Shown: positions 1 to 64,000 of the stretch, piece by piece
Layout of the letters: the number at the start of each line of letters is the position of its first letter
Position numbering within the stretch: position 1 is the stretch's first letter
Source of the DNA: Acrocarpospora phusangensis
GTDB lineage: Bacteria > Actinomycetota > Actinomycetes > Streptosporangiales > Streptosporangiaceae
Reading direction: 5' to 3'
Length of the DNA stretch: 64,000 bases
Assembly: GCF_016862995.1 (NCBI RefSeq)
Contig: NZ_BOOA01000040.1
Location: 1 to 64,000, forward strand
Made by a program: the position numbers and the translations under genes
Notes under the pieces: generated by a model
Seen by the model: the letters and a program-made list of their open reading frames with translations, nothing else
The model's database searches: none
What the model was told of the DNA's origin: nothing

Positions 1-4
1 ATCC

Positions 5-21
5 GCCGGGCGCCGCCCGGC
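5..21. terminator. Hairpin at the window edge
   Basis: A perfect 7-bp stem (GCCGGGC/GCCCGGC) with a 3-nt loop ends about 65 bases before the first gene. It probably terminates a gene lying left of the window. There is no U-tract, which is common for actinobacterial terminators. Confidence 0.45.
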
Positions 22-86
22 TCACGGAGAGAACACTAGCGAATCCTGGCTGACTCCCCAAATCAATTGTCGTGTAAGGAGCTACC

Positions 87-1661
87 ATGCTTGACGATAG
101 TTACCTCCGGAGGGTGAGTGTGGACGGGTTCGTTGAGGTTGGTCCTGAGGCTTTGGCGTTCGCGGACGTCGTACGGGTGGCACGGCACGGGGCCGGAGTA
201 CGGCTGAGCGAGGTGGCCGTGGCGGAGATGCTGGCCTCGCGGGGCAGGGTCGAGGAACTGGCCGAGGGGGCCACGCCCGCGTACGGGGTTTCGACCGGGT
301 TCGGCGCGCTGGCGACCCGGCACATCGATCCGGGCTCGCGGGCGCAGCTGCAGCGGAGCCTGGTGCGCTCCCATGCGGCCGGCTCGGGGCCCGAGGTCGA
401 GGACGAGGTCACCCGCGCGCTCATGCTGCTGCGGCTCAGGACGCTCGCGTCGGGGCACACCGGAATCCGGCCGAAGACGGCACGGGTGCTGGAGAACCTT
501 CTCAACGCGCACATCACCCCGGTCGTGCACGAATACGGCAGCCTGGGCTGTTCCGGCGATCTCGCCCCGCTCTCGCACGTGGCGTTGACGCTCATGGGCG
601 AGGGAGTCGTCCGGGACGCGGACGGCGTGCTCATGGATGCGTCCGAGGCGCTGAAGCAGGCCGGGATCGAGCCGGTCGAGCTGGCGGCCAAGGAAGGGCT
701 CGCGCTGATCAACGGGACCGACGGCATGCTGGGCATGCTGGTGCTCGCCATCACGGACCTGACCCGGCTGCTGAAGGTGGCGGACATCAGCGCGGCGATG
801 AGCGTGGAGGGACTGCTCGGCACGGACCGGGTGTTCGCGGAGGATCTGCAGGCGCTCCGCCCGCATCCGGGGCAGGCCGCCAGCGCCGGCAACCTCCGGC
901 GGCTGCTGGCCGGGTCGGGGATCATGGAGTCGCATCGGGACGGCACGTGCACGCGGGTGCAGGACGCGTACTCGCTGCGGTGCGCGCCGCAGGTCGCGGG
1001 AGCGGCGCGGGACACGGTCGCGCACGCCGCGGCCGTCGCGGAGCGGGAGTTGGCCAGCGCGATCGACAATCCGGTCGTGCTCGCGGACGGCCGGGTGGAG
1101 TCCAACGGGAACTTCCACGGCGCGCCCGTCGGATATGTCCTGGACTTCCTGGCCATCGCGGTCGCGGATGTGGCGTCGATGTCCGAAAGGCGTACCGACC
1201 GGATGCTGGACGTGGCGCGTAATCACGGGCTGCCGGCGTTCCTGGCGGACGATCCCGGGGTGGACTCGGGGCACATGATCGCGCAGTACACGCAGGCGGC
1301 GATCGTCTCCGAGCTCAAGCGGCTGGCCGTCCCGGCGAGTGTGGACTCCATCCCGAGCTCCGCCATGCAGGAAGACCACGTGTCGATGGGCTGGTCGGCC
1401 GGGCGCAAGCTGCGGCGCGCGATCGACGGGCTCACCCGGGTGCTCGCCGTCGAGGTGCTGACGGCCGCGCGGGCGATCGAGCTGCGCGCGCCGCACCGGC
1501 CCGCGGCAGGCACGGGCGCGGCCGTCGCGCTGCTGCGCGAGTCCGTCGGCGGGCCGGGCCCCGACCGCTTCCTCGCCCCCGAGATCGAATCCGTGGTACG
1601 GCTCGTCGCCGACGGATCCCTCGTCACCTCCACGGAAGCGGCGACCGGCCCGCTTTCCTGA
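87..1661 (+). CDS. hutH: Histidine ammonia-lyase (MIO-type)
   Basis: This 524-aa enzyme deaminates L-histidine to urocanate, the first step of histidine degradation, in the cytoplasm. The MIO-forming tripeptide lies in GSLGCSGDLAP (Cys155-Ser156-Gly157); Cys replaces the usual Ala, as I recall for streptomycete enzymes. Tyr66 in TPAYGVSTGFG matches the catalytic tyrosine. Ser95-His96 (RSHAAG) is the histidine-selective pair rather than the Phe-Leu or Leu-His of phenylalanine or tyrosine lyases. The length fits the family (about 510 aa). The ATG follows a taaggag ribosome site at suitable distance. No other hut gene is in the window, so the rest of the pathway is elsewhere. Confidence 0.95.
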   Translation: MLDDSYLRRVSVDGFVEVGPEALAFADVVRVARHGAGVRLSEVAVAEMLASRGRVEELAEGATPAYGVSTGFGALATRHIDPGSRAQLQRSLVRSHAAGSGPEVEDEVTRALMLLRLRTLASGHTGIRPKTARVLENLLNAHITPVVHEYGSLGCSGDLAPLSHVALTLMGEGVVRDADGVLMDASEALKQAGIEPVELAAKEGLALINGTDGMLGMLVLAITDLTRLLKVADISAAMSVEGLLGTDRVFAEDLQALRPHPGQAASAGNLRRLLAGSGIMESHRDGTCTRVQDAYSLRCAPQVAGAARDTVAHAAAVAERELASAIDNPVVLADGRVESNGNFHGAPVGYVLDFLAIAVADVASMSERRTDRMLDVARNHGLPAFLADDPGVDSGHMIAQYTQAAIVSELKRLAVPASVDSIPSSAMQEDHVSMGWSAGRKLRRAIDGLTRVLAVEVLTAARAIELRAPHRPAAGTGAAVALLRESVGGPGPDRFLAPEIESVVRLVADGSLVTSTEAATGPLS

Positions 1662-1777
1662 CACGTCACGACGGTCGGCCGTCGCCCGCTGCCTCGGGTT
1701 CGAACGAGGTCGCGGGCGGCGGCGATCGTGCCGTTCCCGCTGCCTCAAGTTCCCAGCGACCAGGCCCGCTTTCCTGA
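1641..1777 (+). repeat. Short direct repeat spanning the hutH stop
   Basis: The last 21 bases of hutH (1641-1661, including the stop) recur almost exactly at 1756-1777, with a single inserted base; both copies end in GGCCCGCTTTCCTGA. A weaker echo, GCTGCCTC, occurs at about 1689 and 1739. It looks like a small local duplication in the convergent gap between hutH and the next gene. Confidence 0.6.
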
Positions 1778-1781
1778 TATT

Positions 1782-2600
1782 TCAGGTTTCGAGCAAGGCC
1801 AGGGCGATGGCTGTCAGGTCCTTGTCGCCGTAGCCCGAGTCCGCGGCCTCCGCAAGGCGGTCGCGGGCCGCGGCGACCATCGTCTGGGACGAACCGGACC
1901 CTTCCGTCGCGAGCGTCAGGTCCTTCGCGGCCAGTCGCACGGAGAAACGCGTCTCGGGCGGCCCGTTCTCGATCGTCGGCCGGAGGCGCTCCAGGACGGC
2001 CGCCACGGGGGTCGTGCCGAGAATCGACAGGAAGGCGTTCCGGTCGACGTTCAGGGATGTCGCGTACGCGAGGTTCTCCGCGAGCAGGACCTGGGCCGAC
2101 AGGATGGCGGACATCACCGCCACTTTCATGGCGGCCCCGGCCCCACGCGGACCCACCTCGCGTACCGTCCCGAACACGGACAGGACGTCGCGGCACCGGG
2201 CGAGATCCTGCTCGGCGCCGCCGGCCATGACGATCAGGTTGCCCGTGGTCGCCGGATCCACGCTGCCCAGCACGGGCGCGTCCACGAACGCCACCTCGTC
2301 CGGCAGCAGCTGCCGCAGCCGCTCGATCGCGGCCGGTCCGATCGTGGACATCTCCACCACCAGACTCCCGGCCGGGAGCGCCGGCAGCGCCGCGGTCAGC
2401 ACCGACTCCACCGCCCCGGGATCGGCGAGCATGGTGATGATCAGGTCCGCGCCGGCCACCGCCTCCGCGGGCGTCCCCGCCACGTGCGCGCCCGGAAAGT
2501 CCTTGTGGGTACGGTTCCACACCGTCACCTCATGCCCGGCAGCGACCAGCCGCCGGGCCATCGGATCACCCATCCGCCCAAGTCCGAGAAATGCGATCAT
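1782..2600 (-). CDS. NAD(P)-dependent 3-hydroxyisobutyrate dehydrogenase-like oxidoreductase
   Basis: This 272-aa protein belongs to the beta-hydroxyacid dehydrogenase superfamily. The N-terminal Rossmann motif is GLGRMGDPMARRL (residues 6-18), followed by VWNRT near residue 30, where an Arg suggests NADPH preference (inference). The catalytic lysine is Lys159 in GAGAAMKVAVM. The Asn usually found four residues after this Lys is Met163 here, so activity on classical hydroxyacids is uncertain; imine or semialdehyde reduction is an alternative. It converges on hutH and diverges from pabB with a 57-base gap. The substrate cannot be told from sequence. Confidence 0.8.
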   Translation of the reverse strand: MIAFLGLGRMGDPMARRLVAAGHEVTVWNRTHKDFPGAHVAGTPAEAVAGADLIITMLADPGAVESVLTAALPALPAGSLVVEMSTIGPAAIERLRQLLPDEVAFVDAPVLGSVDPATTGNLIVMAGGAEQDLARCRDVLSVFGTVREVGPRGAGAAMKVAVMSAILSAQVLLAENLAYATSLNVDRNAFLSILGTTPVAAVLERLRPTIENGPPETRFSVRLAAKDLTLATEGSGSSQTMVAAARDRLAEAADSGYGDKDLTAIALALLET

Positions 2601-2657
2601 ATTTCGACGCTAGCCCACGCCTGCGGCTGCCCGGCACCGGGCTGGGACAATGAGGGG

Positions 2658-3653
2658 ATGTACGACGCCTTCGCCCATATCGGCGGCCGGTTGGCCACCG
2701 GCCTCCGGGATGTGACCACCGATCTCGCGGCGCTCGACTCCGCCGGATGGTGGGCGGTCGTCGTGAGCTTCGAAGGCAAGGTCACCTGCGCCCGTTTCGA
2801 CCATGTACGATCCGCTCCGCTCCCGCCGCCGCTCCGTCCCTGGCGGGGCCCTGCGGCGGATTCGTGGCGTTCCTCCCTCGACCGGGAGGAGTACGAGAGC
2901 GCCGTCCAGGAGATCCGCGACGAGATCGAGCGCGGCGAGGTCTACCAGGCCAACCTCTGCCGCGTGCTGTCCGCACCCCTGGAGGGCCGTCAGAACGCGC
3001 TCGCGCTGGCGGCGCTGCTGGCCGAGGGCAACCCCGCGCCGTACCAGGCGGTGATCAGTGTGCCCGGTATGGCCGTGATCTCCGCCTCGCCCGAGCTCTA
3101 TCTCAGTAAAAATCGCGACATCGTTGAGTCACGGCCGATCAAAGGGACCGGGGCCACGGCGTACCACCTGCTGGAAAAGGACTACGCCGAGAATGTGATG
3201 ATCGTTGACTTGGTCCGCAACGACCTGGGCCGGGTGGCGGAGGTCGGATCCGTCACGGTTCCCGCCCTCTGCGATGTCGAGGAACATCCCGGTCTCGTGC
3301 ACCTGGTCTCGACCGTGCGGGCGCGTACCACCGCGAGCTGGCCGGAGCTGTTCGCGGCGACGTTCCCGCCCGGTTCCGTCACCGGAGCCCCCAAATCCTC
3401 GGCCATGCGCATCATCAATCGGCTCGAACCAGCCCCGCGCGGGCCGTACTGTGGGGCGGTGGGCTGGGTGGACGCCGATCGGCGCGAGGCCGCGCTGGCG
3501 GTCGGCATCCGCACCTTCTGGATCTCCGGCGAAGAGATCCACTTCGGCACCGGAGCGGGCATAACCTGGGGCTCCGATCCCCGGCTGGAGTGGCGGGAGA
3601 CCGAACTGAAGGCCGAACGGCTCATCGGTCTGGCGTCTATGGAGGTTAGGTAA
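2658..3653 (+). CDS. pabB: Aminodeoxychorismate synthase component I (chorismate-binding enzyme)
   Basis: This 331-aa cytoplasmic enzyme aminates chorismate to 4-amino-4-deoxychorismate for p-aminobenzoate and folate synthesis. Visible motifs are ESRPIKGTG (Lys162), EHPGLVHLVSTV and PPGSVTGAPKSSAM. Lys in PIKGT is typical of PabB; anthranilate synthase has Ala (PIAGT). It is short and lacks the N-terminal beta domain of longer relatives. The open frame extends upstream to about 1728, but the ATG at 2658 begins the recognisable protein, with a GAGGGG stretch just before it. No glutaminase (PabA) gene is adjacent. Its TAA directly abuts the ATG of the next gene, indicating an operon. Confidence 0.88.
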   Translation: MYDAFAHIGGRLATGLRDVTTDLAALDSAGWWAVVVSFEGKVTCARFDHVRSAPLPPPLRPWRGPAADSWRSSLDREEYESAVQEIRDEIERGEVYQANLCRVLSAPLEGRQNALALAALLAEGNPAPYQAVISVPGMAVISASPELYLSKNRDIVESRPIKGTGATAYHLLEKDYAENVMIVDLVRNDLGRVAEVGSVTVPALCDVEEHPGLVHLVSTVRARTTASWPELFAATFPPGSVTGAPKSSAMRIINRLEPAPRGPYCGAVGWVDADRREAALAVGIRTFWISGEEIHFGTGAGITWGSDPRLEWRETELKAERLIGLASMEVR

Positions 3654-4484
3654 ATGAGTGTCCCCATCTGGGTCAACGGCGACCTGCTGGCTCCGGAGCA
3701 GGCGGTCGTCTCCGTCTTCGACCACGGGCTGATGGTCGGCGACGGCGTCTTCGAGACGATCAAGTGCATGGACGGCGAGTCCTTCGCGCTCACCCGCCAC
3801 CTCGACCGGCTGGCGCTCTCCGCCAAGCGGGTCGATCTCCCCGAACCCGACCTGGCCGCCATCGCCGACGGCGTACGCGCCTGCCTCGACGCCGCGCCGA
3901 AATGGGCGCTCGGCCGCATTCGCGTCACGTACACCAGCGGGCCGGGACCGCTCGGCTCCGACCGGGGCGGCGAGGGCACCAACACGATCATCATCGTCGG
4001 CGAGCAGAAGCCGTTCCCCGCGGCCGCCGAGGTCGTCGTCGTGCCCTGGCCGCGCAACGAGCGCGGCGCCCTGTCCGGCGTCAAGTCCACCTCGTACGGC
4101 GACAACGCCAAGGCCCTCGCGTACGCCAAGGAGCGCGGCGGCGGCGAGGCGATCTTCGAGAACCTGGCCGGGAACCTGTGCGAGGGCACCGGCAGCAACG
4201 TCTTCCTGGTGACCGGCGGACGCCTGATCACGCCCACTCTCGCGGCCGGCTGCCTGGCCGGCGTGACCCGGGCGCTCACCCTCGAATGGTGTGGCGGCGC
4301 CGAGGAGGACGTGCCGCTCTCGGCCCTCTACGACGCCGAGGAGGCCTTCCTCACCTCCACCACCCGTGACATCCAGCCCATCGGCTGGGTGGACGGCAAG
4401 CCGCTGCCGCAGGCGCCCGGCCCGGTGACGCAGGAGGCCATGCGGATCTTCGCCGCGCGCTCGGCGGACGACCTCGATCCGTGA
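3654..4484 (+). CDS. pabC: Class IV PLP aminotransferase / aminodeoxychorismate lyase
   Basis: This 276-aa PLP enzyme is of the fold-type IV family shared by ADC lyase, branched-chain and D-amino-acid aminotransferases. Lys144 in SGVKSTSYGDN is the expected Schiff-base lysine, and CEGTGSNVFLV is the phosphate-binding region. Its position immediately after pabB (TAA then ATG, no gap) favours aminodeoxychorismate lyase, which releases p-aminobenzoate and pyruvate. The sequence alone does not exclude branched-chain aminotransferase activity. The stop overlaps the GTG of the following gene by GTGA. Confidence 0.85.
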   Translation: MSVPIWVNGDLLAPEQAVVSVFDHGLMVGDGVFETIKCMDGESFALTRHLDRLALSAKRVDLPEPDLAAIADGVRACLDAAPKWALGRIRVTYTSGPGPLGSDRGGEGTNTIIIVGEQKPFPAAAEVVVVPWPRNERGALSGVKSTSYGDNAKALAYAKERGGGEAIFENLAGNLCEGTGSNVFLVTGGRLITPTLAAGCLAGVTRALTLEWCGGAEEDVPLSALYDAEEAFLTSTTRDIQPIGWVDGKPLPQAPGPVTQEAMRIFAARSADDLDP

Positions 4485-5104
4485 GACCGGCGTTAGCCCT
4501 CGCCCTCGCCGCCTTGTCAGCCGCCGTGCTCACCGCCGCCTGCTCGGCGACGACCCGGGAGACGCCGCTGGTCGCCGGTTCCGGCGCGCCGGTGGTGATT
4601 CCGGACGGGCCCGGCGGCGAGGGCCGTACCGCGACGCCGGGGGAGCGGATCGGGACGGCGGAGTCCCGCCCGACCGGCGCGGACGTGCGCTTCGCGGAGC
4701 TGATGATCCCGCATCACCGGCAGGCGCTGGAGATGGCGGGGCTGGTCGCGGGCCGTACCGGTGACCGCGGGATCGCGGCCCTGGCCCGCCGCGTCGAGGC
4801 GGCCCAGCGGCCCGAGGTCACGGTCCTGACGTCCTGGCTGGCCGCCCTCGGCCGCGTCCCCTCCCACGACCATCCGGACGGGTACGGCATGGCCACCCTG
4901 ACCGAGATGAACCGCCTCAGGACGGCCAGGAACGCCGATTTCGACCGCCTCTTCCTCACCCTGATGATCAGGCACCACGAGGGCGCGCTGACCATGGCGG
5001 CCGAGGAGCTCCGCGACGGCGAGGACCGGCTGATGCGCACCCTGGCCACGGACATCGCCCGTGGCCAGCGCGTCGAGATCGGCAGAATGCGCGGAATGCT
5101 CTAG
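4481..5104 (+). CDS. DUF305 family secreted lipoprotein
   Basis: This 207-aa protein starts with GTG overlapping the preceding stop. A signal peptide ends in a lipobox, LTAAC, at about residues 17-21, so it should be an extracytoplasmic lipoprotein. The DUF305 core has two His-His motifs, MIPHHRQALEMA and MIRHHEGALTMA, spaced as in the family's ferritin-like four-helix bundle; relatives are often linked to copper or other metals. It is coupled to the pab pair, which may only reflect dense packing. Its stop overlaps the convergent LVIVD gene by 3-4 bases. Confidence 0.85.
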   Translation: MRPALALALAALSAAVLTAACSATTRETPLVAGSGAPVVIPDGPGGEGRTATPGERIGTAESRPTGADVRFAELMIPHHRQALEMAGLVAGRTGDRGIAALARRVEAAQRPEVTVLTSWLAALGRVPSHDHPDGYGMATLTEMNRLRTARNADFDRLFLTLMIRHHEGALTMAAEELRDGEDRLMRTLATDIARGQRVEIGRMRGML

Positions 5105-6504
5105 TACGACCGCTGGCTCTGCGCGTTCAGGATCGTCATCTTCACGGCTTTGGCGGGATCGGTCAGCGGATCGGTGATCTCCAGCACGTCCAGGCCCTTG
5201 GTGATGTCGCTGGAGTAGATGTACCCGTTGTAGTAGTACGCCGACCATGACCCGCCGAGCTGCTGCCCGGCCGGCAGCGGCCCCCGCTCGAAGAATCCGA
5301 TCTCGCGGGGCTGGTCGGAGTCGGTGAAGTCCCAGACCGAGACCCCGCCCTGGTACCAGCCCTGGACCATGATGTCCTTGCCCGGCACCGGGATCAGCGA
5401 GCCGTTGTGCGCCACGCAGTTCTCCGCCGGCGACTGCTCCCGCGAAATCTTGAAATATCCGCGTTTTTCGAGTTTGGGGGCGGGGGTGAGGTCGTAGATG
5501 GCGTTGGCGCCCTGGTTCTCCTTCACGCTGTCCTCGCAGGTCGGCGCGATCCCGCCGCCCAGCTCGTCGCCGAAGACGACCTTGGTGCCCTCGTTGTTGA
5601 ACGTGGCCGAGTGCCAGATCGCGAAGTTCTCGTCCTGGACGACCTGGATCGTCTTCGGCCGCAGCGGATCGGTGATGTCCAGCAGGAAGCCGTCCCCGAA
5701 GCAGGCCGCCGCCGCCAGCTTCCGCTCCTGATAGACGGTGATGTCATGACAGCCCGCCGGGTTGAACTCGGAGTCCTCGCCCCCGCTCGGCCGGTCTTCG
5801 AAGACGTCCGGCTTCGCCACCACCCGGGCGGCTCCGGGGTTCTCCACCGGAACTTCGACGATCGTCAGGTTCTGGTGCGGCGGGGGGCATTTCTCCGGGT
5901 CCGGTACGGAGGCGGGCGACGACACGTACACGTAGACCGTGGTGTCACCGGGGACGAGGGCGTGCGTGTGCGACCCGCACTCGGTCCGTACGGAGGTGAC
6001 GTACTTGGGCTTGGCCGCGTCCGAGATGTCGAAGATGCGGATGCCCTCCCAGGTGCCCGGCGCGGTCGGATCCGCGGGCTTGCCCTGGCACGTGTCGTCG
6101 CTGCGGGGTGAGTCCACCGAAAGGAAGAGCAGCTTCCCGATCACCGAAATGTCGTTCTGCCCGCCGAAGCAGACGGTCCGCGACACCACCGCGGGTTTGG
6201 TGGGGTCCGCGATGTCGACCACCATGAAACCGTCATAGTTGCCGACATATGCGTATGTGTCCTGGAACGCGAGATCTGTCCCCCAGGACTCGGGGCCGTC
6301 GAAAGGGGCTTCCAGCGGCACATTCGCGACCAGCTTCATGTTGTCGCTGGTCCTGATCTCATCGACCCCGGGCGCGCCGTTCGCCTCAGGGGGGATCGTG
6401 GGGGCCGTGGCGGCCGGGGCGACGGGCGGCTTCTCCGCCGCGGGTGTCGCGCACGCCGCCAGCAGTAAGAGTCCCGCGAGCAGCGATACCAATCCACGAC
6501 CCAT
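5101..6504 (-). CDS. LVIVD-repeat lipoprotein
   Basis: This 467-aa protein has a signal peptide with lipobox LLLLAAC (about residues 12-18) and is expected to be anchored outside the membrane. The body repeats the pattern of LVIVD proteins, for example YVGNYDGFMVVDIADPTKP, ILDITDPLRPK and VLEITDP, predicting a beta-propeller. Several cysteines (CFGG, DTCQG, TECGSH, EKCPPP, AGCHD, PTCED) could form disulfides. No catalytic motif is recognised and the ligand is unknown. A ribosome site (AGGGGG) overlaps the palindrome at 6516-6531. Codon 13 or so is a TTA leucine codon. Confidence 0.8.
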   Translation of the reverse strand: MGRGLVSLLAGLLLLAACATPAAEKPPVAPAATAPTIPPEANGAPGVDEIRTSDNMKLVANVPLEAPFDGPESWGTDLAFQDTYAYVGNYDGFMVVDIADPTKPAVVSRTVCFGGQNDISVIGKLLFLSVDSPRSDDTCQGKPADPTAPGTWEGIRIFDISDAAKPKYVTSVRTECGSHTHALVPGDTTVYVYVSSPASVPDPEKCPPPHQNLTIVEVPVENPGAARVVAKPDVFEDRPSGGEDSEFNPAGCHDITVYQERKLAAAACFGDGFLLDITDPLRPKTIQVVQDENFAIWHSATFNNEGTKVVFGDELGGGIAPTCEDSVKENQGANAIYDLTPAPKLEKRGYFKISREQSPAENCVAHNGSLIPVPGKDIMVQGWYQGGVSVWDFTDSDQPREIGFFERGPLPAGQQLGGSWSAYYYNGYIYSSDITKGLDVLEITDPLTDPAKAVKMTILNAQSQRSY

Positions 6505-6515
6505 GTCGTTTGCCC

Positions 6516-6531
6516 CCTATCTCCAGATAGG
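6516..6531. promoter_or_regulatory. Perfect palindrome before the LVIVD gene
   Basis: CCTATCTCCAGATAGG is a perfect inverted repeat (7-bp arms, 2-nt centre) 12 bases upstream of the LVIVD lipoprotein start and overlapping its ribosome site. It could be an operator or an RNA hairpin that limits translation. No regulator is assigned. Confidence 0.4.
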
Positions 6532-6577
6532 ACGCTATGTCAGGAAAGTAGGGGTCGTGTCGGGAATAGGTAACGGT

Positions 6578-6994
6578 TCAGGAGCTCCACAGCATGTTGG
6601 TCAGCTCCTCGTCCAGGTCCATGAAGTCGACCTCCCGGCCCGCCGGCACCAACTCGTACGTCCGGTGCAGGAACTCGGTCAGGGGCGCCAGCGGCACCTC
6701 GAACAGGGCCTGCCCGAAAGGCGAGGTCAGGCTGATGTGCAGGGTCCGTTCCCCGTCCGACCGCGCCGGCCAGACCTGGACGTCCCCATCACCCACCCGC
6801 CGCACGATTCCGACGGTCAGCAACTCACGGGCGAAGATCCACTCGACCGGTTCGTCGTTCCCCACGTGAAAGGCCATGCGAATGGCGTACGGATCCTCGG
6901 CCGTGTAGCTGAGTCCGGCGAGCAGGGGGACGGTAGTACGGTCAGGGACCACAAGCCGAAGGCCCAGCTCGGCAGAGACGGTGGTGCTGTTCAT
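6578..6994 (-). CDS. ssgB: SsgB-like sporulation/cell-division regulator
   Basis: This 138-aa cytoplasmic protein is of the SsgA-like (SALP) family found only in morphologically complex actinobacteria. The start MNSTTVSAELGLRLVV, the core DPYAIRMAFHVG, VEWIFARELL and the C-terminal DLDEELTNML match SsgB, which in Streptomyces helps place FtsZ at sporulation septa. The start at 6994 (ATG) is chosen by homology; an in-frame GTG at 7042 would add 16 residues of unlikely sequence. Upstream lies a 510-base gene-free stretch that should carry its developmental promoter. This gene is the best sign that the host forms spores. Confidence 0.88.
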   Translation of the reverse strand: MNSTTVSAELGLRLVVPDRTTVPLLAGLSYTAEDPYAIRMAFHVGNDEPVEWIFARELLTVGIVRRVGDGDVQVWPARSDGERTLHISLTSPFGQALFEVPLAPLTEFLHRTYELVPAGREVDFMDLDEELTNMLWSS

Positions 6995-7504
6995 CGTCAG
7001 CCAAACCTTTTCGTCGTCGGGTCCCCTCATCGGGGCTTTCACTGCTCATACGGACTACGTCCCGAGCTATGACGCGGAACGGAGGCACCTGTAGGAGAGA
7101 TTCCGCTCTCAGGCGCTTCTGTAACACGGATCACAGCTAGACATTTATGCAACTACCTGCGCAAACGTCACCAACAGGCCCATGTTTACAAGGGTTTTGC
7201 GTGTCGTCGGGAGGGGTGTATCGGTCTCAGGTGGTGCTTATTGGTCGAGTGTGGGGCATCACGATGCTATGACAACACACCGCCGCGCCGCCGCACTCCC
7301 GAGAACCTTTCGGTGACGATGCGCCCCAACTAGTGGTGCGCTGCCCCCCGCACCACCAGAACTGCCCAGATTCCGCCACTCCGCGCACACTCCGCACCCG
7401 CTCGCTCACTCAAAGCACCCATCGCCCGCTCGTCCTTCAACCTTCGCGCACTACCCTCGAAGTACGGTATGGTTTTCCACGTCGGGCCAACGCCCGGCAG
7501 TCCC
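6995..7504. other. Gene-free region between ssgB and tRNA-Val
   Basis: About 510 bases without a convincing gene. It must hold the ssgB promoter (minus strand) and the tRNA promoter (plus strand). A TACGGT at 7463-7468 is a possible minus-10 element for the tRNA. Short frames here lack ribosome sites and family resemblance. I see no structured RNA besides the tRNA. Confidence 0.5.
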
Positions 7505-7576
7505 GGGCGATTAGCTCAGCGGGAGAGCGCTTCGTTCACACCGAAGAGGTCACTGGTTCGATCCCAGTATCGCCCA
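7505..7576 (+). tRNA. tRNA-Val (anticodon CAC)
   Basis: The 72-nt cloverleaf has acceptor arms GGGCGAT/ATCGCCC, D-arm GCTC...GAGC, anticodon stem CTTCG/CGAAG with loop TTCACAC (anticodon CAC, reading GTG), and T-loop GGTTCGATCCC. The discriminator is A and CCA is not encoded. A strong hairpin follows at 7595-7629. Confidence 0.95.
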
Positions 7577-7594
7577 CCGGGAGAATTCCCAGGT

Positions 7595-7629
7595 GAAGCC
7601 CCGCCGAGCGTGTCCTCGGCCGGGGCTTC
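7595..7629 (+). terminator. Terminator after tRNA-Val
   Basis: GAAGCCCC pairs with GGGGCTTC, and the inner CCGAG pairs with CTCGG around a 6-nt loop, with one bulge. The following bases (TCTCTGCTTTCC) are T-rich. This is a convincing terminator for the tRNA. Confidence 0.8.
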
Positions 7630-7703
7630 TCTGCTTTCCGGCACAGGCCCACGTTCCCCGCATCCGGGATTTTCCGGCTCCCCCGCGAGAGTGATCGGCA
7701 TCC

Positions 7704-7732
7704 TTGATAACGCTGTGTAGTCACACTAGACA
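7704..7732 (+). promoter_or_regulatory. Candidate promoter of the CAP-protein gene
   Basis: TTGATA (7704-7709) and TAGACA (7727-7732) are separated by 17 bases. The predicted start of transcription falls at or next to the ATG at 7740, so the message may be leaderless. This would explain why no ribosome site precedes that ATG. Confidence 0.4.
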
Positions 7733-7739
7733 CAGAGTC

Positions 7740-8294
7740 ATGACAGGAATCCGCTTCGTGAGAAGCATCGCCGCCGCCCTCCTCGCCGTCAGCCTCACGC
7801 CGTGCCACGCGGCCATCGCCCACACCTCGGTGGAGCCGCCCGCGGGCCTCAAGGAACAGGCGCTCCGCGAGGCGAACACCGCCAGGGCCAGATACGGTGC
7901 CCGTCCTCTGACCTGGAACGCGCAGCTCTATCCGGGCACCCGCCAGCGGGCGGCGGGCTGCCGGTTCCAGCCGTCCCCGATCACCGCCGGCTACGGCGAG
8001 AACCTGTACGCGACCACCGACCTCACCGGCACCGCCGCCGCGGTCACGAGCGCCTTCGCGTCATGGATGAGCGAAGCGCCCCACTATGACCACACCCACC
8101 CGGGCTTCACCCCGGAGACCGGCAATTTCTCCCAGGTGGTCTGGAAGGGCACCACCCAGCTCGCGCTGTCGGTCGCCCGCTGCCCCGCCGGCACGGTCTT
8201 CCCGTCCGCCGGCTACTTCGTGGTCGCCCGATTCACCCCGCCCGGCAACTTTCTGAGCCGCTTCGCGCAGAACGTCGGCCGCCCTGTGGCGTGA
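7740..8294 (+). CDS. Secreted CAP/SCP-domain protein
   Basis: The 184-aa product has a signal peptide (RFVRSIAAALLAVSLTPCHA) and one CAP domain: REANTARARYG at the N side, GENLYA, HYDHTHPGF and FSQVVWKGTTQLAL, then GYFVVARFTPPGN. These match the CAP signature motifs, including the cavity histidines and glutamate. The role in actinobacteria is unknown; the product is extracellular. The ATG at 7740 may be leaderless, while the GTG at 7758 has an AGGA ribosome site 9 bases upstream and is an equally good start. It converges on the next gene with only 7 bases between stops. Confidence 0.85.
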   Translation: MTGIRFVRSIAAALLAVSLTPCHAAIAHTSVEPPAGLKEQALREANTARARYGARPLTWNAQLYPGTRQRAAGCRFQPSPITAGYGENLYATTDLTGTAAAVTSAFASWMSEAPHYDHTHPGFTPETGNFSQVVWKGTTQLALSVARCPAGTVFPSAGYFVVARFTPPGNFLSRFAQNVGRPVA

Positions 8295-8301
8295 GCCCTG
8301 C

Positions 8302-8784
8302 TCATCGACCCGGCCGCGCGGCCGTGAGGATCTGCACCGCCAGGAGCACGAGGAAGGCCGCCGTCGCCATCGCGGTCCTGGCGAGGTGCAGGTTCCACCA
8401 TTGCGTCCGCGCGTCCGCCCAGCCGTCCGGCAGCTGGTCGGGGTTCCAGGAGTCCGCGAGCCGGTTGAGCGGATCCAGCTTGGCCAGGGTGAGCACGATC
8501 GTGGCCACGACCAGCGCTGACGCGAGAACGCTCAGCCAGAGGAGCGGTCCCCCGCGCGAATAGGACATGACGCATGTCACCAGGAGCAGGGCCAGGCAGG
8601 TGAGCAGGAGCACCGGCATGGCCCGCCCGTAGTCGGCGTTGAGCGCCTGCCAGTACCGCACGTACGCGGCCCCGGGCAACGACCGCAGCGACGGGGCCAG
8701 CACGGTGAAGACGAGCCCTCCGGCGAAGAGCCCGAGCAGCGCCGTCGCCCCTATCCGCACGACGTCGAAGACCAGCGGACGCAT
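8302..8784 (-). CDS. DUF1772 (anthrone-oxygenase-like) membrane protein
   Basis: This 160-aa protein has four hydrophobic segments (about residues 8-28, 52-72, 78-100 and 136-156) with the DUF1772 layout: a conserved N-terminal helix, then WNPDQLPDGWADARTQWWNLHLART before the last helix. GGAGGTGCGGG precedes the ATG. It diverges from a TetR gene with a 73-base gap that holds a palindrome, so repression by that TetR protein is likely (inference). The family includes anthrone oxygenases, but most members have no known activity. Confidence 0.75.
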   Translation of the reverse strand: MRPLVFDVVRIGATALLGLFAGGLVFTVLAPSLRSLPGAAYVRYWQALNADYGRAMPVLLLTCLALLLVTCVMSYSRGGPLLWLSVLASALVVATIVLTLAKLDPLNRLADSWNPDQLPDGWADARTQWWNLHLARTAMATAAFLVLLAVQILTAARPGR

Positions 8785-8821
8785 CCCGCACCTCCATAAT
8801 CGACTGGAAGCAGACATTTTC

Positions 8822-8839
8822 ATTTGAATCCATTAAAGT
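8822..8839. promoter_or_regulatory. Imperfect palindrome, candidate TetR operator
   Basis: ATTTGAATCCATTAAAGT has 6 of 8 paired positions around a CC centre and lies in the short AT-rich gap between the divergent DUF1772 and TetR genes, where a TetR autorepressor site would be expected. Confidence 0.4.
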
Positions 8840-8857
8840 CAATATGCGGTGATTGTC

Positions 8858-9517
8858 ATGGAGCCAAGACCCAAACGCCGGTACGTCAGCGGCGTGCGTC
8901 AGGAGAACGCGCGGGCGACCCGCGAGCGGATCGCCGAAGCGGCCAGGACCCTCATGCTGGAGCGCGGTTACGCCGCCACGACCATGGCCGACGTGGCGCG
9001 GGCCGCGGGCGTCGTGGTGCAGACCCTCTACACGTCCTGCCCCGGCGGCAAGCCGGGCCTGGCGAAACTCGTCTGGGACGTGACCCTGGCCGGGGACGCG
9101 GAGCCGGTACCCCAGGCCGACCGCCCCCAGGTGCGGGCGATCACCGCGGAGCCCGACCCCGCCAGGAAACTGGCCGCCTTCGCGGTGATGGCCGTGGAGA
9201 TCTACGAGCGCGTCGGCCCGGTCCACCGCGTGCTCCGCGCCGCCGCCGCGACCGACGCCGGCCTGGCGGACCTGCTGACCGAGACCGAACGCCAGCGGCT
9301 GGCAGGCAGCCACGGCCCCGCCGCCCACCTCGCGGACATCGGCGCGCTGCGTGCGGGCCTGACGGTGGAGCGGGCCGCCGCCCACATCTACACACTGACG
9401 TCACTGGAACTGTTCGAGCGGCTGATCGGGATCTGCGGCTGGACGGAGGCCGACTGCCGGGACTGGCTGGCCGGTGCGCTCCGCGACACCCTCCTGGATC
9501 GCGGAACGGCGGTCTAG
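8858..9517 (+). CDS. TetR family transcriptional regulator
   Basis: The 219-aa repressor has an N-terminal helix-turn-helix (ATRERIAEAARTLMLERGYAATTMADVARAAGVVVQTLY, about residues 20-58). The usual YHFGSK after the recognition helix is TSCPGGK here. The C-terminal ligand domain is not informative. ATG 8858 is chosen; a GTG at 8849 is in frame. It probably controls the divergent DUF1772 gene and itself. It may also control the convergent FAD oxidoreductase whose 3' end it overlaps, since a TGAGCGCTCA palindrome lies before that gene. Confidence 0.85.
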   Translation: MEPRPKRRYVSGVRQENARATRERIAEAARTLMLERGYAATTMADVARAAGVVVQTLYTSCPGGKPGLAKLVWDVTLAGDAEPVPQADRPQVRAITAEPDPARKLAAFAVMAVEIYERVGPVHRVLRAAAATDAGLADLLTETERQRLAGSHGPAAHLADIGALRAGLTVERAAAHIYTLTSLELFERLIGICGWTEADCRDWLAGALRDTLLDRGTAV

Positions 9518-10989
9518 GCGGCGCCGAGGACGGCCATGGCGGCGTTGTGGCCGGGGATGCCGCTCACGCCGCCGCCACGGCGCGCGCTCGCGCCGCAGCG
9601 CAGGATGCGCGGATGCTCGGTCTCCACCCCCCACGGCCCGTCGCCGCCCTCCGCGTACGGCCAGGCGAGGTCGCCGTGGAAGATGTGCCCGCCGGGAAGC
9701 GCGACCTCGCGTTCCAGGTCGAGGGGAGTCCTGGCCTCCAGGCAGGGCTCCCCGGACGGAGCCGTGAGCAGGCAGTCCTGGATGGGCTCGGCCAGCACGC
9801 TGTTGATCGAGGCGAGCGTGCGCGCCACGGCCAGGTCCCTGGCGGCCGGGTCGGCGAACAGCCGGGCGGGCATGCACAGCCCGAACAGCGTCAGGGTCTG
9901 GGCGCCGCTCGCCCGCAGGGACGGCCCGAAGATCGAGTCGTCGGTGAGGGAGTGGCAGTAGATCTCGGACGGCGGCAGCTCCGGCACCAGCCCCCGGGAG
10001 GCCTGGTCGAAGGCCGCGGCGAGCTGACCGGCGCTCTCGTTGACCCGGAAGGTCCCGGTGAACGCCGTACGGGGGTCGACGTGCGGGTCCTTGAGCCGGG
10101 GCAGGCGCGACAGGACCATGTTGACTTTGAGCTGGGAGCCCTCCTGGCGGCGGTCGGGCGGCATGTTGACCAGGACGTGGCCGCCGGTGACCACGTGTTC
10201 CCCGGCGTCGTCGGTGAAGGTGACCTCGCCGTTGGGGTCGATGTGGAGGACCTCGCAGCCGGTCCTGATCTCGGCGCCCGCCGCCAGCGCGGACGCGGCG
10301 ATCGCGCTGGACACGGCGCCCATGCCGCCGACGGGCACCCGCCACTCGCCCGTCCCGTTGCCGATCACGTGGTAGAGGAAGCAGCGGTTGGCCAGGAGGT
10401 CGCGGGCGGGGTCGGCGAAGGTGCCGGTGAGCGCGTCGGTGAGCACGACGCCGCGGATCAGGTCGCTGCGGAAACGTTCGGCGACCGTCTGCCCGATGGG
10501 CCGTTCGAACAGGTCGTGCCAGGCCTGGTCGTCGTCCAGGGCCTCGCGCAGCGCCGTACGGTCCGGGAGGGGTTGGAGCAGGGTGGGCGCGACCCGCTCG
10601 GCGACGCGGGCGAGTAAGGCGTGGAAGTCGTGCCAGGCGGCCAGGTCGGGGGAGCCGAGCCGGGCGAACGAGGCGGCGGTCCGCTCCGGCTCCTCGTTGT
10701 CGATCAGCAGGCCGGTGTCGCCGACGGGCGTGTAGGAGGCCACGCGCCGCCGCCGGAGTTCCAGGGAGAGCCCCAGCTCCTTGACGATCTTCGTGGGGAG
10801 CAGGCTGACGAGGTAGGAGTAGCGCGAGAGCCGGGCGTCCACGCCGGGGAACGCCCGCGTGGAGACGGCGAGTCCGCCGAGGTGGTCCAGCCGTTCCAGC
10901 AGCAGCACCCGGCGTCCCGCCCTGGCCAGGTACGCGGCGGCGACCAGACCGTTGTGCCCGCCACCCGCGATGACGACGTCGTACGACAT
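9514..10989 (-). CDS. FAD-dependent phytoene-desaturase-like oxidoreductase
   Basis: This 491-aa flavoprotein begins MSYDVVIAGGGHNGLVAAAYLARAG, a dinucleotide-binding fold with GGGHNG instead of GxGxxG, followed by LLERLDHLGG. The C-terminal GGHIFHGDLAWPYAEGG and GVSGIPGHNAA fit the NAD(P)/FAD-dependent phytoene-dehydrogenase-related (COG1233) family. GAGAGGACCTGT before the ATG supports the start at 10989. The substrate is unknown, and no carotenoid genes are nearby. Leu125 is a TTA codon. Its 3' end overlaps the TetR gene by 4 bases. Confidence 0.82.
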   Translation of the reverse strand: MSYDVVIAGGGHNGLVAAAYLARAGRRVLLLERLDHLGGLAVSTRAFPGVDARLSRYSYLVSLLPTKIVKELGLSLELRRRRVASYTPVGDTGLLIDNEEPERTAASFARLGSPDLAAWHDFHALLARVAERVAPTLLQPLPDRTALREALDDDQAWHDLFERPIGQTVAERFRSDLIRGVVLTDALTGTFADPARDLLANRCFLYHVIGNGTGEWRVPVGGMGAVSSAIAASALAAGAEIRTGCEVLHIDPNGEVTFTDDAGEHVVTGGHVLVNMPPDRRQEGSQLKVNMVLSRLPRLKDPHVDPRTAFTGTFRVNESAGQLAAAFDQASRGLVPELPPSEIYCHSLTDDSIFGPSLRASGAQTLTLFGLCMPARLFADPAARDLAVARTLASINSVLAEPIQDCLLTAPSGEPCLEARTPLDLEREVALPGGHIFHGDLAWPYAEGGDGPWGVETEHPRILRCGASARRGGGVSGIPGHNAAMAVLGAA

Positions 10990-11060
10990 ACAGGTCCTCT
11001 CCCGCAAAGGACAATATCGCGTCCTCATGGGCACAATCCATGCTCATCCACCACAAACCT

Positions 11061-11076
11061 GACTGAGCGCTCAATC
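11061..11076. promoter_or_regulatory. TGAGCGCTCA palindrome (TetR-type operator)
   Basis: GACTGAGCGCTCAATC contains the perfect palindrome TGAGCGCTCA with flanks pairing at 7 of 8 positions per arm. It lies in the 130-base gap between the divergent FAD oxidoreductase and S33 peptidase genes. Such sequences are common TetR-family sites; the TetR at 8858 is the nearest candidate. Confidence 0.45.
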
Positions 11077-11119
11077 CGGATATTGACGGCGAAGGGCATC
11101 GGGGAGATCGTCCTGAGGT

Positions 11120-13078
11120 ATGTCGCCCTTGCGTGCGGTCGCGGCCATCGCGGCCTTAGTCGTCGGCATCGGCAGTGCGACCCCGCCCGCCTCGGCGGGC
11201 GCCCGCGCGCCGATCACGGTGGGCTCGCTGACCCTCCAGCCCTGCGAGACCTCGGACCTGGCCTGGTGTGCCACGGTACGGGTGCCGTTCTCGTACGCCG
11301 ATCCCGCCGCCGGGACCACCGGGATCTACTTCGAATGGTTCCCCGCGACGGAGAACGCCCAGGGCACCGTGCTCGCCGTCCAGGGCGGCCCCGGCTACTC
11401 CTCGACCGACTACCGGGACGACTACCTGGCCATGCTCGGCCCGCTGACCAGGACCAGGAACGTCCTCATCGCCGACCTGCGGGGCACCGGCCGCTCCGAC
11501 CCGGTCCGCTGCCCGCGCCTCCAGAAGGTCACCCCGTCCGACGGCAACCAGGCCTACATCGACGCGGTCGGCGCCTGCGGGCGCAGCCTCAACCGGGCCC
11601 GGCAGCGCCCCGACGGCTCGTACGTGCGCGGCGCCGACCTCTACACCACGGCCAACTCCGCCCGCGACGTCGCCCGCCTGCTGGACCTGCTCGCCCCCGG
11701 CCGCGTCGACCTGTACGGAGACTCCTACGGCACCTACTTCGCCCAGGTCTTCGCCTCCCGCTACCCGGCCAGGCTCCGCTCGGTCACCCTGGACGCGGCC
11801 TACCCGGTCCTCGGCGCGGACCCGTTCTACCCGGACGCGATCGACACCGCCCGCACCGCCTTCGACGTGGCCTGCGCGCGGTCCACGGGCTGCGACGGCT
11901 GGGAGACGATCGAGCGCATGGTGGCGGCGGTCCGCGCCGCCCCGGTGTCCGGCGAGACCGAGGACCCGGACGGCACGCCCGTGCACGCCACCGTGGACGT
12001 GGACGCCATGGTGCAACTCGTGCTCGCCGCCGGACCCGACAGTGGCGTCTACCGCGAACTGGACCCCGCGATCCGGGCCTACCTGGACCGGGGCGACGAG
12101 CGGCCGATCCTCCGGCTGGCCGCCCGTACGATCTTCCCGGACGAGGACTCCGGCCCGGCCGCCGAATGGTCCGCCGGCCTGTACGCCGCCGTGACCTGCA
12201 ACGACTACCCGCAGCCCTTCTCCTACACCGGCGACAGGCTCCAGCAGTACCGCGAGGCGGTCGACGCGCTCCCGGAGGGCATGTTCGCGCCCTTCACCGT
12301 CGCGGAGTGGACGAGCAGCGCCGCCGAGGAGTTCGACGCCTGCCTGAAGTGGCCGAAGCCCGCCGTGGACGACCCGCCGATCGTCTCCGGCGCCCCGCTC
12401 GTGCCCCCGTCCCTGCCCGTGCTCGTCCTGTCCGGCGAACTCGACTCCCTCACCACGCCCGCCGACGGGCGCGCGGTCGCCGGGCAGATGGGACCGCACG
12501 CGCAGTGGGTGCAGGTCGCCAACATGATCCACGTGGCCGCCATGGTGGACTACGTCGGCTGCGCCGAAGGCCTGGTGCGCACGTTCATCCGCCGGCCGGC
12601 GGAGCCGGTGGACGCGTCCTGCGCGGCCGCCATGCCGGAGGTGCGCCTGGTCGGTGGATTCCCCGCGAAGCGGGCGCAGGCCGTACCGGCCGTGGCGGGG
12701 GAGGGGAACGAGGCGGGGGCCGGTGCGCTGCGCCTGGCCGCGATCGGGGCGGCCGTCGTCGAGGACGCCATCTGGCAGTGGTACTACGTCTCCGTGGACC
12801 GCGGGGTCGGCCTGCGCGGCGGGACCTTCCGCATCGAAGGCGACGATCCGGTCTACGCGCTCACCTTCCGCGGCATTCGCTGGACGGAGGACGTCAAGGT
12901 CTCCGGCTCCGGCAAGTGGAACCGCGAGACCGGCCGCGTCACCGCGACCCTCGACGTCGTCGCCGACGGGGGGCAGAAGGCGGCCGTCACCGTCGCGTAC
13001 GACGACTACGAGCCGGACGCGACGATCACGATCACGGGCACCTCCGGCGGGAAGGACATCGTTGCCACCGCGACCTGA
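11120..13078 (+). CDS. Secreted alpha/beta-hydrolase, S33 tripeptidyl-aminopeptidase-like
   Basis: This 652-aa protein has a signal peptide ending near ASAGA (residue 27). The alpha/beta core shows the oxyanion loop QGGPGYSS, DLRGTGRSDP, nucleophile Ser202 in YGDSYGTYF, the likely acid in SGELDSLTTP and His in MIHVAAM. A C-terminal extension of about 130 residues looks beta-rich (FRIEGDDPVYALTFRGI, AVTVAYDDYEPDATITI) and is not part of the usual SlpD/SlpE-type peptidases. The product should be extracellular and cleave peptides from N termini (family inference). The ribosome site is weak. Confidence 0.82.
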   Translation: MSPLRAVAAIAALVVGIGSATPPASAGARAPITVGSLTLQPCETSDLAWCATVRVPFSYADPAAGTTGIYFEWFPATENAQGTVLAVQGGPGYSSTDYRDDYLAMLGPLTRTRNVLIADLRGTGRSDPVRCPRLQKVTPSDGNQAYIDAVGACGRSLNRARQRPDGSYVRGADLYTTANSARDVARLLDLLAPGRVDLYGDSYGTYFAQVFASRYPARLRSVTLDAAYPVLGADPFYPDAIDTARTAFDVACARSTGCDGWETIERMVAAVRAAPVSGETEDPDGTPVHATVDVDAMVQLVLAAGPDSGVYRELDPAIRAYLDRGDERPILRLAARTIFPDEDSGPAAEWSAGLYAAVTCNDYPQPFSYTGDRLQQYREAVDALPEGMFAPFTVAEWTSSAAEEFDACLKWPKPAVDDPPIVSGAPLVPPSLPVLVLSGELDSLTTPADGRAVAGQMGPHAQWVQVANMIHVAAMVDYVGCAEGLVRTFIRRPAEPVDASCAAAMPEVRLVGGFPAKRAQAVPAVAGEGNEAGAGALRLAAIGAAVVEDAIWQWYYVSVDRGVGLRGGTFRIEGDDPVYALTFRGIRWTEDVKVSGSGKWNRETGRVTATLDVVADGGQKAAVTVAYDDYEPDATITITGTSGGKDIVATAT

Positions 13079-13146
13079 CCCGGACAAGAATTCACGGAAT
13101 TCGCGCCCCGGCGTTATCGCACGCCGGTTCCGGACACGTTGGTGAG

Positions 13147-14646
13147 GTGAGCAGTCCGCCCGCCGGGCCGCACGAGACGCACGAGGCGTACGAGCCCGGA
13201 CAGAATCCGCGCCGCTGGAAGGCCCTGGCCGTCTGCCTGGTGGCCGGTTTCATGTCCCTGCTTGACATCAGCATCGTCAACGTGGCGCTGCCGTCCATCC
13301 AGACCGGCCTGGGCGCCTCCGACAGCGCCCTGCAGTGGGTTCTGTCGGGGTACGCGCTCACGTTCGGCCTGGCGCTGGTGCCCGCCGGGCGGCTGGGAGA
13401 CGCCAGGAGCAGGCGGACGGTGTTCATGACCGGCGTCGCCCTGTTCACGCTGACCAGCGCGGCGGCGGGGGCGGCGCAGCACGAATGGTGGCTGGTGGTC
13501 GCGCGGCTGGTGCAGGGCGTGGCCGGGGGCGTCATGATGCCGCAGGTCAGCGGATTCGTGCAGCAGCTGTTCACCGGAGCCGAGCGGGGACGCGCGTTCG
13601 GGCTGCTCGGGGCCGTGATCGCGCTGTCCACGGCGGTCGGGCCGCTGCTCGGCGGGGTGCTGATCCAGGCGTTCGGCCCCGAACAGGGATGGCGGTGGGT
13701 CTTCTACGTGAACCTGCCGATCGGCCTGGCGGCGCTGCCGCTGGCCCGCCGCCTGCTGCCGGCCCACCCGCCGATCGCGAAACCGGCGGCCGAGCTGCGG
13801 CGGCGCGGCTCCGACCCGGTCGGCACGCTGCTGCTCGGCTCTGCGGTGCTGCTCATCCTGCTGCCGTTCCTCCAGGAGCGGCTCTGGCCGGGCTGGCAGA
13901 AGTGGCTGCTGGAACCCGCGGGAGTGCTGCTGATCCTCGTGTTCGTGTGGTGGGAGCGGCGGGCCGCGCGGGGCATCGAACCCCTGGTCCACATGGACCT
14001 GTTCCGCCGCCGCTCGTACGCGCTGGGGACGCTGCTGTCGCTGCTGTACTTCGCCGGATTCACCGCGATCTTCTTCACGTACACGCTGTTCCTGCAGAAC
14101 GGGCTGCGCTACTCGGCGCTGCTCGCGGGCGTGGCGTCCGTCCCGTTCGCGCTCGGCTCGGCGCTGTCGGCGGCCGTCGGCGGCCGGCTGGTGCTGCGGT
14201 TCGGCAGGGCCATGGTGGCGTGCGGGCTGCTCATGGTGACGGCCGGGCTGCTGGGCACGATGCTGGCCGTGCACCAGGTCCCCGGCGAGCAGGCGGGCTG
14301 GGCGGCGGCCGGGCCGCTGCTGCTGGCGGGGCTCGGCAGCGGGCTGGTGATCACGCCGAACCAGACGCTGACGCTCAGCCAGGTGCCGGTGATCCGGGCG
14401 GGCAGCGCGGGCGGCGTGCTCCAGACCGGGCAGCGGATCGGCGGCGCGGCCGGCATCGCGACCGTCGGAGCCGTGTTCTTCGCCCGTCTCGCGAGTTCCG
14501 GCGGTGACTGGGCGGCCTCCTTCCAGCTCGGCATGCTGATGTCGACGGCCTTCGTTCTCGTCGCCCTGCTGGTCGCCCTGTACGACCTGTTCGGTCCCGG
14601 ATCAGCCAGATACGGCAGGGTGGGACGATCTACCATGCAGGCATGA
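13147..14646 (+). CDS. MFS drug-efflux transporter, DHA2 (14-TMS) family
   Basis: The 499-aa membrane protein starts at a GTG and has about 14 hydrophobic segments. Motif A-like GRLGDARSRR follows the second helix, and RLVQGVAGGVMMPQ and VFYVNLPIGL are typical of the EmrB/QacA family, which exports drugs by proton antiport. The reading frame stays open far upstream, but recognisable sequence begins at the GTG (SSPPAGPHETHE then the first helix at about residue 27). It overlaps the next gene by ATGA. The substrate is unknown. Confidence 0.85.
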   Translation: MSSPPAGPHETHEAYEPGQNPRRWKALAVCLVAGFMSLLDISIVNVALPSIQTGLGASDSALQWVLSGYALTFGLALVPAGRLGDARSRRTVFMTGVALFTLTSAAAGAAQHEWWLVVARLVQGVAGGVMMPQVSGFVQQLFTGAERGRAFGLLGAVIALSTAVGPLLGGVLIQAFGPEQGWRWVFYVNLPIGLAALPLARRLLPAHPPIAKPAAELRRRGSDPVGTLLLGSAVLLILLPFLQERLWPGWQKWLLEPAGVLLILVFVWWERRAARGIEPLVHMDLFRRRSYALGTLLSLLYFAGFTAIFFTYTLFLQNGLRYSALLAGVASVPFALGSALSAAVGGRLVLRFGRAMVACGLLMVTAGLLGTMLAVHQVPGEQAGWAAAGPLLLAGLGSGLVITPNQTLTLSQVPVIRAGSAGGVLQTGQRIGGAAGIATVGAVFFARLASSGGDWAASFQLGMLMSTAFVLVALLVALYDLFGPGSARYGRVGRSTMQA

Positions 14647-15308
14647 AACGCTTGGCGTTCCAGGTCGTCGTGGCGCTCAGCGTGCTGGCGCTCGCGCCCA
14701 TGACGTGGGCGTGGCTGGTGAGCTCGCCGTACCGGACGGACACCGGGGACGCGGGCTGGCCGGCGCGGGTGCCGGCCGCGCCGGTGGCGCTGGTGCTCGG
14801 CGCGGGCATCTGGGGCGAACAGCCCAGCACGATGCTCAGGACCAGGCTCGACATCGCCGGCACCCTGTACGCCCAGGGCAAGGTCAAGGCCCTCCTCGTC
14901 TCCGGCGACAACCACGTCAAGTCGTACGACGAGCCGACCGTGATGCGGGACTACCTGATCGCCAGGGGCGTACCCGCGCAGAAGATCGTGCTCGACTACG
15001 CGGGCTTCGACACCTGGGACTCCTGCGTCCGCGCCAAGAAGATCTTCGGCGCGCGTGCGGTCACCGTGGTCACCCAGAACTTCCACCTGCCCAGGGCGGT
15101 GGCCCTGTGCCGCACGGCCGGCCTGGAGGCGTACGGCGTGGGCGACGACTCCGCCCGTGTCCTCCCCGGACCCACCTACTTCTACGCGGCCCGCGAGTTC
15201 CTCGCCTCGGGGAAGGGCTTCCTCGACGCCGTCGTCCTCGACTCCGACCCGCGGTTCCTCGGCCGGTACGAGACCTCCCTCGACCAGGCCCTCGCCGCCG
15301 CCCCCTGA
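14643..15308 (+). CDS. SanA/YdcF-like DUF218 protein
   Basis: This 221-aa protein has one N-terminal membrane helix (residues 5-25) and a DUF218 domain: PVALVLGAGIWGEQPSTMLRTRLD, LLVSGDNHVKSYDEPTVMRDYL and VTQNFHLPRAVALCR. This matches the SanA family, linked in Enterobacteria to vancomycin exclusion and envelope integrity. The domain is expected outside the membrane. It is translationally coupled (ATGA) to the MFS exporter, suggesting a common envelope-stress or resistance role (inference). Confidence 0.85.
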   Translation: MKRLAFQVVVALSVLALAPMTWAWLVSSPYRTDTGDAGWPARVPAAPVALVLGAGIWGEQPSTMLRTRLDIAGTLYAQGKVKALLVSGDNHVKSYDEPTVMRDYLIARGVPAQKIVLDYAGFDTWDSCVRAKKIFGARAVTVVTQNFHLPRAVALCRTAGLEAYGVGDDSARVLPGPTYFYAAREFLASGKGFLDAVVLDSDPRFLGRYETSLDQALAAAP

Positions 15309-15410
15309 GCGACTTGGAAAGCGCCAGAAACGAGTCCAAGTCACCTCCAGGAAGCCTGCAAATCGCCCAGCGCACCCTGAAGCCACCACAACAGACTTCA
15401 GGGGAGAACC

Positions 15411-16775
15411 ATGAACGACTTCAGCGCCCTCCGGTCCGAGCTGCGCAAGGTTGTCCGCGGCCAGGTCCACGTCGCCGGGGACGCCGGCTTCGACGCCGCC
15501 AGGTCGGCCTGGGATACGAGTGTCGAGCAGCGGGTCCGAGCCGTGGTGGAGGTGGCCGACGCCGCCGACGCGGCCGCGCTGGTGCGTTACGCCCGCGAGG
15601 CCGGGATCGGGGTGGCCACCCAGCCGCTCGGCCACGCGCCGTCGAGCTTCGACGACGCGATCCTGGTCCGCACCAAGCACCTATCCGATATCCAGATACT
15701 TCCGGACCAGCGGCTCGCGAAGGTGGGGTCCGGCGCGCTCTGGACCGACGTGCTCGCCCAGTCGGCCAAGCACGGCCTGACCGGCCTGGCCGGCAGCACC
15801 ACCCACGTCAGCGCGACCGGCTTCACCCTCGGCGGCGGCGTCAGCTGGTTCGGCCGCAAGCACGGCTTCGCCGCCAACCACGTGCGCGCCTTCGAGGTCG
15901 TGGACGCGGACGGCGTGCAGCGGCGGGTTACCGCCGACTCCGACCCCGACCTGTTCTGGGCGCTGCGCGGCGGTGGCGGTGACTTCGCCCTGGTCACGAG
16001 CCTGGAGTTCGACCTGTTCCCGTCCCACGACCTGTACGGCGGGCGCATCCTCTGGCCGGCCGCCCGCGCCCGCGAGGTCATGGCCGCCTTCCGCGAGGTC
16101 ACCGCGTCGGCTCCGGAGGAGCTGAGCACCTGGTTCTCGCTGATCCAGTTCCCGCCCTTCCCCGAGTTGCCCGAGCCCCTGCGCGGCCTGTCCGCGGTCG
16201 CGATCGACGTCACCTACCTGGGCGCCACCGAGGAGGCCGCCGGCCTGCTCGCCGCGTTCGACCGCGTCCCCGGCGCGATCATGGACACCCGCGGCCAGAT
16301 CAGCGCCGCCCACCTGGGCGACATCTGCGCCGAACCCACCGAGCCCACGGCCGCCGTGATCCGCACCGAACTCCTCACCCACGTCGACGAGGAGATCTCC
16401 ACCGCCCTGCTCACCGCCGCGGGCCCCGGCACGGTCGCCCCCATGGCGGTCGTCCAGGTACGGCACCTGGGCGGCGCCCTCAGCCGCGCGGCCGACAGCG
16501 ACGGCGCCTGCGGTCACCTGCCCGAGCCGTACCTGCTGTTCATGGTCGGCATCCTGCCGTTCCCCGAGCTCGCCGGCCCGGTCGAGGAGCGCCGCCGTTC
16601 GATCGTCCGCGCGGTCGCCCCGGCCCTGAGCGGCCGCCGCCCCTTCACCTTCCTCGGCCACAGCGAATCCGCCGAATCCGCCTTCCCGCCCGCCACCCTC
16701 GACCGCCTCCGCGCCATCAAGACCGCCCGCGACCCCCAGAGCGTCTTCCGCAGCAACCACCCCGTACACGCCTGA
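15411..16775 (+). CDS. FAD-binding PCMH/BBE-type oxidoreductase
   Basis: The 454-aa protein has a PCMH-type FAD domain: LGHAPSSFDDAILV, VGSGALWTDVLA, AGSTTHVSATGFTLGGGVSWFGRKHGFAANHV and LFWALRGGGGDFALVT, then a substrate domain and the berberine-bridge-like end ARDPQSVFRSNHPV. The His in LGHAPSS may attach FAD. The second Cys anchor of bicovalent members is not seen (GLTGLAG). GGGGAGAACC precedes the ATG. There is no signal peptide, so it is cytoplasmic. It stands alone between gaps and ends at a strong terminator. The substrate is unknown. Confidence 0.85.
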   Translation: MNDFSALRSELRKVVRGQVHVAGDAGFDAARSAWDTSVEQRVRAVVEVADAADAAALVRYAREAGIGVATQPLGHAPSSFDDAILVRTKHLSDIQILPDQRLAKVGSGALWTDVLAQSAKHGLTGLAGSTTHVSATGFTLGGGVSWFGRKHGFAANHVRAFEVVDADGVQRRVTADSDPDLFWALRGGGGDFALVTSLEFDLFPSHDLYGGRILWPAARAREVMAAFREVTASAPEELSTWFSLIQFPPFPELPEPLRGLSAVAIDVTYLGATEEAAGLLAAFDRVPGAIMDTRGQISAAHLGDICAEPTEPTAAVIRTELLTHVDEEISTALLTAAGPGTVAPMAVVQVRHLGGALSRAADSDGACGHLPEPYLLFMVGILPFPELAGPVEERRRSIVRAVAPALSGRRPFTFLGHSESAESAFPPATLDRLRAIKTARDPQSVFRSNHPVHA

Positions 16776-16788
16776 CCCGCCCGCAACG

Positions 16789-16827
16789 CGATGTGCCGGC
16801 CGCCCAGGGAGGGCGGCCGGCACATCG
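16789..16827 (+). terminator. Strong terminator after the FAD oxidoreductase
   Basis: A perfect 17-bp stem (16789-16805 with 16811-16827) with loop AGGGA lies 14 bases after the stop. No U-tract follows. The symmetry lets it work in both directions. Confidence 0.85.
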
Positions 16828-17051
16828 GTGTTCCAGAGGTGATCTGGCGGAAGCGGATCCGCGGTGGGTTCACTGGAGCGGGAACCCGGGGCGGTCTCCG
16901 GGACCGGGCGGTGGAGTTCGGCAACGCTGACGGGTAGCCGGTGCGGGCTACGCCGGTCGGCGGCGATCATCCACGCGCGTGTCGGGTCTGGTCGTTCGTA
17001 CGGGCGCTGGTCTCGCGGCACGGTGATCGGGGATCGCCGGCGGGGCGAGGC

Positions 17052-17240
17052 TCAGGCGGCCACCAGGCCCCGGTGCGGGGTCATGACGGTGCTGTCGGGC
17101 ATCAGCAGGCCGGTGTCGTCGAACAGGATGACGCCGTTGCAGAGCAGGCTCCAGCCCTGCTCGGGGTGGCTCACCGTGACGTGCGCGGAGGCGCGGTCGG
17201 ATGCGTATGCGGACGGGCAGTGCGGCTGGTGGTTGCACAT
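17052..17240 (-). CDS. DUF5999 small protein
   Basis: This 62-aa protein, MCNHQPHCPSAYASDR then HPEQGWSLLCNGVILFDDTGLLMP, matches the actinobacterial DUF5999 family closely in order and length. It keeps the N-terminal Cys/His cluster (CNHQPHC), possibly metal-binding, and the conserved HPEQGWSLLCNGV core. GAAGGA lies 9 bases before the ATG. Function is unknown. It has no operon partner, and the whole 0.8 kb upstream is empty. Confidence 0.85.
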   Translation of the reverse strand: MCNHQPHCPSAYASDRASAHVTVSHPEQGWSLLCNGVILFDDTGLLMPDSTVMTPHRGLVAA

Positions 17241-18046
17241 GGTCTTGGTCCTTCGGGTGTAGCGCTCCAGTTGATGGTTCAGTAGGGCAACGTGCGCCCC
17301 GATGGCGTGCGGAGGTCGGGACCGGCGAGCCGGGTCGGCCGCTTCGGCCGGGGCCGGACTCGGATCTGTCCCATCTCCATCACGTCCTTTTCGGTATCGT
17401 TGCGATCCGGACGTACTTCCTTGATTCTCCCAGTCCCCACCGACAATTTCGCCGTATTTTTGCGGGTTCCAGGGGTGTCGTCCGGCCTCGCATGCTCAGC
17501 ATGCGCCGAGGCGCTGACAGTTCGCTTTCATCGCGCTTTCCATCCCCTTGCCGGGGGTGGCGGGTGTGGTCACCGCCCTCGCGCGGTGCAGCGCGGCGAT
17601 CAAGCCTGCGGCTGCCTTGGCGTTGAGTTGTCTACATCTACCTGAACGGCATAGGGCTTGTCCGTAATCCCGCTTCGGACGGTCAGGCCCCGGTAATCCA
17701 GGTAAAGAATCGTGCGCTTTGACGCAAGGCCAGTCTATCTACTGGCAAGCCTTATAGAAGCCCTTTGACCTGGCATTCTATAAGATCTACCGAACTGGAC
17801 GGTTGGCCGCGCCCCAGGTCTTCCCCGAGGTCGGGCGGTCATGGTCCGGCGCCGGCCGCCAAATCGCCGAAATAGCCGGGGAATCCGAACCCTTTTACCT
17901 TTCCGCCCGGCCCCGCGCGCCCCGGGAGGCAACGGTCGGCCGATTACCAAGCCGGGTAAAGCGGACGCGTCAAGCCATGGTCAACCGGGGCCTCCGAGGG
18001 GTCTCCGAGGGGCCTCCGCCCTAGGGGAGGGCGAAGGCCGGACGGC
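17241..18046. other. 0.8 kb without a convincing gene
   Basis: No frame here shows family resemblance or a good ribosome site. The stretch upstream of DUF5999 (about 17241-17480) should hold its promoter. The segment 17640-17800 is clearly AT-richer than its surroundings and carries inverted repeats listed separately. It may contain a non-coding RNA or the remains of a lost gene. Confidence 0.5.
17729..17784. repeat. Nested inverted repeats in an AT-rich patch
   Basis: GCCAGT (17729-17734) pairs with ACTGGC (17741-17746) around CTATCT. CTTATAGAA (17751-17759) pairs perfectly with TTCTATAAG (17776-17784) across 16 bases. The outer AAGGC/GCCTT offers an alternative pairing. This could be RNA structure or a protein-binding region. 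Confidence 0.45.
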
Positions 18047-18766
18047 TCAGACGGTGCAGAGCACTCCGTTGACCCGGAATTGGGCGGGCACGGGGTTGGC
18101 GTTGGCGTGGGACCCGTAGAAGCCGATGTAGACGCTGGACGTCGGCTGGATCACCGCATTCCACGGCATGTTCCTGGCGGTCACGTTGACGCCGTTCTGC
18201 GTCCACATGGCCGAGAAACCACTGGTGATCTGCTGTCCGGTGGTGGGGAACGCGAACGTGAGCGTCCAGGAGTTCATCGGGATGCCACCGGTGTTGGTGA
18301 TTTTGACCTGCGTGAAGAAGCCGGTGGAGTTGAAGGTGGTCGTCGTGTACTCGATGCGGCACGAGGGCGGCACCGGCATGCCCGGCCGGGCCACCACCGA
18401 GACCGGATCGGAGATCACGCTCAGGTTCCCGGCCGCGTCCTTGGCCTGCACCCGGTAGATGTACGTCTGGTACGTCACCAGCCCGGTCTCGCCGAACAGG
18501 GGGAACGAGGTGGCCGGGGCGGTGCCCACCTTGAGCAGGCCGCTCGGGGTCTGCCGGTAGACGTCGTACCCGGTGACGGCGACGTCGTCGGTGGACGGGT
18601 TCCAGCAGAAGGCCGCACCGGGGAAGTCGGCGATGCAGTTGTCGCGCAGGCCGGTCGGTTTGGACGGCGGGGAGGTGTCCACGTTCGCAGGCGCGGCGGC
18701 GGGGCTGAGCGCGATCATGAGCGCGGCGACGACCGCGCTGAGGAGCGCCCGCAGGACGATTCTCAT
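18047..18766 (-). CDS. Secreted fibronectin-III / CBM2-like protein
   Basis: The 239-aa product has a signal peptide (to about residue 28, AAAPAN), one fibronectin type III domain (residues 33-125: PSKPTGLRDN, GYDVYRQTPSGLLKVGTA, YIYRVQAKDAAGNLS) and a C-terminal carbohydrate-binding module of CBM2 type (CRIEYTTTTFNSTGFFTQVKITNTG, WTLTFAFPTTGQQ, VNVTARNMPWNAVIQPTSSVYIGFYG). No catalytic domain is present, so it is a free polysaccharide-binding protein or an accessory to secreted cellulases or chitinases. The two terminal cysteines of the module probably form the disulfide typical of CBM2. Confidence 0.85.
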   Translation of the reverse strand: MRIVLRALLSAVVAALMIALSPAAAPANVDTSPPSKPTGLRDNCIADFPGAAFCWNPSTDDVAVTGYDVYRQTPSGLLKVGTAPATSFPLFGETGLVTYQTYIYRVQAKDAAGNLSVISDPVSVVARPGMPVPPSCRIEYTTTTFNSTGFFTQVKITNTGGIPMNSWTLTFAFPTTGQQITSGFSAMWTQNGVNVTARNMPWNAVIQPTSSVYIGFYGSHANANPVPAQFRVNGVLCTV

Positions 18767-18998
18767 TGCTTCCCTGCTTTCGATGCGAAAGGCGTTGCGG
18801 AAGGACGGACAGCGGACCCCATGTCTGGGTGGATCGTCCGGTCCGCCCCCGCGCGCGTCAAAGAACCCCCCGCACCCGGCGGTTCACACACAGTTCGGCA
18901 CCGCGGATCGGTGAACATTTCACGGCGGGAAGATCACGCTCCGCCGGAGATCACGGACTGGCCGGTCCGGACGGATATCGTGGGCCGTGGGAGGAATC

Positions 18999-19598
18999 AT
19001 GGGAATCGTTTCACGCGGCTTCTTCGGACGCCGGCGGGAGGGGGACGCCGAGCTTCCGCCCGGGCAGTACCTCACCCACGACTTCCCGGTGCTGTCGGCC
19101 GGGCCGACGCCCCGGATCGGGCTGGACCGGTGGGAGTTCACGATCGACACCGAGACCGGCGAGACGCACCGGTGGTCCTGGGCGGACCTCATGAAGCTGC
19201 CGTCCGAGACGCCCACGGTGGACCTGCACTGCGTCACCAAATGGTCGAAACTCGGCACGGACTGGCAGGGCGTGTCCCTGGACGTGCTGTTCGAGGACGT
19301 GGAGACGAGCGCCGAATACGCGCTGGCCTACTCGTACGGCGGATACACCACCAACCTCCCGCTGGAGGACCTGCTCGACGGCAAGGCGTGGATCACGTAC
19401 AAGTTCGACGGGGAGGACCTGACGCCGCCGCACGGCGGGCCCGCGCGGCTGCTGGTGCCCCACCTGTACCTGTGGAAGTCGGCCAAATGGGTGCGCGGCA
19501 TCCGGCTGATGAACGAGGACTGGCCCGGCTTCTGGGAGACCGCCGGGTACCACAACTACGGCGACCCGTGGCGCGAGCAGCGCTACCAGGGCGACTGA
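18999..19598 (+). CDS. Sulfite-oxidase-like molybdopterin oxidoreductase
   Basis: This 199-aa protein has the oxidoreductase molybdopterin-binding fold of the sulfite oxidase/YedY family: FPVLSAGPTPRIGLDRWEFTI, then DLHCVTKWS with Cys78 as the expected molybdenum ligand, GGYTTNLPLEDLL, and GGPARLLVPHLYLWKSAKWVRGI. It lacks a signal or Tat peptide, so it should be cytoplasmic, unlike MsrP/YedY. GGGAGGAATC precedes the ATG. TGATG coupling to the flavin reductase behind it suggests that reductase feeds or drains its electrons (inference). Confidence 0.87.
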   Translation: MGIVSRGFFGRRREGDAELPPGQYLTHDFPVLSAGPTPRIGLDRWEFTIDTETGETHRWSWADLMKLPSETPTVDLHCVTKWSKLGTDWQGVSLDVLFEDVETSAEYALAYSYGGYTTNLPLEDLLDGKAWITYKFDGEDLTPPHGGPARLLVPHLYLWKSAKWVRGIRLMNEDWPGFWETAGYHNYGDPWREQRYQGD

Positions 19599-20311
19599 TG
19601 CGGCGGCTGCCCTGGCGCGCGGCCAAACTGACCGGGATCCGCCAGGAGACGGCGACCGCGCGCACGCTGGTGTTCACCATCCCGGGCTGGCCGGGGCATC
19701 TGGCCGGTCAGCACGTGGACGTGCGGCTGACCGCGCCGGACGGGTACAGCACCGAGCGCAGTTACTCGGTGGCCGCGCCGGAGCGGGGGGACCGGGTCGA
19801 GCTGACCGTCGAACTGGTGGAGGACGGGGAGGTCTCGCCGTACCTGCTGGAGGTGCTGGAGGTCGGCGACGAGGTGGAGATCCGCGGGCCGGTCGGCGGG
19901 TGGTTCGTGTGGCGTCCCGAGCGGGCGACGCCGGTGCTGCTGGTGGGAGGCGGCTCCGGTGTGGTGCCGCTGATGGCGATGATCCGGGCCCGCCGCGCCG
20001 CCGGCAGCTCCGCGCCGTTCCGGCTCATTTACTCGGTACGGGAACCCGACCAGCGTTTCTACCTGGACGAGCTCGCCGATCCCCAGCCGGGGCTGGACAT
20101 CACGTACATCTTCACGCGGAAGACGCCCGACGGCTGGGACCGGGCTCCCGGGCGGATCACGGCGGCCGACCTCGACGGAGTCTCGCCCGGCACCGACAGC
20201 TACGTCTGCGGCCCGACCGGGTTCGTCGAGGCCGCCGCCGACCACCTGATCGCGCTCGGCCACGCCCCTGACCGCATCAGAACCGAACGCTTCGGACCCA
20301 CTGGAGGGTGA
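19598..20311 (+). CDS. FAD/NAD(P)-binding ferredoxin reductase-like protein
   Basis: The 237-aa protein is an FNR-fold oxidoreductase: FAD site ERSYSVAAPE (about residues 49-58), NAD(P) site LLVGGGSGVVPLMAMI, and YVCGPTGFVEAAADHLI. It lacks a C-terminal 2Fe-2S domain. Its start overlaps the stop of the molybdoenzyme (TGATG), so the two are a translationally coupled pair and probably an electron-transfer couple. The electron carrier between them is not evident. Confidence 0.87.
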   Translation: MRRLPWRAAKLTGIRQETATARTLVFTIPGWPGHLAGQHVDVRLTAPDGYSTERSYSVAAPERGDRVELTVELVEDGEVSPYLLEVLEVGDEVEIRGPVGGWFVWRPERATPVLLVGGGSGVVPLMAMIRARRAAGSSAPFRLIYSVREPDQRFYLDELADPQPGLDITYIFTRKTPDGWDRAPGRITAADLDGVSPGTDSYVCGPTGFVEAAADHLIALGHAPDRIRTERFGPTGG

Positions 20312-20312
20312 C

Positions 20313-20588
20313 ATGTCCATCGACTACCTGGACGGCAACGCGCTGGCGGGTCCGCTCGGCGAGATCTTCGCGGTCGAGGTGACCACCGCCGTCGGCACCT
20401 GCGCCGGGTGCGGCGCCGCCGGACCGGTCGCCTCCCTCCACGTGTACGGCCCCGAGCCCGGCCTGGTGGCCCGCTGCCCGAGCTGCGAGGAGGTCGTGCT
20501 GCGCCTGGTCAGGACGCCGGACGCGGTCTGGCTTGACATGCGCGGCGCGATCTCCCTCCGCATCCCGATGCCGGAACCGCGCACCTGA
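20313..20588 (+). CDS. DUF6510 zinc-ribbon-like small protein
   Basis: This 91-aa protein begins one base after the preceding stop with GGAGGGTGAC before its ATG. It matches DUF6510: YLDGNALAGPLGEIFAVEVT, then two CxxC pairs, CAGC and CPSC, spaced about 25 residues apart as in a zinc ribbon, and a C-terminal RGAISLRIP strand. It forms the third gene of the molybdoenzyme operon. A metal-binding or rubredoxin-like link in electron transfer is possible but unproven. Confidence 0.8.
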   Translation: MSIDYLDGNALAGPLGEIFAVEVTTAVGTCAGCGAAGPVASLHVYGPEPGLVARCPSCEEVVLRLVRTPDAVWLDMRGAISLRIPMPEPRT

Positions 20589-20608
20589 CGGTGTGATCCA
20601 CTGCCCGT

Positions 20609-20628
20609 CCACTCTGAGCGGAGAGTGG
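20609..20628 (+). terminator. Hairpin after the DUF6510 operon
   Basis: CCACTCT pairs with AGAGTGG around a 6-base loop, 20 bases after the DUF6510 stop. It likely ends the three-gene operon before the RCC1 gene. Confidence 0.5.
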
Positions 20629-20699
20629 CTCTGTCGGCGTGGATTTCGCGCGGGTTCGATGGTGGGACGAACCCCTGCGAATTCCCCGACGGAGTGCGT

Positions 20700-21827
20700 A
20701 TGCCCAGGAAACTGTCACAGGTCGGCGGGCTGGCGCTCGCCCTGGTGCTGCTGGCGCCCGCCGGCCCCGCGCGGGCCGATCAGGCGCCGTCGATGGGCTG
20801 GGGGCTGAACGTGCTCGGCCAGGTCGGCGGGGTCGCGCCCGGCTATCCGACGCCGGTGGTCGCGGCCGGCGGGCACGCGTTCACCCGGATCGCGGCGGGC
20901 CAGTCGCACGGGCTGGGCATCGCGGCGGACGGCACGGTCTGGTACTGGGGGGACACCGACCCCCGCCACTACGCCTTCGAGCAGACCTTCGTCACCGCGC
21001 CGTTCCCGGTGCCGGGGCTGACCGGCGTGGTCGCCGTCGACGGCGGTGAGGACACCAGTCTCGCGCTCAAGTCCGACGGCACGGTCTGGGCCTGGGGCGC
21101 CAACGAGCTGGGCCAGCTGGGCGACGGCACCAGGACGCACCGGACGACGCCGGTCCGGGTCTCCGGCCTCACCGGCGTGATGGCCGTGTCCGCCGGCCGG
21201 GCCCACGGGATGGCGCTGAAGTCCGACGGGACGGTCTGGACCTGGGGTCACAACCGGAGCGGGGAGCTGGGGGACGGCAGCCGGGCCGACCGGCTCACCC
21301 CGGTCCGGGCGGGCACGCTGACGGGGATCACCGCGATCGCGGCCGGGGCGCACTTCAGCCTCGCGGTCGCGGCCGACGGGCGGGTCAGCGCGTGGGGGGA
21401 GAACGAGCAGGGGCAGCTCGGGTCGGGCGGCGTGTCGCCGTACCGGGTGACGCCGGGGGCGGTGGCCGGGCTGACCGGGGTCGCTTCGGTCGCGGCCGGG
21501 AGCCAGTTCGCGCTGGCCCTGCGTGGCGACGGCCAGGTGTGGGGCTGGGGAGCCAACTCGAACGGCCAGCTCGGCGACGGGACGACCGTCGGCCGGCCGG
21601 TTCCCGTGAAGGTGCCGCTGGGTCCCGCTCAGGAGGTCGGGGCGGGCGCGTTCCACGGCGTCGCGCGGGTGGGCGGTTCCGTCCACACCTGGGGTTCCAA
21701 CAGTGCGGGCCAGCTGGGCACCCCTTCGGTGGCGCAGCGATCCCTGCCCGGGCCGGTGGCGAGCCTGACCGGGATCCGGCAGCTGGCGGTCGGCGGGCCC
21801 TTCACGGTCGTGCTCACATCAGGGTGA
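20700..21827 (+). CDS. Secreted RCC1-repeat protein
   Basis: The 375-aa product starts at ATG 20700 (GGAG at suitable spacing) with a signal peptide ending near ARADQ (about residue 27). It is then built almost entirely of RCC1 repeats of about 50 residues, with the pattern ALKSDGTVWAWGANELGQLGDGT repeated five or six times, predicting a seven-bladed propeller. There are no catalytic residues. Bacterial RCC1 proteins are usually extracellular with unknown ligands. The longer frame to 20625 is unlikely, as it would put 25 polar residues before the signal. Its last 9 bases overlap the convergent reductase. Confidence 0.85.
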   Translation: MPRKLSQVGGLALALVLLAPAGPARADQAPSMGWGLNVLGQVGGVAPGYPTPVVAAGGHAFTRIAAGQSHGLGIAADGTVWYWGDTDPRHYAFEQTFVTAPFPVPGLTGVVAVDGGEDTSLALKSDGTVWAWGANELGQLGDGTRTHRTTPVRVSGLTGVMAVSAGRAHGMALKSDGTVWTWGHNRSGELGDGSRADRLTPVRAGTLTGITAIAAGAHFSLAVAADGRVSAWGENEQGQLGSGGVSPYRVTPGAVAGLTGVASVAAGSQFALALRGDGQVWGWGANSNGQLGDGTTVGRPVPVKVPLGPAQEVGAGAFHGVARVGGSVHTWGSNSAGQLGTPSVAQRSLPGPVASLTGIRQLAVGGPFTVVLTSG

Positions 21828-22667
21828 CAGCACCTTCGCCAGGGGCGTCGCCGGACGCCCGGTGATGTCCGGTACGGCACTGGAGACGCCGTCCATCTCC
21901 CCGGCCGCGATCGCCGTGTACGTGGACACCCACGCGTCCACCAGCCACCCCGGAGCGCCGTACGAGGAACGCGACGCGTACGCCTCCTCGAGGGTCTCCT
22001 CGTGGTAGCGGACCGGCTCGCCGGTGACCTCGGTCATGATCTCGCACATCTCGGCCAGGGTGAGCGCCTCCGGGCCGGTCAGGTCGTGCGTCAGCCCGGC
22101 GTGCGCGGAAGGGCCGAGAAGGACCGCCGTGGCCACGTCGGCGATGTCGTCCTGGGCGACCACGGAGGCGCGGCCGGTCCCGGCTGGGCCGCGGATCACG
22201 CCGTCCCGGCCGGCCATCATCGGCAGGAAGTCCGCGTAGAGGTTGTCGCGCAGGAACGTGTACGGCACGCCGGTGGCCCTGATGTGCTCCTCGGTCGCCC
22301 AGTGGTCGCGGGCGAGGGTGAACGTCGAGGCCGGGGCGGCGCCGTAGAACGAGATGTAGACGAGGTGGCCGACCCCGGCGTCGGCGGCGGCGTCCACGAA
22401 GGTGCGGTGCTGGGTCAGGCGGCCGGCGTCCTCGGCGGCCGAGACCATCAGGACCGTGCCGGCGCCGGTCAGGGCCCGCCGGGAGGCGGCGAAGTCGCCG
22501 TACTCCGCGATGGTGACGGCGGCGCCGTCCAGGCGGGGGGCGCGGGCCGGGTCGCGGACGACCAGGCGCTGCGGCAGCCCGGCGGCGGACAGGCGGCGGG
22601 CGACCCGGCCGCCGAGGCGGCCGGTGGCGCCGGTGATCACGATCATGCCCATGTCGCCATCATGCAT
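21819..22667 (-). CDS. NmrA-like NAD(P)H-binding reductase
   Basis: This 282-aa protein of the atypical short-chain dehydrogenase group has MIVITGATGRLGGRVARRL, LVVRDPARA, HLVYISFYGAAP and TFLRDNLYADFLP. This fits SDRa/NmrA-like quinone oxidoreductases (QorB type). The start is placed at ATG 22667, which overlaps the stop of the gene before it (TGATG); ATGs at 22652 and 22646 are also possible. The coupling to the membrane hydrolase is the only context. Its substrate is unknown; quinones are a family guess. Confidence 0.8.
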   Translation of the reverse strand: MHDGDMGMIVITGATGRLGGRVARRLSAAGLPQRLVVRDPARAPRLDGAAVTIAEYGDFAASRRALTGAGTVLMVSAAEDAGRLTQHRTFVDAAADAGVGHLVYISFYGAAPASTFTLARDHWATEEHIRATGVPYTFLRDNLYADFLPMMAGRDGVIRGPAGTGRASVVAQDDIADVATAVLLGPSAHAGLTHDLTGPEALTLAEMCEIMTEVTGEPVRYHEETLEEAYASRSSYGAPGWLVDAWVSTYTAIAAGEMDGVSSAVPDITGRPATPLAKVLSP

Positions 22668-24790
22668 CAGGGCCGGGTGAGGGAGTCCAGGGCGGTGCGG
22701 TAGTCGTCGTCCACGTAGTAGTCGATGTGTCCGCGGATGGGGGAGTCCAGCGGCGGGGAGACGGGGTCCCAGACGGCCAGGTCGATGTCGGTGACGACGG
22801 GGCCGCCGATGGGGTCGGAGTTGCGGTAGAGGTTCTGCCAGGTGGTGGCGGCGCGTACCTCGTGGAGGGTGGTCAGGTCGAAGTACGTCGGGAAGAAGCG
22901 GGCGTACAGGCGGCGGAGGGGGGAGCCGTGGGTGAGGAGGCGGGTGGCGGCGCGGTCGGCGGGGTCCAGCTGGAGGACGACGGCGGCGGCGATCACGCTG
23001 CCCTGGCTGTGGCCGGAGATGACGACCGTGTGGCCCGTGCCGGTCAGGTGGTTGACGCGGGTGAGGAGTTCGGGGACGACGCGTTCGCTGTAGCAGGGGG
23101 GCGCGAAGGGGTGGGTGGCGCGGGGCCAGAACGTGCTCACGTCCCAGAGGACGCCGACGGTGCGGCGCAGGCCGGGGAGGCGGTACGCGGCGTAGCCGAC
23201 CACCATGAGGGCGACGACGAAGACGATCAGGATGATGGTGCCGGCGAGGACCAGCGGGGGCCAGGGCTTCATGGTCATCTGGGTCGCGAGGATGACGGCG
23301 ACCAGGATCACCGTGCCCAGCGCGGTGAGGGCGATGACGGCGAAGACGGCCTGGGCTTTGTCGGTGAGGGCGGCGGCGGCCCAGGCCTTGCTGACGCGCC
23401 TGTGTTCGGTCTGGGGGTAGTGGGCGGTGATGAGATCGTCGATCTTCCTGGCGGTTCGGCGGTAGGTGCGGAGGAGGTAGAGCGCCAACGCGATGAGCAT
23501 GAGGAAGGCGATGGGGACGGCGTAGAGGGCCCAGGCGTAGGACTCGGGGAGGACGATCGCTTCGGGGACCTGGGTTCTCGAGAACGCGGGGGTGCCGGCC
23601 AGTTCGGCGACGATGAACGATGCGCCGATGGTCAGGGCCGCGGTGTACGCCCAGGCGATGAGCATGGTCGCCGGTGCGGCGAGACCGAACATGGCCCTTC
23701 GGTAGCGGGTCTCGGGTTCCTCGTGGTTGCGGGCGAGGATGGCGACACCTACGGCGACCAGGGCCATCAAAGCGATCTGGGTCCAGAGGATCACTTGCAC
23801 CGTGGGGTCGAAACCGGGAAGCGGTCCTGGGGTCGCTGGTCTGCCCGGTTCCGTCAGTGGGACCACTGCTGCGGCTATGTACACCAGTAAGCCGGCCCAG
23901 CGTAGGGCTGTGCAGAGCGTGGTCAGAGTGGATCTCCCACCCACCCACCCTTTTGATCGCTCGCGCTCGGCCCCGTCCGGGCCGGTGGGGTCCTCGCGGG
24001 TGGCGGCTTGGGGGAGGGTGACGAGGAGGATGACGAGGGCCCCGATGACGGCTTCGGTGGTGAAAAGCCAGGGGGTGGGGGAGGCGAGGGTGAGGGTGAG
24101 GGCGATGAGGGTGAAGCCGAAGGAGACGTGGAGGGAGCGGAGGCGGCCGACGGGGGCGCCGCCGTTCCACATGCGGCGGCGGGTGAGGAGGGGGCCGGTG
24201 GAGGGTGGGGCGCCTTGGGGGACGGGGGTCTGGTCGGTGTGTTTCCAGGTGCGGCTGCTGAGGAGCCAGATGAGGGAGAGGGCGAGGGCGGGGAGGAGGG
24301 AGGAGAGGGCCAGGCGCATGGCGATGTCGCCGGCGTTGTTGGTGCTGAGCCAGGAGAGCGGCCCGCCGAAGGGGGTCTGGGCGGACTGCCAGGCGAGGAT
24401 GTCGAGGTAGATGCCGGTGAAGCCGAGGAGGGCGGTGGCGGTCAGGGAGAGGGCGAAGAGGCGCTGGAAGGCGTCGACGGTCTTGCGGAGGGGCTTCTCG
24501 CGTTCCCGGCCGTCGACGATGCGGTGGGGGGTCATGAAGAAGGCGATGTTGACCAGGGCGAAGGGGAGCAGCAGGAGCCAGAGGGCGCGGGTCCTGGCGC
24601 CGGAGGTGAGGCCGCCCCAGACGTAGGCCTGGCGGATCCAGCCGGGGTTGGGCTGGGGAACGGGGTGGTAGAAGCCGACGCCGCCGGAGACGCCGTCCTC
24701 GGCGACCTCGCCGGGGCCGTCCGAGCCGGGATAAAGAACAGATCTAGGGGATGCGCCTGCGACGCCGTGGATGCGTAGTTCGACCTTCAT
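22667..24790 (-). CDS. Multi-pass membrane protein with C-terminal alpha/beta-hydrolase motif
   Basis: This 707-aa protein opens with MKVELRIHGVAGASPRSVLYPG, which resembles the first strand of a lipase-like fold. A long part with about 9-11 hydrophobic segments follows (residues 50-520). The soluble C-terminal end has VVISGHSQGSVIAAAV, a GxSxG elbow with Ser near residue 595, followed by HGSPLRRLYARFFP, NSDPIGG and GHIDYY as possible acid and histidine. A split hydrolase interrupted by membrane helices is suggested. Relatives in actinobacteria are only called hypothetical. Lipid or cell-wall ester hydrolysis is inference. Confidence 0.65.
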   Translation of the reverse strand: MKVELRIHGVAGASPRSVLYPGSDGPGEVAEDGVSGGVGFYHPVPQPNPGWIRQAYVWGGLTSGARTRALWLLLLPFALVNIAFFMTPHRIVDGREREKPLRKTVDAFQRLFALSLTATALLGFTGIYLDILAWQSAQTPFGGPLSWLSTNNAGDIAMRLALSSLLPALALSLIWLLSSRTWKHTDQTPVPQGAPPSTGPLLTRRRMWNGGAPVGRLRSLHVSFGFTLIALTLTLASPTPWLFTTEAVIGALVILLVTLPQAATREDPTGPDGAERERSKGWVGGRSTLTTLCTALRWAGLLVYIAAAVVPLTEPGRPATPGPLPGFDPTVQVILWTQIALMALVAVGVAILARNHEEPETRYRRAMFGLAAPATMLIAWAYTAALTIGASFIVAELAGTPAFSRTQVPEAIVLPESYAWALYAVPIAFLMLIALALYLLRTYRRTARKIDDLITAHYPQTEHRRVSKAWAAAALTDKAQAVFAVIALTALGTVILVAVILATQMTMKPWPPLVLAGTIILIVFVVALMVVGYAAYRLPGLRRTVGVLWDVSTFWPRATHPFAPPCYSERVVPELLTRVNHLTGTGHTVVISGHSQGSVIAAAVVLQLDPADRAATRLLTHGSPLRRLYARFFPTYFDLTTLHEVRAATTWQNLYRNSDPIGGPVVTDIDLAVWDPVSPPLDSPIRGHIDYYVDDDYRTALDSLTRP

Positions 24791-24995
24791 CGCCTGCCAC
24801 TTCCTGCTATGCCCCGATCTTGAAGAATCCTGGTGCCCCAGTTTCCGCGCCTGGTCGCGAGTGGTCACAGTCTCCGCACAGTGCGTCCGCCGTACCCGCG
24901 GATCTGGTGAACTTGGCGTAACGATCAGTGGGCCGCGCGGGCGTAGAGTGAGGCGGGTGGGAAATCGGGCGGGTCTCGTGCGACACTCAAGGAAA

Positions 24996-25009
24996 GCCAG
25001 AAATCTGGC
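24996..25009. promoter_or_regulatory. Palindrome before the XRE gene
   Basis: GCCAGAAATCTGGC is a perfect inverted repeat 24 bases upstream of the XRE start in the 240-base divergent gap. It is a candidate autoregulatory site. Confidence 0.4.
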
Positions 25010-25032
25010 AAAATTGCTGCTTTGGAGCGAAT

Positions 25033-25935
25033 ATGCGCGTTGATCGGGCTGGAACCGATCTGCCCGACGTATCCGGCTTAGCGAACCAGCAGGCCGGCCC
25101 GACCATCCTGCGCGTCCTGGTCGGCGCGCACCTGCGCCGATTGCGCGAGGCCAGCGGGATCTCGCGGGAGAAGGCCGGGTACGCCATCCGCGGCTCCCAC
25201 TCCAAGATCAGCCGTCTGGAGCTGGGCCGCAGCAGCTTCAAACTCCGCGACATCGCCGACCTGCTCTCCCTGTACGGCATCCGCGACGAAGCCGAACGCA
25301 CGTGGATCCTCGAACTGGCCGAGCAGAGCAACGCGCCCGGCTGGTGGGACGAGTACCGGGACGTCACGCCCGAGTGGTTCGAGCCCTACCTCGGCCTGGA
25401 GCAGGGCGCGGCCGTGATCCGCGGCTACGACGTGCAGTTCGTCCCCGGCCTGCTGCAGACCGAGCAGTACGCCAGGTCGGTCATCAGGCTCGGCCACCCC
25501 GAACTCCCCACCGAGCAGGTCGAGCGCCGGGTCGCCCTGCGGCTGCGCCGCCAGCGGATCCTGGACCGGCCGGTCCCGCCCCGCCTCTGGATGATCGTGG
25601 ACGAGGGCGCCCTGCGCCGCCGGATCGGCGACGAGGCCACCATGCGCGGCCAGCTGGAGCACCTGACCCTGATGGCCAGGCTGCCGCAGGTCACCCTCCA
25701 GGTGCTGCCGTTCACGGCCGGGCACCCGCTGGGCGGTGGCCCGGTCACTCTGCTCCGGTTCGCCGAGGACGAGCTGGACGACGTGGTCTACCTCGAACAG
25801 CTCGCCCACGCGATCTATGTCAACAAGCCGGCCGAGCTGGCGCCGTACTGGCACTTCATGAACCAGCTCGGGGTGCGGGCGCTGCCTCCGGACGAGTCCG
25901 TGGAGATGATCGAGCGGATGCTCGCGGAGGGTTAG
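25033..25935 (+). CDS. XRE family regulator with DUF5753 domain
   Basis: The 300-aa protein has a helix-turn-helix (residues 25-85: LGAHLRRLREASGISREKAGYAIRGSHSKISRLELG) and a C-terminal DUF5753 domain (from about residue 105: YLGLEQGAAVIRGYDVQFVPGLLQTEQYAR, ILDRPVPPRLWMIVDEGALRR, LPFTAGHP, VYLEQLAHAIYV). Such proteins are abundant in actinomycetes and are usually followed by a small DUF397 protein, which is absent here. Instead the gene meets a methyltransferase head-on, the two stop codons touching without a spacer base. Confidence 0.9.
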   Translation: MRVDRAGTDLPDVSGLANQQAGPTILRVLVGAHLRRLREASGISREKAGYAIRGSHSKISRLELGRSSFKLRDIADLLSLYGIRDEAERTWILELAEQSNAPGWWDEYRDVTPEWFEPYLGLEQGAAVIRGYDVQFVPGLLQTEQYARSVIRLGHPELPTEQVERRVALRLRRQRILDRPVPPRLWMIVDEGALRRRIGDEATMRGQLEHLTLMARLPQVTLQVLPFTAGHPLGGGPVTLLRFAEDELDDVVYLEQLAHAIYVNKPAELAPYWHFMNQLGVRALPPDESVEMIERMLAEG

Positions 25936-26742
25936 CTACTTGCGGCCGACCCCGCAGAGCCCGTCGACCTCGGCCGGCGGGCCGAAGGGGTCGGGGTCGG
26001 GCCGCCAGAGCGTGATCGACACGATGCCCGGGTCCACGAGGTCGAGCCCGTCGAAGAAGCCCGCCATCTGCTCCCGGCTCCGCAGCGTGTACGGCGGCAT
26101 GGCCGCGCTCGCGTTCAGCGTCTCCTGGGCCTCGTCGAGCGCCGGTCCGGTGACCACGTTGGCGCCGTCCCACATGGCCAGGTAGCTGCCCGGCGGCAGC
26201 GGGTCGAGCAGCCGCTTGACGATCCCGTACGGGTCCTCGCTGTCCTGGACGTAGCCGAGGATGCCCATCAGCATGAGCGCGACCGGCTGGTCGAAGTCGA
26301 GCGTGCCGGCGGCGGCCTCCAGGATGCGGTCGGGGTCGCGCAGGTCGGCGTCGATGTAGTGGGTGGCGCCCTCGGGGGTGCCGACGAGCAGGGCCCTGGC
26401 GTGGGCGAGGACCAGCGGGTCGTTGTCCACGTAGACGACACGGGCCGCCGGGTCCACCCGCTGGGCGAGGGCGTGGGTGTTGTCGACGGTCGGCAGCCCG
26501 GTCCCGATGTCGAGGAACTGCCGGACCCCGGCCTCCCCGGCCAGGTACCCCACCATCCGGGCGAGCAGATGCCGGGACAGCCGGGCGATGTTCACGATCT
26601 CGGGGAAGGCGTCCCGGAACTGGTCACCGGCGTCGCGGTCGACCTGGTAGTGATCCTTCCCGCCCAGCCAGTAATTCCACATTCGGGCAGAATGCGGCAC
26701 GGAAGTATCGATCTGGGGATCGAACTCTAAATCGTCAGCCAC
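25936..26742 (-). CDS. SAM-dependent methyltransferase, DUF574 (PF04672) type
   Basis: The 268-aa protein has the typical family start PHSARMWNYWLGGKDHYQVDR, the SAM-binding motif FLDIGTGLPT (about residues 96-105), VVYVDNDPLVLAHAR and the central VALMLMGILGYV. Many copies of this family occur in each actinomycete genome, and substrates are unknown. It converges on the XRE/DUF5753 gene, a pairing seen often in these genomes. Confidence 0.88.
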   Translation of the reverse strand: MADDLEFDPQIDTSVPHSARMWNYWLGGKDHYQVDRDAGDQFRDAFPEIVNIARLSRHLLARMVGYLAGEAGVRQFLDIGTGLPTVDNTHALAQRVDPAARVVYVDNDPLVLAHARALLVGTPEGATHYIDADLRDPDRILEAAAGTLDFDQPVALMLMGILGYVQDSEDPYGIVKRLLDPLPPGSYLAMWDGANVVTGPALDEAQETLNASAAMPPYTLRSREQMAGFFDGLDLVDPGIVSITLWRPDPDPFGPPAEVDGLCGVGRK

Positions 26743-26816
26743 GCGAGACTTCTCCTACGTTGTCGCATCTGTCGGTAAAGACAAACTTAGTGGCCGAGAC
26801 CCGCGATAAACGGAAA

Positions 26817-26844
26817 AACGGGCACCCCGCGGAGGGCGCCCGTT
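26817..26844 (-). terminator. Terminator of the alpha-mannoside operon
   Basis: AACGGGC pairs with GCCCGTT, then after one mismatch CCC pairs with GGG around a 6-base loop. It lies 13 bases beyond the stop of the GH95-like gene, the last gene of the six-gene minus-strand operon. Confidence 0.7.
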
Positions 26845-26856
26845 CTCCCGGATCCG

Positions 26857-29625
26857 TCAGACGACGGTGACGCTGTACGTGGCCCCGGCGACCGTCGGGA
26901 ACGTGATCACGTCATTGCTCACCGTGTGGGCGACCGTGCCGGTGCCTGCCCTGGTGACCAGCACGGTCCGCCCCGGCCACGGGTTGGCCAGCCGGACCTG
27001 CCTACCCGTCCCGCTGGTGATGTCCACGTACCCGACCTGCCCGCCGGAACGGGCGGAGGACACGACGAACGCGTTCTTGGCCCGCAGCTTCACGAACGAG
27101 CCGTTCTTCCCGGACGGCCAGACCGGGAACACCCGCATGACGCCGCCGTCGGTCTGCAGCAGCATGCTGTTGAGCGCCTCGATCGCGCCCGCCTTCTCCA
27201 GGCCGTGGAAGGGGTCGTACACCCGCCCGTTCTGCATGAGCTTGCTGGTCAGCTGGCCCTTGAGCCGGTCGATCAGGCTCTGCGCCGGGTAGCCGACCCG
27301 GGCGGCCTGGGTGAAGACCTTCGGGAAGCTGTTGTCCTGGCCCCAGGAGTTCATCTGGTCCAGGGTGGTGATCGCCACCTGCCGGTCGGCGGCCGCGCCG
27401 CTCAGGCCGAGCACCTCGCCGGGGTGGACGAACTCCAGGTTGACGGTGTTGTCGCCCGGCCGGAACACGCGGGTGTCGCCGCCGGTCATGGTGCCGGGGT
27501 CGGCCAGCGCGTACACGGTCTGGCCGTTGCTGGTGGTGCGCGGGATGGGCGGCAGCGCGTTGAGGATGTTCTGCCAGGCCGTACGGTCGGCGGCGTCCAC
27601 GTTCAGTTCGACGCTGGCGTTGACGAGGAACGTGAGCACCTGGCGGAGCATGCCCAGGTCGGGGCTGGAGTTGCGGCCCCAGGTGCCCTCGTGCGGGCCG
27701 GCCCACAGGCGGTACCTCCCGCTGGCCGAGTCGAACTCCAGCCAGGACCGGAAGAAGGTCGCGATCTCCTTCAGGAACGGGTACGCCCTGGCGGTCAGGA
27801 AGTTCCGGTCCTGCGTGTACTCGTAGTAGGAGACGTACTGGGTGGCGGTGAACAGGGAGTTGGCCACCTGCTGGTGGTAGGAGGCGTCCGAGGTGTAGGT
27901 GAAGGGCGTGATGCCGACCGGGAAGAGCACGCCGCCCGCGATGCCGTTGGGGAAGCGCGCGGCGACGTAGTCGGACTTGACCTGGCGGAGCTCCTGGACG
28001 GACTTGCGCCTGGCCTCCGGCAGGAAGGCGGTCACCAGGTCGTGGTACGGCAGCGCCAGGTCGGCCCGGTTGCTGGAGTAGACGCCGTAGTAGTTGGCCT
28101 GCCAGTTGTAGTTGAGGTGCATGTCGCCGCCCCACAGCGGCCAGTCGGTGGTGGCCCAGATGCCGTACAGGCCGGAGGCGGTCTTGCCCTGGCGGAGCGA
28201 GGAGCCGAGCAGGTAGAGGGAGCCGTAGTAGAAGCGCTCCAGCAGGTCGTCGTCGAGGTCCACGTAGGACTTCAGCCAGTACTGCTTCCACCATTCGACG
28301 TGCGCGTTGTAGAGGCCGTCCAGCGAGCCGGCGTTCTGGGCGTCGGCGAGGCTCCGGGCGGCCGGGGCCGGGTCGGCGGGGTTCATGCCGCCGCCCGCGA
28401 CGCCGGTGACGATGTGCGCGGTCTGCCCGGCGGGCAGGTCGAAGACGATCCGGCCGGCCGCGCCGCTCGCGGTGGGCGCGCCGACCTGGGTGCCGCCGAC
28501 GATCCGGGTGGCCATGGCGGCCCGGGACACCGGGTTGGAGCCGCCGGCCGTCTGCCTGGCCGCCCACACCGTGTTGCCGGAGACGCCGGAGGTGCTGGTG
28601 AAGCCGCCGCGCGCGTCGGGGGTGCCGGTGGCGGTCTCGACCTGGAGCCGCACGGTGGCGGAGCCGGTGGACTGGATCCTGGTGACCATCAGGTTGTCGC
28701 TGGCCGCCGTCCAGGTGCGCATCGAGACGGGCACGCCGCCGATGCTCATCGTGGTGTCGATGTCGCCCCTGAGGATGTTCTGCTCCTCCAGGAACGCGCT
28801 CGGCGGCTGGGTCGGGCCGCTGCCGTTGTAGAGCTCGAACTGGCCGATCCTGGCCCGCGGGTTCTGGATCGAGTCCTGGGTGGTGCCCTGGGTGGGCTCG
28901 GTGATGTTCAGGCGGAGGTAGCGGACCGTCGTGGACGGGAGCGTGCGGTCGGTCACGGCGGCCGTGTTGCCGGTGACCGTGTCCACCGTGTTCCAGGTGC
29001 TGCCGTTGGCGCTGGTGGCCAGCGTCCAGTTCCTGGTGTTGTTGGCCGTCTCGGCCGGGCGGGCCGCCGCGTCGTGGCGGAGCACGTACCGGGTGAAGGT
29101 CTTGGCGGTGCCCAGGTCGAGGGTGAGCGTCTGCGGTTTGCCGACGTTGGAGACCCAGCCCTCGTAGCCGGAGCCCCACGCGCCGCTGACCGCGCGGCTC
29201 GCGGGGAACGAGGAGTGGGAGCTGGACGCCGTCGCGGTCGCGCCGAGCGCCAGGTTGGACGAGGAGGAACCGCCGCCCACCGGGGTCACCTTCACGGTGC
29301 CGAGGGCGACCAGGGAGTGGCCGCCGTTGACGGTCCAGAAGTCGCCCTTGGAGACGGCGAAGGTCTTGAAGCCCTCCCCGCCGCCGGAGGCCACGGCGAT
29401 GTCGCCGTTCCCGGCCAGCGCCGTCTCGGGCATCGTACGGCTGATGAATCCGGCGTAGTTCTGCGTGGTCCAGCGGCCCTTGACGGCCCCGACCAGCTGC
29501 TGGACCGCGGTCCACTGCTGGTCGGGGGTGGGGGTGGCGGCCGCGGCCGGTTCGGCGGACAGCAGGGTGGCGAGAAGTGCGGAGGCGATGGCGGCGGGTA
29601 GGACCCCGCCCCGGCGTCGCTTCAT
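26857..29625 (-). CDS. Secreted GH95-like glycosidase with inserted F5/8C (CBM32-like) domain
   Basis: The 922-aa enzyme has a signal peptide (cut near AAAAT, residue 30). The N-terminal beta domain (residues 35-118, LAGNGDIAVASGG, KGDFWTVNG) is interrupted by an F5/8 type C domain (about 122-270: SNLALGATATASSSHS, AVSGAWGSGYEGWVS, YLRLNITEP). It then continues (LRGDIDTTMSIGG) into an (alpha/alpha)6 barrel with GLYGIWATTDWPLWGGDMHLNYNWQ and the C-terminal GGVMRVFPVWPSG of the GH95 group. GH95 enzymes remove alpha-L-fucose or alpha-L-galactose; the sugar here is inferred. It is the last gene of the operon, 19 bases after the foldase-like gene. Confidence 0.8.
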   Translation of the reverse strand: MKRRRGGVLPAAIASALLATLLSAEPAAAATPTPDQQWTAVQQLVGAVKGRWTTQNYAGFISRTMPETALAGNGDIAVASGGGEGFKTFAVSKGDFWTVNGGHSLVALGTVKVTPVGGGSSSSNLALGATATASSSHSSFPASRAVSGAWGSGYEGWVSNVGKPQTLTLDLGTAKTFTRYVLRHDAAARPAETANNTRNWTLATSANGSTWNTVDTVTGNTAAVTDRTLPSTTVRYLRLNITEPTQGTTQDSIQNPRARIGQFELYNGSGPTQPPSAFLEEQNILRGDIDTTMSIGGVPVSMRTWTAASDNLMVTRIQSTGSATVRLQVETATGTPDARGGFTSTSGVSGNTVWAARQTAGGSNPVSRAAMATRIVGGTQVGAPTASGAAGRIVFDLPAGQTAHIVTGVAGGGMNPADPAPAARSLADAQNAGSLDGLYNAHVEWWKQYWLKSYVDLDDDLLERFYYGSLYLLGSSLRQGKTASGLYGIWATTDWPLWGGDMHLNYNWQANYYGVYSSNRADLALPYHDLVTAFLPEARRKSVQELRQVKSDYVAARFPNGIAGGVLFPVGITPFTYTSDASYHQQVANSLFTATQYVSYYEYTQDRNFLTARAYPFLKEIATFFRSWLEFDSASGRYRLWAGPHEGTWGRNSSPDLGMLRQVLTFLVNASVELNVDAADRTAWQNILNALPPIPRTTSNGQTVYALADPGTMTGGDTRVFRPGDNTVNLEFVHPGEVLGLSGAAADRQVAITTLDQMNSWGQDNSFPKVFTQAARVGYPAQSLIDRLKGQLTSKLMQNGRVYDPFHGLEKAGAIEALNSMLLQTDGGVMRVFPVWPSGKNGSFVKLRAKNAFVVSSARSGGQVGYVDITSGTGRQVRLANPWPGRTVLVTRAGTGTVAHTVSNDVITFPTVAGATYSVTVV

Positions 29626-29644
29626 GGTGCCTCTCTTCGGTGCG

Positions 29645-30196
29645 TCAGTGGCGGTGGGTGTGGTCCGGGTGCCGAATATCCCCGGGGTGTTCGAATCCGG
29701 GCAGAAGGGTCGCCCGGGCGCAGCGGGCGTCGGCCCACAGCGCGAATTGACGGCGCCGCCGCGCGCCCAGCAGGGTGGCCCGGATGCCGGGCGCCGCCTG
29801 CTCGTACGAGATTCCGCGATACCGATCTTGATTGTTCGCGAAATATTGGGAAATTTCGGTTTCTGGGATGGTCTGGGTTGCGGTGAGGGCGCGGTACAGG
29901 GCCTGGGCGAGGGGGTTGCCGGACAGGACCGCCGCCATCACGCTGCCGAGTTCGAGCCGGTCGGTCGGGGTGAGCTCCAGCGGCGGGCCGCCGGGGACGA
30001 TGCCGCGCCTGGCCGCCTCGTCGGCCACGACCTGCTCGGCGACGAGGATCTGGGTGACCCAGCGGCGCAGCTGCCGTCCCTCCGCCGTGCCGTCCGCGGG
30101 CAGCAGCTCCCCGCGCGGGCCACGGCGCAGCCGCCGTACCCGCCGCTCGACCGTCTCGACGGTGATCGGCGTCCCGCCGACCAGGGCGGCGATCAC
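29645..30196 (-). CDS. Small foldase/PPIase-N-like protein (DUF7158-like)
   Basis: This 183-aa protein starts at GTG 30196, overlapping the alpha-mannosidase stop by GTGA. It has VIAALVGGTPITVETVERRVRRLRRG, a helical middle (LRRWVTQILVAEQVVADEAARRG), ETEISQYFANNQDRYRG, which resembles the SurA/parvulin N-terminal region, and a tail LPGFEHPGDIRHPDHTHRH rich in His. No PPIase catalytic core is visible and there is no signal peptide. I recall similar actinobacterial proteins as DUF7158. Its placement between two glycosidases of one operon is unexplained. Confidence 0.7.
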   Translation of the reverse strand: MIAALVGGTPITVETVERRVRRLRRGPRGELLPADGTAEGRQLRRWVTQILVAEQVVADEAARRGIVPGGPPLELTPTDRLELGSVMAAVLSGNPLAQALYRALTATQTIPETEISQYFANNQDRYRGISYEQAAPGIRATLLGARRRRQFALWADARCARATLLPGFEHPGDIRHPDHTHRH

Positions 30197-33100
30197 CGGA
30201 TCACCATCGGCACGGCCGGCGAGTACGACACCCGCCCGAACCACATGCACTTGACCAGCAGCCACCAGGCGCCCGGCCTGGCCCCGGGCGGCACGTCGAA
30301 CTCGACGGCCAGCTCGCCGTGGGAGCCCGCGGCCACGGCGATCGGGTGCACGCCGGGCCCGCCCAGGTCCCAGGTGCCCCACGGGCTGATCACCTGCGCC
30401 TCGCCCCGGATGTCGAACCGGGCGGTGTTGCGCAGGTCCACCGTCCAGCGGGCCCGCTGCCCCGGGGTGAGCTCGATCGGGGCCACGTCCACCAGCAGCG
30501 CGTCCGCGCCGGGCTGCCCGCCGGTGAAGACGACGTCCTCGTACGTCTGCCCGTCGTGCTCCAGCCGCACGGCCACCGGCCAGGGGCCCGGTTCCGGGTC
30601 CCCGGGCGGGGTGAGGGTCACGTCGAGGGCGGTCCAGTCGCCGGGCGCGAGCCGTACGACCTGGTCGGTGGGGGAGGCGTCCCAGCCGGGGGGCGGGAGC
30701 ACCTGGAGCTTGCCCTCGGTCTCGGCGTCGGTGCGGTCGCTGGCCAGGGTCACGTGCAGGTTGTCGCCGTCGAGGCGGGCGTGCACGCTCATCGGCTGGT
30801 AGCCGATCGGCCCCGAGCCCCGGTTGTGCAGCCAGAACCGGGAGAACACCGGCTGGGCGGGCTCCGCGACGCGCCCGAGAGCCTCGGAGCCCTCCTCCCC
30901 GGCGTCGGTGCGCAGGACGTAGGTGGCGATCTGGCTGGGGGTGAGCGCCGCGTGCAGGACGCCGTCCCTGACCTTGGCCTCGCCGGTCTCCACCTCCAGC
31001 ACGTCGGCGGGCGCGGCCCCCTTGACCGGGACCGGGGCGCTCAGCCGGAAGGTGACGTCCCGGCCGTGCGGCTCGTACAGGCGGGCGGTGAAACGCCCAG
31101 GTTCGGCCCGGCCGCGCCCGTGCGCGGTGGGATTGCCCGTCTGCTTGAACGCGGCGAGTACGGCCTGGCCCGCCGGTTCGACGGTCAGCAGCGACGCGGT
31201 CGCCGGGAGCGGGCCGTCGTGGGCCTCCTCGACGACCGCCCGGAGGCGGTGGCCGAAGTCGTGCGCGCGGGCCACCACGGCCGCGTCCCGCCAGTCGCCC
31301 GCGCCGGAGGCCAGCGCGTACTCGAAGGAGTGGCTCCAGTGCTGGAGCTGGAAGCCGCTCCCGTCCGGCACGGTACGGCGCGGCGGGTCGATCCACACCC
31401 CCGACGGCCAGCCCGTGCAGGAGCGCATCAGCGACAGGTGCAGCCGCCCCTCGGTGTCGACGGCGAAGCCCGGGATGCCGCGGTTGAGCACGGCCACCGT
31501 CCGGTTCCCGGCGGGTTCGCCCGGGTCTGCCGCGCAGGCGACCTCGATGACCGAGTCGGCCAGGTCCGCCACCACGGCCCCGACGGCCGCCCGCAGGTCG
31601 GGGCCCGCGATCAGCAGCACCGGCAGGTCGGCCGCCGCGCGCAGGTCCGCGTCCGGCCGGAAGGTCTCGGCGGGGCCGCGCCCGGCCGGGATCCACAGCA
31701 CTGCGGGCTCCCCGGCGGCCAGCAGGCGCTCCAGCTCCTCGCGGTGGCGCGGGTCCGCCAGCACCCCGGCGGCGAAAACGTTATCCCGCGGCCCGCCGAT
31801 GACGATGCGCACGTCCGGCAGGTTGGAGTCGAACGAGAGCAGCCCATACCGGTTGCCCTCCGCGTGCGTTGTGGTCGCGGTGACCCCGCACTGCGCGAGC
31901 CGGAGCGCCAGGTCGCGGCCCAGCTCGGCGGCGTCCTCCTCGCGCGGCACGATGATCTCCGCCACCCCGAAGCCTTCGCCGGTCGAGACGCGCGCCATCG
32001 AGCTGAGCCCGAACCACTGGAACGCCGGGTTGTCCAGCGTCCACGGATGCTCGGCGGCGTCCACGTCGGGGTGCGCGAAGGAGCGGCCCACCACCGCGTG
32101 CCCGACCTCGGAGACCGGCTTGGCCCCCGGGATCGCGCACGGCCAGCGCAGCCGCAGCAGCTGGTCGGCGCCCTCGAAGCCGTCCAGGTGCGTGACGCAG
32201 TCCACCCGGTCCACGCCGTGCCACAGCGTGATCAGCTGGGTGTACCGGATCGTGCCCAGCTCGCCGGTGACCGTGACGCGCTCCCCGAGCGGGGAACGCT
32301 GCGCCCGCACCGACGTGGCCGGGGCCGCCGCCGAGCCCGCCGAGGCTCCCGTGGGCAGCAGATGCCAGGGCCCTTCCCGGAAGACCGGATGCTCGTGGTA
32401 CTCCTCGTAGACCACGAGCTCGTTGCCCGCCTCGCCCGGCGTGATCAGCTCGTCCCCGGTGGCCATGTCCACCAGGCTGACCACCGTCCCGCCGCGGGCC
32501 GGATCGACGGTCAGCCGGTGACGCCCGTTGGCGATGGTGACCCGGTCCACGTCCCGCCAGCGGGCCGGGTCGACCGTGGCCGGGACCGGGTGTGGGAACG
32601 CGGCCAGCCGGTACGTCCGGTAGCCCAGCGACGGCACCTCGGCCAGGAACACGATCTCGGCCAGGTCCCCGCTCTCCGCCTCCACCACCGCGGGGACGGG
32701 CACGCCGTGCTCGTCGGCCAGGCCGCGGAAGGGCGCCGGCACGCTCACCCGGACCACGTCCGTACGCGGCCAGGCCAGCGCGTTGAACACGGTCACCCGG
32801 TGGCCGTCCCCGCCCGCCCGGCTGTCCACCCGGGCCGCCAGATGCCGCAGCGCGCCCTCGTGCACCTCCCTGGCCAGGTCGTACGCCTCCCGCCACCCGG
32901 CCAGCAGGTCCAGGTAGACCTGGTCGGACTCGGTCCCGGTGATGGCGTCGTGGTGGGCGCCGTACACCAGCTGCCGCCACGCCTTGTCCAGGGCGGCCTC
33001 CGGATAGGCGGCGTCGCCCGCCAGGCTGGCCAGCGCGGCGAACTTCTCCGCGTCCAGCAGCTCGTTCTCGGCCGCCCGCTGCGCCTGCTTGGTATCGATG

Positions 33101-34350
33101 TAGGAGACGTCCTTGCCGGTGTAGACCGGGTTCATGTCGCGGCTCTGCGGAGACAGCCGGGCTCCCGTCCCGGCCAGCTCCGCCGCCACCGCGGAGAAGA
33201 AGTCCCGGGGCAGGGCGCACAGGAACTTCGGCCAGGCGTACCGGGCGTTCCAGTCGCGGTGGATCTCGGTCAGCCACTTGTTCGGCGGGCTGTAGTCGGT
33301 GCCCACCGGGACCAGCACGTTCTTGGTGGCGGCGACCTTCTTCATGCGCAGGAACAGGCCGTAGACCGACTCCTCCGCGTCCGGCAGGGTCTGCGCCGAG
33401 TCCATCGACCAGCCCGCGCTGTAGTGCGCCGCCATGTAGTGGGTGAGCAGCCCGCGCCCGCTCGGCGAGAGCCACTCGAACTCGCTGCGGAACTGCATGC
33501 CGGACGGGTCGCCGTGCGGGGTGTCGTAGGTGCCCATCTCCAGCGCCGGCCCCCATTGGTGGAAAGGACCGCGCGCCCACGCGCTGGAGGTGAGCCCCGC
33601 GTCCGCCATCAGCCCGGGGAACTGCGGGTCGTGCCCGAACGCGTCCAGCTGCCACGCCGTCGTCGGCGCCCCGCCCAGGATGTCCCGCTGGAACCCCACC
33701 CCGTAGACCGCGTTGCGGATCGTGGTCTCCGCCCCGGTCAGGTTGGTGTTGGGCTCGTTGTACGTCCCGCCCATGATCTCCAGCCGGCCCTCGCCCACCA
33801 GCTTCCCGATGATCTCCCGGTTCTCCGGGAACGCGTCCCAGTACGGCTTCAGGTAGTCCACCTCGGCCAGCACGAACCGGTAGTCCGGGTCCCGCCTGGC
33901 CAGCTCCAGGTTCACGTCGATCAGCTGGAACGCGGTGAACTGGAAGCTCATCCGCACGTCCTGGGCGTCCGGCAGGGCGTCCCACTCGCTCGCGTACCCG
34001 GCCTGGGTGTTCCACCACACGGGGTCGTAGTGGAAGTGCGACACCAGGAAGACCGTCCAGCCGGGTTCGGCGACGGTGAGGGAGCCGGAGGCGGTCGCCG
34101 TACCGGACGGGCCGGTGGCCTCGACCACGACGGAGAGCACCGAGCCCGGCGGCGCGTCCGCGTCGAGCGGGCGCACGGGGATCTCATGGAGGCCGGTGCC
34201 GGGGACGCCGGTCAGGCTCCCCTCGGCGTCACCGGAGACGCGCAGGTCGATGGGGGAGTCGCCGGAGGTCCGGACCCGGAGGATCTGGCGCGGGGCGTCG
34301 TCGGGCCCGGCGAACAGCTCGGTGGACTCGACGGCGTCGATGGTCAGCAT
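30193..34350 (-). CDS. GH38 alpha-mannosidase
   Basis: The 1385-aa cytoplasmic enzyme (no signal peptide) hydrolyses alpha-mannosides. The zinc pair His107 and Asp109 lies in SHFHYDPVWW, the nucleophile Asp236 in WQLDAFGHDP, and the HH motif in VYGAHHDAITGTES. A beta-sandwich middle follows, and the C-terminal 200 residues include an NEW3-like domain (TLTPPGDPEPGPWPVAVRLE). It is longer than typical GH38 (about 1000 aa) through N- and C-terminal additions. It follows the two sugar permeases by 42 bases, so imported mannosides are probably cut inside the cell. An operator-like AACGTTATCCCG lies inside the gene at 31777-31788. Confidence 0.92.
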   Translation of the reverse strand: MLTIDAVESTELFAGPDDAPRQILRVRTSGDSPIDLRVSGDAEGSLTGVPGTGLHEIPVRPLDADAPPGSVLSVVVEATGPSGTATASGSLTVAEPGWTVFLVSHFHYDPVWWNTQAGYASEWDALPDAQDVRMSFQFTAFQLIDVNLELARRDPDYRFVLAEVDYLKPYWDAFPENREIIGKLVGEGRLEIMGGTYNEPNTNLTGAETTIRNAVYGVGFQRDILGGAPTTAWQLDAFGHDPQFPGLMADAGLTSSAWARGPFHQWGPALEMGTYDTPHGDPSGMQFRSEFEWLSPSGRGLLTHYMAAHYSAGWSMDSAQTLPDAEESVYGLFLRMKKVAATKNVLVPVGTDYSPPNKWLTEIHRDWNARYAWPKFLCALPRDFFSAVAAELAGTGARLSPQSRDMNPVYTGKDVSYIDTKQAQRAAENELLDAEKFAALASLAGDAAYPEAALDKAWRQLVYGAHHDAITGTESDQVYLDLLAGWREAYDLAREVHEGALRHLAARVDSRAGGDGHRVTVFNALAWPRTDVVRVSVPAPFRGLADEHGVPVPAVVEAESGDLAEIVFLAEVPSLGYRTYRLAAFPHPVPATVDPARWRDVDRVTIANGRHRLTVDPARGGTVVSLVDMATGDELITPGEAGNELVVYEEYHEHPVFREGPWHLLPTGASAGSAAAPATSVRAQRSPLGERVTVTGELGTIRYTQLITLWHGVDRVDCVTHLDGFEGADQLLRLRWPCAIPGAKPVSEVGHAVVGRSFAHPDVDAAEHPWTLDNPAFQWFGLSSMARVSTGEGFGVAEIIVPREEDAAELGRDLALRLAQCGVTATTTHAEGNRYGLLSFDSNLPDVRIVIGGPRDNVFAAGVLADPRHREELERLLAAGEPAVLWIPAGRGPAETFRPDADLRAAADLPVLLIAGPDLRAAVGAVVADLADSVIEVACAADPGEPAGNRTVAVLNRGIPGFAVDTEGRLHLSLMRSCTGWPSGVWIDPPRRTVPDGSGFQLQHWSHSFEYALASGAGDWRDAAVVARAHDFGHRLRAVVEEAHDGPLPATASLLTVEPAGQAVLAAFKQTGNPTAHGRGRAEPGRFTARLYEPHGRDVTFRLSAPVPVKGAAPADVLEVETGEAKVRDGVLHAALTPSQIATYVLRTDAGEEGSEALGRVAEPAQPVFSRFWLHNRGSGPIGYQPMSVHARLDGDNLHVTLASDRTDAETEGKLQVLPPPGWDASPTDQVVRLAPGDWTALDVTLTPPGDPEPGPWPVAVRLEHDGQTYEDVVFTGGQPGADALLVDVAPIELTPGQRARWTVDLRNTARFDIRGEAQVISPWGTWDLGGPGVHPIAVAAGSHGELAVEFDVPPGARPGAWWLLVKCMWFGRVSYSPAVPMVIR

Positions 34351-34392
34351 GGAGTGCCTTTGCGGTGGGAGGGAACGGGACGGAAGGCGCGG

Positions 34393-35226
34393 CTAACCCT
34401 TGACCGCGCCTCCGGTCAGGCCCTTCACGAAGTTCTTCTGCAGGGCGAGGTAGAAGATCAGGATCGGGAGGGTGGCCAGGAACATGAAGGCGAACAGGTC
34501 CCCGAAGTCGGACTCGTACTGGCCGATGGCCCGGTAGACGCCGACCGTCACCGTGGTGCCGCTGTCCGGCCCCAGCACGATCAGCGGGGTCAGGAAGTCG
34601 TTCCAGATCCACACCCCGAGGAAGATCAGCACGCTGGCCGAGGCCGGGCGCAGCAGCGGGAAGACCACCTGCCAGAACACCCGGACCTTGCTCGCGCCGT
34701 CCAGTTCGGCGGCCTCCTCCAGCTCGCGCGGCACGCTCTTCACGAACCCCATGAACAGCAGCACGCCGAACGGCACGTAGTAGCCGACGTTGACCAGCAC
34801 CAGGCCCTGCAGCGTGGCCATCAGGTCGAACGCCTTGAGCACCGAGGTCATCGGGGAGAGGATCACCGGGATCGGGATCATCAGCCCGCACAGCAGGGTG
34901 ACCAGCAGCACCTTCGCGAACACGCGCGTCGAGCGGGCCAGGTAGTGGCCCAGCATGGCCGACAGCACGGTCAGGATCGTGATCGACAGCGCGGTCACCG
35001 CGATGCTGTTGACCAGGCCGAAGGTGAACAGGTTGTCCTCGCGGGCGAACACCCCGCTGATGTTCTCCAGCGTCGGCGGCAGCGGCAGCCCCGCCGGGTC
35101 GGGCAGGATCTCCTCGCCCGGCTTGAAGACGTTCACCAGCATCAGGTAGAGCGGCAGGAAGAACACCGCGCCCACGAAGACGGCCACCAGGGGCCGCAGC
35201 CAGGTGTGCGTGCGCGCGTCCGTCAC
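34393..35226 (-). CDS. CUT1 sugar ABC permease (MalG type)
   Basis: This 277-aa membrane protein has six predicted helices and the EAA loop EELEEAAELDGASKVRVFWQVVFPLL. The GTG start overlaps the stop of the partner permease (GTGA). No ATP-binding gene is in the operon; in Streptomyces such CUT1 systems share the ATPase MsiK, which probably applies here. It imports the oligosaccharide captured by the lipoprotein at 36186. Confidence 0.92.
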   Translation of the reverse strand: MTDARTHTWLRPLVAVFVGAVFFLPLYLMLVNVFKPGEEILPDPAGLPLPPTLENISGVFAREDNLFTFGLVNSIAVTALSITILTVLSAMLGHYLARSTRVFAKVLLVTLLCGLMIPIPVILSPMTSVLKAFDLMATLQGLVLVNVGYYVPFGVLLFMGFVKSVPRELEEAAELDGASKVRVFWQVVFPLLRPASASVLIFLGVWIWNDFLTPLIVLGPDSGTTVTVGVYRAIGQYESDFGDLFAFMFLATLPILIFYLALQKNFVKGLTGGAVKG

Positions 35227-36185
35227 TGGGTCACCTCACGTCGCTGGAGCACCCGGAGCACGACCACCGAGACGCCCGCGACCAGCGCGAGCATCACCGC
35301 GGCCAGCGCCGAGGAGTAGCCGATCCGGTTGCCCACGAAGGCCTCCTTCACGACCTGGAAGGCCATGGTGGCGGTGGTCCCGGTGCCGGGCCCGCCGTTC
35401 GTGATCACCTGGATCTGGTCGTACGCCTTGAAGCCGGTGATCAGCAGCATCACGGTGTTGATGGTCAGCGCCGGGGCCAGCATCGGCCAGGTCACGTTCC
35501 GGAACCGGGCCAGTCCGCCGGCGCCGTCGATGGCCGCCGCCTCCTGGAGCTCCCGCGGCACGCCCTGCAGCCCGGCCAGGTAGACCACCACGCAGAAGCC
35601 GAGCATCTGCCAGGTGATGATCCACGCGATCGAGTAGAGCGCGAGTTCCGGGTCGGACAGCCAGCCGGGCGGGTCGGTCACCCCCAGGCCGCGCAGCGCC
35701 GAGTTGAGCAGGCCGTCGTCGGTGAGCACGGCCCGCCAGATGACGCTGATCACCACCGAGCTGAGCACGACCGGGGTGAAGAACACCCCGCGCAGCGCCA
35801 GGTACAGCTTGGACGGCCGGTCCAGCAGCATCGCGACCAGCAGCCCGCCGACGTTCGCCAGCACCGTCACGATGAGCGTGATGATCACCGTGTTGGTGAG
35901 CGCCTGCAGGAACTCCGGGTCGCCGGTGAGCGTGACGTAGTTGCGGAACCCGACGAACTCGGTCGGCGGGTTGAACGGGTTGCGGTTGGTGAGGCTGTAG
36001 TAGCCGGTCATCAGGATGGGCAGCAGGACGAACAGTCCGTACGCCACCAGGCCGGGCAGGGCGAACAGGGCGAAACGCCCCAGCTTGGGGGCCAGCCTGG
36101 CCGGTCGCCGAGCCCGGGAGGGCTGTGGGCGCGGACGCGTGGCGAGCCGGCGCTCGCCACGGACCACGTGCTTCGTGTCAGCCAT
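35223..36185 (-). CDS. CUT1 sugar ABC permease (MalF/UgpA type)
   Basis: This 320-aa permease has an Arg-rich cytoplasmic N terminus (RPQPSRARRPARLAPK), six helices and the EAA loop RELQEAAAIDGAGGLARFRNVTWPML. It starts directly after the stop of the solute-binding protein, with no base between. It pairs with the MalG-type permease as the transmembrane channel. Confidence 0.92.
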   Translation of the reverse strand: MADTKHVVRGERRLATRPRPQPSRARRPARLAPKLGRFALFALPGLVAYGLFVLLPILMTGYYSLTNRNPFNPPTEFVGFRNYVTLTGDPEFLQALTNTVIITLIVTVLANVGGLLVAMLLDRPSKLYLALRGVFFTPVVLSSVVISVIWRAVLTDDGLLNSALRGLGVTDPPGWLSDPELALYSIAWIITWQMLGFCVVVYLAGLQGVPRELQEAAAIDGAGGLARFRNVTWPMLAPALTINTVMLLITGFKAYDQIQVITNGGPGTGTTATMAFQVVKEAFVGNRIGYSSALAAVMLALVAGVSVVVLRVLQRREVTQ

Positions 36186-37502
36186 CTACTGGGTTGCCTT
36201 GGCGTACTGCTCGTCGAGGTAGGCGGCGAACTCCTCGGCCGTCTTCTTGCCGGTGATCAGGTCCTGCACCGCCAGCGCCGTGGCGTCGGCCAGTCCGGGC
36301 GGCAGCGAGGCGTCCCCCGCCTCCTGGGAGAAGGCGTTGACGATCGAGCCGTCCTTCATGCCCTGGTCGTAGATGGCGACCGTGGCCTGGTAGACGGGGC
36401 CCATGTCGGTCGGCGGGACATAGCCCTTGATCGCCGGGATGGAGCCGTCGGCCTTGACGAAGGCGTCGTTGTTCTCCTTGTCCTCGTCGAAGGCCAGCGC
36501 CCACTTCTTGGCCAGTTCGACGTTCTTGGCCGAGGAGCTGACCAGGGTGCCGCCGCCGGTGAAGGTCGGGGTGACGGGGGAGCCGTCGTCGGACGGCCAC
36601 GGGAACGCGCCGATCTCGAAGCCCGGCTTGTTGTTGTCGGCCGAGGTCGCGAACCAGGAGCCCATGGGGTACATGGCGCCCTTGCCGTCGCGGAAGGCCT
36701 GCTCGCCGTCGGCGTACGAGCGGCTGAGGCCGGCCTTGTCGATGTAGCCCTTCGCGGCCAGGTCGGCGATCTTGCCGGCGGCCTTCACGAAGTCGGGGTC
36801 GGCGAACTTGACCTCGCCGGCCCGCCGCTTGACCAGCCAGTCCGGCGTCTTCTTGTAGACGTCGGTGGCCACGGTGCCGGTCAGCGGGTACATGTCCGCC
36901 CAGGTGTCCGCGCCGCCGCCGCTGACGATCATCGCGGTGAACCCGGCCTTCTTCAGCTTCTCCGAGGCGTCCAGCAGCTCCTGGTACGTCTTGGGGGTCT
37001 CGGTCACCCCCGCTTTGGAGAACTGGTCCTTGTTGTAGTAGACAACCGGGATGACCTGCGTGTTGTACGGCAACTGGTAGACCTTGCCGTCGATCGCCCC
37101 CGCCGCAGGCGCGGTGAAGTCGGCCAGCTCCTCCGGCGTGAACGGAGCGAGCTTGCCTGCTTCGGCGAACCCGGCCGGGTTGACCGACTGGAGGATGTCC
37201 GGCAGGTTGCCGGCGGCGTCGAGCTGCTTGGCGTACGCGGTCCTGTCCACGTTGGGGGTGACCAGCTTCTTGATCTTCACGCCGGGCACCTTGGCGGTGG
37301 CGCGGGCGATGGCGGCGTCCCAGAACGCCGCGTTCAGGTTGGGGGTCTCGAAGACCAGGAAGGACAGCTCGACCTCGCCGGCCGCCCCGCTGGCGGCGGG
37401 CGCTCCGGCCGGTTCCTGGGTGCCCATTCCGCAACCCGCGGCCACCAGCATGCTGGTCACCGTTAGTGCTATCGATCTGCGCACAAATGTGGATCTGCGC
37501 AC
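36186..37502 (-). CDS. Sugar ABC transporter solute-binding lipoprotein (CUT1)
   Basis: The 438-aa lipoprotein starts at GTG 37502 with AAGGAGG 8 bases before it. The signal ends in LVAAGC (Cys near residue 23). The mature protein is an extracellular solute-binding fold of family 1 (ELSFLVFETPNLNAAFWD, GKVYQLPYNTQVIPVVYYNKDQF, AMYPMGSWFATSADNN). It is the first gene of the mannoside operon, just downstream of the LacI operator. The ligand is presumably a mannose-containing oligosaccharide, inferred from the GH38 gene. Confidence 0.92.
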   Translation of the reverse strand: MRRSTFVRRSIALTVTSMLVAAGCGMGTQEPAGAPAASGAAGEVELSFLVFETPNLNAAFWDAAIARATAKVPGVKIKKLVTPNVDRTAYAKQLDAAGNLPDILQSVNPAGFAEAGKLAPFTPEELADFTAPAAGAIDGKVYQLPYNTQVIPVVYYNKDQFSKAGVTETPKTYQELLDASEKLKKAGFTAMIVSGGGADTWADMYPLTGTVATDVYKKTPDWLVKRRAGEVKFADPDFVKAAGKIADLAAKGYIDKAGLSRSYADGEQAFRDGKGAMYPMGSWFATSADNNKPGFEIGAFPWPSDDGSPVTPTFTGGGTLVSSSAKNVELAKKWALAFDEDKENNDAFVKADGSIPAIKGYVPPTDMGPVYQATVAIYDQGMKDGSIVNAFSQEAGDASLPPGLADATALAVQDLITGKKTAEEFAAYLDEQYAKATQ

Positions 37503-37548
37503 TGCACAGCCCTCCTTGCTCCAGTTCGGCTCCCCGGAGCCGGGGTGA

Positions 37549-37560
37549 GATAACGTTATC
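37549..37560. promoter_or_regulatory. LacI-type operator
   Basis: GATAACGTTATC is a perfect 12-bp palindrome with the central CG typical of LacI-family sites. It lies 46 bases before the solute-binding gene and 117 bases before the divergent LacI gene. It should control the mannoside operon and perhaps the regulator itself. Confidence 0.8.
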
Positions 37561-37676
37561 CCGAAAGGTAGAGTGTTACCCCGAGGTTTCAAAGAGCGAG
37601 GACGGCAACGAATTGGTCACAGCCCCTGGCGGAACACCCGATGGCGTTCGGCGGCGATCATGAGAATGATGGGCAC

Positions 37677-38687
37677 ATGCACGGTGAGGTGAACAGGCGC
37701 GCCAAGACCCGGCGGCCGACGATGGTCGACGTCGCCCGGGAGGCGGGCGTCGCGCTGCGCACGGTGTCGCGCGTGGTCAACGACGACGCGACGGTCGGGG
37801 CCGAACTGGCCAGACGGGTACACGACGCGATCGCCGCGCTCGGCTACCGGCCGGACGAACGGGCCAGGCACCTGCGCCTGGGCGTGACCGGCACCCTCGG
37901 CGCGGCCGTCCGCCAGCTCTCCCACGTCAACCCGGTGCTGCGGGCCGTCGAACGCGCCGCCAGGGCCGCCGACCTGATGGTGCTGGCCGCCTCCACCGAG
38001 GACGACGAGCGGCTGGAACGCCGCGTGGTCGAGTCCATGTGCCGCCGCCGCTTCGACGGGATCGTGCTGGAGCCCATCGGCGCCGACCACGGCTACCTGC
38101 TGCCGGAACTGGCCGCCGGGCTGTCCCTGGTCGCGGTGGACCGGCCGGTCCTCGGCCTGGACGTGGACTGCGTGATCTCCGACAACGCGGCGGGCATCCG
38201 GGCCGCCTACGCCCACCTCGCCGGGTACGGCCACCGCCGCATCGCGTACGTGGGCGACGACGAGCGCATCTTCACCGCGCAGGAACGTGCCACCGCGTTC
38301 CGGGCCTGCGCCGCCGAGGCCGGGGCCGCGCTGGACGGGATGGTGCACACCGGGCCGATAGAGCGGGCCAGGATCGCGGACGCCGTCGCCACCGCGCGCG
38401 GGCGCGGCGCGACGGCCGTCATCACGGGGAACGCCACGATCAGCGTCGAGGTGGTGCGCGCCCTCCCCGATCGGGACACGGCCATCGTCGGCTTCGACGA
38501 CTCCGAGCTGGCCACCTTGTTACGGCCCGACCTGACCGTGGTGGCCCAGGACGACCAGGCCATCGGGTCCACCGCCATCGACCTGCTGCGGGCCCGCATC
38601 GCCGACCACAGCCGCCCGGTCCACCGGGTCACGGTCCCGGTGGAGCTGCTCGCCCGGGGTTCGGGCGAACAGCCCCCACCGGCCTAG
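37677..38687 (+). CDS. LacI family transcriptional regulator
   Basis: The 336-aa repressor has the LacI helix-turn-helix PTMVDVAREAGVALRTVSRVVNDDATVG (about residues 14-42) and hinge YRPDERARHLRLG, then the periplasmic-binding-like sugar domain (GFDDSELATLLRPDLTVV). It is divergent from the sugar operon it presumably represses in the absence of the inducing mannoside. ATG 37677 is used; a GTG at 37689 is an alternative. Leu282 is a TTA codon. It converges with the next gene, overlapping 4 bases. Confidence 0.9.
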   Translation: MHGEVNRRAKTRRPTMVDVAREAGVALRTVSRVVNDDATVGAELARRVHDAIAALGYRPDERARHLRLGVTGTLGAAVRQLSHVNPVLRAVERAARAADLMVLAASTEDDERLERRVVESMCRRRFDGIVLEPIGADHGYLLPELAAGLSLVAVDRPVLGLDVDCVISDNAAGIRAAYAHLAGYGHRRIAYVGDDERIFTAQERATAFRACAAEAGAALDGMVHTGPIERARIADAVATARGRGATAVITGNATISVEVVRALPDRDTAIVGFDDSELATLLRPDLTVVAQDDQAIGSTAIDLLRARIADHSRPVHRVTVPVELLARGSGEQPPPA

Positions 38688-40213
38688 ACTTGCGCTTCCT
38701 TCGCGCACCGGAAGCCGTTCCTGGGCGTCTCCAGCGTGATCAGGTACTTGTCCACGATGTCGGTCACGCAGAAGGAGCTGATGTAGCCGCCGTGCCCGTC
38801 GGCGTCGTTGGTCAGCAGCACGCCCGAGCTCAGGTGGTTGGCCAGCGCCACCGCCTCCCGGTACGGCGTCGCCGGGTCGCGCAGCGTGCCCACCACCAGG
38901 ATGGGCGGCGCGCCCTTGGCCCGCATCGACCGGGGCACCGGCGTCGCCTTGGCCGGCCACAGCGAGCACGCGTCGAACTTGTTCCGCTTCGGGCGCGGGT
39001 TGTCGAGGCAGTTGATCGCCCGGAAGGCCGGGTCCTGGTTGCTGTAGGTGCCGTCCTTACGGCGCTCGTAGTAGTGGTCCGCGTAGATCAGCAGGCCGGT
39101 GCCGTCGCCCTTGAACGCCAGGCTCAGCGACAGGCGCAGGCCCGGCCACTCGAACTTGCTGTACAGCGCGGAGAACCAGCCGGTGTGCGCGAGGCTGAAG
39201 GTGACCTTCCGGTCGTCGATCCGGTTGGGGAACGGCTTCTTGTCCACCTTCTCGAACATCGCGTTCGTCTTGCGTACGGCGCGGTCGATGTCGCTCTTGG
39301 TGCCGCGGCCCTTGAAGGGGCAGTCCTTCTGCTTGAAGCAGTCCTTCAGGAAGGAGACGTAGGCGTCGTTGAAGCCCTGGCTCTGCCCGGCGTTCTGCTC
39401 CTCCTGCGACTTGGCCGGGTCCATGGCCGCGTCCAGGGCGAGGGCGCGGACGTTGTGGGGGAACAGGTGGGCGTAGACGGTGCCCAGGTAGGTGCCGTAC
39501 GAGATGCCGAGGTAGGTGAGCTTGGGGTCGCCGAGCGCGGCGCGGAGCACGTCCATGTCGCGGGCGGCGTTGAGGGTGCCGACGTGGCCGAGCAGCTTGC
39601 CCGAGCGCTCCTCGCACGCGTCGACGAAACGCTGCGCCGCGGTCTCGATCAGCCGGATCTCGGCCTTGGTCTCGGGGCTGGTGTCCATCGCGAACTCGGC
39701 GTCGCGTTCCTTGTCGGTGAAACAGTTGACGGGGGCGGACTCGCCGACGCCGCGGGGGTCGAAGCCGACCAGGTCGAAGCGCTTGCCCAGGCGGGCCTTG
39801 AGGACGGCGGCGATGCCGCGGGCCATCTGGACGCCGGACCCGCCGGGGCCGCCCGGGTTCATCAGCAGCGAGCCGATCTTCTGGCCGGAGGCGGGGGTGC
39901 GGATCACACTGATCTTGATCTGGTCGCCTTCGGGCTTGGTGTAGTCGAGCGGCACGGTCAGCTTGGCGCACTCGAAGCCGTCGCGGCAGTCGCTCCAGAA
40001 CAGTTGCTGGCTGTAGTAACCCTCCAGACCGGCCGGCGCGGCGGGCATCTCCCCCCGGGGCTCGGCCGGCTGGTCGCCGCCGTCGCCCGTCGGCGCGGTG
40101 TCACGGAAGTTGGGCGGTACGTCGGCCAGGGCCGTCTGGCCGGGGAGAACGAGCGCGGAGGCGAAGAGCCCAGCGGCCAACGTCATCATCAATCGGGGGG
40201 CGGCGCGTCCCAT
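38684..40213 (-). CDS. Secreted S33 alpha/beta-hydrolase (tripeptidyl aminopeptidase-like)
   Basis: The 509-aa protein has a signal peptide (cut near ALADV, residue 31). Motifs are MNPGGPGGSG (oxyanion), DPRGVGESAPV, nucleophile Ser in YLGISYGTYLG, acid in VGTLRDPATPY and His in DGHGGY. They match the Streptomyces SlpD/SlpE and Tap family, which release N-terminal tripeptides outside the cell. It is a second copy of this type in the window, unlike the 11120 protein in its C-terminal part. The gene faces a 560-base gap shared with the GH95-like gene. Confidence 0.88.
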   Translation of the reverse strand: MGRAAPRLMMTLAAGLFASALVLPGQTALADVPPNFRDTAPTGDGGDQPAEPRGEMPAAPAGLEGYYSQQLFWSDCRDGFECAKLTVPLDYTKPEGDQIKISVIRTPASGQKIGSLLMNPGGPGGSGVQMARGIAAVLKARLGKRFDLVGFDPRGVGESAPVNCFTDKERDAEFAMDTSPETKAEIRLIETAAQRFVDACEERSGKLLGHVGTLNAARDMDVLRAALGDPKLTYLGISYGTYLGTVYAHLFPHNVRALALDAAMDPAKSQEEQNAGQSQGFNDAYVSFLKDCFKQKDCPFKGRGTKSDIDRAVRKTNAMFEKVDKKPFPNRIDDRKVTFSLAHTGWFSALYSKFEWPGLRLSLSLAFKGDGTGLLIYADHYYERRKDGTYSNQDPAFRAINCLDNPRPKRNKFDACSLWPAKATPVPRSMRAKGAPPILVVGTLRDPATPYREAVALANHLSSGVLLTNDADGHGGYISSFCVTDIVDKYLITLETPRNGFRCAKEAQV

Positions 40214-40370
40214 AGGTGTCTTCCTCGCTGAAGCAGCCGTTCTCGGGTTCCCCCGTATTGCCGCATGCGCTGGTAGACGTCCGCTTTCAAGCCGCTTTCA
40301 GCCCTCTGATCCCATCCCCGCGCGCCTCCCGAGGACCATCCGGCCGGCAGGGTCGCCACCGGCGATCTTG

Positions 40371-40382
40371 ATACATCCGATG
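40371..40382 (-). promoter_or_regulatory. ATACATCCGATG site (fucose-locus motif, copy 1)
   Basis: This exact 12-mer, read on the plus strand, equals the reverse complement of the site at 44083-44094 and differs by one base from that at 44015-44026. A degenerate relative, ACATCCAATGT, lies at 40514-40524 near the putative promoter of the GH95-like gene. Confidence 0.6.
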
Positions 40383-40571
40383 AGTGCGGAAATTGTTGAG
40401 GGGGTTTCGGGCGGCGTTCGACAAAAATCCCCGCAGCTCGACCCCGGTGCTGGGTATTTCTGATCGATTTTGTTGGATAAGTAGTCAGTCAGCAGGCTAT
40501 TGACGCCTCAAAGACATCCAATGTTAACTGCGCCTGACAGTCCCGAACTGGTGTTGGTGCGATGGCCTAGG

Positions 40572-40588
40572 CCACTGATCACCAGTGG
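40572..40588 (+). repeat. Small hairpin in the GH95 leader
   Basis: CCACTG pairs with CAGTGG around ATCAC. It lies in the expected untranslated leader, before the larger repeat at 40610-40677. Confidence 0.35.
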
Positions 40589-40609
40589 TGCACATCGGGT
40601 CTGTGCTGC

Positions 40610-40677
40610 GCAGAGGGGCCTTCGGGTCGTACACCGGTCGCCGATTGCCGGGCGTCCGGCCATGGGGGCCCCTCTGC
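40610..40677 (+). repeat. Long-loop inverted repeat in the GH95 leader
   Basis: GCAGAGGGGCC (40610-40620) is the perfect complement of GGCCCCTCTGC (40667-40677). The 46-base loop has further CCGG-type pairings. A stable RNA element of about 68 nt would form some 100 bases before the start codon, as in an attenuator or a riboregulator. Confidence 0.5.
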
Positions 40678-40769
40678 CAGGCTCCGCTACCCCCGCCCCC
40701 CAGTCACGCATTGCGGCGCCAATCGTGCACGACCCCGCAACCCTTCGCCGGTCGCGAGGAAGCGAGATC

Positions 40770-40775
40770 ATGTAA
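40770..40775 (+). other. Start-stop codon pair (ATG TAA) before the GH95-like gene
   Basis: ATG (40770) is directly followed by TAA and then by the ATG of the GH95-like gene at 40776. The GAGGAAG ribosome site (40756-40762) is better spaced for the first ATG (7 bases) than for the gene's own start (13 bases). A ribosome may start, stop and reinitiate here. Confidence 0.5.
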
Positions 40776-43700
40776 ATGAGGCTTCAACGAATCCTGCTGG
40801 TGTCGCTGCTGACGTGCGGACTGGGACTGACCGCCGTGCCGACGCCGGCGGTGGCCTCGACCACCGACCACGCCTTCGACCAGGCCGGCGGGACCCTCAA
40901 CGTCAACCGCGCGGCGTACATGTCGAAGCACGACATCGTGTACAACCGGCCGAACACCAACCCGCTGCACGGGCTCACGGTGGGCAACGGCAAGACGGGC
41001 GCGATGGTGTGGCACCAGAACGGCCTCACCATGCAGGTCGGCGGCGTGGACCTGTCCCAGCAGTCCGCCTTCGGCGCGGGCCTGCTCAACCTGCAGACCA
41101 GCCCGGCCATGGACAGCGGCTACTCGACCTACCAGCAGCGCCTGTCCCTGTACGACGGCACCCTCACCACCAAGTACGACAACAACCGCACGGTCACCGT
41201 GATGGGCTCGCCCGGCTCCGAGGTCATGGGCATCCACGTCGACGACTCCCGCTCCGGCGTGTCGAACATCTCCTTCGACCTCAGCATGTGGGACCCGAGC
41301 ACCGTCCAGAACATGGGCGACGTGCCCGACCTGAACACCTGGCGGACCATCTCCACGTTCGCCGACAGCACCGCCGCCGGCGTCAGCCGCGGCCAGACCG
41401 ACGCCAACAACTTCGGCTACACCCTGGCCGCCACCGTCGAGGGCGCCGGCTTCACCACCCAGGTGGTCAACTCCCGCACGGTCCGGATCACCATCACGCC
41501 GACCGCCAGTTACACCATCTGGTTCACCGCGGCCAGCCGGATCAACTCGCCCGGCCTCAACTCGGTGACCCAGGCGCGCAACCAGCTGAACGCCGTGAAG
41601 TCCACCGGCTACGGCACCACGTTCACCAACTACAAGAACTGGTGGAACGCGTTCTGGGCCAAGTCGTTCGTGCAGTACTCGAACGGCTCCAAGGACGCGG
41701 ACTACATGGAGAACGTGTACTACCTGAGCACGTACATGATCGCCTCCGCGGGCTTCGGCAACTACCCGGCGCACTTCATCAACGGGAACTTCCGGGCGAC
41801 GCAGGACCAGACCAAGTGGAGCAACGCGTACTGGTACTGGAACCAGCGGGACGTCTACTACTCGTTCCTGGCGTCCAACCACACCGACATGTACAACACG
41901 TTCAACCGGTTGCAGAGCCGGAACTACAACGCGCTGAAGGCGTACACGCAGACCAGGTACGGAGTGGACGCCCTCTGGGTGCCCGAGACGATGGGCTGGG
42001 ACGGCAACGCGCGCGGCACGATCAACAGCGACTACACCAAGAACATCCTGTCCACGGGCACCGAGGCCGCGTACAGCATGTATCTGCAGTACCGGTACAC
42101 GAACGACCTCAACTACCTGCAGACCGTGGCGTATCCGTTCATGCGGGAGTCGGTGAAGCTGTACCAGGCGCTGCTGTCCTTCGACAGCGCGACAGGTAAG
42201 TACTACATGGCCAACTCCAACTCGCACGAGACCTACTGGAACGTGCGGAACGCCATCACCGACCTCACCTCGGTGCGGCTGCTCTTCCCGCTGACGATCG
42301 CGGTCAGCCAGCAGCTGGGCGTGGACGCGAACCTGCGGGCCGGCTGGCAGAACGTCCTGAACAACCTGGTCGCGTACAACGTCGTCAACAACGCCTACCA
42401 GCCGCACCAGCCGCCGATCTCGCAGACCCGCAACGGCGAGAACGTGGCCGCCGAGATCATCTGGCCGTACGACCTGACGGGCATCGGCTACCTCGACTAC
42501 TCGACCGCCCTGCAGACCTGGAACGTGCGTCCGTTCCCGTACGGCAACGTGTGGGCCAACGACCACGCCCAGGCGGCCCGGCTCGGGCTCGGCGACCAGA
42601 CCTACAACGGCATGAAGACCATGCTGCAGAAGTACCAGAACTACCCGAACGGCATGACCAACAACACCAACGGCGTCTTCGAGTACCTCGGCATCCACCT
42701 GGTCGCCATGAACGAGGCGCTGATGCAGAGCTACAACGACAAGATCAGGGTCTTCCCGGCGGTCCCGACCGACTCCACCTTCGTCGGCAAGTTCACCCTG
42801 CTCGCCAAGGACGGCCACCTGGTCAGCTCGGAACGCGAGGGCGGCGAGATCAAGTACGTCGGCCTCAAGTCCCTGTACGGCAAGCAGGCCACCGTGGTGA
42901 ACCCGTGGGGCACCCAGCAGGTCCGGGTCCGCCGCACCTCCGACAACGCGATCATCACCACCAGCTCGGCCGCCGAGATCAGCTTCGCCACCGCGGCGAA
43001 CACGGTCTACGTGGTGGAGCGCACCGCCAAGCTGCTCTCCGCGTACACCTCGACCCAGCTGACCGGCACCGCCAACCAGGTCCAGAAGGCCCTGTCCGGC
43101 ACCGCCTCCACGCTGGGCCTCAACGGCACCGGCGGCGGCCTGGTCAACAACACCGACCTCACCTACGACTCCGGCTGGCACCACACCACCGCGCGCGGGT
43201 ACGGCGACTACAACGACGACACCCACCACAGCACCACGGTGAACGCCGCCGCGACCTACACCTTCACCGGGACCGGGATCGAGATCCTCTCCGAGCGGTT
43301 CAGCGACATGGGGAACATGGACGTCTACATCGACAACGTGTTCCAGCAGAACGTGAACCTGTTCCTGTCGGGGGCCCGCCAGGCCCAGCAGGTCGTCTAC
43401 GCCAAGACCGGCCTGAGCAACGGCCAGCACACGCTCCGGGTGGTCAACAAGACGACCTCGGTGGGCATGATCGACGCCCTCCGCATCACCACCGGCTCGA
43501 CCCCGCCGACCGGCACCATCGTGGCCCTGCGCTCCCGGGCCAACAACCAGTACGTGACGGCCGCCAACGGGGTCGCGCTGATCGCCAGCTCGGCGACGGT
43601 GGGCGCCGGCCAGCGGTTCGAACGGGTGGACCTGGGCAACGGCAACATCGCGCTCAAGGCGCTGGTCAACAACCAGTTCGTGGCCGCGGAGAACGCGGGC

Positions 43701-43901
43701 GCCCAGCCGCTCATCGCCAACCGGCCCTCGGCCGGCTCCTGGGAGACGTTCGCCCTGGTGAACAACCCCAACGGCTCCGTCAGCCTGCGCGCCACGGTCA
43801 ACAACAGGTACGTCTGCGCGGAGGGCGGCGGCGCCCAGTCGCTGATCGCCAACCGGGAAGCCATCGGACCATGGGAGCAGTTCGATTTGGTCGCCGGCTG
43901 A
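40776..43901 (+). CDS. Secreted GH95-like glycosidase with C-terminal fascin-like trefoil
   Basis: The 1041-aa protein has a signal peptide (cut near AVAST, residue 28), an N-terminal beta domain (GLTVGNGKTGAMVWHQNGL), and an (alpha/alpha)6 catalytic region related to GH95 (NYPAHFINGNFRATQ, WNQRDVYYSFLASNH, IRVFPAVP). A beta domain of about 130 residues follows (TYTFTGTGIEILSERFSDMGNMDVYIDN). The last 125 residues form a fascin-like beta-trefoil with three repeats (LRSRANNQYVTA, LKALVNNQFVAAE, LRATVNNRYVCAE), probably binding sugars. Next to L-fuconate dehydratase, an extracellular alpha-L-fucosidase is likely but not proven. It ends at a strong terminator. Confidence 0.8.
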   Translation: MRLQRILLVSLLTCGLGLTAVPTPAVASTTDHAFDQAGGTLNVNRAAYMSKHDIVYNRPNTNPLHGLTVGNGKTGAMVWHQNGLTMQVGGVDLSQQSAFGAGLLNLQTSPAMDSGYSTYQQRLSLYDGTLTTKYDNNRTVTVMGSPGSEVMGIHVDDSRSGVSNISFDLSMWDPSTVQNMGDVPDLNTWRTISTFADSTAAGVSRGQTDANNFGYTLAATVEGAGFTTQVVNSRTVRITITPTASYTIWFTAASRINSPGLNSVTQARNQLNAVKSTGYGTTFTNYKNWWNAFWAKSFVQYSNGSKDADYMENVYYLSTYMIASAGFGNYPAHFINGNFRATQDQTKWSNAYWYWNQRDVYYSFLASNHTDMYNTFNRLQSRNYNALKAYTQTRYGVDALWVPETMGWDGNARGTINSDYTKNILSTGTEAAYSMYLQYRYTNDLNYLQTVAYPFMRESVKLYQALLSFDSATGKYYMANSNSHETYWNVRNAITDLTSVRLLFPLTIAVSQQLGVDANLRAGWQNVLNNLVAYNVVNNAYQPHQPPISQTRNGENVAAEIIWPYDLTGIGYLDYSTALQTWNVRPFPYGNVWANDHAQAARLGLGDQTYNGMKTMLQKYQNYPNGMTNNTNGVFEYLGIHLVAMNEALMQSYNDKIRVFPAVPTDSTFVGKFTLLAKDGHLVSSEREGGEIKYVGLKSLYGKQATVVNPWGTQQVRVRRTSDNAIITTSSAAEISFATAANTVYVVERTAKLLSAYTSTQLTGTANQVQKALSGTASTLGLNGTGGGLVNNTDLTYDSGWHHTTARGYGDYNDDTHHSTTVNAAATYTFTGTGIEILSERFSDMGNMDVYIDNVFQQNVNLFLSGARQAQQVVYAKTGLSNGQHTLRVVNKTTSVGMIDALRITTGSTPPTGTIVALRSRANNQYVTAANGVALIASSATVGAGQRFERVDLGNGNIALKALVNNQFVAAENAGAQPLIANRPSAGSWETFALVNNPNGSVSLRATVNNRYVCAEGGGAQSLIANREAIGPWEQFDLVAG

Positions 43902-43952
43902 CCTAGCTGATACCGAGCTGATACCTCTACACACCTTCAAATCGTCTAATGT

Positions 43953-43984
43953 CCGACCGGCGGTGGTTTTCCACCGCCGGTCGG
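43953..43984 (+). terminator. Strong terminator after the second GH95-like gene
   Basis: A perfect 14-bp stem (43953-43966 with 43971-43984) closed by a TTTT loop lies about 50 bases after the stop. Confidence 0.85.
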
Positions 43985-44014
43985 CGGCGTTGAAGCGCGC
44001 TTCACAGCCACAGT

Positions 44015-44026
44015 CATCCGATGTAT
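44015..44026 (+). promoter_or_regulatory. CATCCGATGTAT site (fucose-locus motif, copy 2)
   Basis: This copy lies 15 bases upstream of the minus-35 element of the fucD promoter. Its reverse complement, ATACATCGGATG, matches copies 1 and 3 at 11 of 12 positions. Confidence 0.6.
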
Positions 44027-44040
44027 TCTCGGCGCATCTC

Positions 44041-44070
44041 TTGACGTAACTCAGCAGTAAACGGCATGAT
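44041..44070 (+). promoter_or_regulatory. Candidate fucD operon promoter
   Basis: TTGACG (44041-44046) and CATGAT (44065-44070) are 18 bases apart. The predicted start of transcription is near 44077, between the two flanking operator-like sites. Confidence 0.5.
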
Positions 44071-44082
44071 TTAGAGACGAAA

Positions 44083-44094
44083 CATCGGATGTAT
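44083..44094 (+). promoter_or_regulatory. CATCGGATGTAT site (fucose-locus motif, copy 3)
   Basis: This copy lies just after the predicted transcription start, where a bound repressor would block the polymerase. It includes the palindrome ACATCGGATGT in its extended form (44082-44092). Confidence 0.6.
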
Positions 44095-44251
44095 GGAGAG
44101 TCTCTGTGGAGCTGCTGCGTGCCGGACCGGTCCCCGCCGGTCAGACGTCAAGTGCCGGAACCTTCGCGTCCGGCCGCCAGAACAGCGCACTCCCCGGGAC
44201 GGCCAGACCCTCTCGCCGGAATCGTGACCGGAATTCCACACATCCGACACC

Positions 44252-44265
44252 TCGGATTAATCCGA
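44252..44265. promoter_or_regulatory. Perfect palindrome before fucD
   Basis: TCGGATTAATCCGA is a perfect 14-bp palindrome 20 bases upstream of the fucD start and is followed by TGA (ATCCGATGA), echoing the core of the neighbouring motif. It may be an additional operator or a leader hairpin. Confidence 0.45.
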
Positions 44266-44284
44266 TGAATCAGGTCGGGGCCTC

Positions 44285-45586
44285 ATGAGGGTCGTCGCGC
44301 TGGAAACCCACGACATCCGGTTTCCCACCTCCGCCGAGCTGGACGGCTCGGACGCCATGAACCCGGACCCGGACTATTCCGCCGCCTATGTCGTGCTGCG
44401 CACCGAGGACGGCGCCAAGGGTCACGGGTTCGCGTTCACCATCGGCCGCGGCAACGACGTGCAGACCACCGCGATCAAGGCGCTGGAGCCGTACGTGGTG
44501 GGGCGGGACTGCTCGGACCTGGGCGCGGTCTACCGCGACATCGTCGGCGACTCGCAGTTGCGCTGGCTGGGCCCGGAGAAGGGCGTCATGCACATGGCCA
44601 TCTCGGCCGTGATGAACGCGCTCTGGGACCTGCGGGCCCGGCTGGAGGGCAAGCCGCTCTGGCTGCTGCTGGCGGAGCTGACCCCCGAGGAGGTCGTCGA
44701 CCTCGTCGACTTCCGCTACATCACCGACGCCCTCACCTGGCAGGAGGCGCTGGACATCCTGCGCGCCGCCGAACCTGGCAAGCGAGCCAGGATCGAGCGG
44801 CTGCGCGCCGAGGGCTTCCCCGCCTACACCACCTCACCCGGCTGGCTCGGCTACGACGACGACAAGCTCCGCCGCCTCTGCAAGGAGGCCCTGGACGAGG
44901 GCTTCACCCAGATCAAGCTGAAGGTCGGCGCCGACCTCGACGACGACAAGCGCCGGATGCGCATCGCCCGCGAGGTCTGCGGCGCCGGCTTCCCGATCGC
45001 CGTGGACGCCAACCAGCGCTGGGACGTGGAGACCGCGATCAGCTGGATCGGCGCGCTGGCCGAGTTCGAGCCCTGGTGGGTGGAGGAGCCGACCAGCCCG
45101 GACGACATGCTCGGCCACGCCGCCATCGCCCGCGCGATCGCCCCCATCCCGGTCGCCACCGGCGAGCACGTGCAGAACAGGATCGTCTTCAAACAGCTTC
45201 TGCAGGCGGGTGCGATCTCGTTCCTGCAGCTGGACGCCGCGCGGGTGGGCGGCGTCAACGAGAACATCGCCATCCTGCTGCTGGCCGCCAAGTTCGGCGT
45301 GCCCGTGTGCCCGCACGCGGGCGGGGTCGGCCTGTGCGAACTGGTGCAGCACCTGGCCATGTTCGACTTCATCGCGGTGAGCGGATCCATGGACGGCCGC
45401 GTCATCGAGTACATCGACCACCTCCACGAGCACTTCGTGGATCCGGTCGTGATCGAGAACGGCAGTTATGTCGCTCCCCTCGCGCCGGGTTTCAGTTCGG
45501 CCCTCCGGGCGGAGTCGCTCGCCGAGTTCGCGTATCCCTGGGGTCCGGTCTGGAACACCGCCAGTGAATCACCCCCCATTTCCTGA
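44285..45586 (+). CDS. fucD: L-fuconate dehydratase (enolase superfamily)
   Basis: The 433-aa enzyme converts L-fuconate to 2-keto-3-deoxy-L-fuconate in the non-phosphorylating L-fucose pathway. Catalytic Lys211/Lys213 are in IKLKVGADL, metal ligands Asp241 (VDANQRW), Glu267 ([11 protein letters not shown]) and Glu294 (ATGEHVQN), and the base His344 in [34 protein letters not shown] and [16 protein letters not shown] are hallmarks of true fuconate dehydratases (like the Xanthomonas enzyme and human ENOSF1). The other pathway enzymes (fucose dehydrogenase, lactonase, later steps) are not in the window. It leads a four-gene operon with the CUT2 transporter. Confidence 0.95.
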
Positions 45587-45599
45587 AAGGCAAATCGGC

Positions 45600-46658
45600 A
45601 TGAGAAACCTATCTGTCGCGGCGAGCGTCACCCTGCTCGCGCTCGCGCTCGCCGCCTGCGGGTCCTCCGACCCCGCCCCCAGCACCGCCGGGGAAGGCGC
45701 CTCCTCCGCGCCCGCCGCGGCCGCCGGTGGCAAGGTCGGCGTGGACTTCCCGCGCGCCGACTCCGACTTCTGGAACTCCTATAACAAGTACGTTCCCCAG
45801 CTGGCCACCGAGCAGGGCGTCGACCTGATGCCCCCGACCAACTCGCAGAACGACATCGCGAAGCTGGTCGCCAACACCCAGGCGCTGGTCAGCCAGGGCG
45901 CCAAGGCCATCATCATGGCCCCCCAGGACACCGGCGCCATCGCCTCCACCCTGGACCAGCTGAACAGCAAGAGCATCCCCGTGGTCACCGTGGACACCCG
46001 CCCCGACAAGGGCAACGTCTACATGGTCGTACGCGCCGACAACAAGGCGTACGGCACGAAGGCCTGCGAGTTCCTGGGGGAGAAGCTCGGCGGCTCCGGC
46101 AAGGTCGTGCAGCTGATGGGCGCGCTCTCCTCGATCAACGGCCGTGACCGCGCCGAGGCGTTCCGGGACTGCATGAAGACCAAGTTCCCGAACATCACCG
46201 TGTTCGAGGAGCCCACCGAGTGGGAGGGCACCAAGGCCGCGTCCATGCTCCAGACCCGCCTGGAGCAGCACCCCGACATCAAGGGTGTCTACATGCACGC
46301 CGGCGGTGTGCACCTGGCCCCGACCCTGCAGGTGCTGAAGGCCAAGAACCTGCTCGTGCCGCCGGACGACCCCAAGCACATCTTCGTGGTCTCCAACGAC
46401 GGCATCCCGCAGGAGTTCGCCGCGATCCGGGCGGGCGAGATCGACGCCACCGTGTCCCAGCCGGCCGACCTGTACGCCAAGTACGCGCTCTTCTACGCCA
46501 AGGCCGCGGTCGAGGGCAAGACCTTCCAGCCCGGCCCGACCGACCACGACAGCACGATCATCCAGCTGCCCAACGGCCTGGAGGACCAGCTGCCGGCTCC
46601 TCTCGTCACCAAGGACAACGTTGACGACCCCAACCTCTGGGGCAACCAGGTCAAGTAA
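45600..46658 (+). CDS. CUT2 sugar-binding lipoprotein (RbsB-like)
   Basis: The 352-aa lipoprotein has a signal with lipobox LALAAC (Cys near residue 20), a Ser/Ala-rich linker and a periplasmic-binding-protein fold of the ribose type (KVGVDFPRADSDFWNSYNKYV, GAKAIIMAPQDTGAI, VVTVDTRPDKGNVYMVVRADN, MQTRLEQHPDIKGVY-like region). It starts 13 bases after fucD with an AAAGG ribosome site. L-fucose is the probable ligand, judged from the fucD linkage. Confidence 0.9.
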   Translation: MRNLSVAASVTLLALALAACGSSDPAPSTAGEGASSAPAAAAGGKVGVDFPRADSDFWNSYNKYVPQLATEQGVDLMPPTNSQNDIAKLVANTQALVSQGAKAIIMAPQDTGAIASTLDQLNSKSIPVVTVDTRPDKGNVYMVVRADNKAYGTKACEFLGEKLGGSGKVVQLMGALSSINGRDRAEAFRDCMKTKFPNITVFEEPTEWEGTKAASMLQTRLEQHPDIKGVYMHAGGVHLAPTLQVLKAKNLLVPPDDPKHIFVVSNDGIPQEFAAIRAGEIDATVSQPADLYAKYALFYAKAAVEGKTFQPGPTDHDSTIIQLPNGLEDQLPAPLVTKDNVDDPNLWGNQVK

Positions 46659-48151
46659 TGACATCTACTGATTCGGCGGTGGTCGAAGCGCGCGGTATCA
46701 CCAAGCGCTTCGGCCCCACCGTCGCCCTCGACAACGCCGGCCTCACCATCCGGGCCGGCGAGACCCATGCCCTGGTCGGCAGGAACGGGGCGGGCAAGTC
46801 CACGCTCGTCTCCATCCTCACCGGCCTGCAGCGCCCCGACCAGGGCGAGGTGCTCTTCGCGGGCCGGCCCGCGCCGGCGCTCGCCGACCGCGACGCTTGG
46901 CGCGCCCGGGTCGCCTGCGTCTACCAGCGCTCGACCATCATCCCGGCGCTCACCGTCGCCGAGAACCTGTTCATCAACCGCCAGACCGAGGGCCGCCTGA
47001 TCAACTGGCGCGCCCTCCGCACCCGCGCCCAGGGCGTGCTCGACCAGTACGGCGTGGACATCGACGCCGGCAGCCAGGCGGGCGACCTGAGCGTCGAGCA
47101 GCGCCAGCTGGTCGAGATCGCCCGGGCGCTCTCCTTCGGCGCGCGGTTCATCATCCTCGACGAGCCCACCGCGCAGCTGGACGGCCCGGCCATCAGCCGG
47201 CTGTTCGAGCGCATGCGGGCGCTGCGCGAGCAGGGCGTCACGATGATGTTCATCTCGCACCACCTGGAGGAGGTCTACGAGGTCTGCCAGACCGTGACCG
47301 TCTTCCGGGACGCCAAGCACGTGATCACCAGCCCGGTACGGGACCTGCCGCACGACGCCCTGGTGGCCGCGATGACCGGCGAGGCCGCGGTCGCCTTCGA
47401 GGCCAGGGCCCGCAAGGTGGACGCCAAGGCCCCCGTCGTGCTCGCCGTCTCCGGCCTCGGCCTGGCCGGCCGCTTCCAGGACGTGGACCTCCAGGTCCGC
47501 GGCGGGGAGATCGTCGGCCTGGCCGGTTCCGGCAGCAGCGGCAAGGTCGGGCTGGCCGAGAGCCTGGTCGGCCTGCGCCGTCCCGACACCGGCACGATCA
47601 GCGTGAACGGCACGGTGCCGCGCCCCGGCGACGTGCCCTCCACCCTCAAGGCCGGGCTCGGGTTCGTCCCGCAGGACCGGCACCACGAGGGCTTCGTCCC
47701 GCTGCTGTCGATCGGCGAGAACGCCACCATGCCGATCGCCCACAAGCTCGGCCGCTTCGGCACGATCTCCTCGTCGCGCCGCCGCAGCCGGGCGGAGGGC
47801 ATGATCCAGCAGCTGGACATCAAGACCACCGGGCCCGACCAGCCGGTCGGCGACCTGTCCGGCGGCAACGCGCAGAAGGTCGTGCTGGCCCGCGCGCTGT
47901 CCGACGACCCGTCCGCGCTGGTGGTCATCAACCCCACCGCAGGGGTGGACATCAAGGCCAAGCGGGCGCTGCTCGGCTCGGTGGAGGACGCGGCGGCCCG
48001 CGGCGCGGGCGCGGTGCTGGTCTCCGACGAACTGGACGATCTGCGCATCTGCGACCGGGTACTGGTCATGTTCCATGGCAGAGTGACGAAGGAATTGCCA
48101 CGCGGCTGGACCGACAGCGAGCTCGTGGCGGCGATGGAAGGTATCGACTAA
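46658..48151 (+). CDS. CUT2 sugar ABC ATPase (two ABC domains)
   Basis: The 497-aa protein has two nucleotide-binding domains like RbsA. Domain 1 has Walker A GRNGAGKST (about residues 43-51), signature LSVEQRQ and Walker B FIILDEPTAQLDG. Domain 2 has a degenerate Walker A (GSGSSGKVG) with signature LSGGNAQKVVLARAL, which is usual for this family. It overlaps the genes on both sides by TAATG, so the three transporter genes are translated in a coupled way. Confidence 0.93.
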   Translation: MTSTDSAVVEARGITKRFGPTVALDNAGLTIRAGETHALVGRNGAGKSTLVSILTGLQRPDQGEVLFAGRPAPALADRDAWRARVACVYQRSTIIPALTVAENLFINRQTEGRLINWRALRTRAQGVLDQYGVDIDAGSQAGDLSVEQRQLVEIARALSFGARFIILDEPTAQLDGPAISRLFERMRALREQGVTMMFISHHLEEVYEVCQTVTVFRDAKHVITSPVRDLPHDALVAAMTGEAAVAFEARARKVDAKAPVVLAVSGLGLAGRFQDVDLQVRGGEIVGLAGSGSSGKVGLAESLVGLRRPDTGTISVNGTVPRPGDVPSTLKAGLGFVPQDRHHEGFVPLLSIGENATMPIAHKLGRFGTISSSRRRSRAEGMIQQLDIKTTGPDQPVGDLSGGNAQKVVLARALSDDPSALVVINPTAGVDIKAKRALLGSVEDAAARGAGAVLVSDELDDLRICDRVLVMFHGRVTKELPRGWTDSELVAAMEGID

Positions 48152-49164
48152 TGACGGACTCAGCCATGTCCGACGCACGGACCCTCAAGCGTCCGGGAGC
48201 CGGGCTGAGACTGGGCAGGTTCCGGGACCTCACGCTGGTCCCGGTGATCATCGTGCTGCTCGTCGCGGGATCCTTCGTGGACCCGGTCTTCCTCACCCCG
48301 GGCAACCTCACCAACGTGCTCCAGCAGCAGTCCGCGCTGGCCCTGGTGGTGCTGGCCGAGGCGCTCATCCTGATCGCCGGGAAGTTCGACCTGTCCCTGG
48401 AGTCCACGGTCGGCATGGCCCCCGCGGTGGCGGTCATGTTCGTCATCCCGGTCTCCGCCGGGGGCTTCGGCCTGGAGATCCCGGCGGCGCTGGCCATCCC
48501 GCTCTGCCTGCTCATCGGCGCCGCGATCGGAGCCTTCAACGGCTTCCTGATCCTGCGCTTCCAGCTGTCCGCGTTCGTGGTCACGCTGGCCATGCTGATC
48601 GTCGTGCACGGCCTCCAGCTCGGCCTGACCGGCGGCAAGAGCCTCTTCGCGCTGCCCGAGTCGTTCCTCTACCTGGGCGGGGCGGTCTGGCTCGGCCTGC
48701 CCGCCGCGATCTGGATCACCGGCCTGCTGTTCGCCGCCGGCATCGCCGCGCTGGGCTACTTCCGCGCCGGCCGCTCCCTGTACGCCATCGGCGGCAACGC
48801 CGACGCGGCCAAGGCGGCGGGCATCCGGGTGGACCGCGTGCTCTGGGTGGTCTTCATCGTCGGCGGCACCCTGGCCGCGCTCGCCGGCGTCCTGGAGACC
48901 GGCCGTCTGGGCGGCATCAGCGCCAACCAGGGCGTCGGCTGGATCTTCATGGTCTTCGCCGCCGCCGTGATCGGCGGGGTCAGCATGGACGGCGGCAAGG
49001 GCACCATCCTGGGCGCCCTTACCGGTGTCCTGGTGATCGGCCTGGTGGAGAACATCCTCACCCTCAAGGGCGTGCCCGGCGAGTGGAAGCAGCTCGTCTA
49101 CGGCGCCATCATCCTGGTCGCCCTCATGATCAGCCGGTTGGCCGGCGGACGAGCTCAGGACTGA
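48151..49164 (+). CDS. CUT2 sugar ABC permease (RbsC-like)
   Basis: The 337-aa permease has about 8-10 hydrophobic segments and the family motifs GKFDLSLESTVGMA, NGFLILRFQLSAFVVTLAML, YAIGGNADAAKAAGI and AAVIGGVSMDGGKGTILGAL. It completes the transporter. A 104-base gap separates it from the ROK regulator. Confidence 0.93.
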   Translation: MTDSAMSDARTLKRPGAGLRLGRFRDLTLVPVIIVLLVAGSFVDPVFLTPGNLTNVLQQQSALALVVLAEALILIAGKFDLSLESTVGMAPAVAVMFVIPVSAGGFGLEIPAALAIPLCLLIGAAIGAFNGFLILRFQLSAFVVTLAMLIVVHGLQLGLTGGKSLFALPESFLYLGGAVWLGLPAAIWITGLLFAAGIAALGYFRAGRSLYAIGGNADAAKAAGIRVDRVLWVVFIVGGTLAALAGVLETGRLGGISANQGVGWIFMVFAAAVIGGVSMDGGKGTILGALTGVLVIGLVENILTLKGVPGEWKQLVYGAIILVALMISRLAGGRAQD

Positions 49165-49228
49165 CCCCTGATGCGAATTCGTGATATTTCATGGGGATGT
49201 CGGGCGATATCGGGCCGTGTTATAACTC

Positions 49229-49240
49229 GGTTAATTAATC
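49229..49240. promoter_or_regulatory. AT-rich dyad before the ROK gene
   Basis: GGTTAATTAATC centres on TTAATTAA in a notably AT-rich gap (49215-49255). ROK repressors typically bind AT-rich dyads, so autoregulation is plausible. Confidence 0.35.
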
Positions 49241-49268
49241 TCCAATAAATACTAAGAGGGGGAGTGGC

Positions 49269-50558
49269 GTGTCGCGGCAGCCCTCGACCCGGACGGCGCT
49301 CCCCCGAGCGCAGCCGGTCGGGCACGCCTCCCTCCGCCGGGCGAACCTCTCCCTGGTCCTGCGCCACCTGCGGGACGAGGGCTCGTGCTCCCGCTCCGAC
49401 GTGGCCGACGCGACCGGCCTGCACCGGGCCACCGTCTCCAGCCTGATGGCCGAGCTCATCGAACGCGGCCTGGTCCGCGAGCTCGGCACGGCCAGGGCGG
49501 GGGCCATCGGCCGCCCACGCCGGGCCGTCGCGCTGGACGGCTCGCACGTGGGCGCGCTGGGCATGGAGATCAACGTCGACTACATCGCGGTCCACGGCAT
49601 CGACCTGGGCGGCCGCGTGCTGGTGGAGCGGCGCGTCGGCTTCGACGCCATGAACGCCGGCCCCGACCGCTCCCTGGTGGAACTCGGCCGGGTCGCCAGG
49701 AAGGCGATCGCCGAGATGCGCAAGGCCGGCGCCGCGCCCGGCGGGATCGTGGTCGCCGTGCCCGGCCTGGTCGACATCGGCCCCGGCGTGGTCACCCTGG
49801 CCCCCAACCTCGGCTGGGACGGCCTGCCGCTCGCCGAACGGCTCCGCGGCGAGCTCGGCGCCTTCCGCGCCCCCGTCGGCGTGGACAACGACGCCAACTT
49901 ATCCGCCCTGGCCGAGTACACCTCCGGTGTCGCGGCGGGGACCCCCGACATGGTCTACCTCACCGGCGAAGTCGGCGTCGGCGGCGGGATCATGGTGAGC
50001 GGGCGATTGCTTCGCGGCGCCGACGGCTTCTCCGGGGAGGTCGGCCACCTGCCGGTCAACCCGGCGGGGCGGCGCTGCGGCTGCGGCCGTACCGGCTGCT
50101 GGGAGACCAAGGTGGGGCTCGCCGCGCTGGTGCGGGCCGCCACCCCGGAACGGGCGTACGAGCGCGGCGCCGCCGCGCCGCCGGACCCCGAGGTTCGTGT
50201 GAAGGAGATCTCCAGAGCTCTGGCGGCGGGCGAACCGCGTACGCTCGCCGCCGTCGCGGAGGTAGGCAGATGGCTCGGGCTCGGCGGCTCGATCCTGGTC
50301 AACCTCTTCAACCCGAGAGTGATCGTGATAGGCGGATACTTCGCCCGGCTGGCCGAGCGGCTCATCCCGCCCGCGCAGGCCGAGCTGGAACGTCTCGTGG
50401 TGGCGGGCCCGGCGGCCCGTTGCCGGTTCCTCGCCTCCAACCTGGGTTTTGGCGCCGCCTCCCGCGGCGCCGCGAGCATGGTTGTCGATCACATCCTGGA
50501 CGATCCCGCCGCGATCGGCTTCGGGCCGGCCGGGCGCTCGTCCGCGGGCGGCGTGTAG
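49269..50558 (+). CDS. ROK family transcriptional regulator
   Basis: The 429-aa protein starts at GTG with GGGGGAGTGGC before it. It has an N-terminal winged helix (residues 22-75: RRANLSLVLRHLRDEGSCSRSDVADATGLHRATVSSLM) and a ROK sugar-kinase-like domain (VDNDANLSALAEY, GEVGVGGGIMVSG, FSGEVGHLPVNPAGRRCGCGRTGCWE). The ROK zinc motif is complete. It probably senses fucose or a derivative and controls the transporter operon before it. It could also act on the ebo-like operon 143 bases downstream. Leu211 is a TTA codon. Confidence 0.9.
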   Translation: MSRQPSTRTALPRAQPVGHASLRRANLSLVLRHLRDEGSCSRSDVADATGLHRATVSSLMAELIERGLVRELGTARAGAIGRPRRAVALDGSHVGALGMEINVDYIAVHGIDLGGRVLVERRVGFDAMNAGPDRSLVELGRVARKAIAEMRKAGAAPGGIVVAVPGLVDIGPGVVTLAPNLGWDGLPLAERLRGELGAFRAPVGVDNDANLSALAEYTSGVAAGTPDMVYLTGEVGVGGGIMVSGRLLRGADGFSGEVGHLPVNPAGRRCGCGRTGCWETKVGLAALVRAATPERAYERGAAAPPDPEVRVKEISRALAAGEPRTLAAVAEVGRWLGLGGSILVNLFNPRVIVIGGYFARLAERLIPPAQAELERLVVAGPAARCRFLASNLGFGAASRGAASMVVDHILDDPAAIGFGPAGRSSAGGV

Positions 50559-50665
50559 GTGACAATGCCCGTATGCACCACCAGCCGGCGGCGGCACCCC
50601 GTCCGGCGACCGTTGTATCCGCATGACCGCAGCACCCGGCAACAAGCGCGTCGGCGCGCGCCTTG

Positions 50666-50689
50666 CCTGACAGTTCGACCTATGTCAGG
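50666..50689 (+). promoter_or_regulatory. Hairpin over the ribosome site of the ebo-like operon
   Basis: CCTGACA (50666-50672) pairs perfectly with TGTCAGG (50683-50689). The right arm overlaps the AGGAGAGG ribosome site, so the fold would hide it. As DNA, the same dyad could be an operator. Confidence 0.45.
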
Positions 50690-50701
50690 AGAGGAATTTC
50701 C

Positions 50702-50740
50702 ATGTCTACGCACGTTCCTTCGATTCCGCTGTCGTCATGA
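50702..50740 (+). CDS. 12-aa leader frame MSTHVPSIPLSS
   Basis: This short frame has the best ribosome site at the head of the operon (AGGAGAGG, 7-8 bases before ATG), and its TGA overlaps the ATG of the inositol-phosphate-synthase-like gene (ATGA). It most likely couples translation or senses translation as a leader peptide. A functional micropeptide is possible. The downstream gene's own start has no other ribosome site. Confidence 0.45.
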   Translation: MSTHVPSIPLSS

Positions 50741-51867
50741 TGGTCGGGATTTGGTTGATCGGGGCGCGAGGCTCGGTGGCGACCACGGTCGTCGCGGGCG
50801 CGGCAGCGCTGCGGGCCGGGCTGGCCCCGCCGATCGCATGCGTGACCGAATCGGCGGACTTCCGGGGCCACGGGCTGCCCGGATTCGGCCATCTGGTGTT
50901 CGGTGGACATGACGTCACCAGCACGCCGCTGACCAAGCGGGCTGAGGAGCTGACCCGATCCGGGGTGATCCCGGCGCCCCTCGCCGAGCTCGTCCGGCCC
51001 GCGCTGGACGCGGCCGACAGCGAGATCCGGCCGGGGGCCACCGAGGGAGGCCAGCAGGGCGCGGTGGCCCGGCGGCTGATCAGCGACCTGGCCGAGTTCC
51101 GCGAACGCCGGGGCCTGGGCCGGGTCATCGTGATCAACGTCTCCTCCACCGAGCCGCCCGCGACGCCCGACCCGGCGCATCTGACCCTGGAGGCGCTGGA
51201 GCAGGCGCTGGAGGGAGACGTCCCGGTTCTGCCGCCGTCCTCCCTGTACGCCTACGCGGCGCTCAGCGCCGGCTGCCCGTACGTCGACTTCACGCCGTCC
51301 ACGGGCGCCCGCATCCCCGCCCTGGACGAACTCGCCAGGCGGCGCGGCCTGCCGTACGCCGGGAGTGACGCCAAGACCGGCGAGACCCTGGTGAAGACCG
51401 CGCTCGCGCCGATGTTCGCGGTGCGCGGGCTGGCGGTGCGGTCCTGGTCGGGGACCAATCTGCTGGGCGGCGGGGACGGCGCGACGCTGGCCGACCCGGC
51501 GGCGGGGGAGAGCAAGCGCATCTCCAAGGACCGGGCGCTCACCGAGATCCTCGGGCACCCGGTGGAGGGCCGTACCCACATCGACAACGTGCCGCACCTG
51601 GGCGACTGGAAGACCGCCTGGGACCACATCACGTTCGAGGGCTTCCTCGGCGTGCGCATGTCGATGCAGTTCACCTGGGAGGGCTGCGACTCCGCGCTGG
51701 CCGCGCCGCTGGTGCTGGACCTGGCCAGGCTGATGGCGCGGGCCCACGAACGCGGCGTCTCCGGTCCCGTCGCCGAGTTCGGGTTCTTCTTCAAGGACCC
51801 GGTGGGCAGCAACGAGCACCGCTTACACGCGCAGTACGAGGCGCTCCGCCAGTGGCTGGGGGAGTGA
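50737..51867 (+). CDS. myo-Inositol-1-phosphate synthase-like cyclase (ebo-like operon)
   Basis: The 376-aa protein belongs to the inositol-3-phosphate synthase family, which cyclises glucose-6-phosphate with NAD. The N-terminal GIWLIGARGSVATT is the NAD-binding loop; GSDAKTGETLVK, SGTNLLGGGDG, ISKDRALTEILG, GDWKTAWDHITFEGFLG and DSALAAPLVLDLAR line the active site, with the catalytic-type lysines present. It begins the seven-gene operon and takes the place expected for the EboD cyclase. Leu363 is a TTA codon. The exact product (inositol phosphate or another cyclitol) is open. Confidence 0.88.
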   Translation: MMVGIWLIGARGSVATTVVAGAAALRAGLAPPIACVTESADFRGHGLPGFGHLVFGGHDVTSTPLTKRAEELTRSGVIPAPLAELVRPALDAADSEIRPGATEGGQQGAVARRLISDLAEFRERRGLGRVIVINVSSTEPPATPDPAHLTLEALEQALEGDVPVLPPSSLYAYAALSAGCPYVDFTPSTGARIPALDELARRRGLPYAGSDAKTGETLVKTALAPMFAVRGLAVRSWSGTNLLGGGDGATLADPAAGESKRISKDRALTEILGHPVEGRTHIDNVPHLGDWKTAWDHITFEGFLGVRMSMQFTWEGCDSALAAPLVLDLARLMARAHERGVSGPVAEFGFFFKDPVGSNEHRLHAQYEALRQWLGE

Positions 51868-51868
51868 G

Positions 51869-52699
51869 ATGGACCTCGCCTCGTTGGCCCAGCTCGTCCG
51901 GGCCCCGGCGGCGCTGACGGTTCCGGGCGACACGGTGGCGGGCGGGTCGGCGCAGCCCGGCCTGGCCGCCTCCTCGGTCTGCCTGTACTGGGCCGGGATG
52001 GCGCTCAACGACTACGCCGACCGGGAGCTGGACGCGCGGGAGCGGCCCGAGCGGCCCATCCCGTCCGGCCGGATCCGGCCGGGGCAGGCGCTCGCCGTCG
52101 CCGCCGGGCTCACCGCCGCGGGCGTCGGCCTCGCCGGTCTGTCCGGCGGGCGCCGGGGTCTCGGTGTCGCCACCGGCCTGGCCGGCGTGGTCTGGGCGTA
52201 CGACATGGGTCTCAAGGACACCGTCCTCGGCCCGGTCGCGATGGCCGCCGCGCGCGGGCTCGACGTCATGCTCGGCGGGCCCTCGACCAGCCCGCTGGCG
52301 GCGGCGTCGGTGGCCGCGCACACGCTCGGCGTCACCACCCTGAGCCGCGGCGAGGTGACCGGCGGCTCGGCGGTCCGCTCCGCCGTGACCCTGGCCGCGA
52401 CCGGCGTGGCGGCCGGACTGGCCGCCTGGCACATCGCCAAGGGCGGCGACCGGCTGGCGAAACTGGCCGGGTTCGGGCTGCTCGCCGGCTACGCCGCGCT
52501 GGTCGGCCGGCCGCAGTTGGCGGCGGCCCGCAGCCGCGACGCCAAGCAGACCCGGTCGGCCGTCGGCCGCAGCATCATCGGGCTGCTGCCGCTGCAGGCC
52601 GCCCTCACCGCCGGCAGCGGCAGGATCGTCCCCGCCGTCGCGCTGGCGGCGGCGCATCCGGTGGCCGCGAACCTGGCCAAGAAGGTGTCCCCCACATGA
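51869..52699 (+). CDS. eboC: EboC / SCO3242-type UbiA-like prenyltransferase
   Basis: The 276-aa integral membrane protein starts one base after the previous stop. The UbiA first Asp motif is seen in NDYADRELDARERPERPIPSG (residues about 47-67); a second partial one is YDMGLKD. It has 7-9 hydrophobic segments. UbiA enzymes transfer prenyl groups to aromatic or polar acceptors at the membrane. In this operon the acceptor may be the cyclitol made by the gene before it (inference). Overlap with the next gene is ATGA. Confidence 0.85.
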   Translation: MDLASLAQLVRAPAALTVPGDTVAGGSAQPGLAASSVCLYWAGMALNDYADRELDARERPERPIPSGRIRPGQALAVAAGLTAAGVGLAGLSGGRRGLGVATGLAGVVWAYDMGLKDTVLGPVAMAAARGLDVMLGGPSTSPLAAASVAAHTLGVTTLSRGEVTGGSAVRSAVTLAATGVAAGLAAWHIAKGGDRLAKLAGFGLLAGYAALVGRPQLAAARSRDAKQTRSAVGRSIIGLLPLQAALTAGSGRIVPAVALAAAHPVAANLAKKVSPT

Positions 52700-53532
52700 G
52701 CGGCGACATGAGATTCGGTTACGGCACCAACGGGTTCGCCAACCACCGGCTGTCGGACGCGCTCGTCGTCATCGCCGACCTCGGCTACGAGGGCGTCGCC
52801 CTCACCCTGGACAGCGGCCACCTCGACCCGTACGGGCCGTTCCTGTCGCGGCGGGTCGCGCAGGTCGGCCGCTGGCTGGACCGGCTCAGCCTGAGCCTGG
52901 TGATCGAGACCGGCGGGCGCTACGTCCTCGACCCGGTGCACAAGCACCACCCGACGCTGGTGCACCCGGCGGAGCAGGCCGCCCCCCGGGTGGACCTGCT
53001 CAAGCGGGCGATCCAGGTCGGGTCCGAGCTGGGGGCGGAGGCCGTCTCGTTCTGGAGCGGCACCCGCCCGCCCGGCGTCCAGGACGGCTGGGACAACCTG
53101 GCCAAAGGCGTCGAGGCCGTACTGGTCGAGGCGGAGTCGTGCGGGATGACGCTCGGGTTCGAGCCGGAGCCCGGCATGCTCGTCGAGGACCTCGCCGGGT
53201 ACGAGCGGCTGCGCGGCATGCTCGGGCAGCCCGCCCGGCTGGGTCTCACCCTGGACATCGGGCACTGCCGGTGCAACGAGCCGGACTCCGTGCCCGAGGC
53301 GGTGCGGCGGGCCGGGCCGTACCTGGTGAACGTGCAGATCGACGACATGCGGCGGGACGTGCACGAGCACCTGGAGTTCGGCGAAGGGGAGATCGACTTC
53401 CCGCCGGTGCTGGCCGCGCTCGCCGGCACCGGCTACCGGGGCCTGGTCAGCGTCGAGCTGCCCCGGCACAGCCACGCCGCGCCGGCCGTGGCAGAACGTT
53501 CCCTGCGTTTCCTCCGAGAGGCGGTGTCATGA
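52696..53532 (+). CDS. TIM-barrel sugar phosphate isomerase/epimerase
   Basis: The 278-aa protein is of the xylose-isomerase-like (AP endonuclease 2) family: FGYGTNGFANHRLSDALVVIADLGYEGVAL, GFEPEPGMLVED with a metal-ligand Glu, LGLTLDIGHCRCNEP with Asp and His, and VSVELPRHSH with Glu. All expected metal-site residues seem present. It resembles EboE in parts (the GFEPEPG motif) but is shorter and is extra to the six canonical Ebo proteins. It probably isomerises or epimerises the cyclitol or sugar precursor (inference). Confidence 0.85.
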   Translation: MSGDMRFGYGTNGFANHRLSDALVVIADLGYEGVALTLDSGHLDPYGPFLSRRVAQVGRWLDRLSLSLVIETGGRYVLDPVHKHHPTLVHPAEQAAPRVDLLKRAIQVGSELGAEAVSFWSGTRPPGVQDGWDNLAKGVEAVLVEAESCGMTLGFEPEPGMLVEDLAGYERLRGMLGQPARLGLTLDIGHCRCNEPDSVPEAVRRAGPYLVNVQIDDMRRDVHEHLEFGEGEIDFPPVLAALAGTGYRGLVSVELPRHSHAAPAVAERSLRFLREAVS

Positions 53533-54170
53533 TCCCCACCATTCGCCCGCACCTGACCGGTGACGGCGTCAGCTGGCTGGACGCCGCCGTCGCCAAGATC
53601 CACGCCGACGCCGGCGCGGTCTTCGCGCTCTTCCCCGCGGCCGGGCGGCGCTGCGGCCGGGGCCCGCTGGACGACGGCTGGACCGTCGACCAGGCGGTCC
53701 GGGTCACCCTGCTGCTGGAGCTCCCGCTCGACGGCGAGCCGCTCGGCACGCTCCTGTTCGACCTGTACGCCCACGGCGACGCCGGCGAACGCCTCGCCGT
53801 GCTGGCGTCGCTGTCCGCCTTCGGCGACGCCGGACGGCTCGGCGACGCGGGCCTGCCGATCGTCAGGGACGCGCTGCGCACCAGCGACACCCGACTGATC
53901 GGCGCCGCCCTCGGCCGGTACGGCGCCGCCCGGCTGCCCGCCGACGCCTACCGGCAGGCCGTCCTGAAATGCGTCTTCACCGGCGTGCCCCTGGCGGGCG
54001 TGGCCGGTCTGGAGTCGCGCGCGGACCGGGAGCTGGCCCGGATGATGGCCGACTTCGCCAAGGAGCGCGAAGCGGCCGGGCGGCCGGTGCCGTCCGACAT
54101 CTGGCCGATCCTCGAAAGCCACCCGGACCTGCTGGCCGGCCTGTCCTCCGACCCGAAGGGCGCCTCCTGA
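53529..54170 (+). CDS. eboA: EboA domain protein
   Basis: The 213-aa protein matches EboA: FALFPAAGRRCGRGPLDDGWTVDQAVRVTLLL near the N terminus, the helical repeat-like middle (GDAGERLAVLASLSAFGDAGRL), VLKCVFTGVPLAGVAGLESRADRELARMMADFAKEREAAGRPVPSDIWPIL at the end. It has no signal peptide or membrane helix and no known activity. EboA is the marker of the ebo operon. It overlaps genes on both sides (ATGA, TGATG). Confidence 0.88.
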   Translation: MIPTIRPHLTGDGVSWLDAAVAKIHADAGAVFALFPAAGRRCGRGPLDDGWTVDQAVRVTLLLELPLDGEPLGTLLFDLYAHGDAGERLAVLASLSAFGDAGRLGDAGLPIVRDALRTSDTRLIGAALGRYGAARLPADAYRQAVLKCVFTGVPLAGVAGLESRADRELARMMADFAKEREAAGRPVPSDIWPILESHPDLLAGLSSDPKGAS

Positions 54171-55021
54171 TGCGAATCTTCGACCCGCACATCCACATGA
54201 CCTCGCGCACCACCGACGACTACCGCCGCATGTACGACGCCGGCGTGCGCGCCCTGGTCGAACCCGCCTTCTGGCTGGGCCAGCCCCGCACCTCGCCGGA
54301 CACGTTCGCCGACTACTTCGACGGGCTGCTCGGCTGGGAGCCGTACCGGGCGGCGCAGTACGGCATCGCCCACCACTGCGCCATCGCCCTCAACCCGAAA
54401 GAGGCCAACGACCCCCGGCTGCGGGGCGTGCTCGACCTGCTGCCGCGCTACCTGGCCAAGGACCGGGTGGTCGCGGTCGGCGAGGTCGGCTACGACGAGA
54501 TGACCCCCGCCGAGGACGAGGTGCTCCAGGCCCAGCTGGCGCTCGCCGTCGAGCACGAGCTGCCGGTCCTGGTGCACACCCCGCACCGGGACAAGGCGGC
54601 GGGCACCGTGCGGACCCTCGACGTGGTCAAGGACTCGGGGCTGCCGCCGGAGATGGTCCTGGTGGACCACCTCAACGAGATGACCGCGGCGGCGGTCGCC
54701 GACAGCGGCTGCTGGTCCGGCTTCTCCGTCTACCCGGACACGAAGATGGACGTGCACCGGATGATCGCCCTCCTCCGCCGGTACGGCACCGACCGCGTCC
54801 TGGTGAACTCGGCCGCCGACTGGGGGCACAGCGATCCGCTGAAGACCCGCGCGGTCGGCGACGCCATGCTCGCCGACGGCTTCACCGAGGAGGACGTGGA
54901 CAAGGTCCTCTGGGCCAACCCCGTCGCCTTCTACGGGCAGAGCGGCCGGCTCGAACTCGACGACGTCACGCCGGCCGCCGACTACGCGGGGAACACCATC
55001 AAACGGGGCGTGGCGCCGTGA
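54170..55021 (+). CDS. eboB: EboB, TatD-family metal-dependent hydrolase
   Basis: The 283-aa protein is a TatD-type amidohydrolase: metal site FDPHIHMTSR (His8, His10), VVAVGEVGYDEM, VLVHTPHRDK and MVLVDHLNEM with ligand His, and LVNSAADWGHSD with the final Asp. It starts in TGATG overlap with EboA and lies in the usual EboA-EboB order. The family acts as a nuclease in other settings, but in ebo operons its substrate is unknown. Confidence 0.87.
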   Translation: MRIFDPHIHMTSRTTDDYRRMYDAGVRALVEPAFWLGQPRTSPDTFADYFDGLLGWEPYRAAQYGIAHHCAIALNPKEANDPRLRGVLDLLPRYLAKDRVVAVGEVGYDEMTPAEDEVLQAQLALAVEHELPVLVHTPHRDKAAGTVRTLDVVKDSGLPPEMVLVDHLNEMTAAAVADSGCWSGFSVYPDTKMDVHRMIALLRRYGTDRVLVNSAADWGHSDPLKTRAVGDAMLADGFTEEDVDKVLWANPVAFYGQSGRLELDDVTPAADYAGNTIKRGVAP

Positions 55022-56172
55022 GGTTCCGCCACCAGGACGGTTCCACCGTGCACCTCGCCTACTGCACGAACGTGCACCCGGCCGAGGACCTGGCCGGGGT
55101 GCTCGCCCAGCTCCGCGACTACGCGGGGCCGGTGCGGCGCAAGCTCGGCGTGCCCAGGCTCGGGGTCGGGCTCTGGCTGTCCCGCCCGGTCGCCGACGCC
55201 CTCGCCGCCAGCCCCGCCGAACCCGTACGGCTCCGCGCGGCCCTCGACCGGGAGGGCCTGGAGGTGGTGACCCTCAACGGGTTCCCGTACCGGGGGTTCC
55301 ACGACGAGGCGTCGGCGAAGCTGCGCGTCTACCAGCCGGACTGGACGTCGGACGCCCGCCTCGACTACACGCTGGACCTGGCCAGGCTCCTGACGGGGCT
55401 GCTGCCGGACGACGTGTCCGGCGGGAGCATCTCCACGCTGCCGCTGGCCTGGCGTACGCCGTGGTCGGCGGAGCAGGCCGCCGCGGCGGCGCGGAACCTG
55501 GACCGCTTGCGGGACGGGCTCGCGCGGCTGGCCGAGGCGACCGGACGGACGGTCAGGGTCGGGTTCGAGCCGGAGCCCGGCTGCGTGGTCGAGACGACGG
55601 CGCAGGCGGCCGAGCATCTGACCGGCCTGGATCCCGACTATCTGGGCGTGTGCCTGGACACCTGCCATCTGGCGGTCGGGTTCGAGGAGCCGGCCGAGGC
55701 GCTCGGGCGGCTCGACGCGGCCGGGTTGCCGATCATCAAGATGCAGGCGTCCTGCGCGCTGCGGATCGACGACCCCGCCGTCGCCCGGGACGAGCTCGCC
55801 GCCTTCGACGAGCCGCGGTTCCTGCACCAGACCCGCGAACAGGGCACCGCGGGCACGGACGACCTGGGTGAGGCTCTCGGCGGCGGCCTGCCCGGGAGTT
55901 CGCAGTGGCGCGTGCACTTCCACGTGCCCCTGCACTCCGCCCCCACCCCGCCGCTGGGCTCCACGCAGGACGTCCTCGACGGGACGTTCCGGGCGGTCCT
56001 GGGTGGGCCGGTCGCCCGTACCCACCACATCGAGGCGGAGACGTACACCTGGCAGACGCTGCCGCCCGACCGGCGGCCGCGCACCCGGGACGCCCTCGTC
56101 GACGGGATCGCCAGCGAACTGGCGTGGATCCGCGACCGCCTGATCAACCTCGGCCTCAAGGAGGAAGCGTGA
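55018..56172 (+). CDS. eboE: EboE, metabolite traffic TIM-barrel protein
   Basis: The 384-aa protein begins with the EboE hallmark VHLAYCTNVHPAEDLAGVLAQLRDY and LGVGLWLSRPVADAL. It continues as a TIM barrel with EVVTLNGFPYRGFH, VGFEPEPGCVVETTAQA, YLGVCLDTCHLAVGFE (Asp and His metal ligands), VHFHVPLHSAP and HIEAETYTW. This matches the sugar-isomerase-like EboE. It starts with GTG overlapping the EboB stop and ends overlapping a 15-aa frame. Confidence 0.88.
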   Translation: MRFRHQDGSTVHLAYCTNVHPAEDLAGVLAQLRDYAGPVRRKLGVPRLGVGLWLSRPVADALAASPAEPVRLRAALDREGLEVVTLNGFPYRGFHDEASAKLRVYQPDWTSDARLDYTLDLARLLTGLLPDDVSGGSISTLPLAWRTPWSAEQAAAAARNLDRLRDGLARLAEATGRTVRVGFEPEPGCVVETTAQAAEHLTGLDPDYLGVCLDTCHLAVGFEEPAEALGRLDAAGLPIIKMQASCALRIDDPAVARDELAAFDEPRFLHQTREQGTAGTDDLGEALGGGLPGSSQWRVHFHVPLHSAPTPPLGSTQDVLDGTFRAVLGGPVARTHHIEAETYTWQTLPPDRRPRTRDALVDGIASELAWIRDRLINLGLKEEA

Positions 56173-56218
56173 CTCCTCCGCTCACCTGGAAACTCATCTG
56201 GAAGGAGGCGGCGTGACC
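56158..56218 (+). repeat. Direct repeat of a translation-start module
   Basis: AAGGAGG followed by two variable bases and GCGTGAC occurs at 56158-56173 and 56202-56217, offset by 44 bases (14 of 16 positions equal). Each copy supplies a ribosome site and a GTG with an overlapping TGA. Confidence 0.6.
56169..56216 (+). CDS. 15-aa frame MTPPLTWKLIWKEAA between eboE and eboF
   Basis: GTG 56169 overlaps the EboE stop, and the TGA at 56214 overlaps the GTG of eboF, so all three are GTGA-coupled. The frame has its own AAGGAGG (4 bases spacing). The peptide is amphipathic, with two Trp and three Lys. It may be a by-product of the 44-base start-module duplication, or a true micropeptide of the operon. 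Confidence 0.4.
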   Translation: MTPPLTWKLIWKEAA

Positions 56219-57583
56219 GCGAAGCCTCTGGTGGTCATCGACGTGGTCGGGCTCACCCCCCGGCTCCTCGACCACATGCCCAACCTGCGCGCCCTCGGCG
56301 CCCCCGCCACCCTGGGCACCGTGCTGCCCGCCGTGACCTGCTCCGTGCAGTCCACCCTGCTCACCGGCAGGCAGCCGCGCGACCACGGCATCGTCGGCAA
56401 CGGCTGGTACTTCCGCGACCTGGGCGAGATCATGCTCTGGCGGCAGCACAACGGCCTCGTCGAAGGCCCCAAGATCTGGGACGACGCCCGCGCCGTGCAG
56501 CCCGGCTACAAGGTCGCCAACATCTGCTGGTGGTACGCCATGGGCGCCGCCACCGAGATCACCGTGACCCCGCGCCCGATCTACCACGCCGACGGCCGCA
56601 AATCACCCGACTGTTACACGACCCCGCCCGAACTCCGCGTCGACCTGACCCGGGAACTCGGGCGCTTCCCCCTGTTCTCCTACTGGGGTCCCAAAGCGGG
56701 CATCGAGTCCAGCCGCTGGATCGTCGCCGCCGCGCGCCGCATCTTCGCCAAGGAACGCCCCGACCTCACCCTCGTCTACGTCCCCCACCTCGACTACGAC
56801 CTCCAGCGGTTCGGCCCGTCCGGCCCCGAGGCCATCGCCGCCGCCCGCGACGTCGACCAGGCCCTCGGCCCCCTCCTGGACGACGCCTCCGCCGCCGGCG
56901 CCACCACCGTCGTCCTCTCCGAGTACGGCATCGTGGACGTCTCCCGCCCGATCGACATCAACCGCGCCCTCCGCGAGGAGGGGCTGCTGTCGGTGTACCG
57001 CCAGGCGGGCATGGAGTACCTCGACCCGTGGACCTCGCGGGCCTTCGCGGTCGCCGACCACCAGCTCGCCCATATATACGTGCGGGACGAAGCCGACGCG
57101 CCCGCCGTACGCAAGCTGATCTCGTCCCTGCCCGGGGTGGACCAGGTCCTGGACGCCGACGGCAAGGCCGGCTTCGGCCTCGACCACGCCCGCTCCGGCG
57201 AACTGGTCGCCATCGCCGAACCCGACGCGTGGTTCACCTACTACTACTGGCTCAACGACGCCCAGGCCCCCGACTTCGCCCGCGGCGTCGACATCCACCG
57301 CAAACCCGGCTACGACCCGGCCGAACTCTTCCTCAACCCCCACGACCGCTGGGTCAAGGCCAAAGCCGGCCTCGCCCTGGCCCGCAAGGAACTCGGCTTC
57401 CGCTACACGATGCCGGTCGTCCCCCTGGACCCGTCCTGCGTACGCGGCAGCCACGGCCGCCTTCCGGACGACCCCCTCGACGGCCCGGTCCTCCTCAGCG
57501 ACGCCGCCCTCGACCAGGACACCTACGCCGCCACAGAGGTGAAGGACCTGCTCCTGCGCCTGGCCGGCCTGAAAACCCCGTAA
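56213..57583 (+). CDS. eboF: EboF, alkaline phosphatase / nucleotide pyrophosphatase superfamily protein
   Basis: The 456-aa protein shows the NPP-like metallo-phosphodiesterase fold: metal ligand Asp10 (VVIDVVGLTP), putative nucleophile Thr42 in PAVTCSVQSTLLTG, PRDHGIVGNGWYF, VYVPHLDYDLQRFG (Asp and His), LSEYGIVDV and GSHGRLPDD. It lacks a signal peptide. This is the usual last gene of ebo operons. It would remove or exchange a phosphate or nucleotide group on the product (family inference). AAGGAGG lies 4 bases before the GTG, and a strong hairpin follows. Confidence 0.88.
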   Translation: MTAKPLVVIDVVGLTPRLLDHMPNLRALGAPATLGTVLPAVTCSVQSTLLTGRQPRDHGIVGNGWYFRDLGEIMLWRQHNGLVEGPKIWDDARAVQPGYKVANICWWYAMGAATEITVTPRPIYHADGRKSPDCYTTPPELRVDLTRELGRFPLFSYWGPKAGIESSRWIVAAARRIFAKERPDLTLVYVPHLDYDLQRFGPSGPEAIAAARDVDQALGPLLDDASAAGATTVVLSEYGIVDVSRPIDINRALREEGLLSVYRQAGMEYLDPWTSRAFAVADHQLAHIYVRDEADAPAVRKLISSLPGVDQVLDADGKAGFGLDHARSGELVAIAEPDAWFTYYYWLNDAQAPDFARGVDIHRKPGYDPAELFLNPHDRWVKAKAGLALARKELGFRYTMPVVPLDPSCVRGSHGRLPDDPLDGPVLLSDAALDQDTYAATEVKDLLLRLAGLKTP

Positions 57584-57590
57584 CCGCCAC

Positions 57591-57615
57591 GGCGGCACCC
57601 CACCAGGGTGCCGCC
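57591..57615 (+). terminator. Terminator of the ebo-like operon
   Basis: GGCGGCACCC pairs perfectly with GGGTGCCGCC around CACCA, 7 bases after the eboF stop. Confidence 0.8.
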
Positions 57616-57819
57616 ACGGCATTCAGCTCCCGAAGAGCCGGATCATCACCAAGTCGGAACGCCGACGGCGTGAAGAGATGGGGCACGGCTGGGCGTGTTC
57701 GCCGGATGTGATGCGGTCAGCCGGATGGCGGATCTGTAGGCGATCGCGGCTGGGCTCGGGCTGACCGTGGGCCGTGCTGGTGCGCTGTGCGGAGGGCTGG
57801 GAGGAGCTGGGGTGCCGGG

Positions 57820-58680
57820 TTAGTTCTGCTTGAGGGGGATGGCGATGTCGACGACCTGGCGCTTGGCGGGGAAGGCGCCGAGGGAGGAGGCGCGGCCGGT
57901 GAGGAGGTCGACGGTGTAGAAGCGGTAGCCGCCGGTGGACTTGAGGGTGGCGTAGCCGCGGTTGGCGGTGCGGGTGCTGTAGATGTCGAAGCCGGCGTCG
58001 CCCGAGATGGTCAGGCCGAGTTTGCCGGTGGGGGCCAGGGAGCCCGCGTTGGCGGGGGACTGGATGACGACCTGGTCCGGGGCGAGGTCGAACAGGGTGG
58101 TCGCCGTGGCCGGGTTGAGGTCGTTGTTGGTGTACGCGGCGGCGGTCACGCCGGTCGCCTTCGCGCCGGTGGTCGCCGGGGGGACGGGCAGGTTGGTGAG
58201 CGGGCCGTCGGCCACGGTGCTGCCGGCGGCGGGCGCGCCCATCGGGTCGTCGATGTTGTGCCGGAGGTTCTGGCCGTTGTCGCTGATCACTCGCAGCCGG
58301 TTGGCGGCCGGGTTGAAGTCGACGCCGAAGCTCTTGCCGCTCAGCGCGACGGTGAGCTGCGAGACCTTGGCCGTACGCGCGTTGGTGGCGTTCACGACGT
58401 AGACGCCGCCCTTGTCGCCGACGCCGTACAGTTTGCCGTCCTGCACCCGGTAGTCGATGCCGACCAGCTTCCGGTCGCCCTTCAGGCCCGCGACCTTGCC
58501 GATCACGAAGGTGGAGCCGGGGCCGCCGGCTTCGAAGATGACCAGCCGCTGGGTGCTGGTGAGGCCGATGACCTTGATGTCGGCGATGCCGGCCTTGGTC
58601 GCGACGGCCGCGCTGGCCGGGACCGCGGCTACGGTGACCGCCGCCAGCGCGAGAAGGCCGGTGGCGAGAGTCCTGCGCAT
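57820..58680 (-). CDS. DUF4394 secreted protein
   Basis: The 286-aa protein has a signal peptide (cut near PASAAV, residue 25) and the DUF4394 repeats: IKVIGLTSTQRLVIFEAGGPG, KLVGIDYRVQDGKLYGVGDKGGVYVVN, FGVDFNPAANRLRVISDNGQNLRHN, FDLAPDQVVIQSPANAGSLAPTGKLG. A beta-propeller is likely. It is secreted and its function is unknown. The gene stands alone, with 236 bases to the ebo-like operon and about 190 bases upstream. Confidence 0.88.
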   Translation of the reverse strand: MRRTLATGLLALAAVTVAAVPASAAVATKAGIADIKVIGLTSTQRLVIFEAGGPGSTFVIGKVAGLKGDRKLVGIDYRVQDGKLYGVGDKGGVYVVNATNARTAKVSQLTVALSGKSFGVDFNPAANRLRVISDNGQNLRHNIDDPMGAPAAGSTVADGPLTNLPVPPATTGAKATGVTAAAYTNNDLNPATATTLFDLAPDQVVIQSPANAGSLAPTGKLGLTISGDAGFDIYSTRTANRGYATLKSTGGYRFYTVDLLTGRASSLGAFPAKRQVVDIAIPLKQN

Positions 58681-58873
58681 GTCAATGCTCCTTGAATGAG
58701 AGAAATCTGAGGGTGACGTCTCTTATTCGGAGCCGTGCCGCGCCTGGATTGCCGCCGCTGACGGGGTAAGGCGGGATTTTTCGAGATGCGTGTCGCCTGG
58801 CGGCCGGGGGTCAGGTCCGGCGCGGCGGGAGGGTCCATCAGGCCGTGTTACAGGGTCGACCGCCCGTGGTCCG

Positions 58874-59890
58874 TCAGGTGGGGGGATGCCGGTGCAGGCG
58901 TCTGAGGGCGAAGGCGAGTTGCAGGCGCAGGCGGCCCTGGGGGTCGCGGAGGTTCCAGCCGAGGAGGTGTTCCGCTCGGGTGAGGCGGTCCTGGAGTGTC
59001 GAGTGGTGCAGGGTCAGGGTGGTGGCGGCGGTGCGGAGGCTGGGTTCGGAGGCGGCGGCGTACAGGGTGGTCAGCATCCAGGGGGCGGCGGAGGCCGCGT
59101 GGTCGAGGGCTCGCACGTCGGGGGCCGGCTCGGTGTCGGCGGTGACGGCGGTGGCCAGGACCATGAGGCCGCCGAGTTCGTCGGCGCGTACGACGCGCGG
59201 GCCCGGGTCCTGGTCGTCGCCTTCGGCGGCGAAGCGTAGGGCGGTTTTCGCGGCTGACCATGAGTCGGGGAGGTCGGCCACGGGTCCGTCGGGTCCGATT
59301 CCGGTGCGGCGTCCCGGGGTTCTGGCGGTTTTCGGGGTCGCGAGGCGCATGCGCGTACCGGCGTGTTCGATGGCGGGCGGGGCGCCCGCGACGGCGACGG
59401 CCCAGACGCCGGAGTCGGGGAGGCGGAGGCGGCGGGCCGCGTGCAGGCGGTCGGCTTCGGCGGCGGCAGGGTCCAGCAGGAGCTCGACCAGGGCCGGGTC
59501 GGCGGAGGGGGCGCGGCCGCGGGTGCGGGTCAGGGCGTCGCGGGCGACGCCGGCGGCCCGTTCGAGGATCATCAGGTCGACCGCGCCCGCCGGACCGGGG
59601 CGTTCCAGCCAGAGCGTGGCGTGCTCGTAGCCCAGCGGCGCGTGCAGCCACGCCGCGTCGGGCGGATCCGCGGTGTCCTGCCGCCGCCCGTCGCCCAGCA
59701 CCCGCACGTTCACCCGGTGCTCGGGATCGAGGAGCCGGGCCGGGCAGCCCGCCAGCACCGCCGCGCCCCGGACGATCGCCTCCAGCCCGGCCCTGGTCTC
59801 CACCAGGCGGTCGAAGTAGGCGATGACCTGGACGGCGGCGCTGGCGTCCGGGTCGAGCGCGGCCAGCCGGCCCGCGAGCTCTCTCACCAT
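58874..59890 (-). CDS. PucR/CdaR-type transcriptional regulator
   Basis: The 338-aa protein has a poorly conserved N-terminal sensor part and the C-terminal PucR-type helix-turn-helix SLRTAATTLTLHHSTLQDRLTRAEHLLGWNLRDPQGRLRLQLAFAL. The start MVRELAGRLAALD at 59890 is selected; the frame remains open upstream but lacks sense. It is 29 bases downstream of the esterase on the same strand and may regulate it. The ligand is unknown. Confidence 0.8.
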   Translation of the reverse strand: MVRELAGRLAALDPDASAAVQVIAYFDRLVETRAGLEAIVRGAAVLAGCPARLLDPEHRVNVRVLGDGRRQDTADPPDAAWLHAPLGYEHATLWLERPGPAGAVDLMILERAAGVARDALTRTRGRAPSADPALVELLLDPAAAEADRLHAARRLRLPDSGVWAVAVAGAPPAIEHAGTRMRLATPKTARTPGRRTGIGPDGPVADLPDSWSAAKTALRFAAEGDDQDPGPRVVRADELGGLMVLATAVTADTEPAPDVRALDHAASAAPWMLTTLYAAASEPSLRTAATTLTLHHSTLQDRLTRAEHLLGWNLRDPQGRLRLQLAFALRRLHRHPPT

Positions 59891-59919
59891 GCCATACTGC
59901 CTCAGCCCTCCAGGTGAGG

Positions 59920-60885
59920 CTAGGCGCCGAGGATCCGCCGCAGCCACCTCAGCCGCGCCGCCTTCGCCTCCTGCGAGATCGCGGCCTGCGGCGCCATCAT
60001 GTCGAACCCGTGGAACCCGCCGGGCCACACGTGCAGTTCGGCCACGCCGCCCGCCTGCCAGATCCGCGTGGCGTACGCGACGTCCTCGTCCCGGAACGTC
60101 TCCGCCGAGCCGACGTCCACGAACGCGGGCGGCAGGCCCGACAGATCGGTGGCCCGCGCGGGCGCCGCGTACGGGGACACGTCGGGCCCGCCGCGCCGGT
60201 CGCCGAGCAGGGCGGTCCAGCCGGTGTCGTTGGACGTGCGATCCCAGACGCCCAGGCCCGCCATCTGGTGGCTGGAGACGGTGTCGTTCCTGTCGTCGAT
60301 CATCGGGCAGATCAGCATCTGGCCGATCAGGCCAGGGCCGCCCCGGTCGCGGGCCAGCAGCGCGACGGCCGCCGCGAGCCCGCCGCCCGCGCTCGCCCCC
60401 ACCACCAGGATGCGCTCGGGGTCCACGCCGATCTCGTCGGCGTGCTTTGCCGTCCACACCAGGCCGGCGTAGCAGTCCTCGACCGGCGCCGGGTGCGGAT
60501 GCTCGGGCGCGAGCCGGTACTCCACCGAGACCAGGGCGAGCTTCAGGTCCACCACCATGTCGACCATCTCGGTGGGGATGAGCCGGTTGTCGCCCATGAT
60601 CATGCCGCCGCCGTGGATGTGGTACAGCGCGGGCAGCGTCGCCTCCTCGCCCGCCGGGCGCAGCACGAGCAGCGAGATGTCCGGCTCGCCCTCGGGTCCC
60701 GGAACGGTCAGCTCCCTGACGTCGATCGCGCCGCCGCGGCTGAGATCCTCGCCCAGCCCGGCGAAGTCCGCCCCGCGCAGCGCGGGCAGCGTCTCCAGCG
60801 TCAGGGACGGCGGAACGAACTCCGCCATCACGGTCAGCGCCGCGGCCAGCTCCGGATCGAACGGCGGCGGGGTCGGTACGGTCAT
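59920..60885 (-). CDS. HSL-type alpha/beta-hydrolase (esterase/lipase)
   Basis: The 321-aa hydrolase has the HSL oxyanion motif YHIHGGGMIMG (about residues 88-98), SVEYRLAPEHPHPAPVEDCYAGLVW, nucleophile Ser in VVGASAGGGLAAAVAL, acid in VGSAETFRDEDVAYA and His in GGFHGFD. It is cytoplasmic and probably an esterase for small acyl esters. A perfect 16-bp palindrome lies about 105 bases upstream. Confidence 0.9.
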   Translation of the reverse strand: MTVPTPPPFDPELAAALTVMAEFVPPSLTLETLPALRGADFAGLGEDLSRGGAIDVRELTVPGPEGEPDISLLVLRPAGEEATLPALYHIHGGGMIMGDNRLIPTEMVDMVVDLKLALVSVEYRLAPEHPHPAPVEDCYAGLVWTAKHADEIGVDPERILVVGASAGGGLAAAVALLARDRGGPGLIGQMLICPMIDDRNDTVSSHQMAGLGVWDRTSNDTGWTALLGDRRGGPDVSPYAAPARATDLSGLPPAFVDVGSAETFRDEDVAYATRIWQAGGVAELHVWPGGFHGFDMMAPQAAISQEAKAARLRWLRRILGA

Positions 60886-60990
60886 GAGGGCTCCCGGATG
60901 TCGATGGTGTTACGCGCGGCTGACATCACCGCCTACCAGCATCGTGATCCCGCCTCCGCCTCCCCATCGAGCGCCATGCGGCGGGAACCA

Positions 60991-61006
60991 CCCGCCAATT
61001 GGCGGG
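60991..61006. promoter_or_regulatory. Perfect 16-bp palindrome CCCGCCAATTGGCGGG
   Basis: The palindrome lies 7 bases beyond the stop of the methyltransferase and upstream of the esterase, all on the minus strand. Direct copies of GGCGGGAAC occur at 60980-60988 and 61001-61009. It could be an operator for the esterase or part of a terminator. Confidence 0.5.
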
Positions 61007-61013
61007 AACTCAC

Positions 61014-61700
61014 TCAGACGGGTTCCGCGCGGACCCATCCCCGGTCATGGGCCAGGAAGCCGGTGATCGTCAGTCCGGCCGCGTTCAGGGACTCCTCCAG
61101 GAAGTCGTCGTCGAGGCGCCGGCCGAGGAACGTGTGAGTCCAGGTGCGGTCGTTCACGGTATAACGCATGGTCGCGCCCAGCAGATCGGGCCCCGGGCGC
61201 CGGATGTCGGTGACCGCCACCTTGTGGCCGTCGGCGGTGACGCGCTCGCCGGGCGTCACCGTGTCGTACCACTCCGGCGGCTGCCTCTGAATGATCACGC
61301 AGCCGTTCCCGGCCACATGCCGGCGGCAGCTCCGCAACAACGCCGGCCGCGCCTCGTCGCCAGAGATCTCCAGCACGTACGACATCAGCAACACGACGTC
61401 GAAGACCTCCGGCAGCGCGAGATCCTGGATCGTGGACGTGATCGTTATCGCGCCCCTGATGTGCTGGAGCATCTCAGCGGACTCGTCCACCGCGACGACC
61501 TCATGACCCAGCTCGACCAGTCCGCGGGTGACCCGGCCGGTACCCGCGCCCAGTTCCAGAATGCGCGCCCCGGCGGGCACCGCACCGTGGATCAGCTCGG
61601 GTTCACCTCGCGCCTTGAGTAACGCGTAATAGTCGACGGCGGACCCGTCCGGCGCGATGGTCCCCGGCCCGGTGCCGTGATTCGAGGGCTGAGCAGTCAT
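61014..61700 (-). CDS. Class I SAM-dependent methyltransferase
   Basis: The 228-aa protein has the SAM site ILELGAGTGRVTRGLVELGHEVVAVDES (about residues 42-69) and the post-I motif VFDVVLLMSYVLE, then RPALLRSCRRHVAGNG. The start MTAQPSNHG at 61700 is weakly supported by ribosome site; the frame is open to 61859. It follows the XRE/DUF4177 gene by 162 bases. One leucine (in YYALLKARG) is a TTA codon. The substrate is unknown. Confidence 0.8.
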   Translation of the reverse strand: MTAQPSNHGTGPGTIAPDGSAVDYYALLKARGEPELIHGAVPAGARILELGAGTGRVTRGLVELGHEVVAVDESAEMLQHIRGAITITSTIQDLALPEVFDVVLLMSYVLEISGDEARPALLRSCRRHVAGNGCVIIQRQPPEWYDTVTPGERVTADGHKVAVTDIRRPGPDLLGATMRYTVNDRTWTHTFLGRRLDDDFLEESLNAAGLTITGFLAHDRGWVRAEPV

Positions 61701-61862
61701 GGGGTCGTTTTGCCCCGGTTTGCCATGACCTAACAGGCGTGGAGCGCGTTCGCCGTACTCGTCGAGCCCGGCCAGTACCGAGCGCGTGGCTTCGGCCGGC
61801 AGGTCGTCCAGCACAGACAGAATCCCCGCCCCCGAACCCCCCTGACGCGGCGGTCTCACCGA

Positions 61863-62357
61863 TCAGGGGTAGTGTCCCGGCCGCCAATCACGGGAGGGCG
61901 ATTCGGAGTAGGCGTCGGAGTAGTCGCGCTCCAGGAACGCCACACTGTGGTCCACCGTGACCAGCCGCCAGCCCTCCTTCGCCGCCTCGTTCAGCGCGTC
62001 GGCGCCGTCGTCGTCCGCCACCGCGAGCGCGTGGCCGCGCAGGCGCAGGGTCTTGTACTCGAACAGGTGTTCCCGGCCGAATCCCTGGACCGGGGCGAAG
62101 AAGTCGTGGTCGAGATCGTGCTCCTCGTACGGGCGGTCGTGGGCCGACCGTTCCAGGATGGTGCGTTCGTGCTCGTCGATGCGGAGCGCGTCCGCCAGGA
62201 GTCGTACGGTCGTGCGGCGCGGATGTTTGGCGCGCCCCTTCTCGAGATCGCGGATGGCGCGGGCGCTGATCGTGGAGAGATCGGCGAGTTGCTGCTGAGT
62301 GATCCCCGTCCGCCTTCGGTAGCGCAAGAGCAAGGCGGCGAATTGGCGGGTGCTCAT
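61863..62357 (-). CDS. XRE regulator fused to a DUF4177-like domain
   Basis: The 164-aa protein starts at ATG 62357 with GGGAGGACG before it. The helix-turn-helix (residues 4-60: LLRYRRRTGITQQQLADLSTISARAIRDLEKGRAKHPRRTTVRLLADAL) is followed by a domain like DUF4177: HLFEYKTLRLRGHALAVADDDG then LNEAAKEGWRLVTVDHSVAFLERDY. The fusion suggests a small-ligand or protein-binding sensor. Divergent from the ArsR-like gene across a 375-base palindrome-rich gap. Confidence 0.78.
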   Translation of the reverse strand: MSTRQFAALLLRYRRRTGITQQQLADLSTISARAIRDLEKGRAKHPRRTTVRLLADALRIDEHERTILERSAHDRPYEEHDLDHDFFAPVQGFGREHLFEYKTLRLRGHALAVADDDGADALNEAAKEGWRLVTVDHSVAFLERDYSDAYSESPSRDWRPGHYP

Positions 62358-62432
62358 CGTCCTCCCATTTCCCCGGTTTATGGATCTCACTTTCTTCTGG
62401 TTGCAGCCGGACCGAAACGCTCTTCCCGCTTA

Positions 62433-62447
62433 TCAACCAATGGTTGA
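62433..62447. promoter_or_regulatory. TCAACCAATGGTTGA palindrome
   Basis: Perfect 7-bp arms around a central A, 76 bases upstream of the XRE start. It is a candidate operator. Confidence 0.45.
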
Positions 62448-62485
62448 AAACCTGTCAGGAATCCATGATGGAATACGCGCGCAGA

Positions 62486-62509
62486 CTTGCGCAAGAGACC
62501 TTGCGCAAG
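62486..62509. promoter_or_regulatory. Twin CTTGCGCAAG palindromes
   Basis: Two identical 10-bp palindromes lie at 62486-62495 and 62500-62509, the second extended to CCTTGCGCAAGG (62499-62510). The 14-base repeat distance suits two dimers side by side. The XRE or ArsR-like protein is the probable ligand. Confidence 0.6.
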
Positions 62510-62732
62510 GTTAGGTGCTCGATTTTCGATTACCTGGAGTGACAAACCGCAGGTGAGGCCATGCGAAAGGGCGCTCACGGCGCTGGATCCGGGCTGGTCG
62601 GCGAGGTTCCCGATGGGCCCAAGCGTGGACTATAACAAAACAATAACTATTGAGCAAGACATGTTGTGTAACTCATGGTAGTTCTTTAGGGTGAAATATA
62701 AGTGAACAAAACGGCCCGAGGTGAGTGCGGAA

Positions 62733-63332
62733 ATGAGCGACCGGGAAACGACCAAGGGAGTCGAGAACGTCACCGCACTGAAGGCCTTCGCCCATCCGCT
62801 GCGCATTCGCCTTTACTACGCCCTGCGCAATGCGAGAGTGGCCACGGTCTCCTATCTGGCGAACGCGGTCGAAGTCCCCATCGCCCAGGCCAGTTACCAC
62901 CTGAAACAGCTCAGCCAGCACGGATTCATCGAACCCGCCCCGCAGTACGCGCGCGACGCCCGCGAGCGCTGGTGGCAGCTGAGCAGTCAGCGCCTGCGCT
63001 GGGATGCCTCCACCGTCCTGGACGAACCGGAGGCCGCGGGTGTCGCCGCCATGATCAAGAACAGCGCGGTGCGGGAGCAGTACCGGCTCATCGAGGAGTT
63101 CAACGAGAGCGGCGACTGGGACACCGGATGGCTGGACGCGGCGTTCATGGTGGACGTCACCGTCGACCTCACCCGCGCCGAACTCGCCGGCATGCACGCG
63201 GAGCTGATGGCGGTGGTCGAGCGCTACACGGCCCTGTCCAGGAGGCGGTCGTCGACCCAGCCCGAGGTGGAACGGGTGATGTGCGTCATGCACGGGTTCC
63301 CGGTCAGACGCGCGACCGGCGGTGACACCTGA
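62733..63332 (+). CDS. ArsR-like winged-helix regulator
   Basis: The 199-aa protein has the winged helix AFAHPLRIRLYYALRNARVATVSYLANAVEVPIAQASYHLKQLSQHGFIE (about residues 16-65), then a C-terminal helical part as in the longer helix-turn-helix proteins that accompany MFS exporters. ATG 62733 is used; GTG 62721 is in frame. Its stop overlaps the exporter start by TGATG, so it most likely regulates the exporter in response to its substrate. Confidence 0.85.
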   Translation: MSDRETTKGVENVTALKAFAHPLRIRLYYALRNARVATVSYLANAVEVPIAQASYHLKQLSQHGFIEPAPQYARDARERWWQLSSQRLRWDASTVLDEPEAAGVAAMIKNSAVREQYRLIEEFNESGDWDTGWLDAAFMVDVTVDLTRAELAGMHAELMAVVERYTALSRRRSSTQPEVERVMCVMHGFPVRRATGGDT

Positions 63333-64000
63333 TGAGCCCTCACCCGTTACGTACGCGGGCCCTCTTCCTGCTCTGGCTGGCCAGCTTCTGCACCGAGGCA
63401 ACCCGCTGGGCGCTGCTCATCGCCCTCCCGCTGTACGCGCTGTCCATCACCGGCTCCGCCCTCGTCACCTCCACGGTCGCCATGCTCGGCCTGCTGCCGA
63501 GCCTGCTGCTCACCCCGCTGGCCGGAATCCTCGCCGACCGGTGGAACCGCTCCCGCTTCATGGCCGTCCTGACGGTCTCCCGGGCGCTCCTGCTGCTCCC
63601 GCTGCTGCTCGTGCAGGACGGCGACCGGTTGTGGATCGTCTACCTGGTCGTCGCGGCCGAAGCCGGGCTCACCGCGATGTTCGAGTCGGTGAAGAACGCC
63701 ATGGTGCCGTCGGTGGTGGAACCCGGCCAGCTGGTCACCGCCAACGCCGCGATCAGCCTCAACAGCAACCTGGGACGCCTGGTCGGCAGCCCGGTCGGCG
63801 GGTTCGTGCTGGCCTGGACGGGACTGCCCGGCGTCGTCGCGGCAACCGTCACGCCCCTGGTCGTCACCGTCCTGCTGGTGCTGGCGCTGCCCGGCGCCAA
63901 GACCAGGACGGTCGCCCGGGCCGTCCCCGCCTTCTGGCGAGGCGCCTCGGCCGGGCTCAGCCTGATCGCGCGCACCCCGGAGCTCCGGGCCGTCGCCGTG
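63332..64000 (+). CDS. MFS transporter, 5' part (runs off the window)
   Basis: The first 223 codons are present and no stop occurs before the end. The sequence FLLWLASFCTEATRWALLIALPLYAL, motif A-like GILADRWNRSRFM, LTAMFESVKNAMVPSVV and ANAAISLNSNLGRLVGSPVGGFVLAWTG fits the DHA3/MefA-like group of drug exporters. At least five helices are visible. It is coupled to the ArsR-like gene. Confidence 0.85.
   Translation, partial: MSPHPLRTRALFLLWLASFCTEATRWALLIALPLYALSITGSALVTSTVAMLGLLPSLLLTPLAGILADRWNRSRFMAVLTVSRALLLLPLLLVQDGDRLWIVYLVVAAEAGLTAMFESVKNAMVPSVVEPGQLVTANAAISLNSNLGRLVGSPVGGFVLAWTGLPGVVAATVTPLVVTVLLVLALPGAKTRTVARAVPAFWRGASAGLSLIARTPELRAVAV

What the first reader, a model, noticed from the sequence alone, without database searches (positions are those of the whole stretch)
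50702..57615. An actinobacterial ebo-like operon for a membrane-linked metabolite
Seven genes in one direction, nearly all overlapping by ATGA/GTGA/TGATG and closed by one terminator, encode an inositol-phosphate-synthase-like cyclase, UbiA-type EboC, a TIM-barrel isomerase, EboA, TatD-type EboB, EboE and EboF. Ebo operons are known from eustigmatophyte plastids, cyanobacteria (needed for scytonemin precursor export in Nostoc) and various bacteria, but their product is not established. An intact set in a sporulating actinomycete, away from any scytonemin genes, suggests a general lipid-linked cyclitol or carrier made by this pathway.
Basis: partly seen in the sequence, partly recalled or inferred. 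Interest (0 to 1): 0.9.

Follow-up and report, generated by a model that had tools for sequence, protein, structure and literature searches.

The report
Ebo operon with swapped cyclitol synthase
This is a real and conserved actinobacterial version of the poorly understood ebo gene cluster, in which the usual ring-forming enzyme is replaced by an inositol-phosphate synthase of a different family, which makes the first step of the pathway testable.

Summary
Seven same-strand genes (50737-57583) encode a MIPS-family cyclase, a UbiA-type EboC, a xylose-isomerase-like TIM barrel, EboA, TatD-like EboB, EboE and EboF. The EboA-domain and EboE profiles pass their cut-offs. The seven-gene order recurs in 24 of the 29 other EboE places found in 396 actinobacterial genomes.

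In 109 loci MIPS occurs in 25, EboD in 76, both in 0, neither in 8. In 27 ebo genomes an EboD profile scores 621 bits once, in the one EboD-type genome, and at most 180 elsewhere. In 393 genomes of the class, full EboE and PF07994-type MIPS coincide in 92; EboE alone 6, MIPS alone 2. The MIPS active site is intact.

Best reading: the same kind of prenylated-cyclitol pathway, fed from glucose-6-phosphate. The cyclitol start is well supported; product and envelope role are inference. Actinobacterial ebo is in print; I found no description of the swap in the held papers. New variant of a known kind.

The parts
50737..51867 (+). MIPS-family cyclitol-phosphate synthase in the place of EboD
   Evidence: PF07994 172 bits, PF01658 114 bits; best solved relative A. 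fulgidus MIPS 1u1i, E 3e-76; seven mapped active-site residues kept
51869..52699 (+). EboC-like UbiA-superfamily membrane prenyltransferase
   Evidence: NF045897 SCO3242 family 331 bits (cut-off 260), EboC equivalog 124 (cut-off 250, not passed); shares the first Asp motif and the S.GEV.GG-like segment with EboC of other phyla
52696..53532 (+). Xylose-isomerase-like TIM barrel, present only in MIPS-type ebo loci
   Evidence: PF01261 125 bits; weak to IolE, 33 bits against cut-off 290; in 25 of 109 loci and never with EboD
53529..54170 (+). EboA
   Evidence: NF035938 156 bits, cut-off 50; aligns with EboA of Bacteroidota and Cyanobacteria; all-helical model, pLDDT 92
54170..55021 (+). EboB, TatD-like metal-dependent hydrolase
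   Evidence: PF01026 52 bits; nearest solved relative AF_1765, 3guw, E 2e-27; position and similarity in other ebo loci
55018..56172 (+). EboE
   Evidence: NF035939 413 bits, cut-off 250
56213..57583 (+). EboF, type I phosphodiesterase / alkaline-phosphatase-like hydrolase
   Evidence: PF01663 204 bits; conserved last gene of the operon
57589..57617 (+). Hairpin that closes the unit (10-bp stem, no T run)
   Evidence: Folding of 57578-57640, z -5.2; coordinates approximate
50702..50740 (+). 12-codon ORF upstream, its stop overlapping the MIPS start (ATGA); doubtful
   Evidence: Seen in sequence; only L060 of 24 other loci has a like-placed ORF, of unrelated sequence

Best explanation
An actinobacterial variant of the ebo operon in which the usual ring-forming enzyme EboD (DHQ-synthase-like sugar-phosphate cyclase) has been replaced by an enzyme of a different family, a myo-inositol-phosphate synthase (MIPS), together with an extra xylose-isomerase-like TIM barrel. 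Shown: gene set, tight coupling, conserved order, mutual exclusion with EboD, intact MIPS active site. Inferred from the families: MIPS cyclises glucose-6-phosphate to inositol phosphate; the TIM barrel and EboE remodel the ring; EboC attaches a prenyl chain to it in the membrane; EboF and EboB remove phosphate or cut an ester; EboA, a helical-repeat protein, organises the enzymes. Inferred from published Nostoc mutants: the prenylated cyclitol then works at the cytoplasmic membrane to move or hold metabolites at the outer face.
For: MIPS and EboD never share a locus (0 of 109; MIPS 25, EboD 76) and EboD is missing genome-wide from 26 of 27 ebo genomes. All seven genes keep one order in 24 of 29 other places. 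EboE and PF07994-type MIPS coincide in 92 of 393 genomes of the class, with 6 and 2 discordant, and lie within 5 kb at 89 of 102 EboE places. All seven mapped MIPS active-site residues are kept in 29 of 29 ebo MIPS. The genome has a separate mycothiol Ino1, so this MIPS is not the housekeeping copy. MIPS and the TIM barrel also recur together in three clusters without EboB/EboE, in the two that were scanned with a GFO/IDH/MocA oxidoreductase. EboC keeps the first Asp motif in 26 of 26 sequences aligned; after EboC itself its best characterised model is geranylgeranylglycerol-phosphate geranylgeranyltransferase (52 bits, below cut-off). All Nostoc ebo mutants made in print keep scytonemin monomer in the cytoplasm (PMC6282210).
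Against: No substrate, product or mutant was tested. MIPS would give a phosphorylated, reduced six-carbon cyclitol, EboD relatives a seven-carbon ketone, so the two are not obviously interchangeable. None of the seven genes is an obvious inositol oxidase, which a keto-using TIM barrel would need. EboC lacks the DxxxD second motif that UbiA enzymes have (recalled), and the tested EboC homologue Ubi-297 prenylated quinolines in vitro and not phenols or catechols (PMC9235831); cyclitols are not among the substrates named in the parts read. Conserved MIPS residues are also kept in all 35 non-ebo MIPS compared, so they show competence, not specificity. L035 has an ebo operon without MIPS and L045 one without the TIM barrel, though each genome has a complete second copy.
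Confidence: 0.5

Rival explanations
1. The actinobacterial operon shares the later ebo steps but makes a different end product: a six-carbon, inositol-derived prenyl lipid instead of the seven-carbon cyclitol lipid thought to come from EboD.
For: MIPS and EboD belong to different families with different expected products; the extra TIM barrel is found only with MIPS (25 of 109 loci, 0 with EboD); actinobacterial EboC passes the SCO3242 model and not the EboC model.
Against: EboA, EboB, EboE, EboF and EboC are all kept alongside both cyclases, which is easier to understand if the ring is brought to a common intermediate. EboD's substrate has not been tested in print (PMC5133447), so C7 is itself an assumption.
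Confidence: 0.25
2. The product is a membrane redox cofactor: the cyclitol is dehydrated by TIM-barrel enzymes to an aromatic or quinone-like ring, prenylated by EboC, and used by exported oxidoreductases at the cell envelope.
For: UbiA enzymes mostly prenylate quinone precursors (recalled; see also PMC9235831). Genes with glucose/sorbosone dehydrogenase (GSDH) domains lie near 19 of 29 MIPS-type ebo loci and ThuA domains near 16 of 29, against 3 and 5 of 74 EboD-type loci and 1 and 0 of 16 other stretches (the one is L174, beside an ebo-type MIPS); ThuA genes are otherwise about 90 in 25 genomes. In three flavobacterial EboD-type loci (L106, L113, L135) both domains fall in one ORF near ebo.
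Against: The window itself has no such gene beside it. Most EboD-type loci lack it. Streptomycete loci share descent. No dehydration step is shown; similarity of the TIM barrel to the dehydratase IolE is weak (33 bits against a cut-off of 290). The Nostoc data were read as an export defect.
Confidence: 0.12
3. MIPS and the TIM barrel are only neighbours that share regulation (inositol supply or catabolism) and take no part in the ebo pathway.
For: The window has a sugar uptake and catabolism cluster just upstream, and MIPS plus TIM occur without EboB/EboE in L175, L183 and L191.
Against: Tight coupling in the operon, order kept in 24 of 29 places and exact complementarity with EboD; a separate mycothiol Ino1 already makes inositol phosphate.
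Confidence: 0.08

Closest known systems
ebo operon, ABCDEF type, of eustigmatophyte plastids, Bacteroidota and Cyanobacteria (PMC5133447)
   Same: EboA, EboB, EboC, EboE and EboF homologues in one operon
   Different: No EboD; MIPS and an extra TIM barrel instead; gene order M-C-T-A-B-E-F
ebo cluster of Nostoc punctiforme (PMC6282210)
   Same: Same A, B, C, E, F protein families; lipid-linked cyclitol already proposed there
   Different: Export of scytonemin monomer shown by mutants there, nothing tested here; MIPS not mentioned
Actinobacterial ebo genes: Saccharomonospora ubiA-297 loci (PMC9235831); TIM-EboA hybrid proteins of Actinobacteria noted in PMC5133447
   Same: Actinobacterial EboC locus called ebo in print; a xylose-isomerase-like domain next to EboA
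   Different: The replacement of EboD by MIPS is not described in the parts read or found by word search ('inositol' 0 times); figures and supplements were not seen
S. coelicolor SCO3242/SCO3243, listed as CDA-cluster genes (PMC3610822, passages)
   Same: A transferase next to a myo-inositol phosphate synthase; the window UbiA passes the NCBIfam SCO3242 model
   Different: The S. coelicolor sequence was not seen; that it is the same operon is inference
Archaeal-type MIPS (A. fulgidus 1u1i)
   Same: Full-length similarity, E 3e-76, and seven mapped active-site residues
   Different: Lies in an ebo operon; substrate untested

Membership tests
ebo operon (PMC5133447) | EboA homologue | tested here: met
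   EboA_domain 156 bits, cut-off 50; narrower EboA_family model not passed, 80 against 320; alignment
ebo operon (PMC5133447) | EboE homologue | tested here: met
   413 bits, cut-off 250
ebo operon (PMC5133447) | EboC, UbiA-superfamily prenyltransferase | tested here: inconclusive
   EboC equivalog 124 bits against 250 not passed, SCO3242-family model passed; shares the EboC signature segment
ebo operon (PMC5133447) | EboB and EboF homologues in the same operon | tested here: met
   PF01026 and PF01663; same families in ebo loci of other phyla
ebo operon (PMC5133447) | EboD sugar-phosphate cyclase | tested here: not met
   Own genome: best EboD-profile score 168 bits, AroB level; G301 with true EboD 621 bits
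ebo operon (PMC5133447) | Clustering and conserved order | tested here: met
   24 of 29 other places keep all seven genes in order on one strand
ebo operon (PMC6282210) | Loss blocks export of a metabolite | not testable with these tools
   Only the Nostoc mutants in print
myo-inositol-phosphate synthase | MIPS fold families and active-site residues | tested here: met
   PF07994 and PF01658; D225, N255, K274, K278, K306, D332, K367 kept
myo-inositol-phosphate synthase | Makes inositol phosphate from glucose-6-phosphate | not testable with these tools
   Needs an enzyme assay
actinobacterial mycothiol Ino1 (TIGR03450) | Equivalog score | tested here: not met
   52 bits against cut-off 638; the true one is at C9, 696 bits

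The most novel reading that the evidence does not exclude
Ebo operons of both types build a new class of membrane cofactor: a prenylated ring whose skeleton can come from either of two unrelated cyclitol synthases, dehydrated by TIM-barrel enzymes to a quinone- or polyphenol-like head group, serving exported oxidoreductases such as the ThuA/GSDH proteins coded beside many actinobacterial and a few flavobacterial ebo operons. The Nostoc scytonemin defect would then reflect a missing envelope redox partner as much as a missing exporter.
Probability: 0.12. Interest if true: 0.88.

Novelty: new variant of a known kind. Interest (0 to 1): 0.55.

Why it matters
The product of the ebo pathway was unknown in every ebo paper I read. 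A clean swap of the ring-forming enzyme between two families says that the pathway most likely starts from a cyclitol, and it moves the problem into Streptomyces-type hosts where inositol labelling, gene deletion and lipid analysis are routine. It also suggests (inference) that two S. coelicolor genes filed with the CDA antibiotic cluster belong to an ebo-type operon.

Tried and rejected
Considered and rejected: (1) that the MIPS is the housekeeping mycothiol Ino1: that gene is elsewhere, C9, 696 bits. (2) That the order is peculiar to one genome: kept in 24 of 29 other places. (3) That EboD lies elsewhere in these genomes: nothing at EboD strength in 26 of 27. (4) That the 12-codon upstream ORF (50702-50740) is a conserved leader: only L060 of 24 other loci has a like-placed ORF, of unrelated sequence, and MIPS starts there were set by a rule. 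(5) A named fold relative for EboA: Foldseek gave no match at E 0.001 or better (best 0.36); VIA-align gave Z up to 10.3 to HEAT/ARM-like repeats, a level its note calls common for helical repeats. (6) Deciding EboD's substrate from residues: PMC4095911 is not held, the passages of PMC4426668 list no residues, and the alignment of one EboD to solved relatives was not decisive. (7) A relative of EboE in viral contigs: none found with the single-protein query.

The phylum and class samples share genomes, and genomes are related, so the Fisher value is descriptive only. Eight of 109 loci have neither MIPS nor EboD (L035, L053, L062, L072, L091, L092, L095, L122); L095 is only 3.6 kb. G244, one of the 26 genomes without EboD, has no MIPS at its broken ebo locus L062. 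Gene calls in flanks are rough. In the tree the very long mycothiol Ino1 branch falls on the ebo side, so strict monophyly of ebo MIPS is not shown. The 25 EboC sequences were picked by hand from 109 loci.
Full report
What is there. Seven same-strand genes fill 50737-57583: a MIPS-family protein, a UbiA-family prenyltransferase, a xylose-isomerase-like TIM barrel, EboA, a TatD-like hydrolase (EboB), EboE and a type I phosphodiesterase (EboF). EboE (413 bits, cut-off 250), the EboA domain (156, cut-off 50) and the SCO3242-family prenyltransferase model (331, cut-off 260) are passed; the EboC equivalog (124, cut-off 250) and the EboA-family model (80, cut-off 320) are not. Four of six junctions overlap; a stable hairpin without a T run follows.

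More than one genome. EboE is found in 27 of 396 actinobacterial genomes, 26 over cut-off. I fetched all 29 places other than the window's own operon. In 24 of 29 all seven genes lie on one strand in the window's order (in L040 the MIPS is cut by an assembly gap). The exceptions: L035 lacks MIPS and L045 lacks the TIM barrel (each genome has a second, complete copy, L038 and L039); L053 is a lone EboE-like gene of the window's own genome; L062 is fragmentary and has no MIPS or TIM barrel; L042 is of the other type.

EboD is swapped. L042 (genome G301, same phylum, another class) has EboD (PF01761) with EboB, EboE, EboC and EboF and neither MIPS nor the TIM barrel. Among 80 named loci (best 80 of 579; no title names an actinobacterium) none has MIPS. 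Over all 109 loci MIPS is in 25, the TIM barrel in 25, EboD in 76; MIPS with EboD 0, TIM with EboD 0, neither cyclase 8. An EboD profile run through 27 ebo genomes gives 621 bits in G301 and at most 180, about the level of AroB (G301's second hit has 121), in the other 26.

Wider test. In 393 genomes of the class, EboE over cut-off occurs in 98 and PF07994 over cut-off in 94: both 92, EboE alone 6, MIPS alone 2, neither 293; MIPS lies 1.5-4.6 kb from EboE at 89 of 102 EboE places. In the phylum sample the 20 genomes of the window's class (own included) with EboE are the same 20 that have PF07994. The six EboE-alone genomes show no other ebo gene in the stretches fetched (10-20 kb); in the two scanned, EboE sits beside 2-oxoacid dehydrogenase genes. 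Outside the class, ordinary MIPS of about 300 bits is common; G050, G072 and G094 have such a copy and the ebo copy, G154 and G281 the ebo copy only. Genomes are related, so these counts are not independent trials.

The MIPS. Its best solved relative is A. fulgidus MIPS, E 3e-76. Seven residues, D225, N255, K274, K278, K306, D332 and K367 in that numbering (their catalytic role is recalled; alanine variants of three of them are visible among the PDB hits), are kept in 29 of 29 ebo MIPS and also in all 35 other MIPS compared. In a tree of 64 the 29 ebo MIPS, with the long-branched mycothiol Ino1, are cut off from the other 34 by a 100/100 branch.

EboC. In the window protein and 25 chosen EboC of both operon types the first Asp-rich motif ND..D...D is kept in 26 of 26, but where UbiA enzymes have DxxxD (recalled) EboC has S..EV.G-like segments or, with EboG-type operons, A.K-like ones. 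The window's LSRGEVTGG resembles the SRGEVHGG of Bacteroidota and Cyanobacteria. A Maribacter EboC, Ubi-297, farnesylates quinolines in vitro (PMC9235831, parts 1 and 2 of 4 read).

EboA. The AlphaFold2 model (pLDDT 92) is almost wholly helical. No Foldseek match reaches E 0.001; VIA-align lists HEAT/ARM-type repeats up to Z 10.3, which may be only a common arrangement. A scaffold role, proposed in print for Nostoc EboA, fits and is not shown.

Neighbourhood. The window has a sugar cluster upstream: GH95-like protein, enolase-family sugar-acid dehydratase, sugar ABC importer, ROK regulator. In other MIPS-type loci, genes with GSDH, PKD/CBM6, ThuA and 3-keto-disaccharide-hydrolase domains recur: GSDH in 19 of 29, ThuA in 16 of 29, 3-keto-disaccharide hydrolase in 14 of 29; in EboD-type loci 3, 5 and 0 of 74; in 16 other stretches 1, 0 and 0, the one being L174, beside an ebo-type MIPS. 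In several streptomycete-family (f3) loci they end about 75-180 bp upstream of MIPS on the same strand. Pfam confirms the domains in L048, L054, L057, L059 and L188. Several N termini look like export signals by eye. ThuA matches number 90 in 25 such genomes, about 0.01 per 20 kb, so chance is a poor explanation, though f3 loci share descent. A second TIM barrel lies beside the operon in 15 of 28 loci.

How it most likely works. Shown: gene set, coupling, order, exclusion of EboD, intact MIPS site. Inferred: glucose-6-phosphate to inositol phosphate (MIPS), remodelling (TIM, EboE), prenylation (EboC), hydrolysis (EboF, EboB), assembly (EboA), a membrane product used at the cell envelope. MIPS and TIM recur together in L175, L183 and L191 without EboB or EboE; in L183 and L191 a GFO/IDH/MocA oxidoreductase lies between them (in L183 weakly like inositol 2-dehydrogenase, 93 bits against cut-off 355). 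That suggests the TIM barrel works on a MIPS-derived ring.

What is known. EboD-type ebo is described in PMC5133447 (sections 12, 13, 16, 17, 18 and part 1 of 14 read), which also mentions actinobacterial EboA fused to a xylose-isomerase-like domain. Nostoc ebo mutants keep scytonemin monomer in the cytoplasm (PMC6282210; sections 4 and 7 and passages read). PMC9235831 reports ebo loci in Saccharomonospora. PMC3610822 lists SCO3242 and SCO3243 as CDA-cluster genes (passages). I found no description of MIPS in ebo operons in searches, and 'inositol' occurs 0 times in the main texts of PMC5133447, PMC6282210, PMC9235831 and PMC6092422. Only openly licensed papers are held and no figures or supplements were seen, so it may be in print elsewhere.

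Verdict. A real, conserved system, already known as ebo in actinobacteria; the cyclase swap is a clear and testable new variant. Interest 0.55.

Noticed in passing
L048 15534-19437, L037 15183-18881, L188 4410-7703; L106 3366-6740, L113 12591-16070, L135 12703-16071: Probably exported GSDH/PKD/CBM6 and ThuA proteins beside many MIPS-type and three flavobacterial EboD-type ebo operons.
   Followed up: partly
L175, L183, L191: MIPS and the TIM barrel together without EboB/EboE; in L183 and L191 with a GFO/IDH/MocA oxidoreductase, in L183 also a YcaO gene, in L191 a methyltransferase and a glycosyltransferase: perhaps unstudied inositol-derived metabolite clusters.
   Followed up: partly
L177-L182: Six genomes carry a full EboE-model protein with no other ebo gene in the fetched stretch; in L177 and L178 it sits beside 2-oxoacid dehydrogenase genes, so the EboE model also names proteins of another context.
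   Followed up: partly
L053 8782-9927 (own genome C12) and like hits: A shorter EboE-like protein (profile 1-242 of 379) in 17 of 393 class genomes, each the window's own genome or of its family, below the EboE cut-off and, in L053, away from ebo genes.
   Followed up: partly
G123 (L035, L038) and G383 (L045, L039): Two ebo copies in one genome, one complete and one lacking MIPS or the TIM barrel, as if they shared enzymes.
   Followed up: no
window 51869-52699; alignment: The EboC proteins aligned, of both operon types, lack the second Asp-rich motif of UbiA enzymes (motif recalled) and carry a conserved S..EV.G-like or A.K-like segment there instead.
   Followed up: partly
window 40776-50558: Upstream sugar cluster: GH95-like protein, enolase-family sugar-acid dehydratase, sugar ABC importer, ROK regulator; ROK proteins also lie near ebo in L059, L061, L188 and L189 at 28-32% identity.
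   Followed up: partly
L050 12121-13329 and 14 other loci: A second xylose-isomerase-like barrel beside the ebo operon, in most directly after EboF.
   Followed up: partly
window 57820-58680, - strand: DUF4394 protein convergent with the operon.
   Followed up: no
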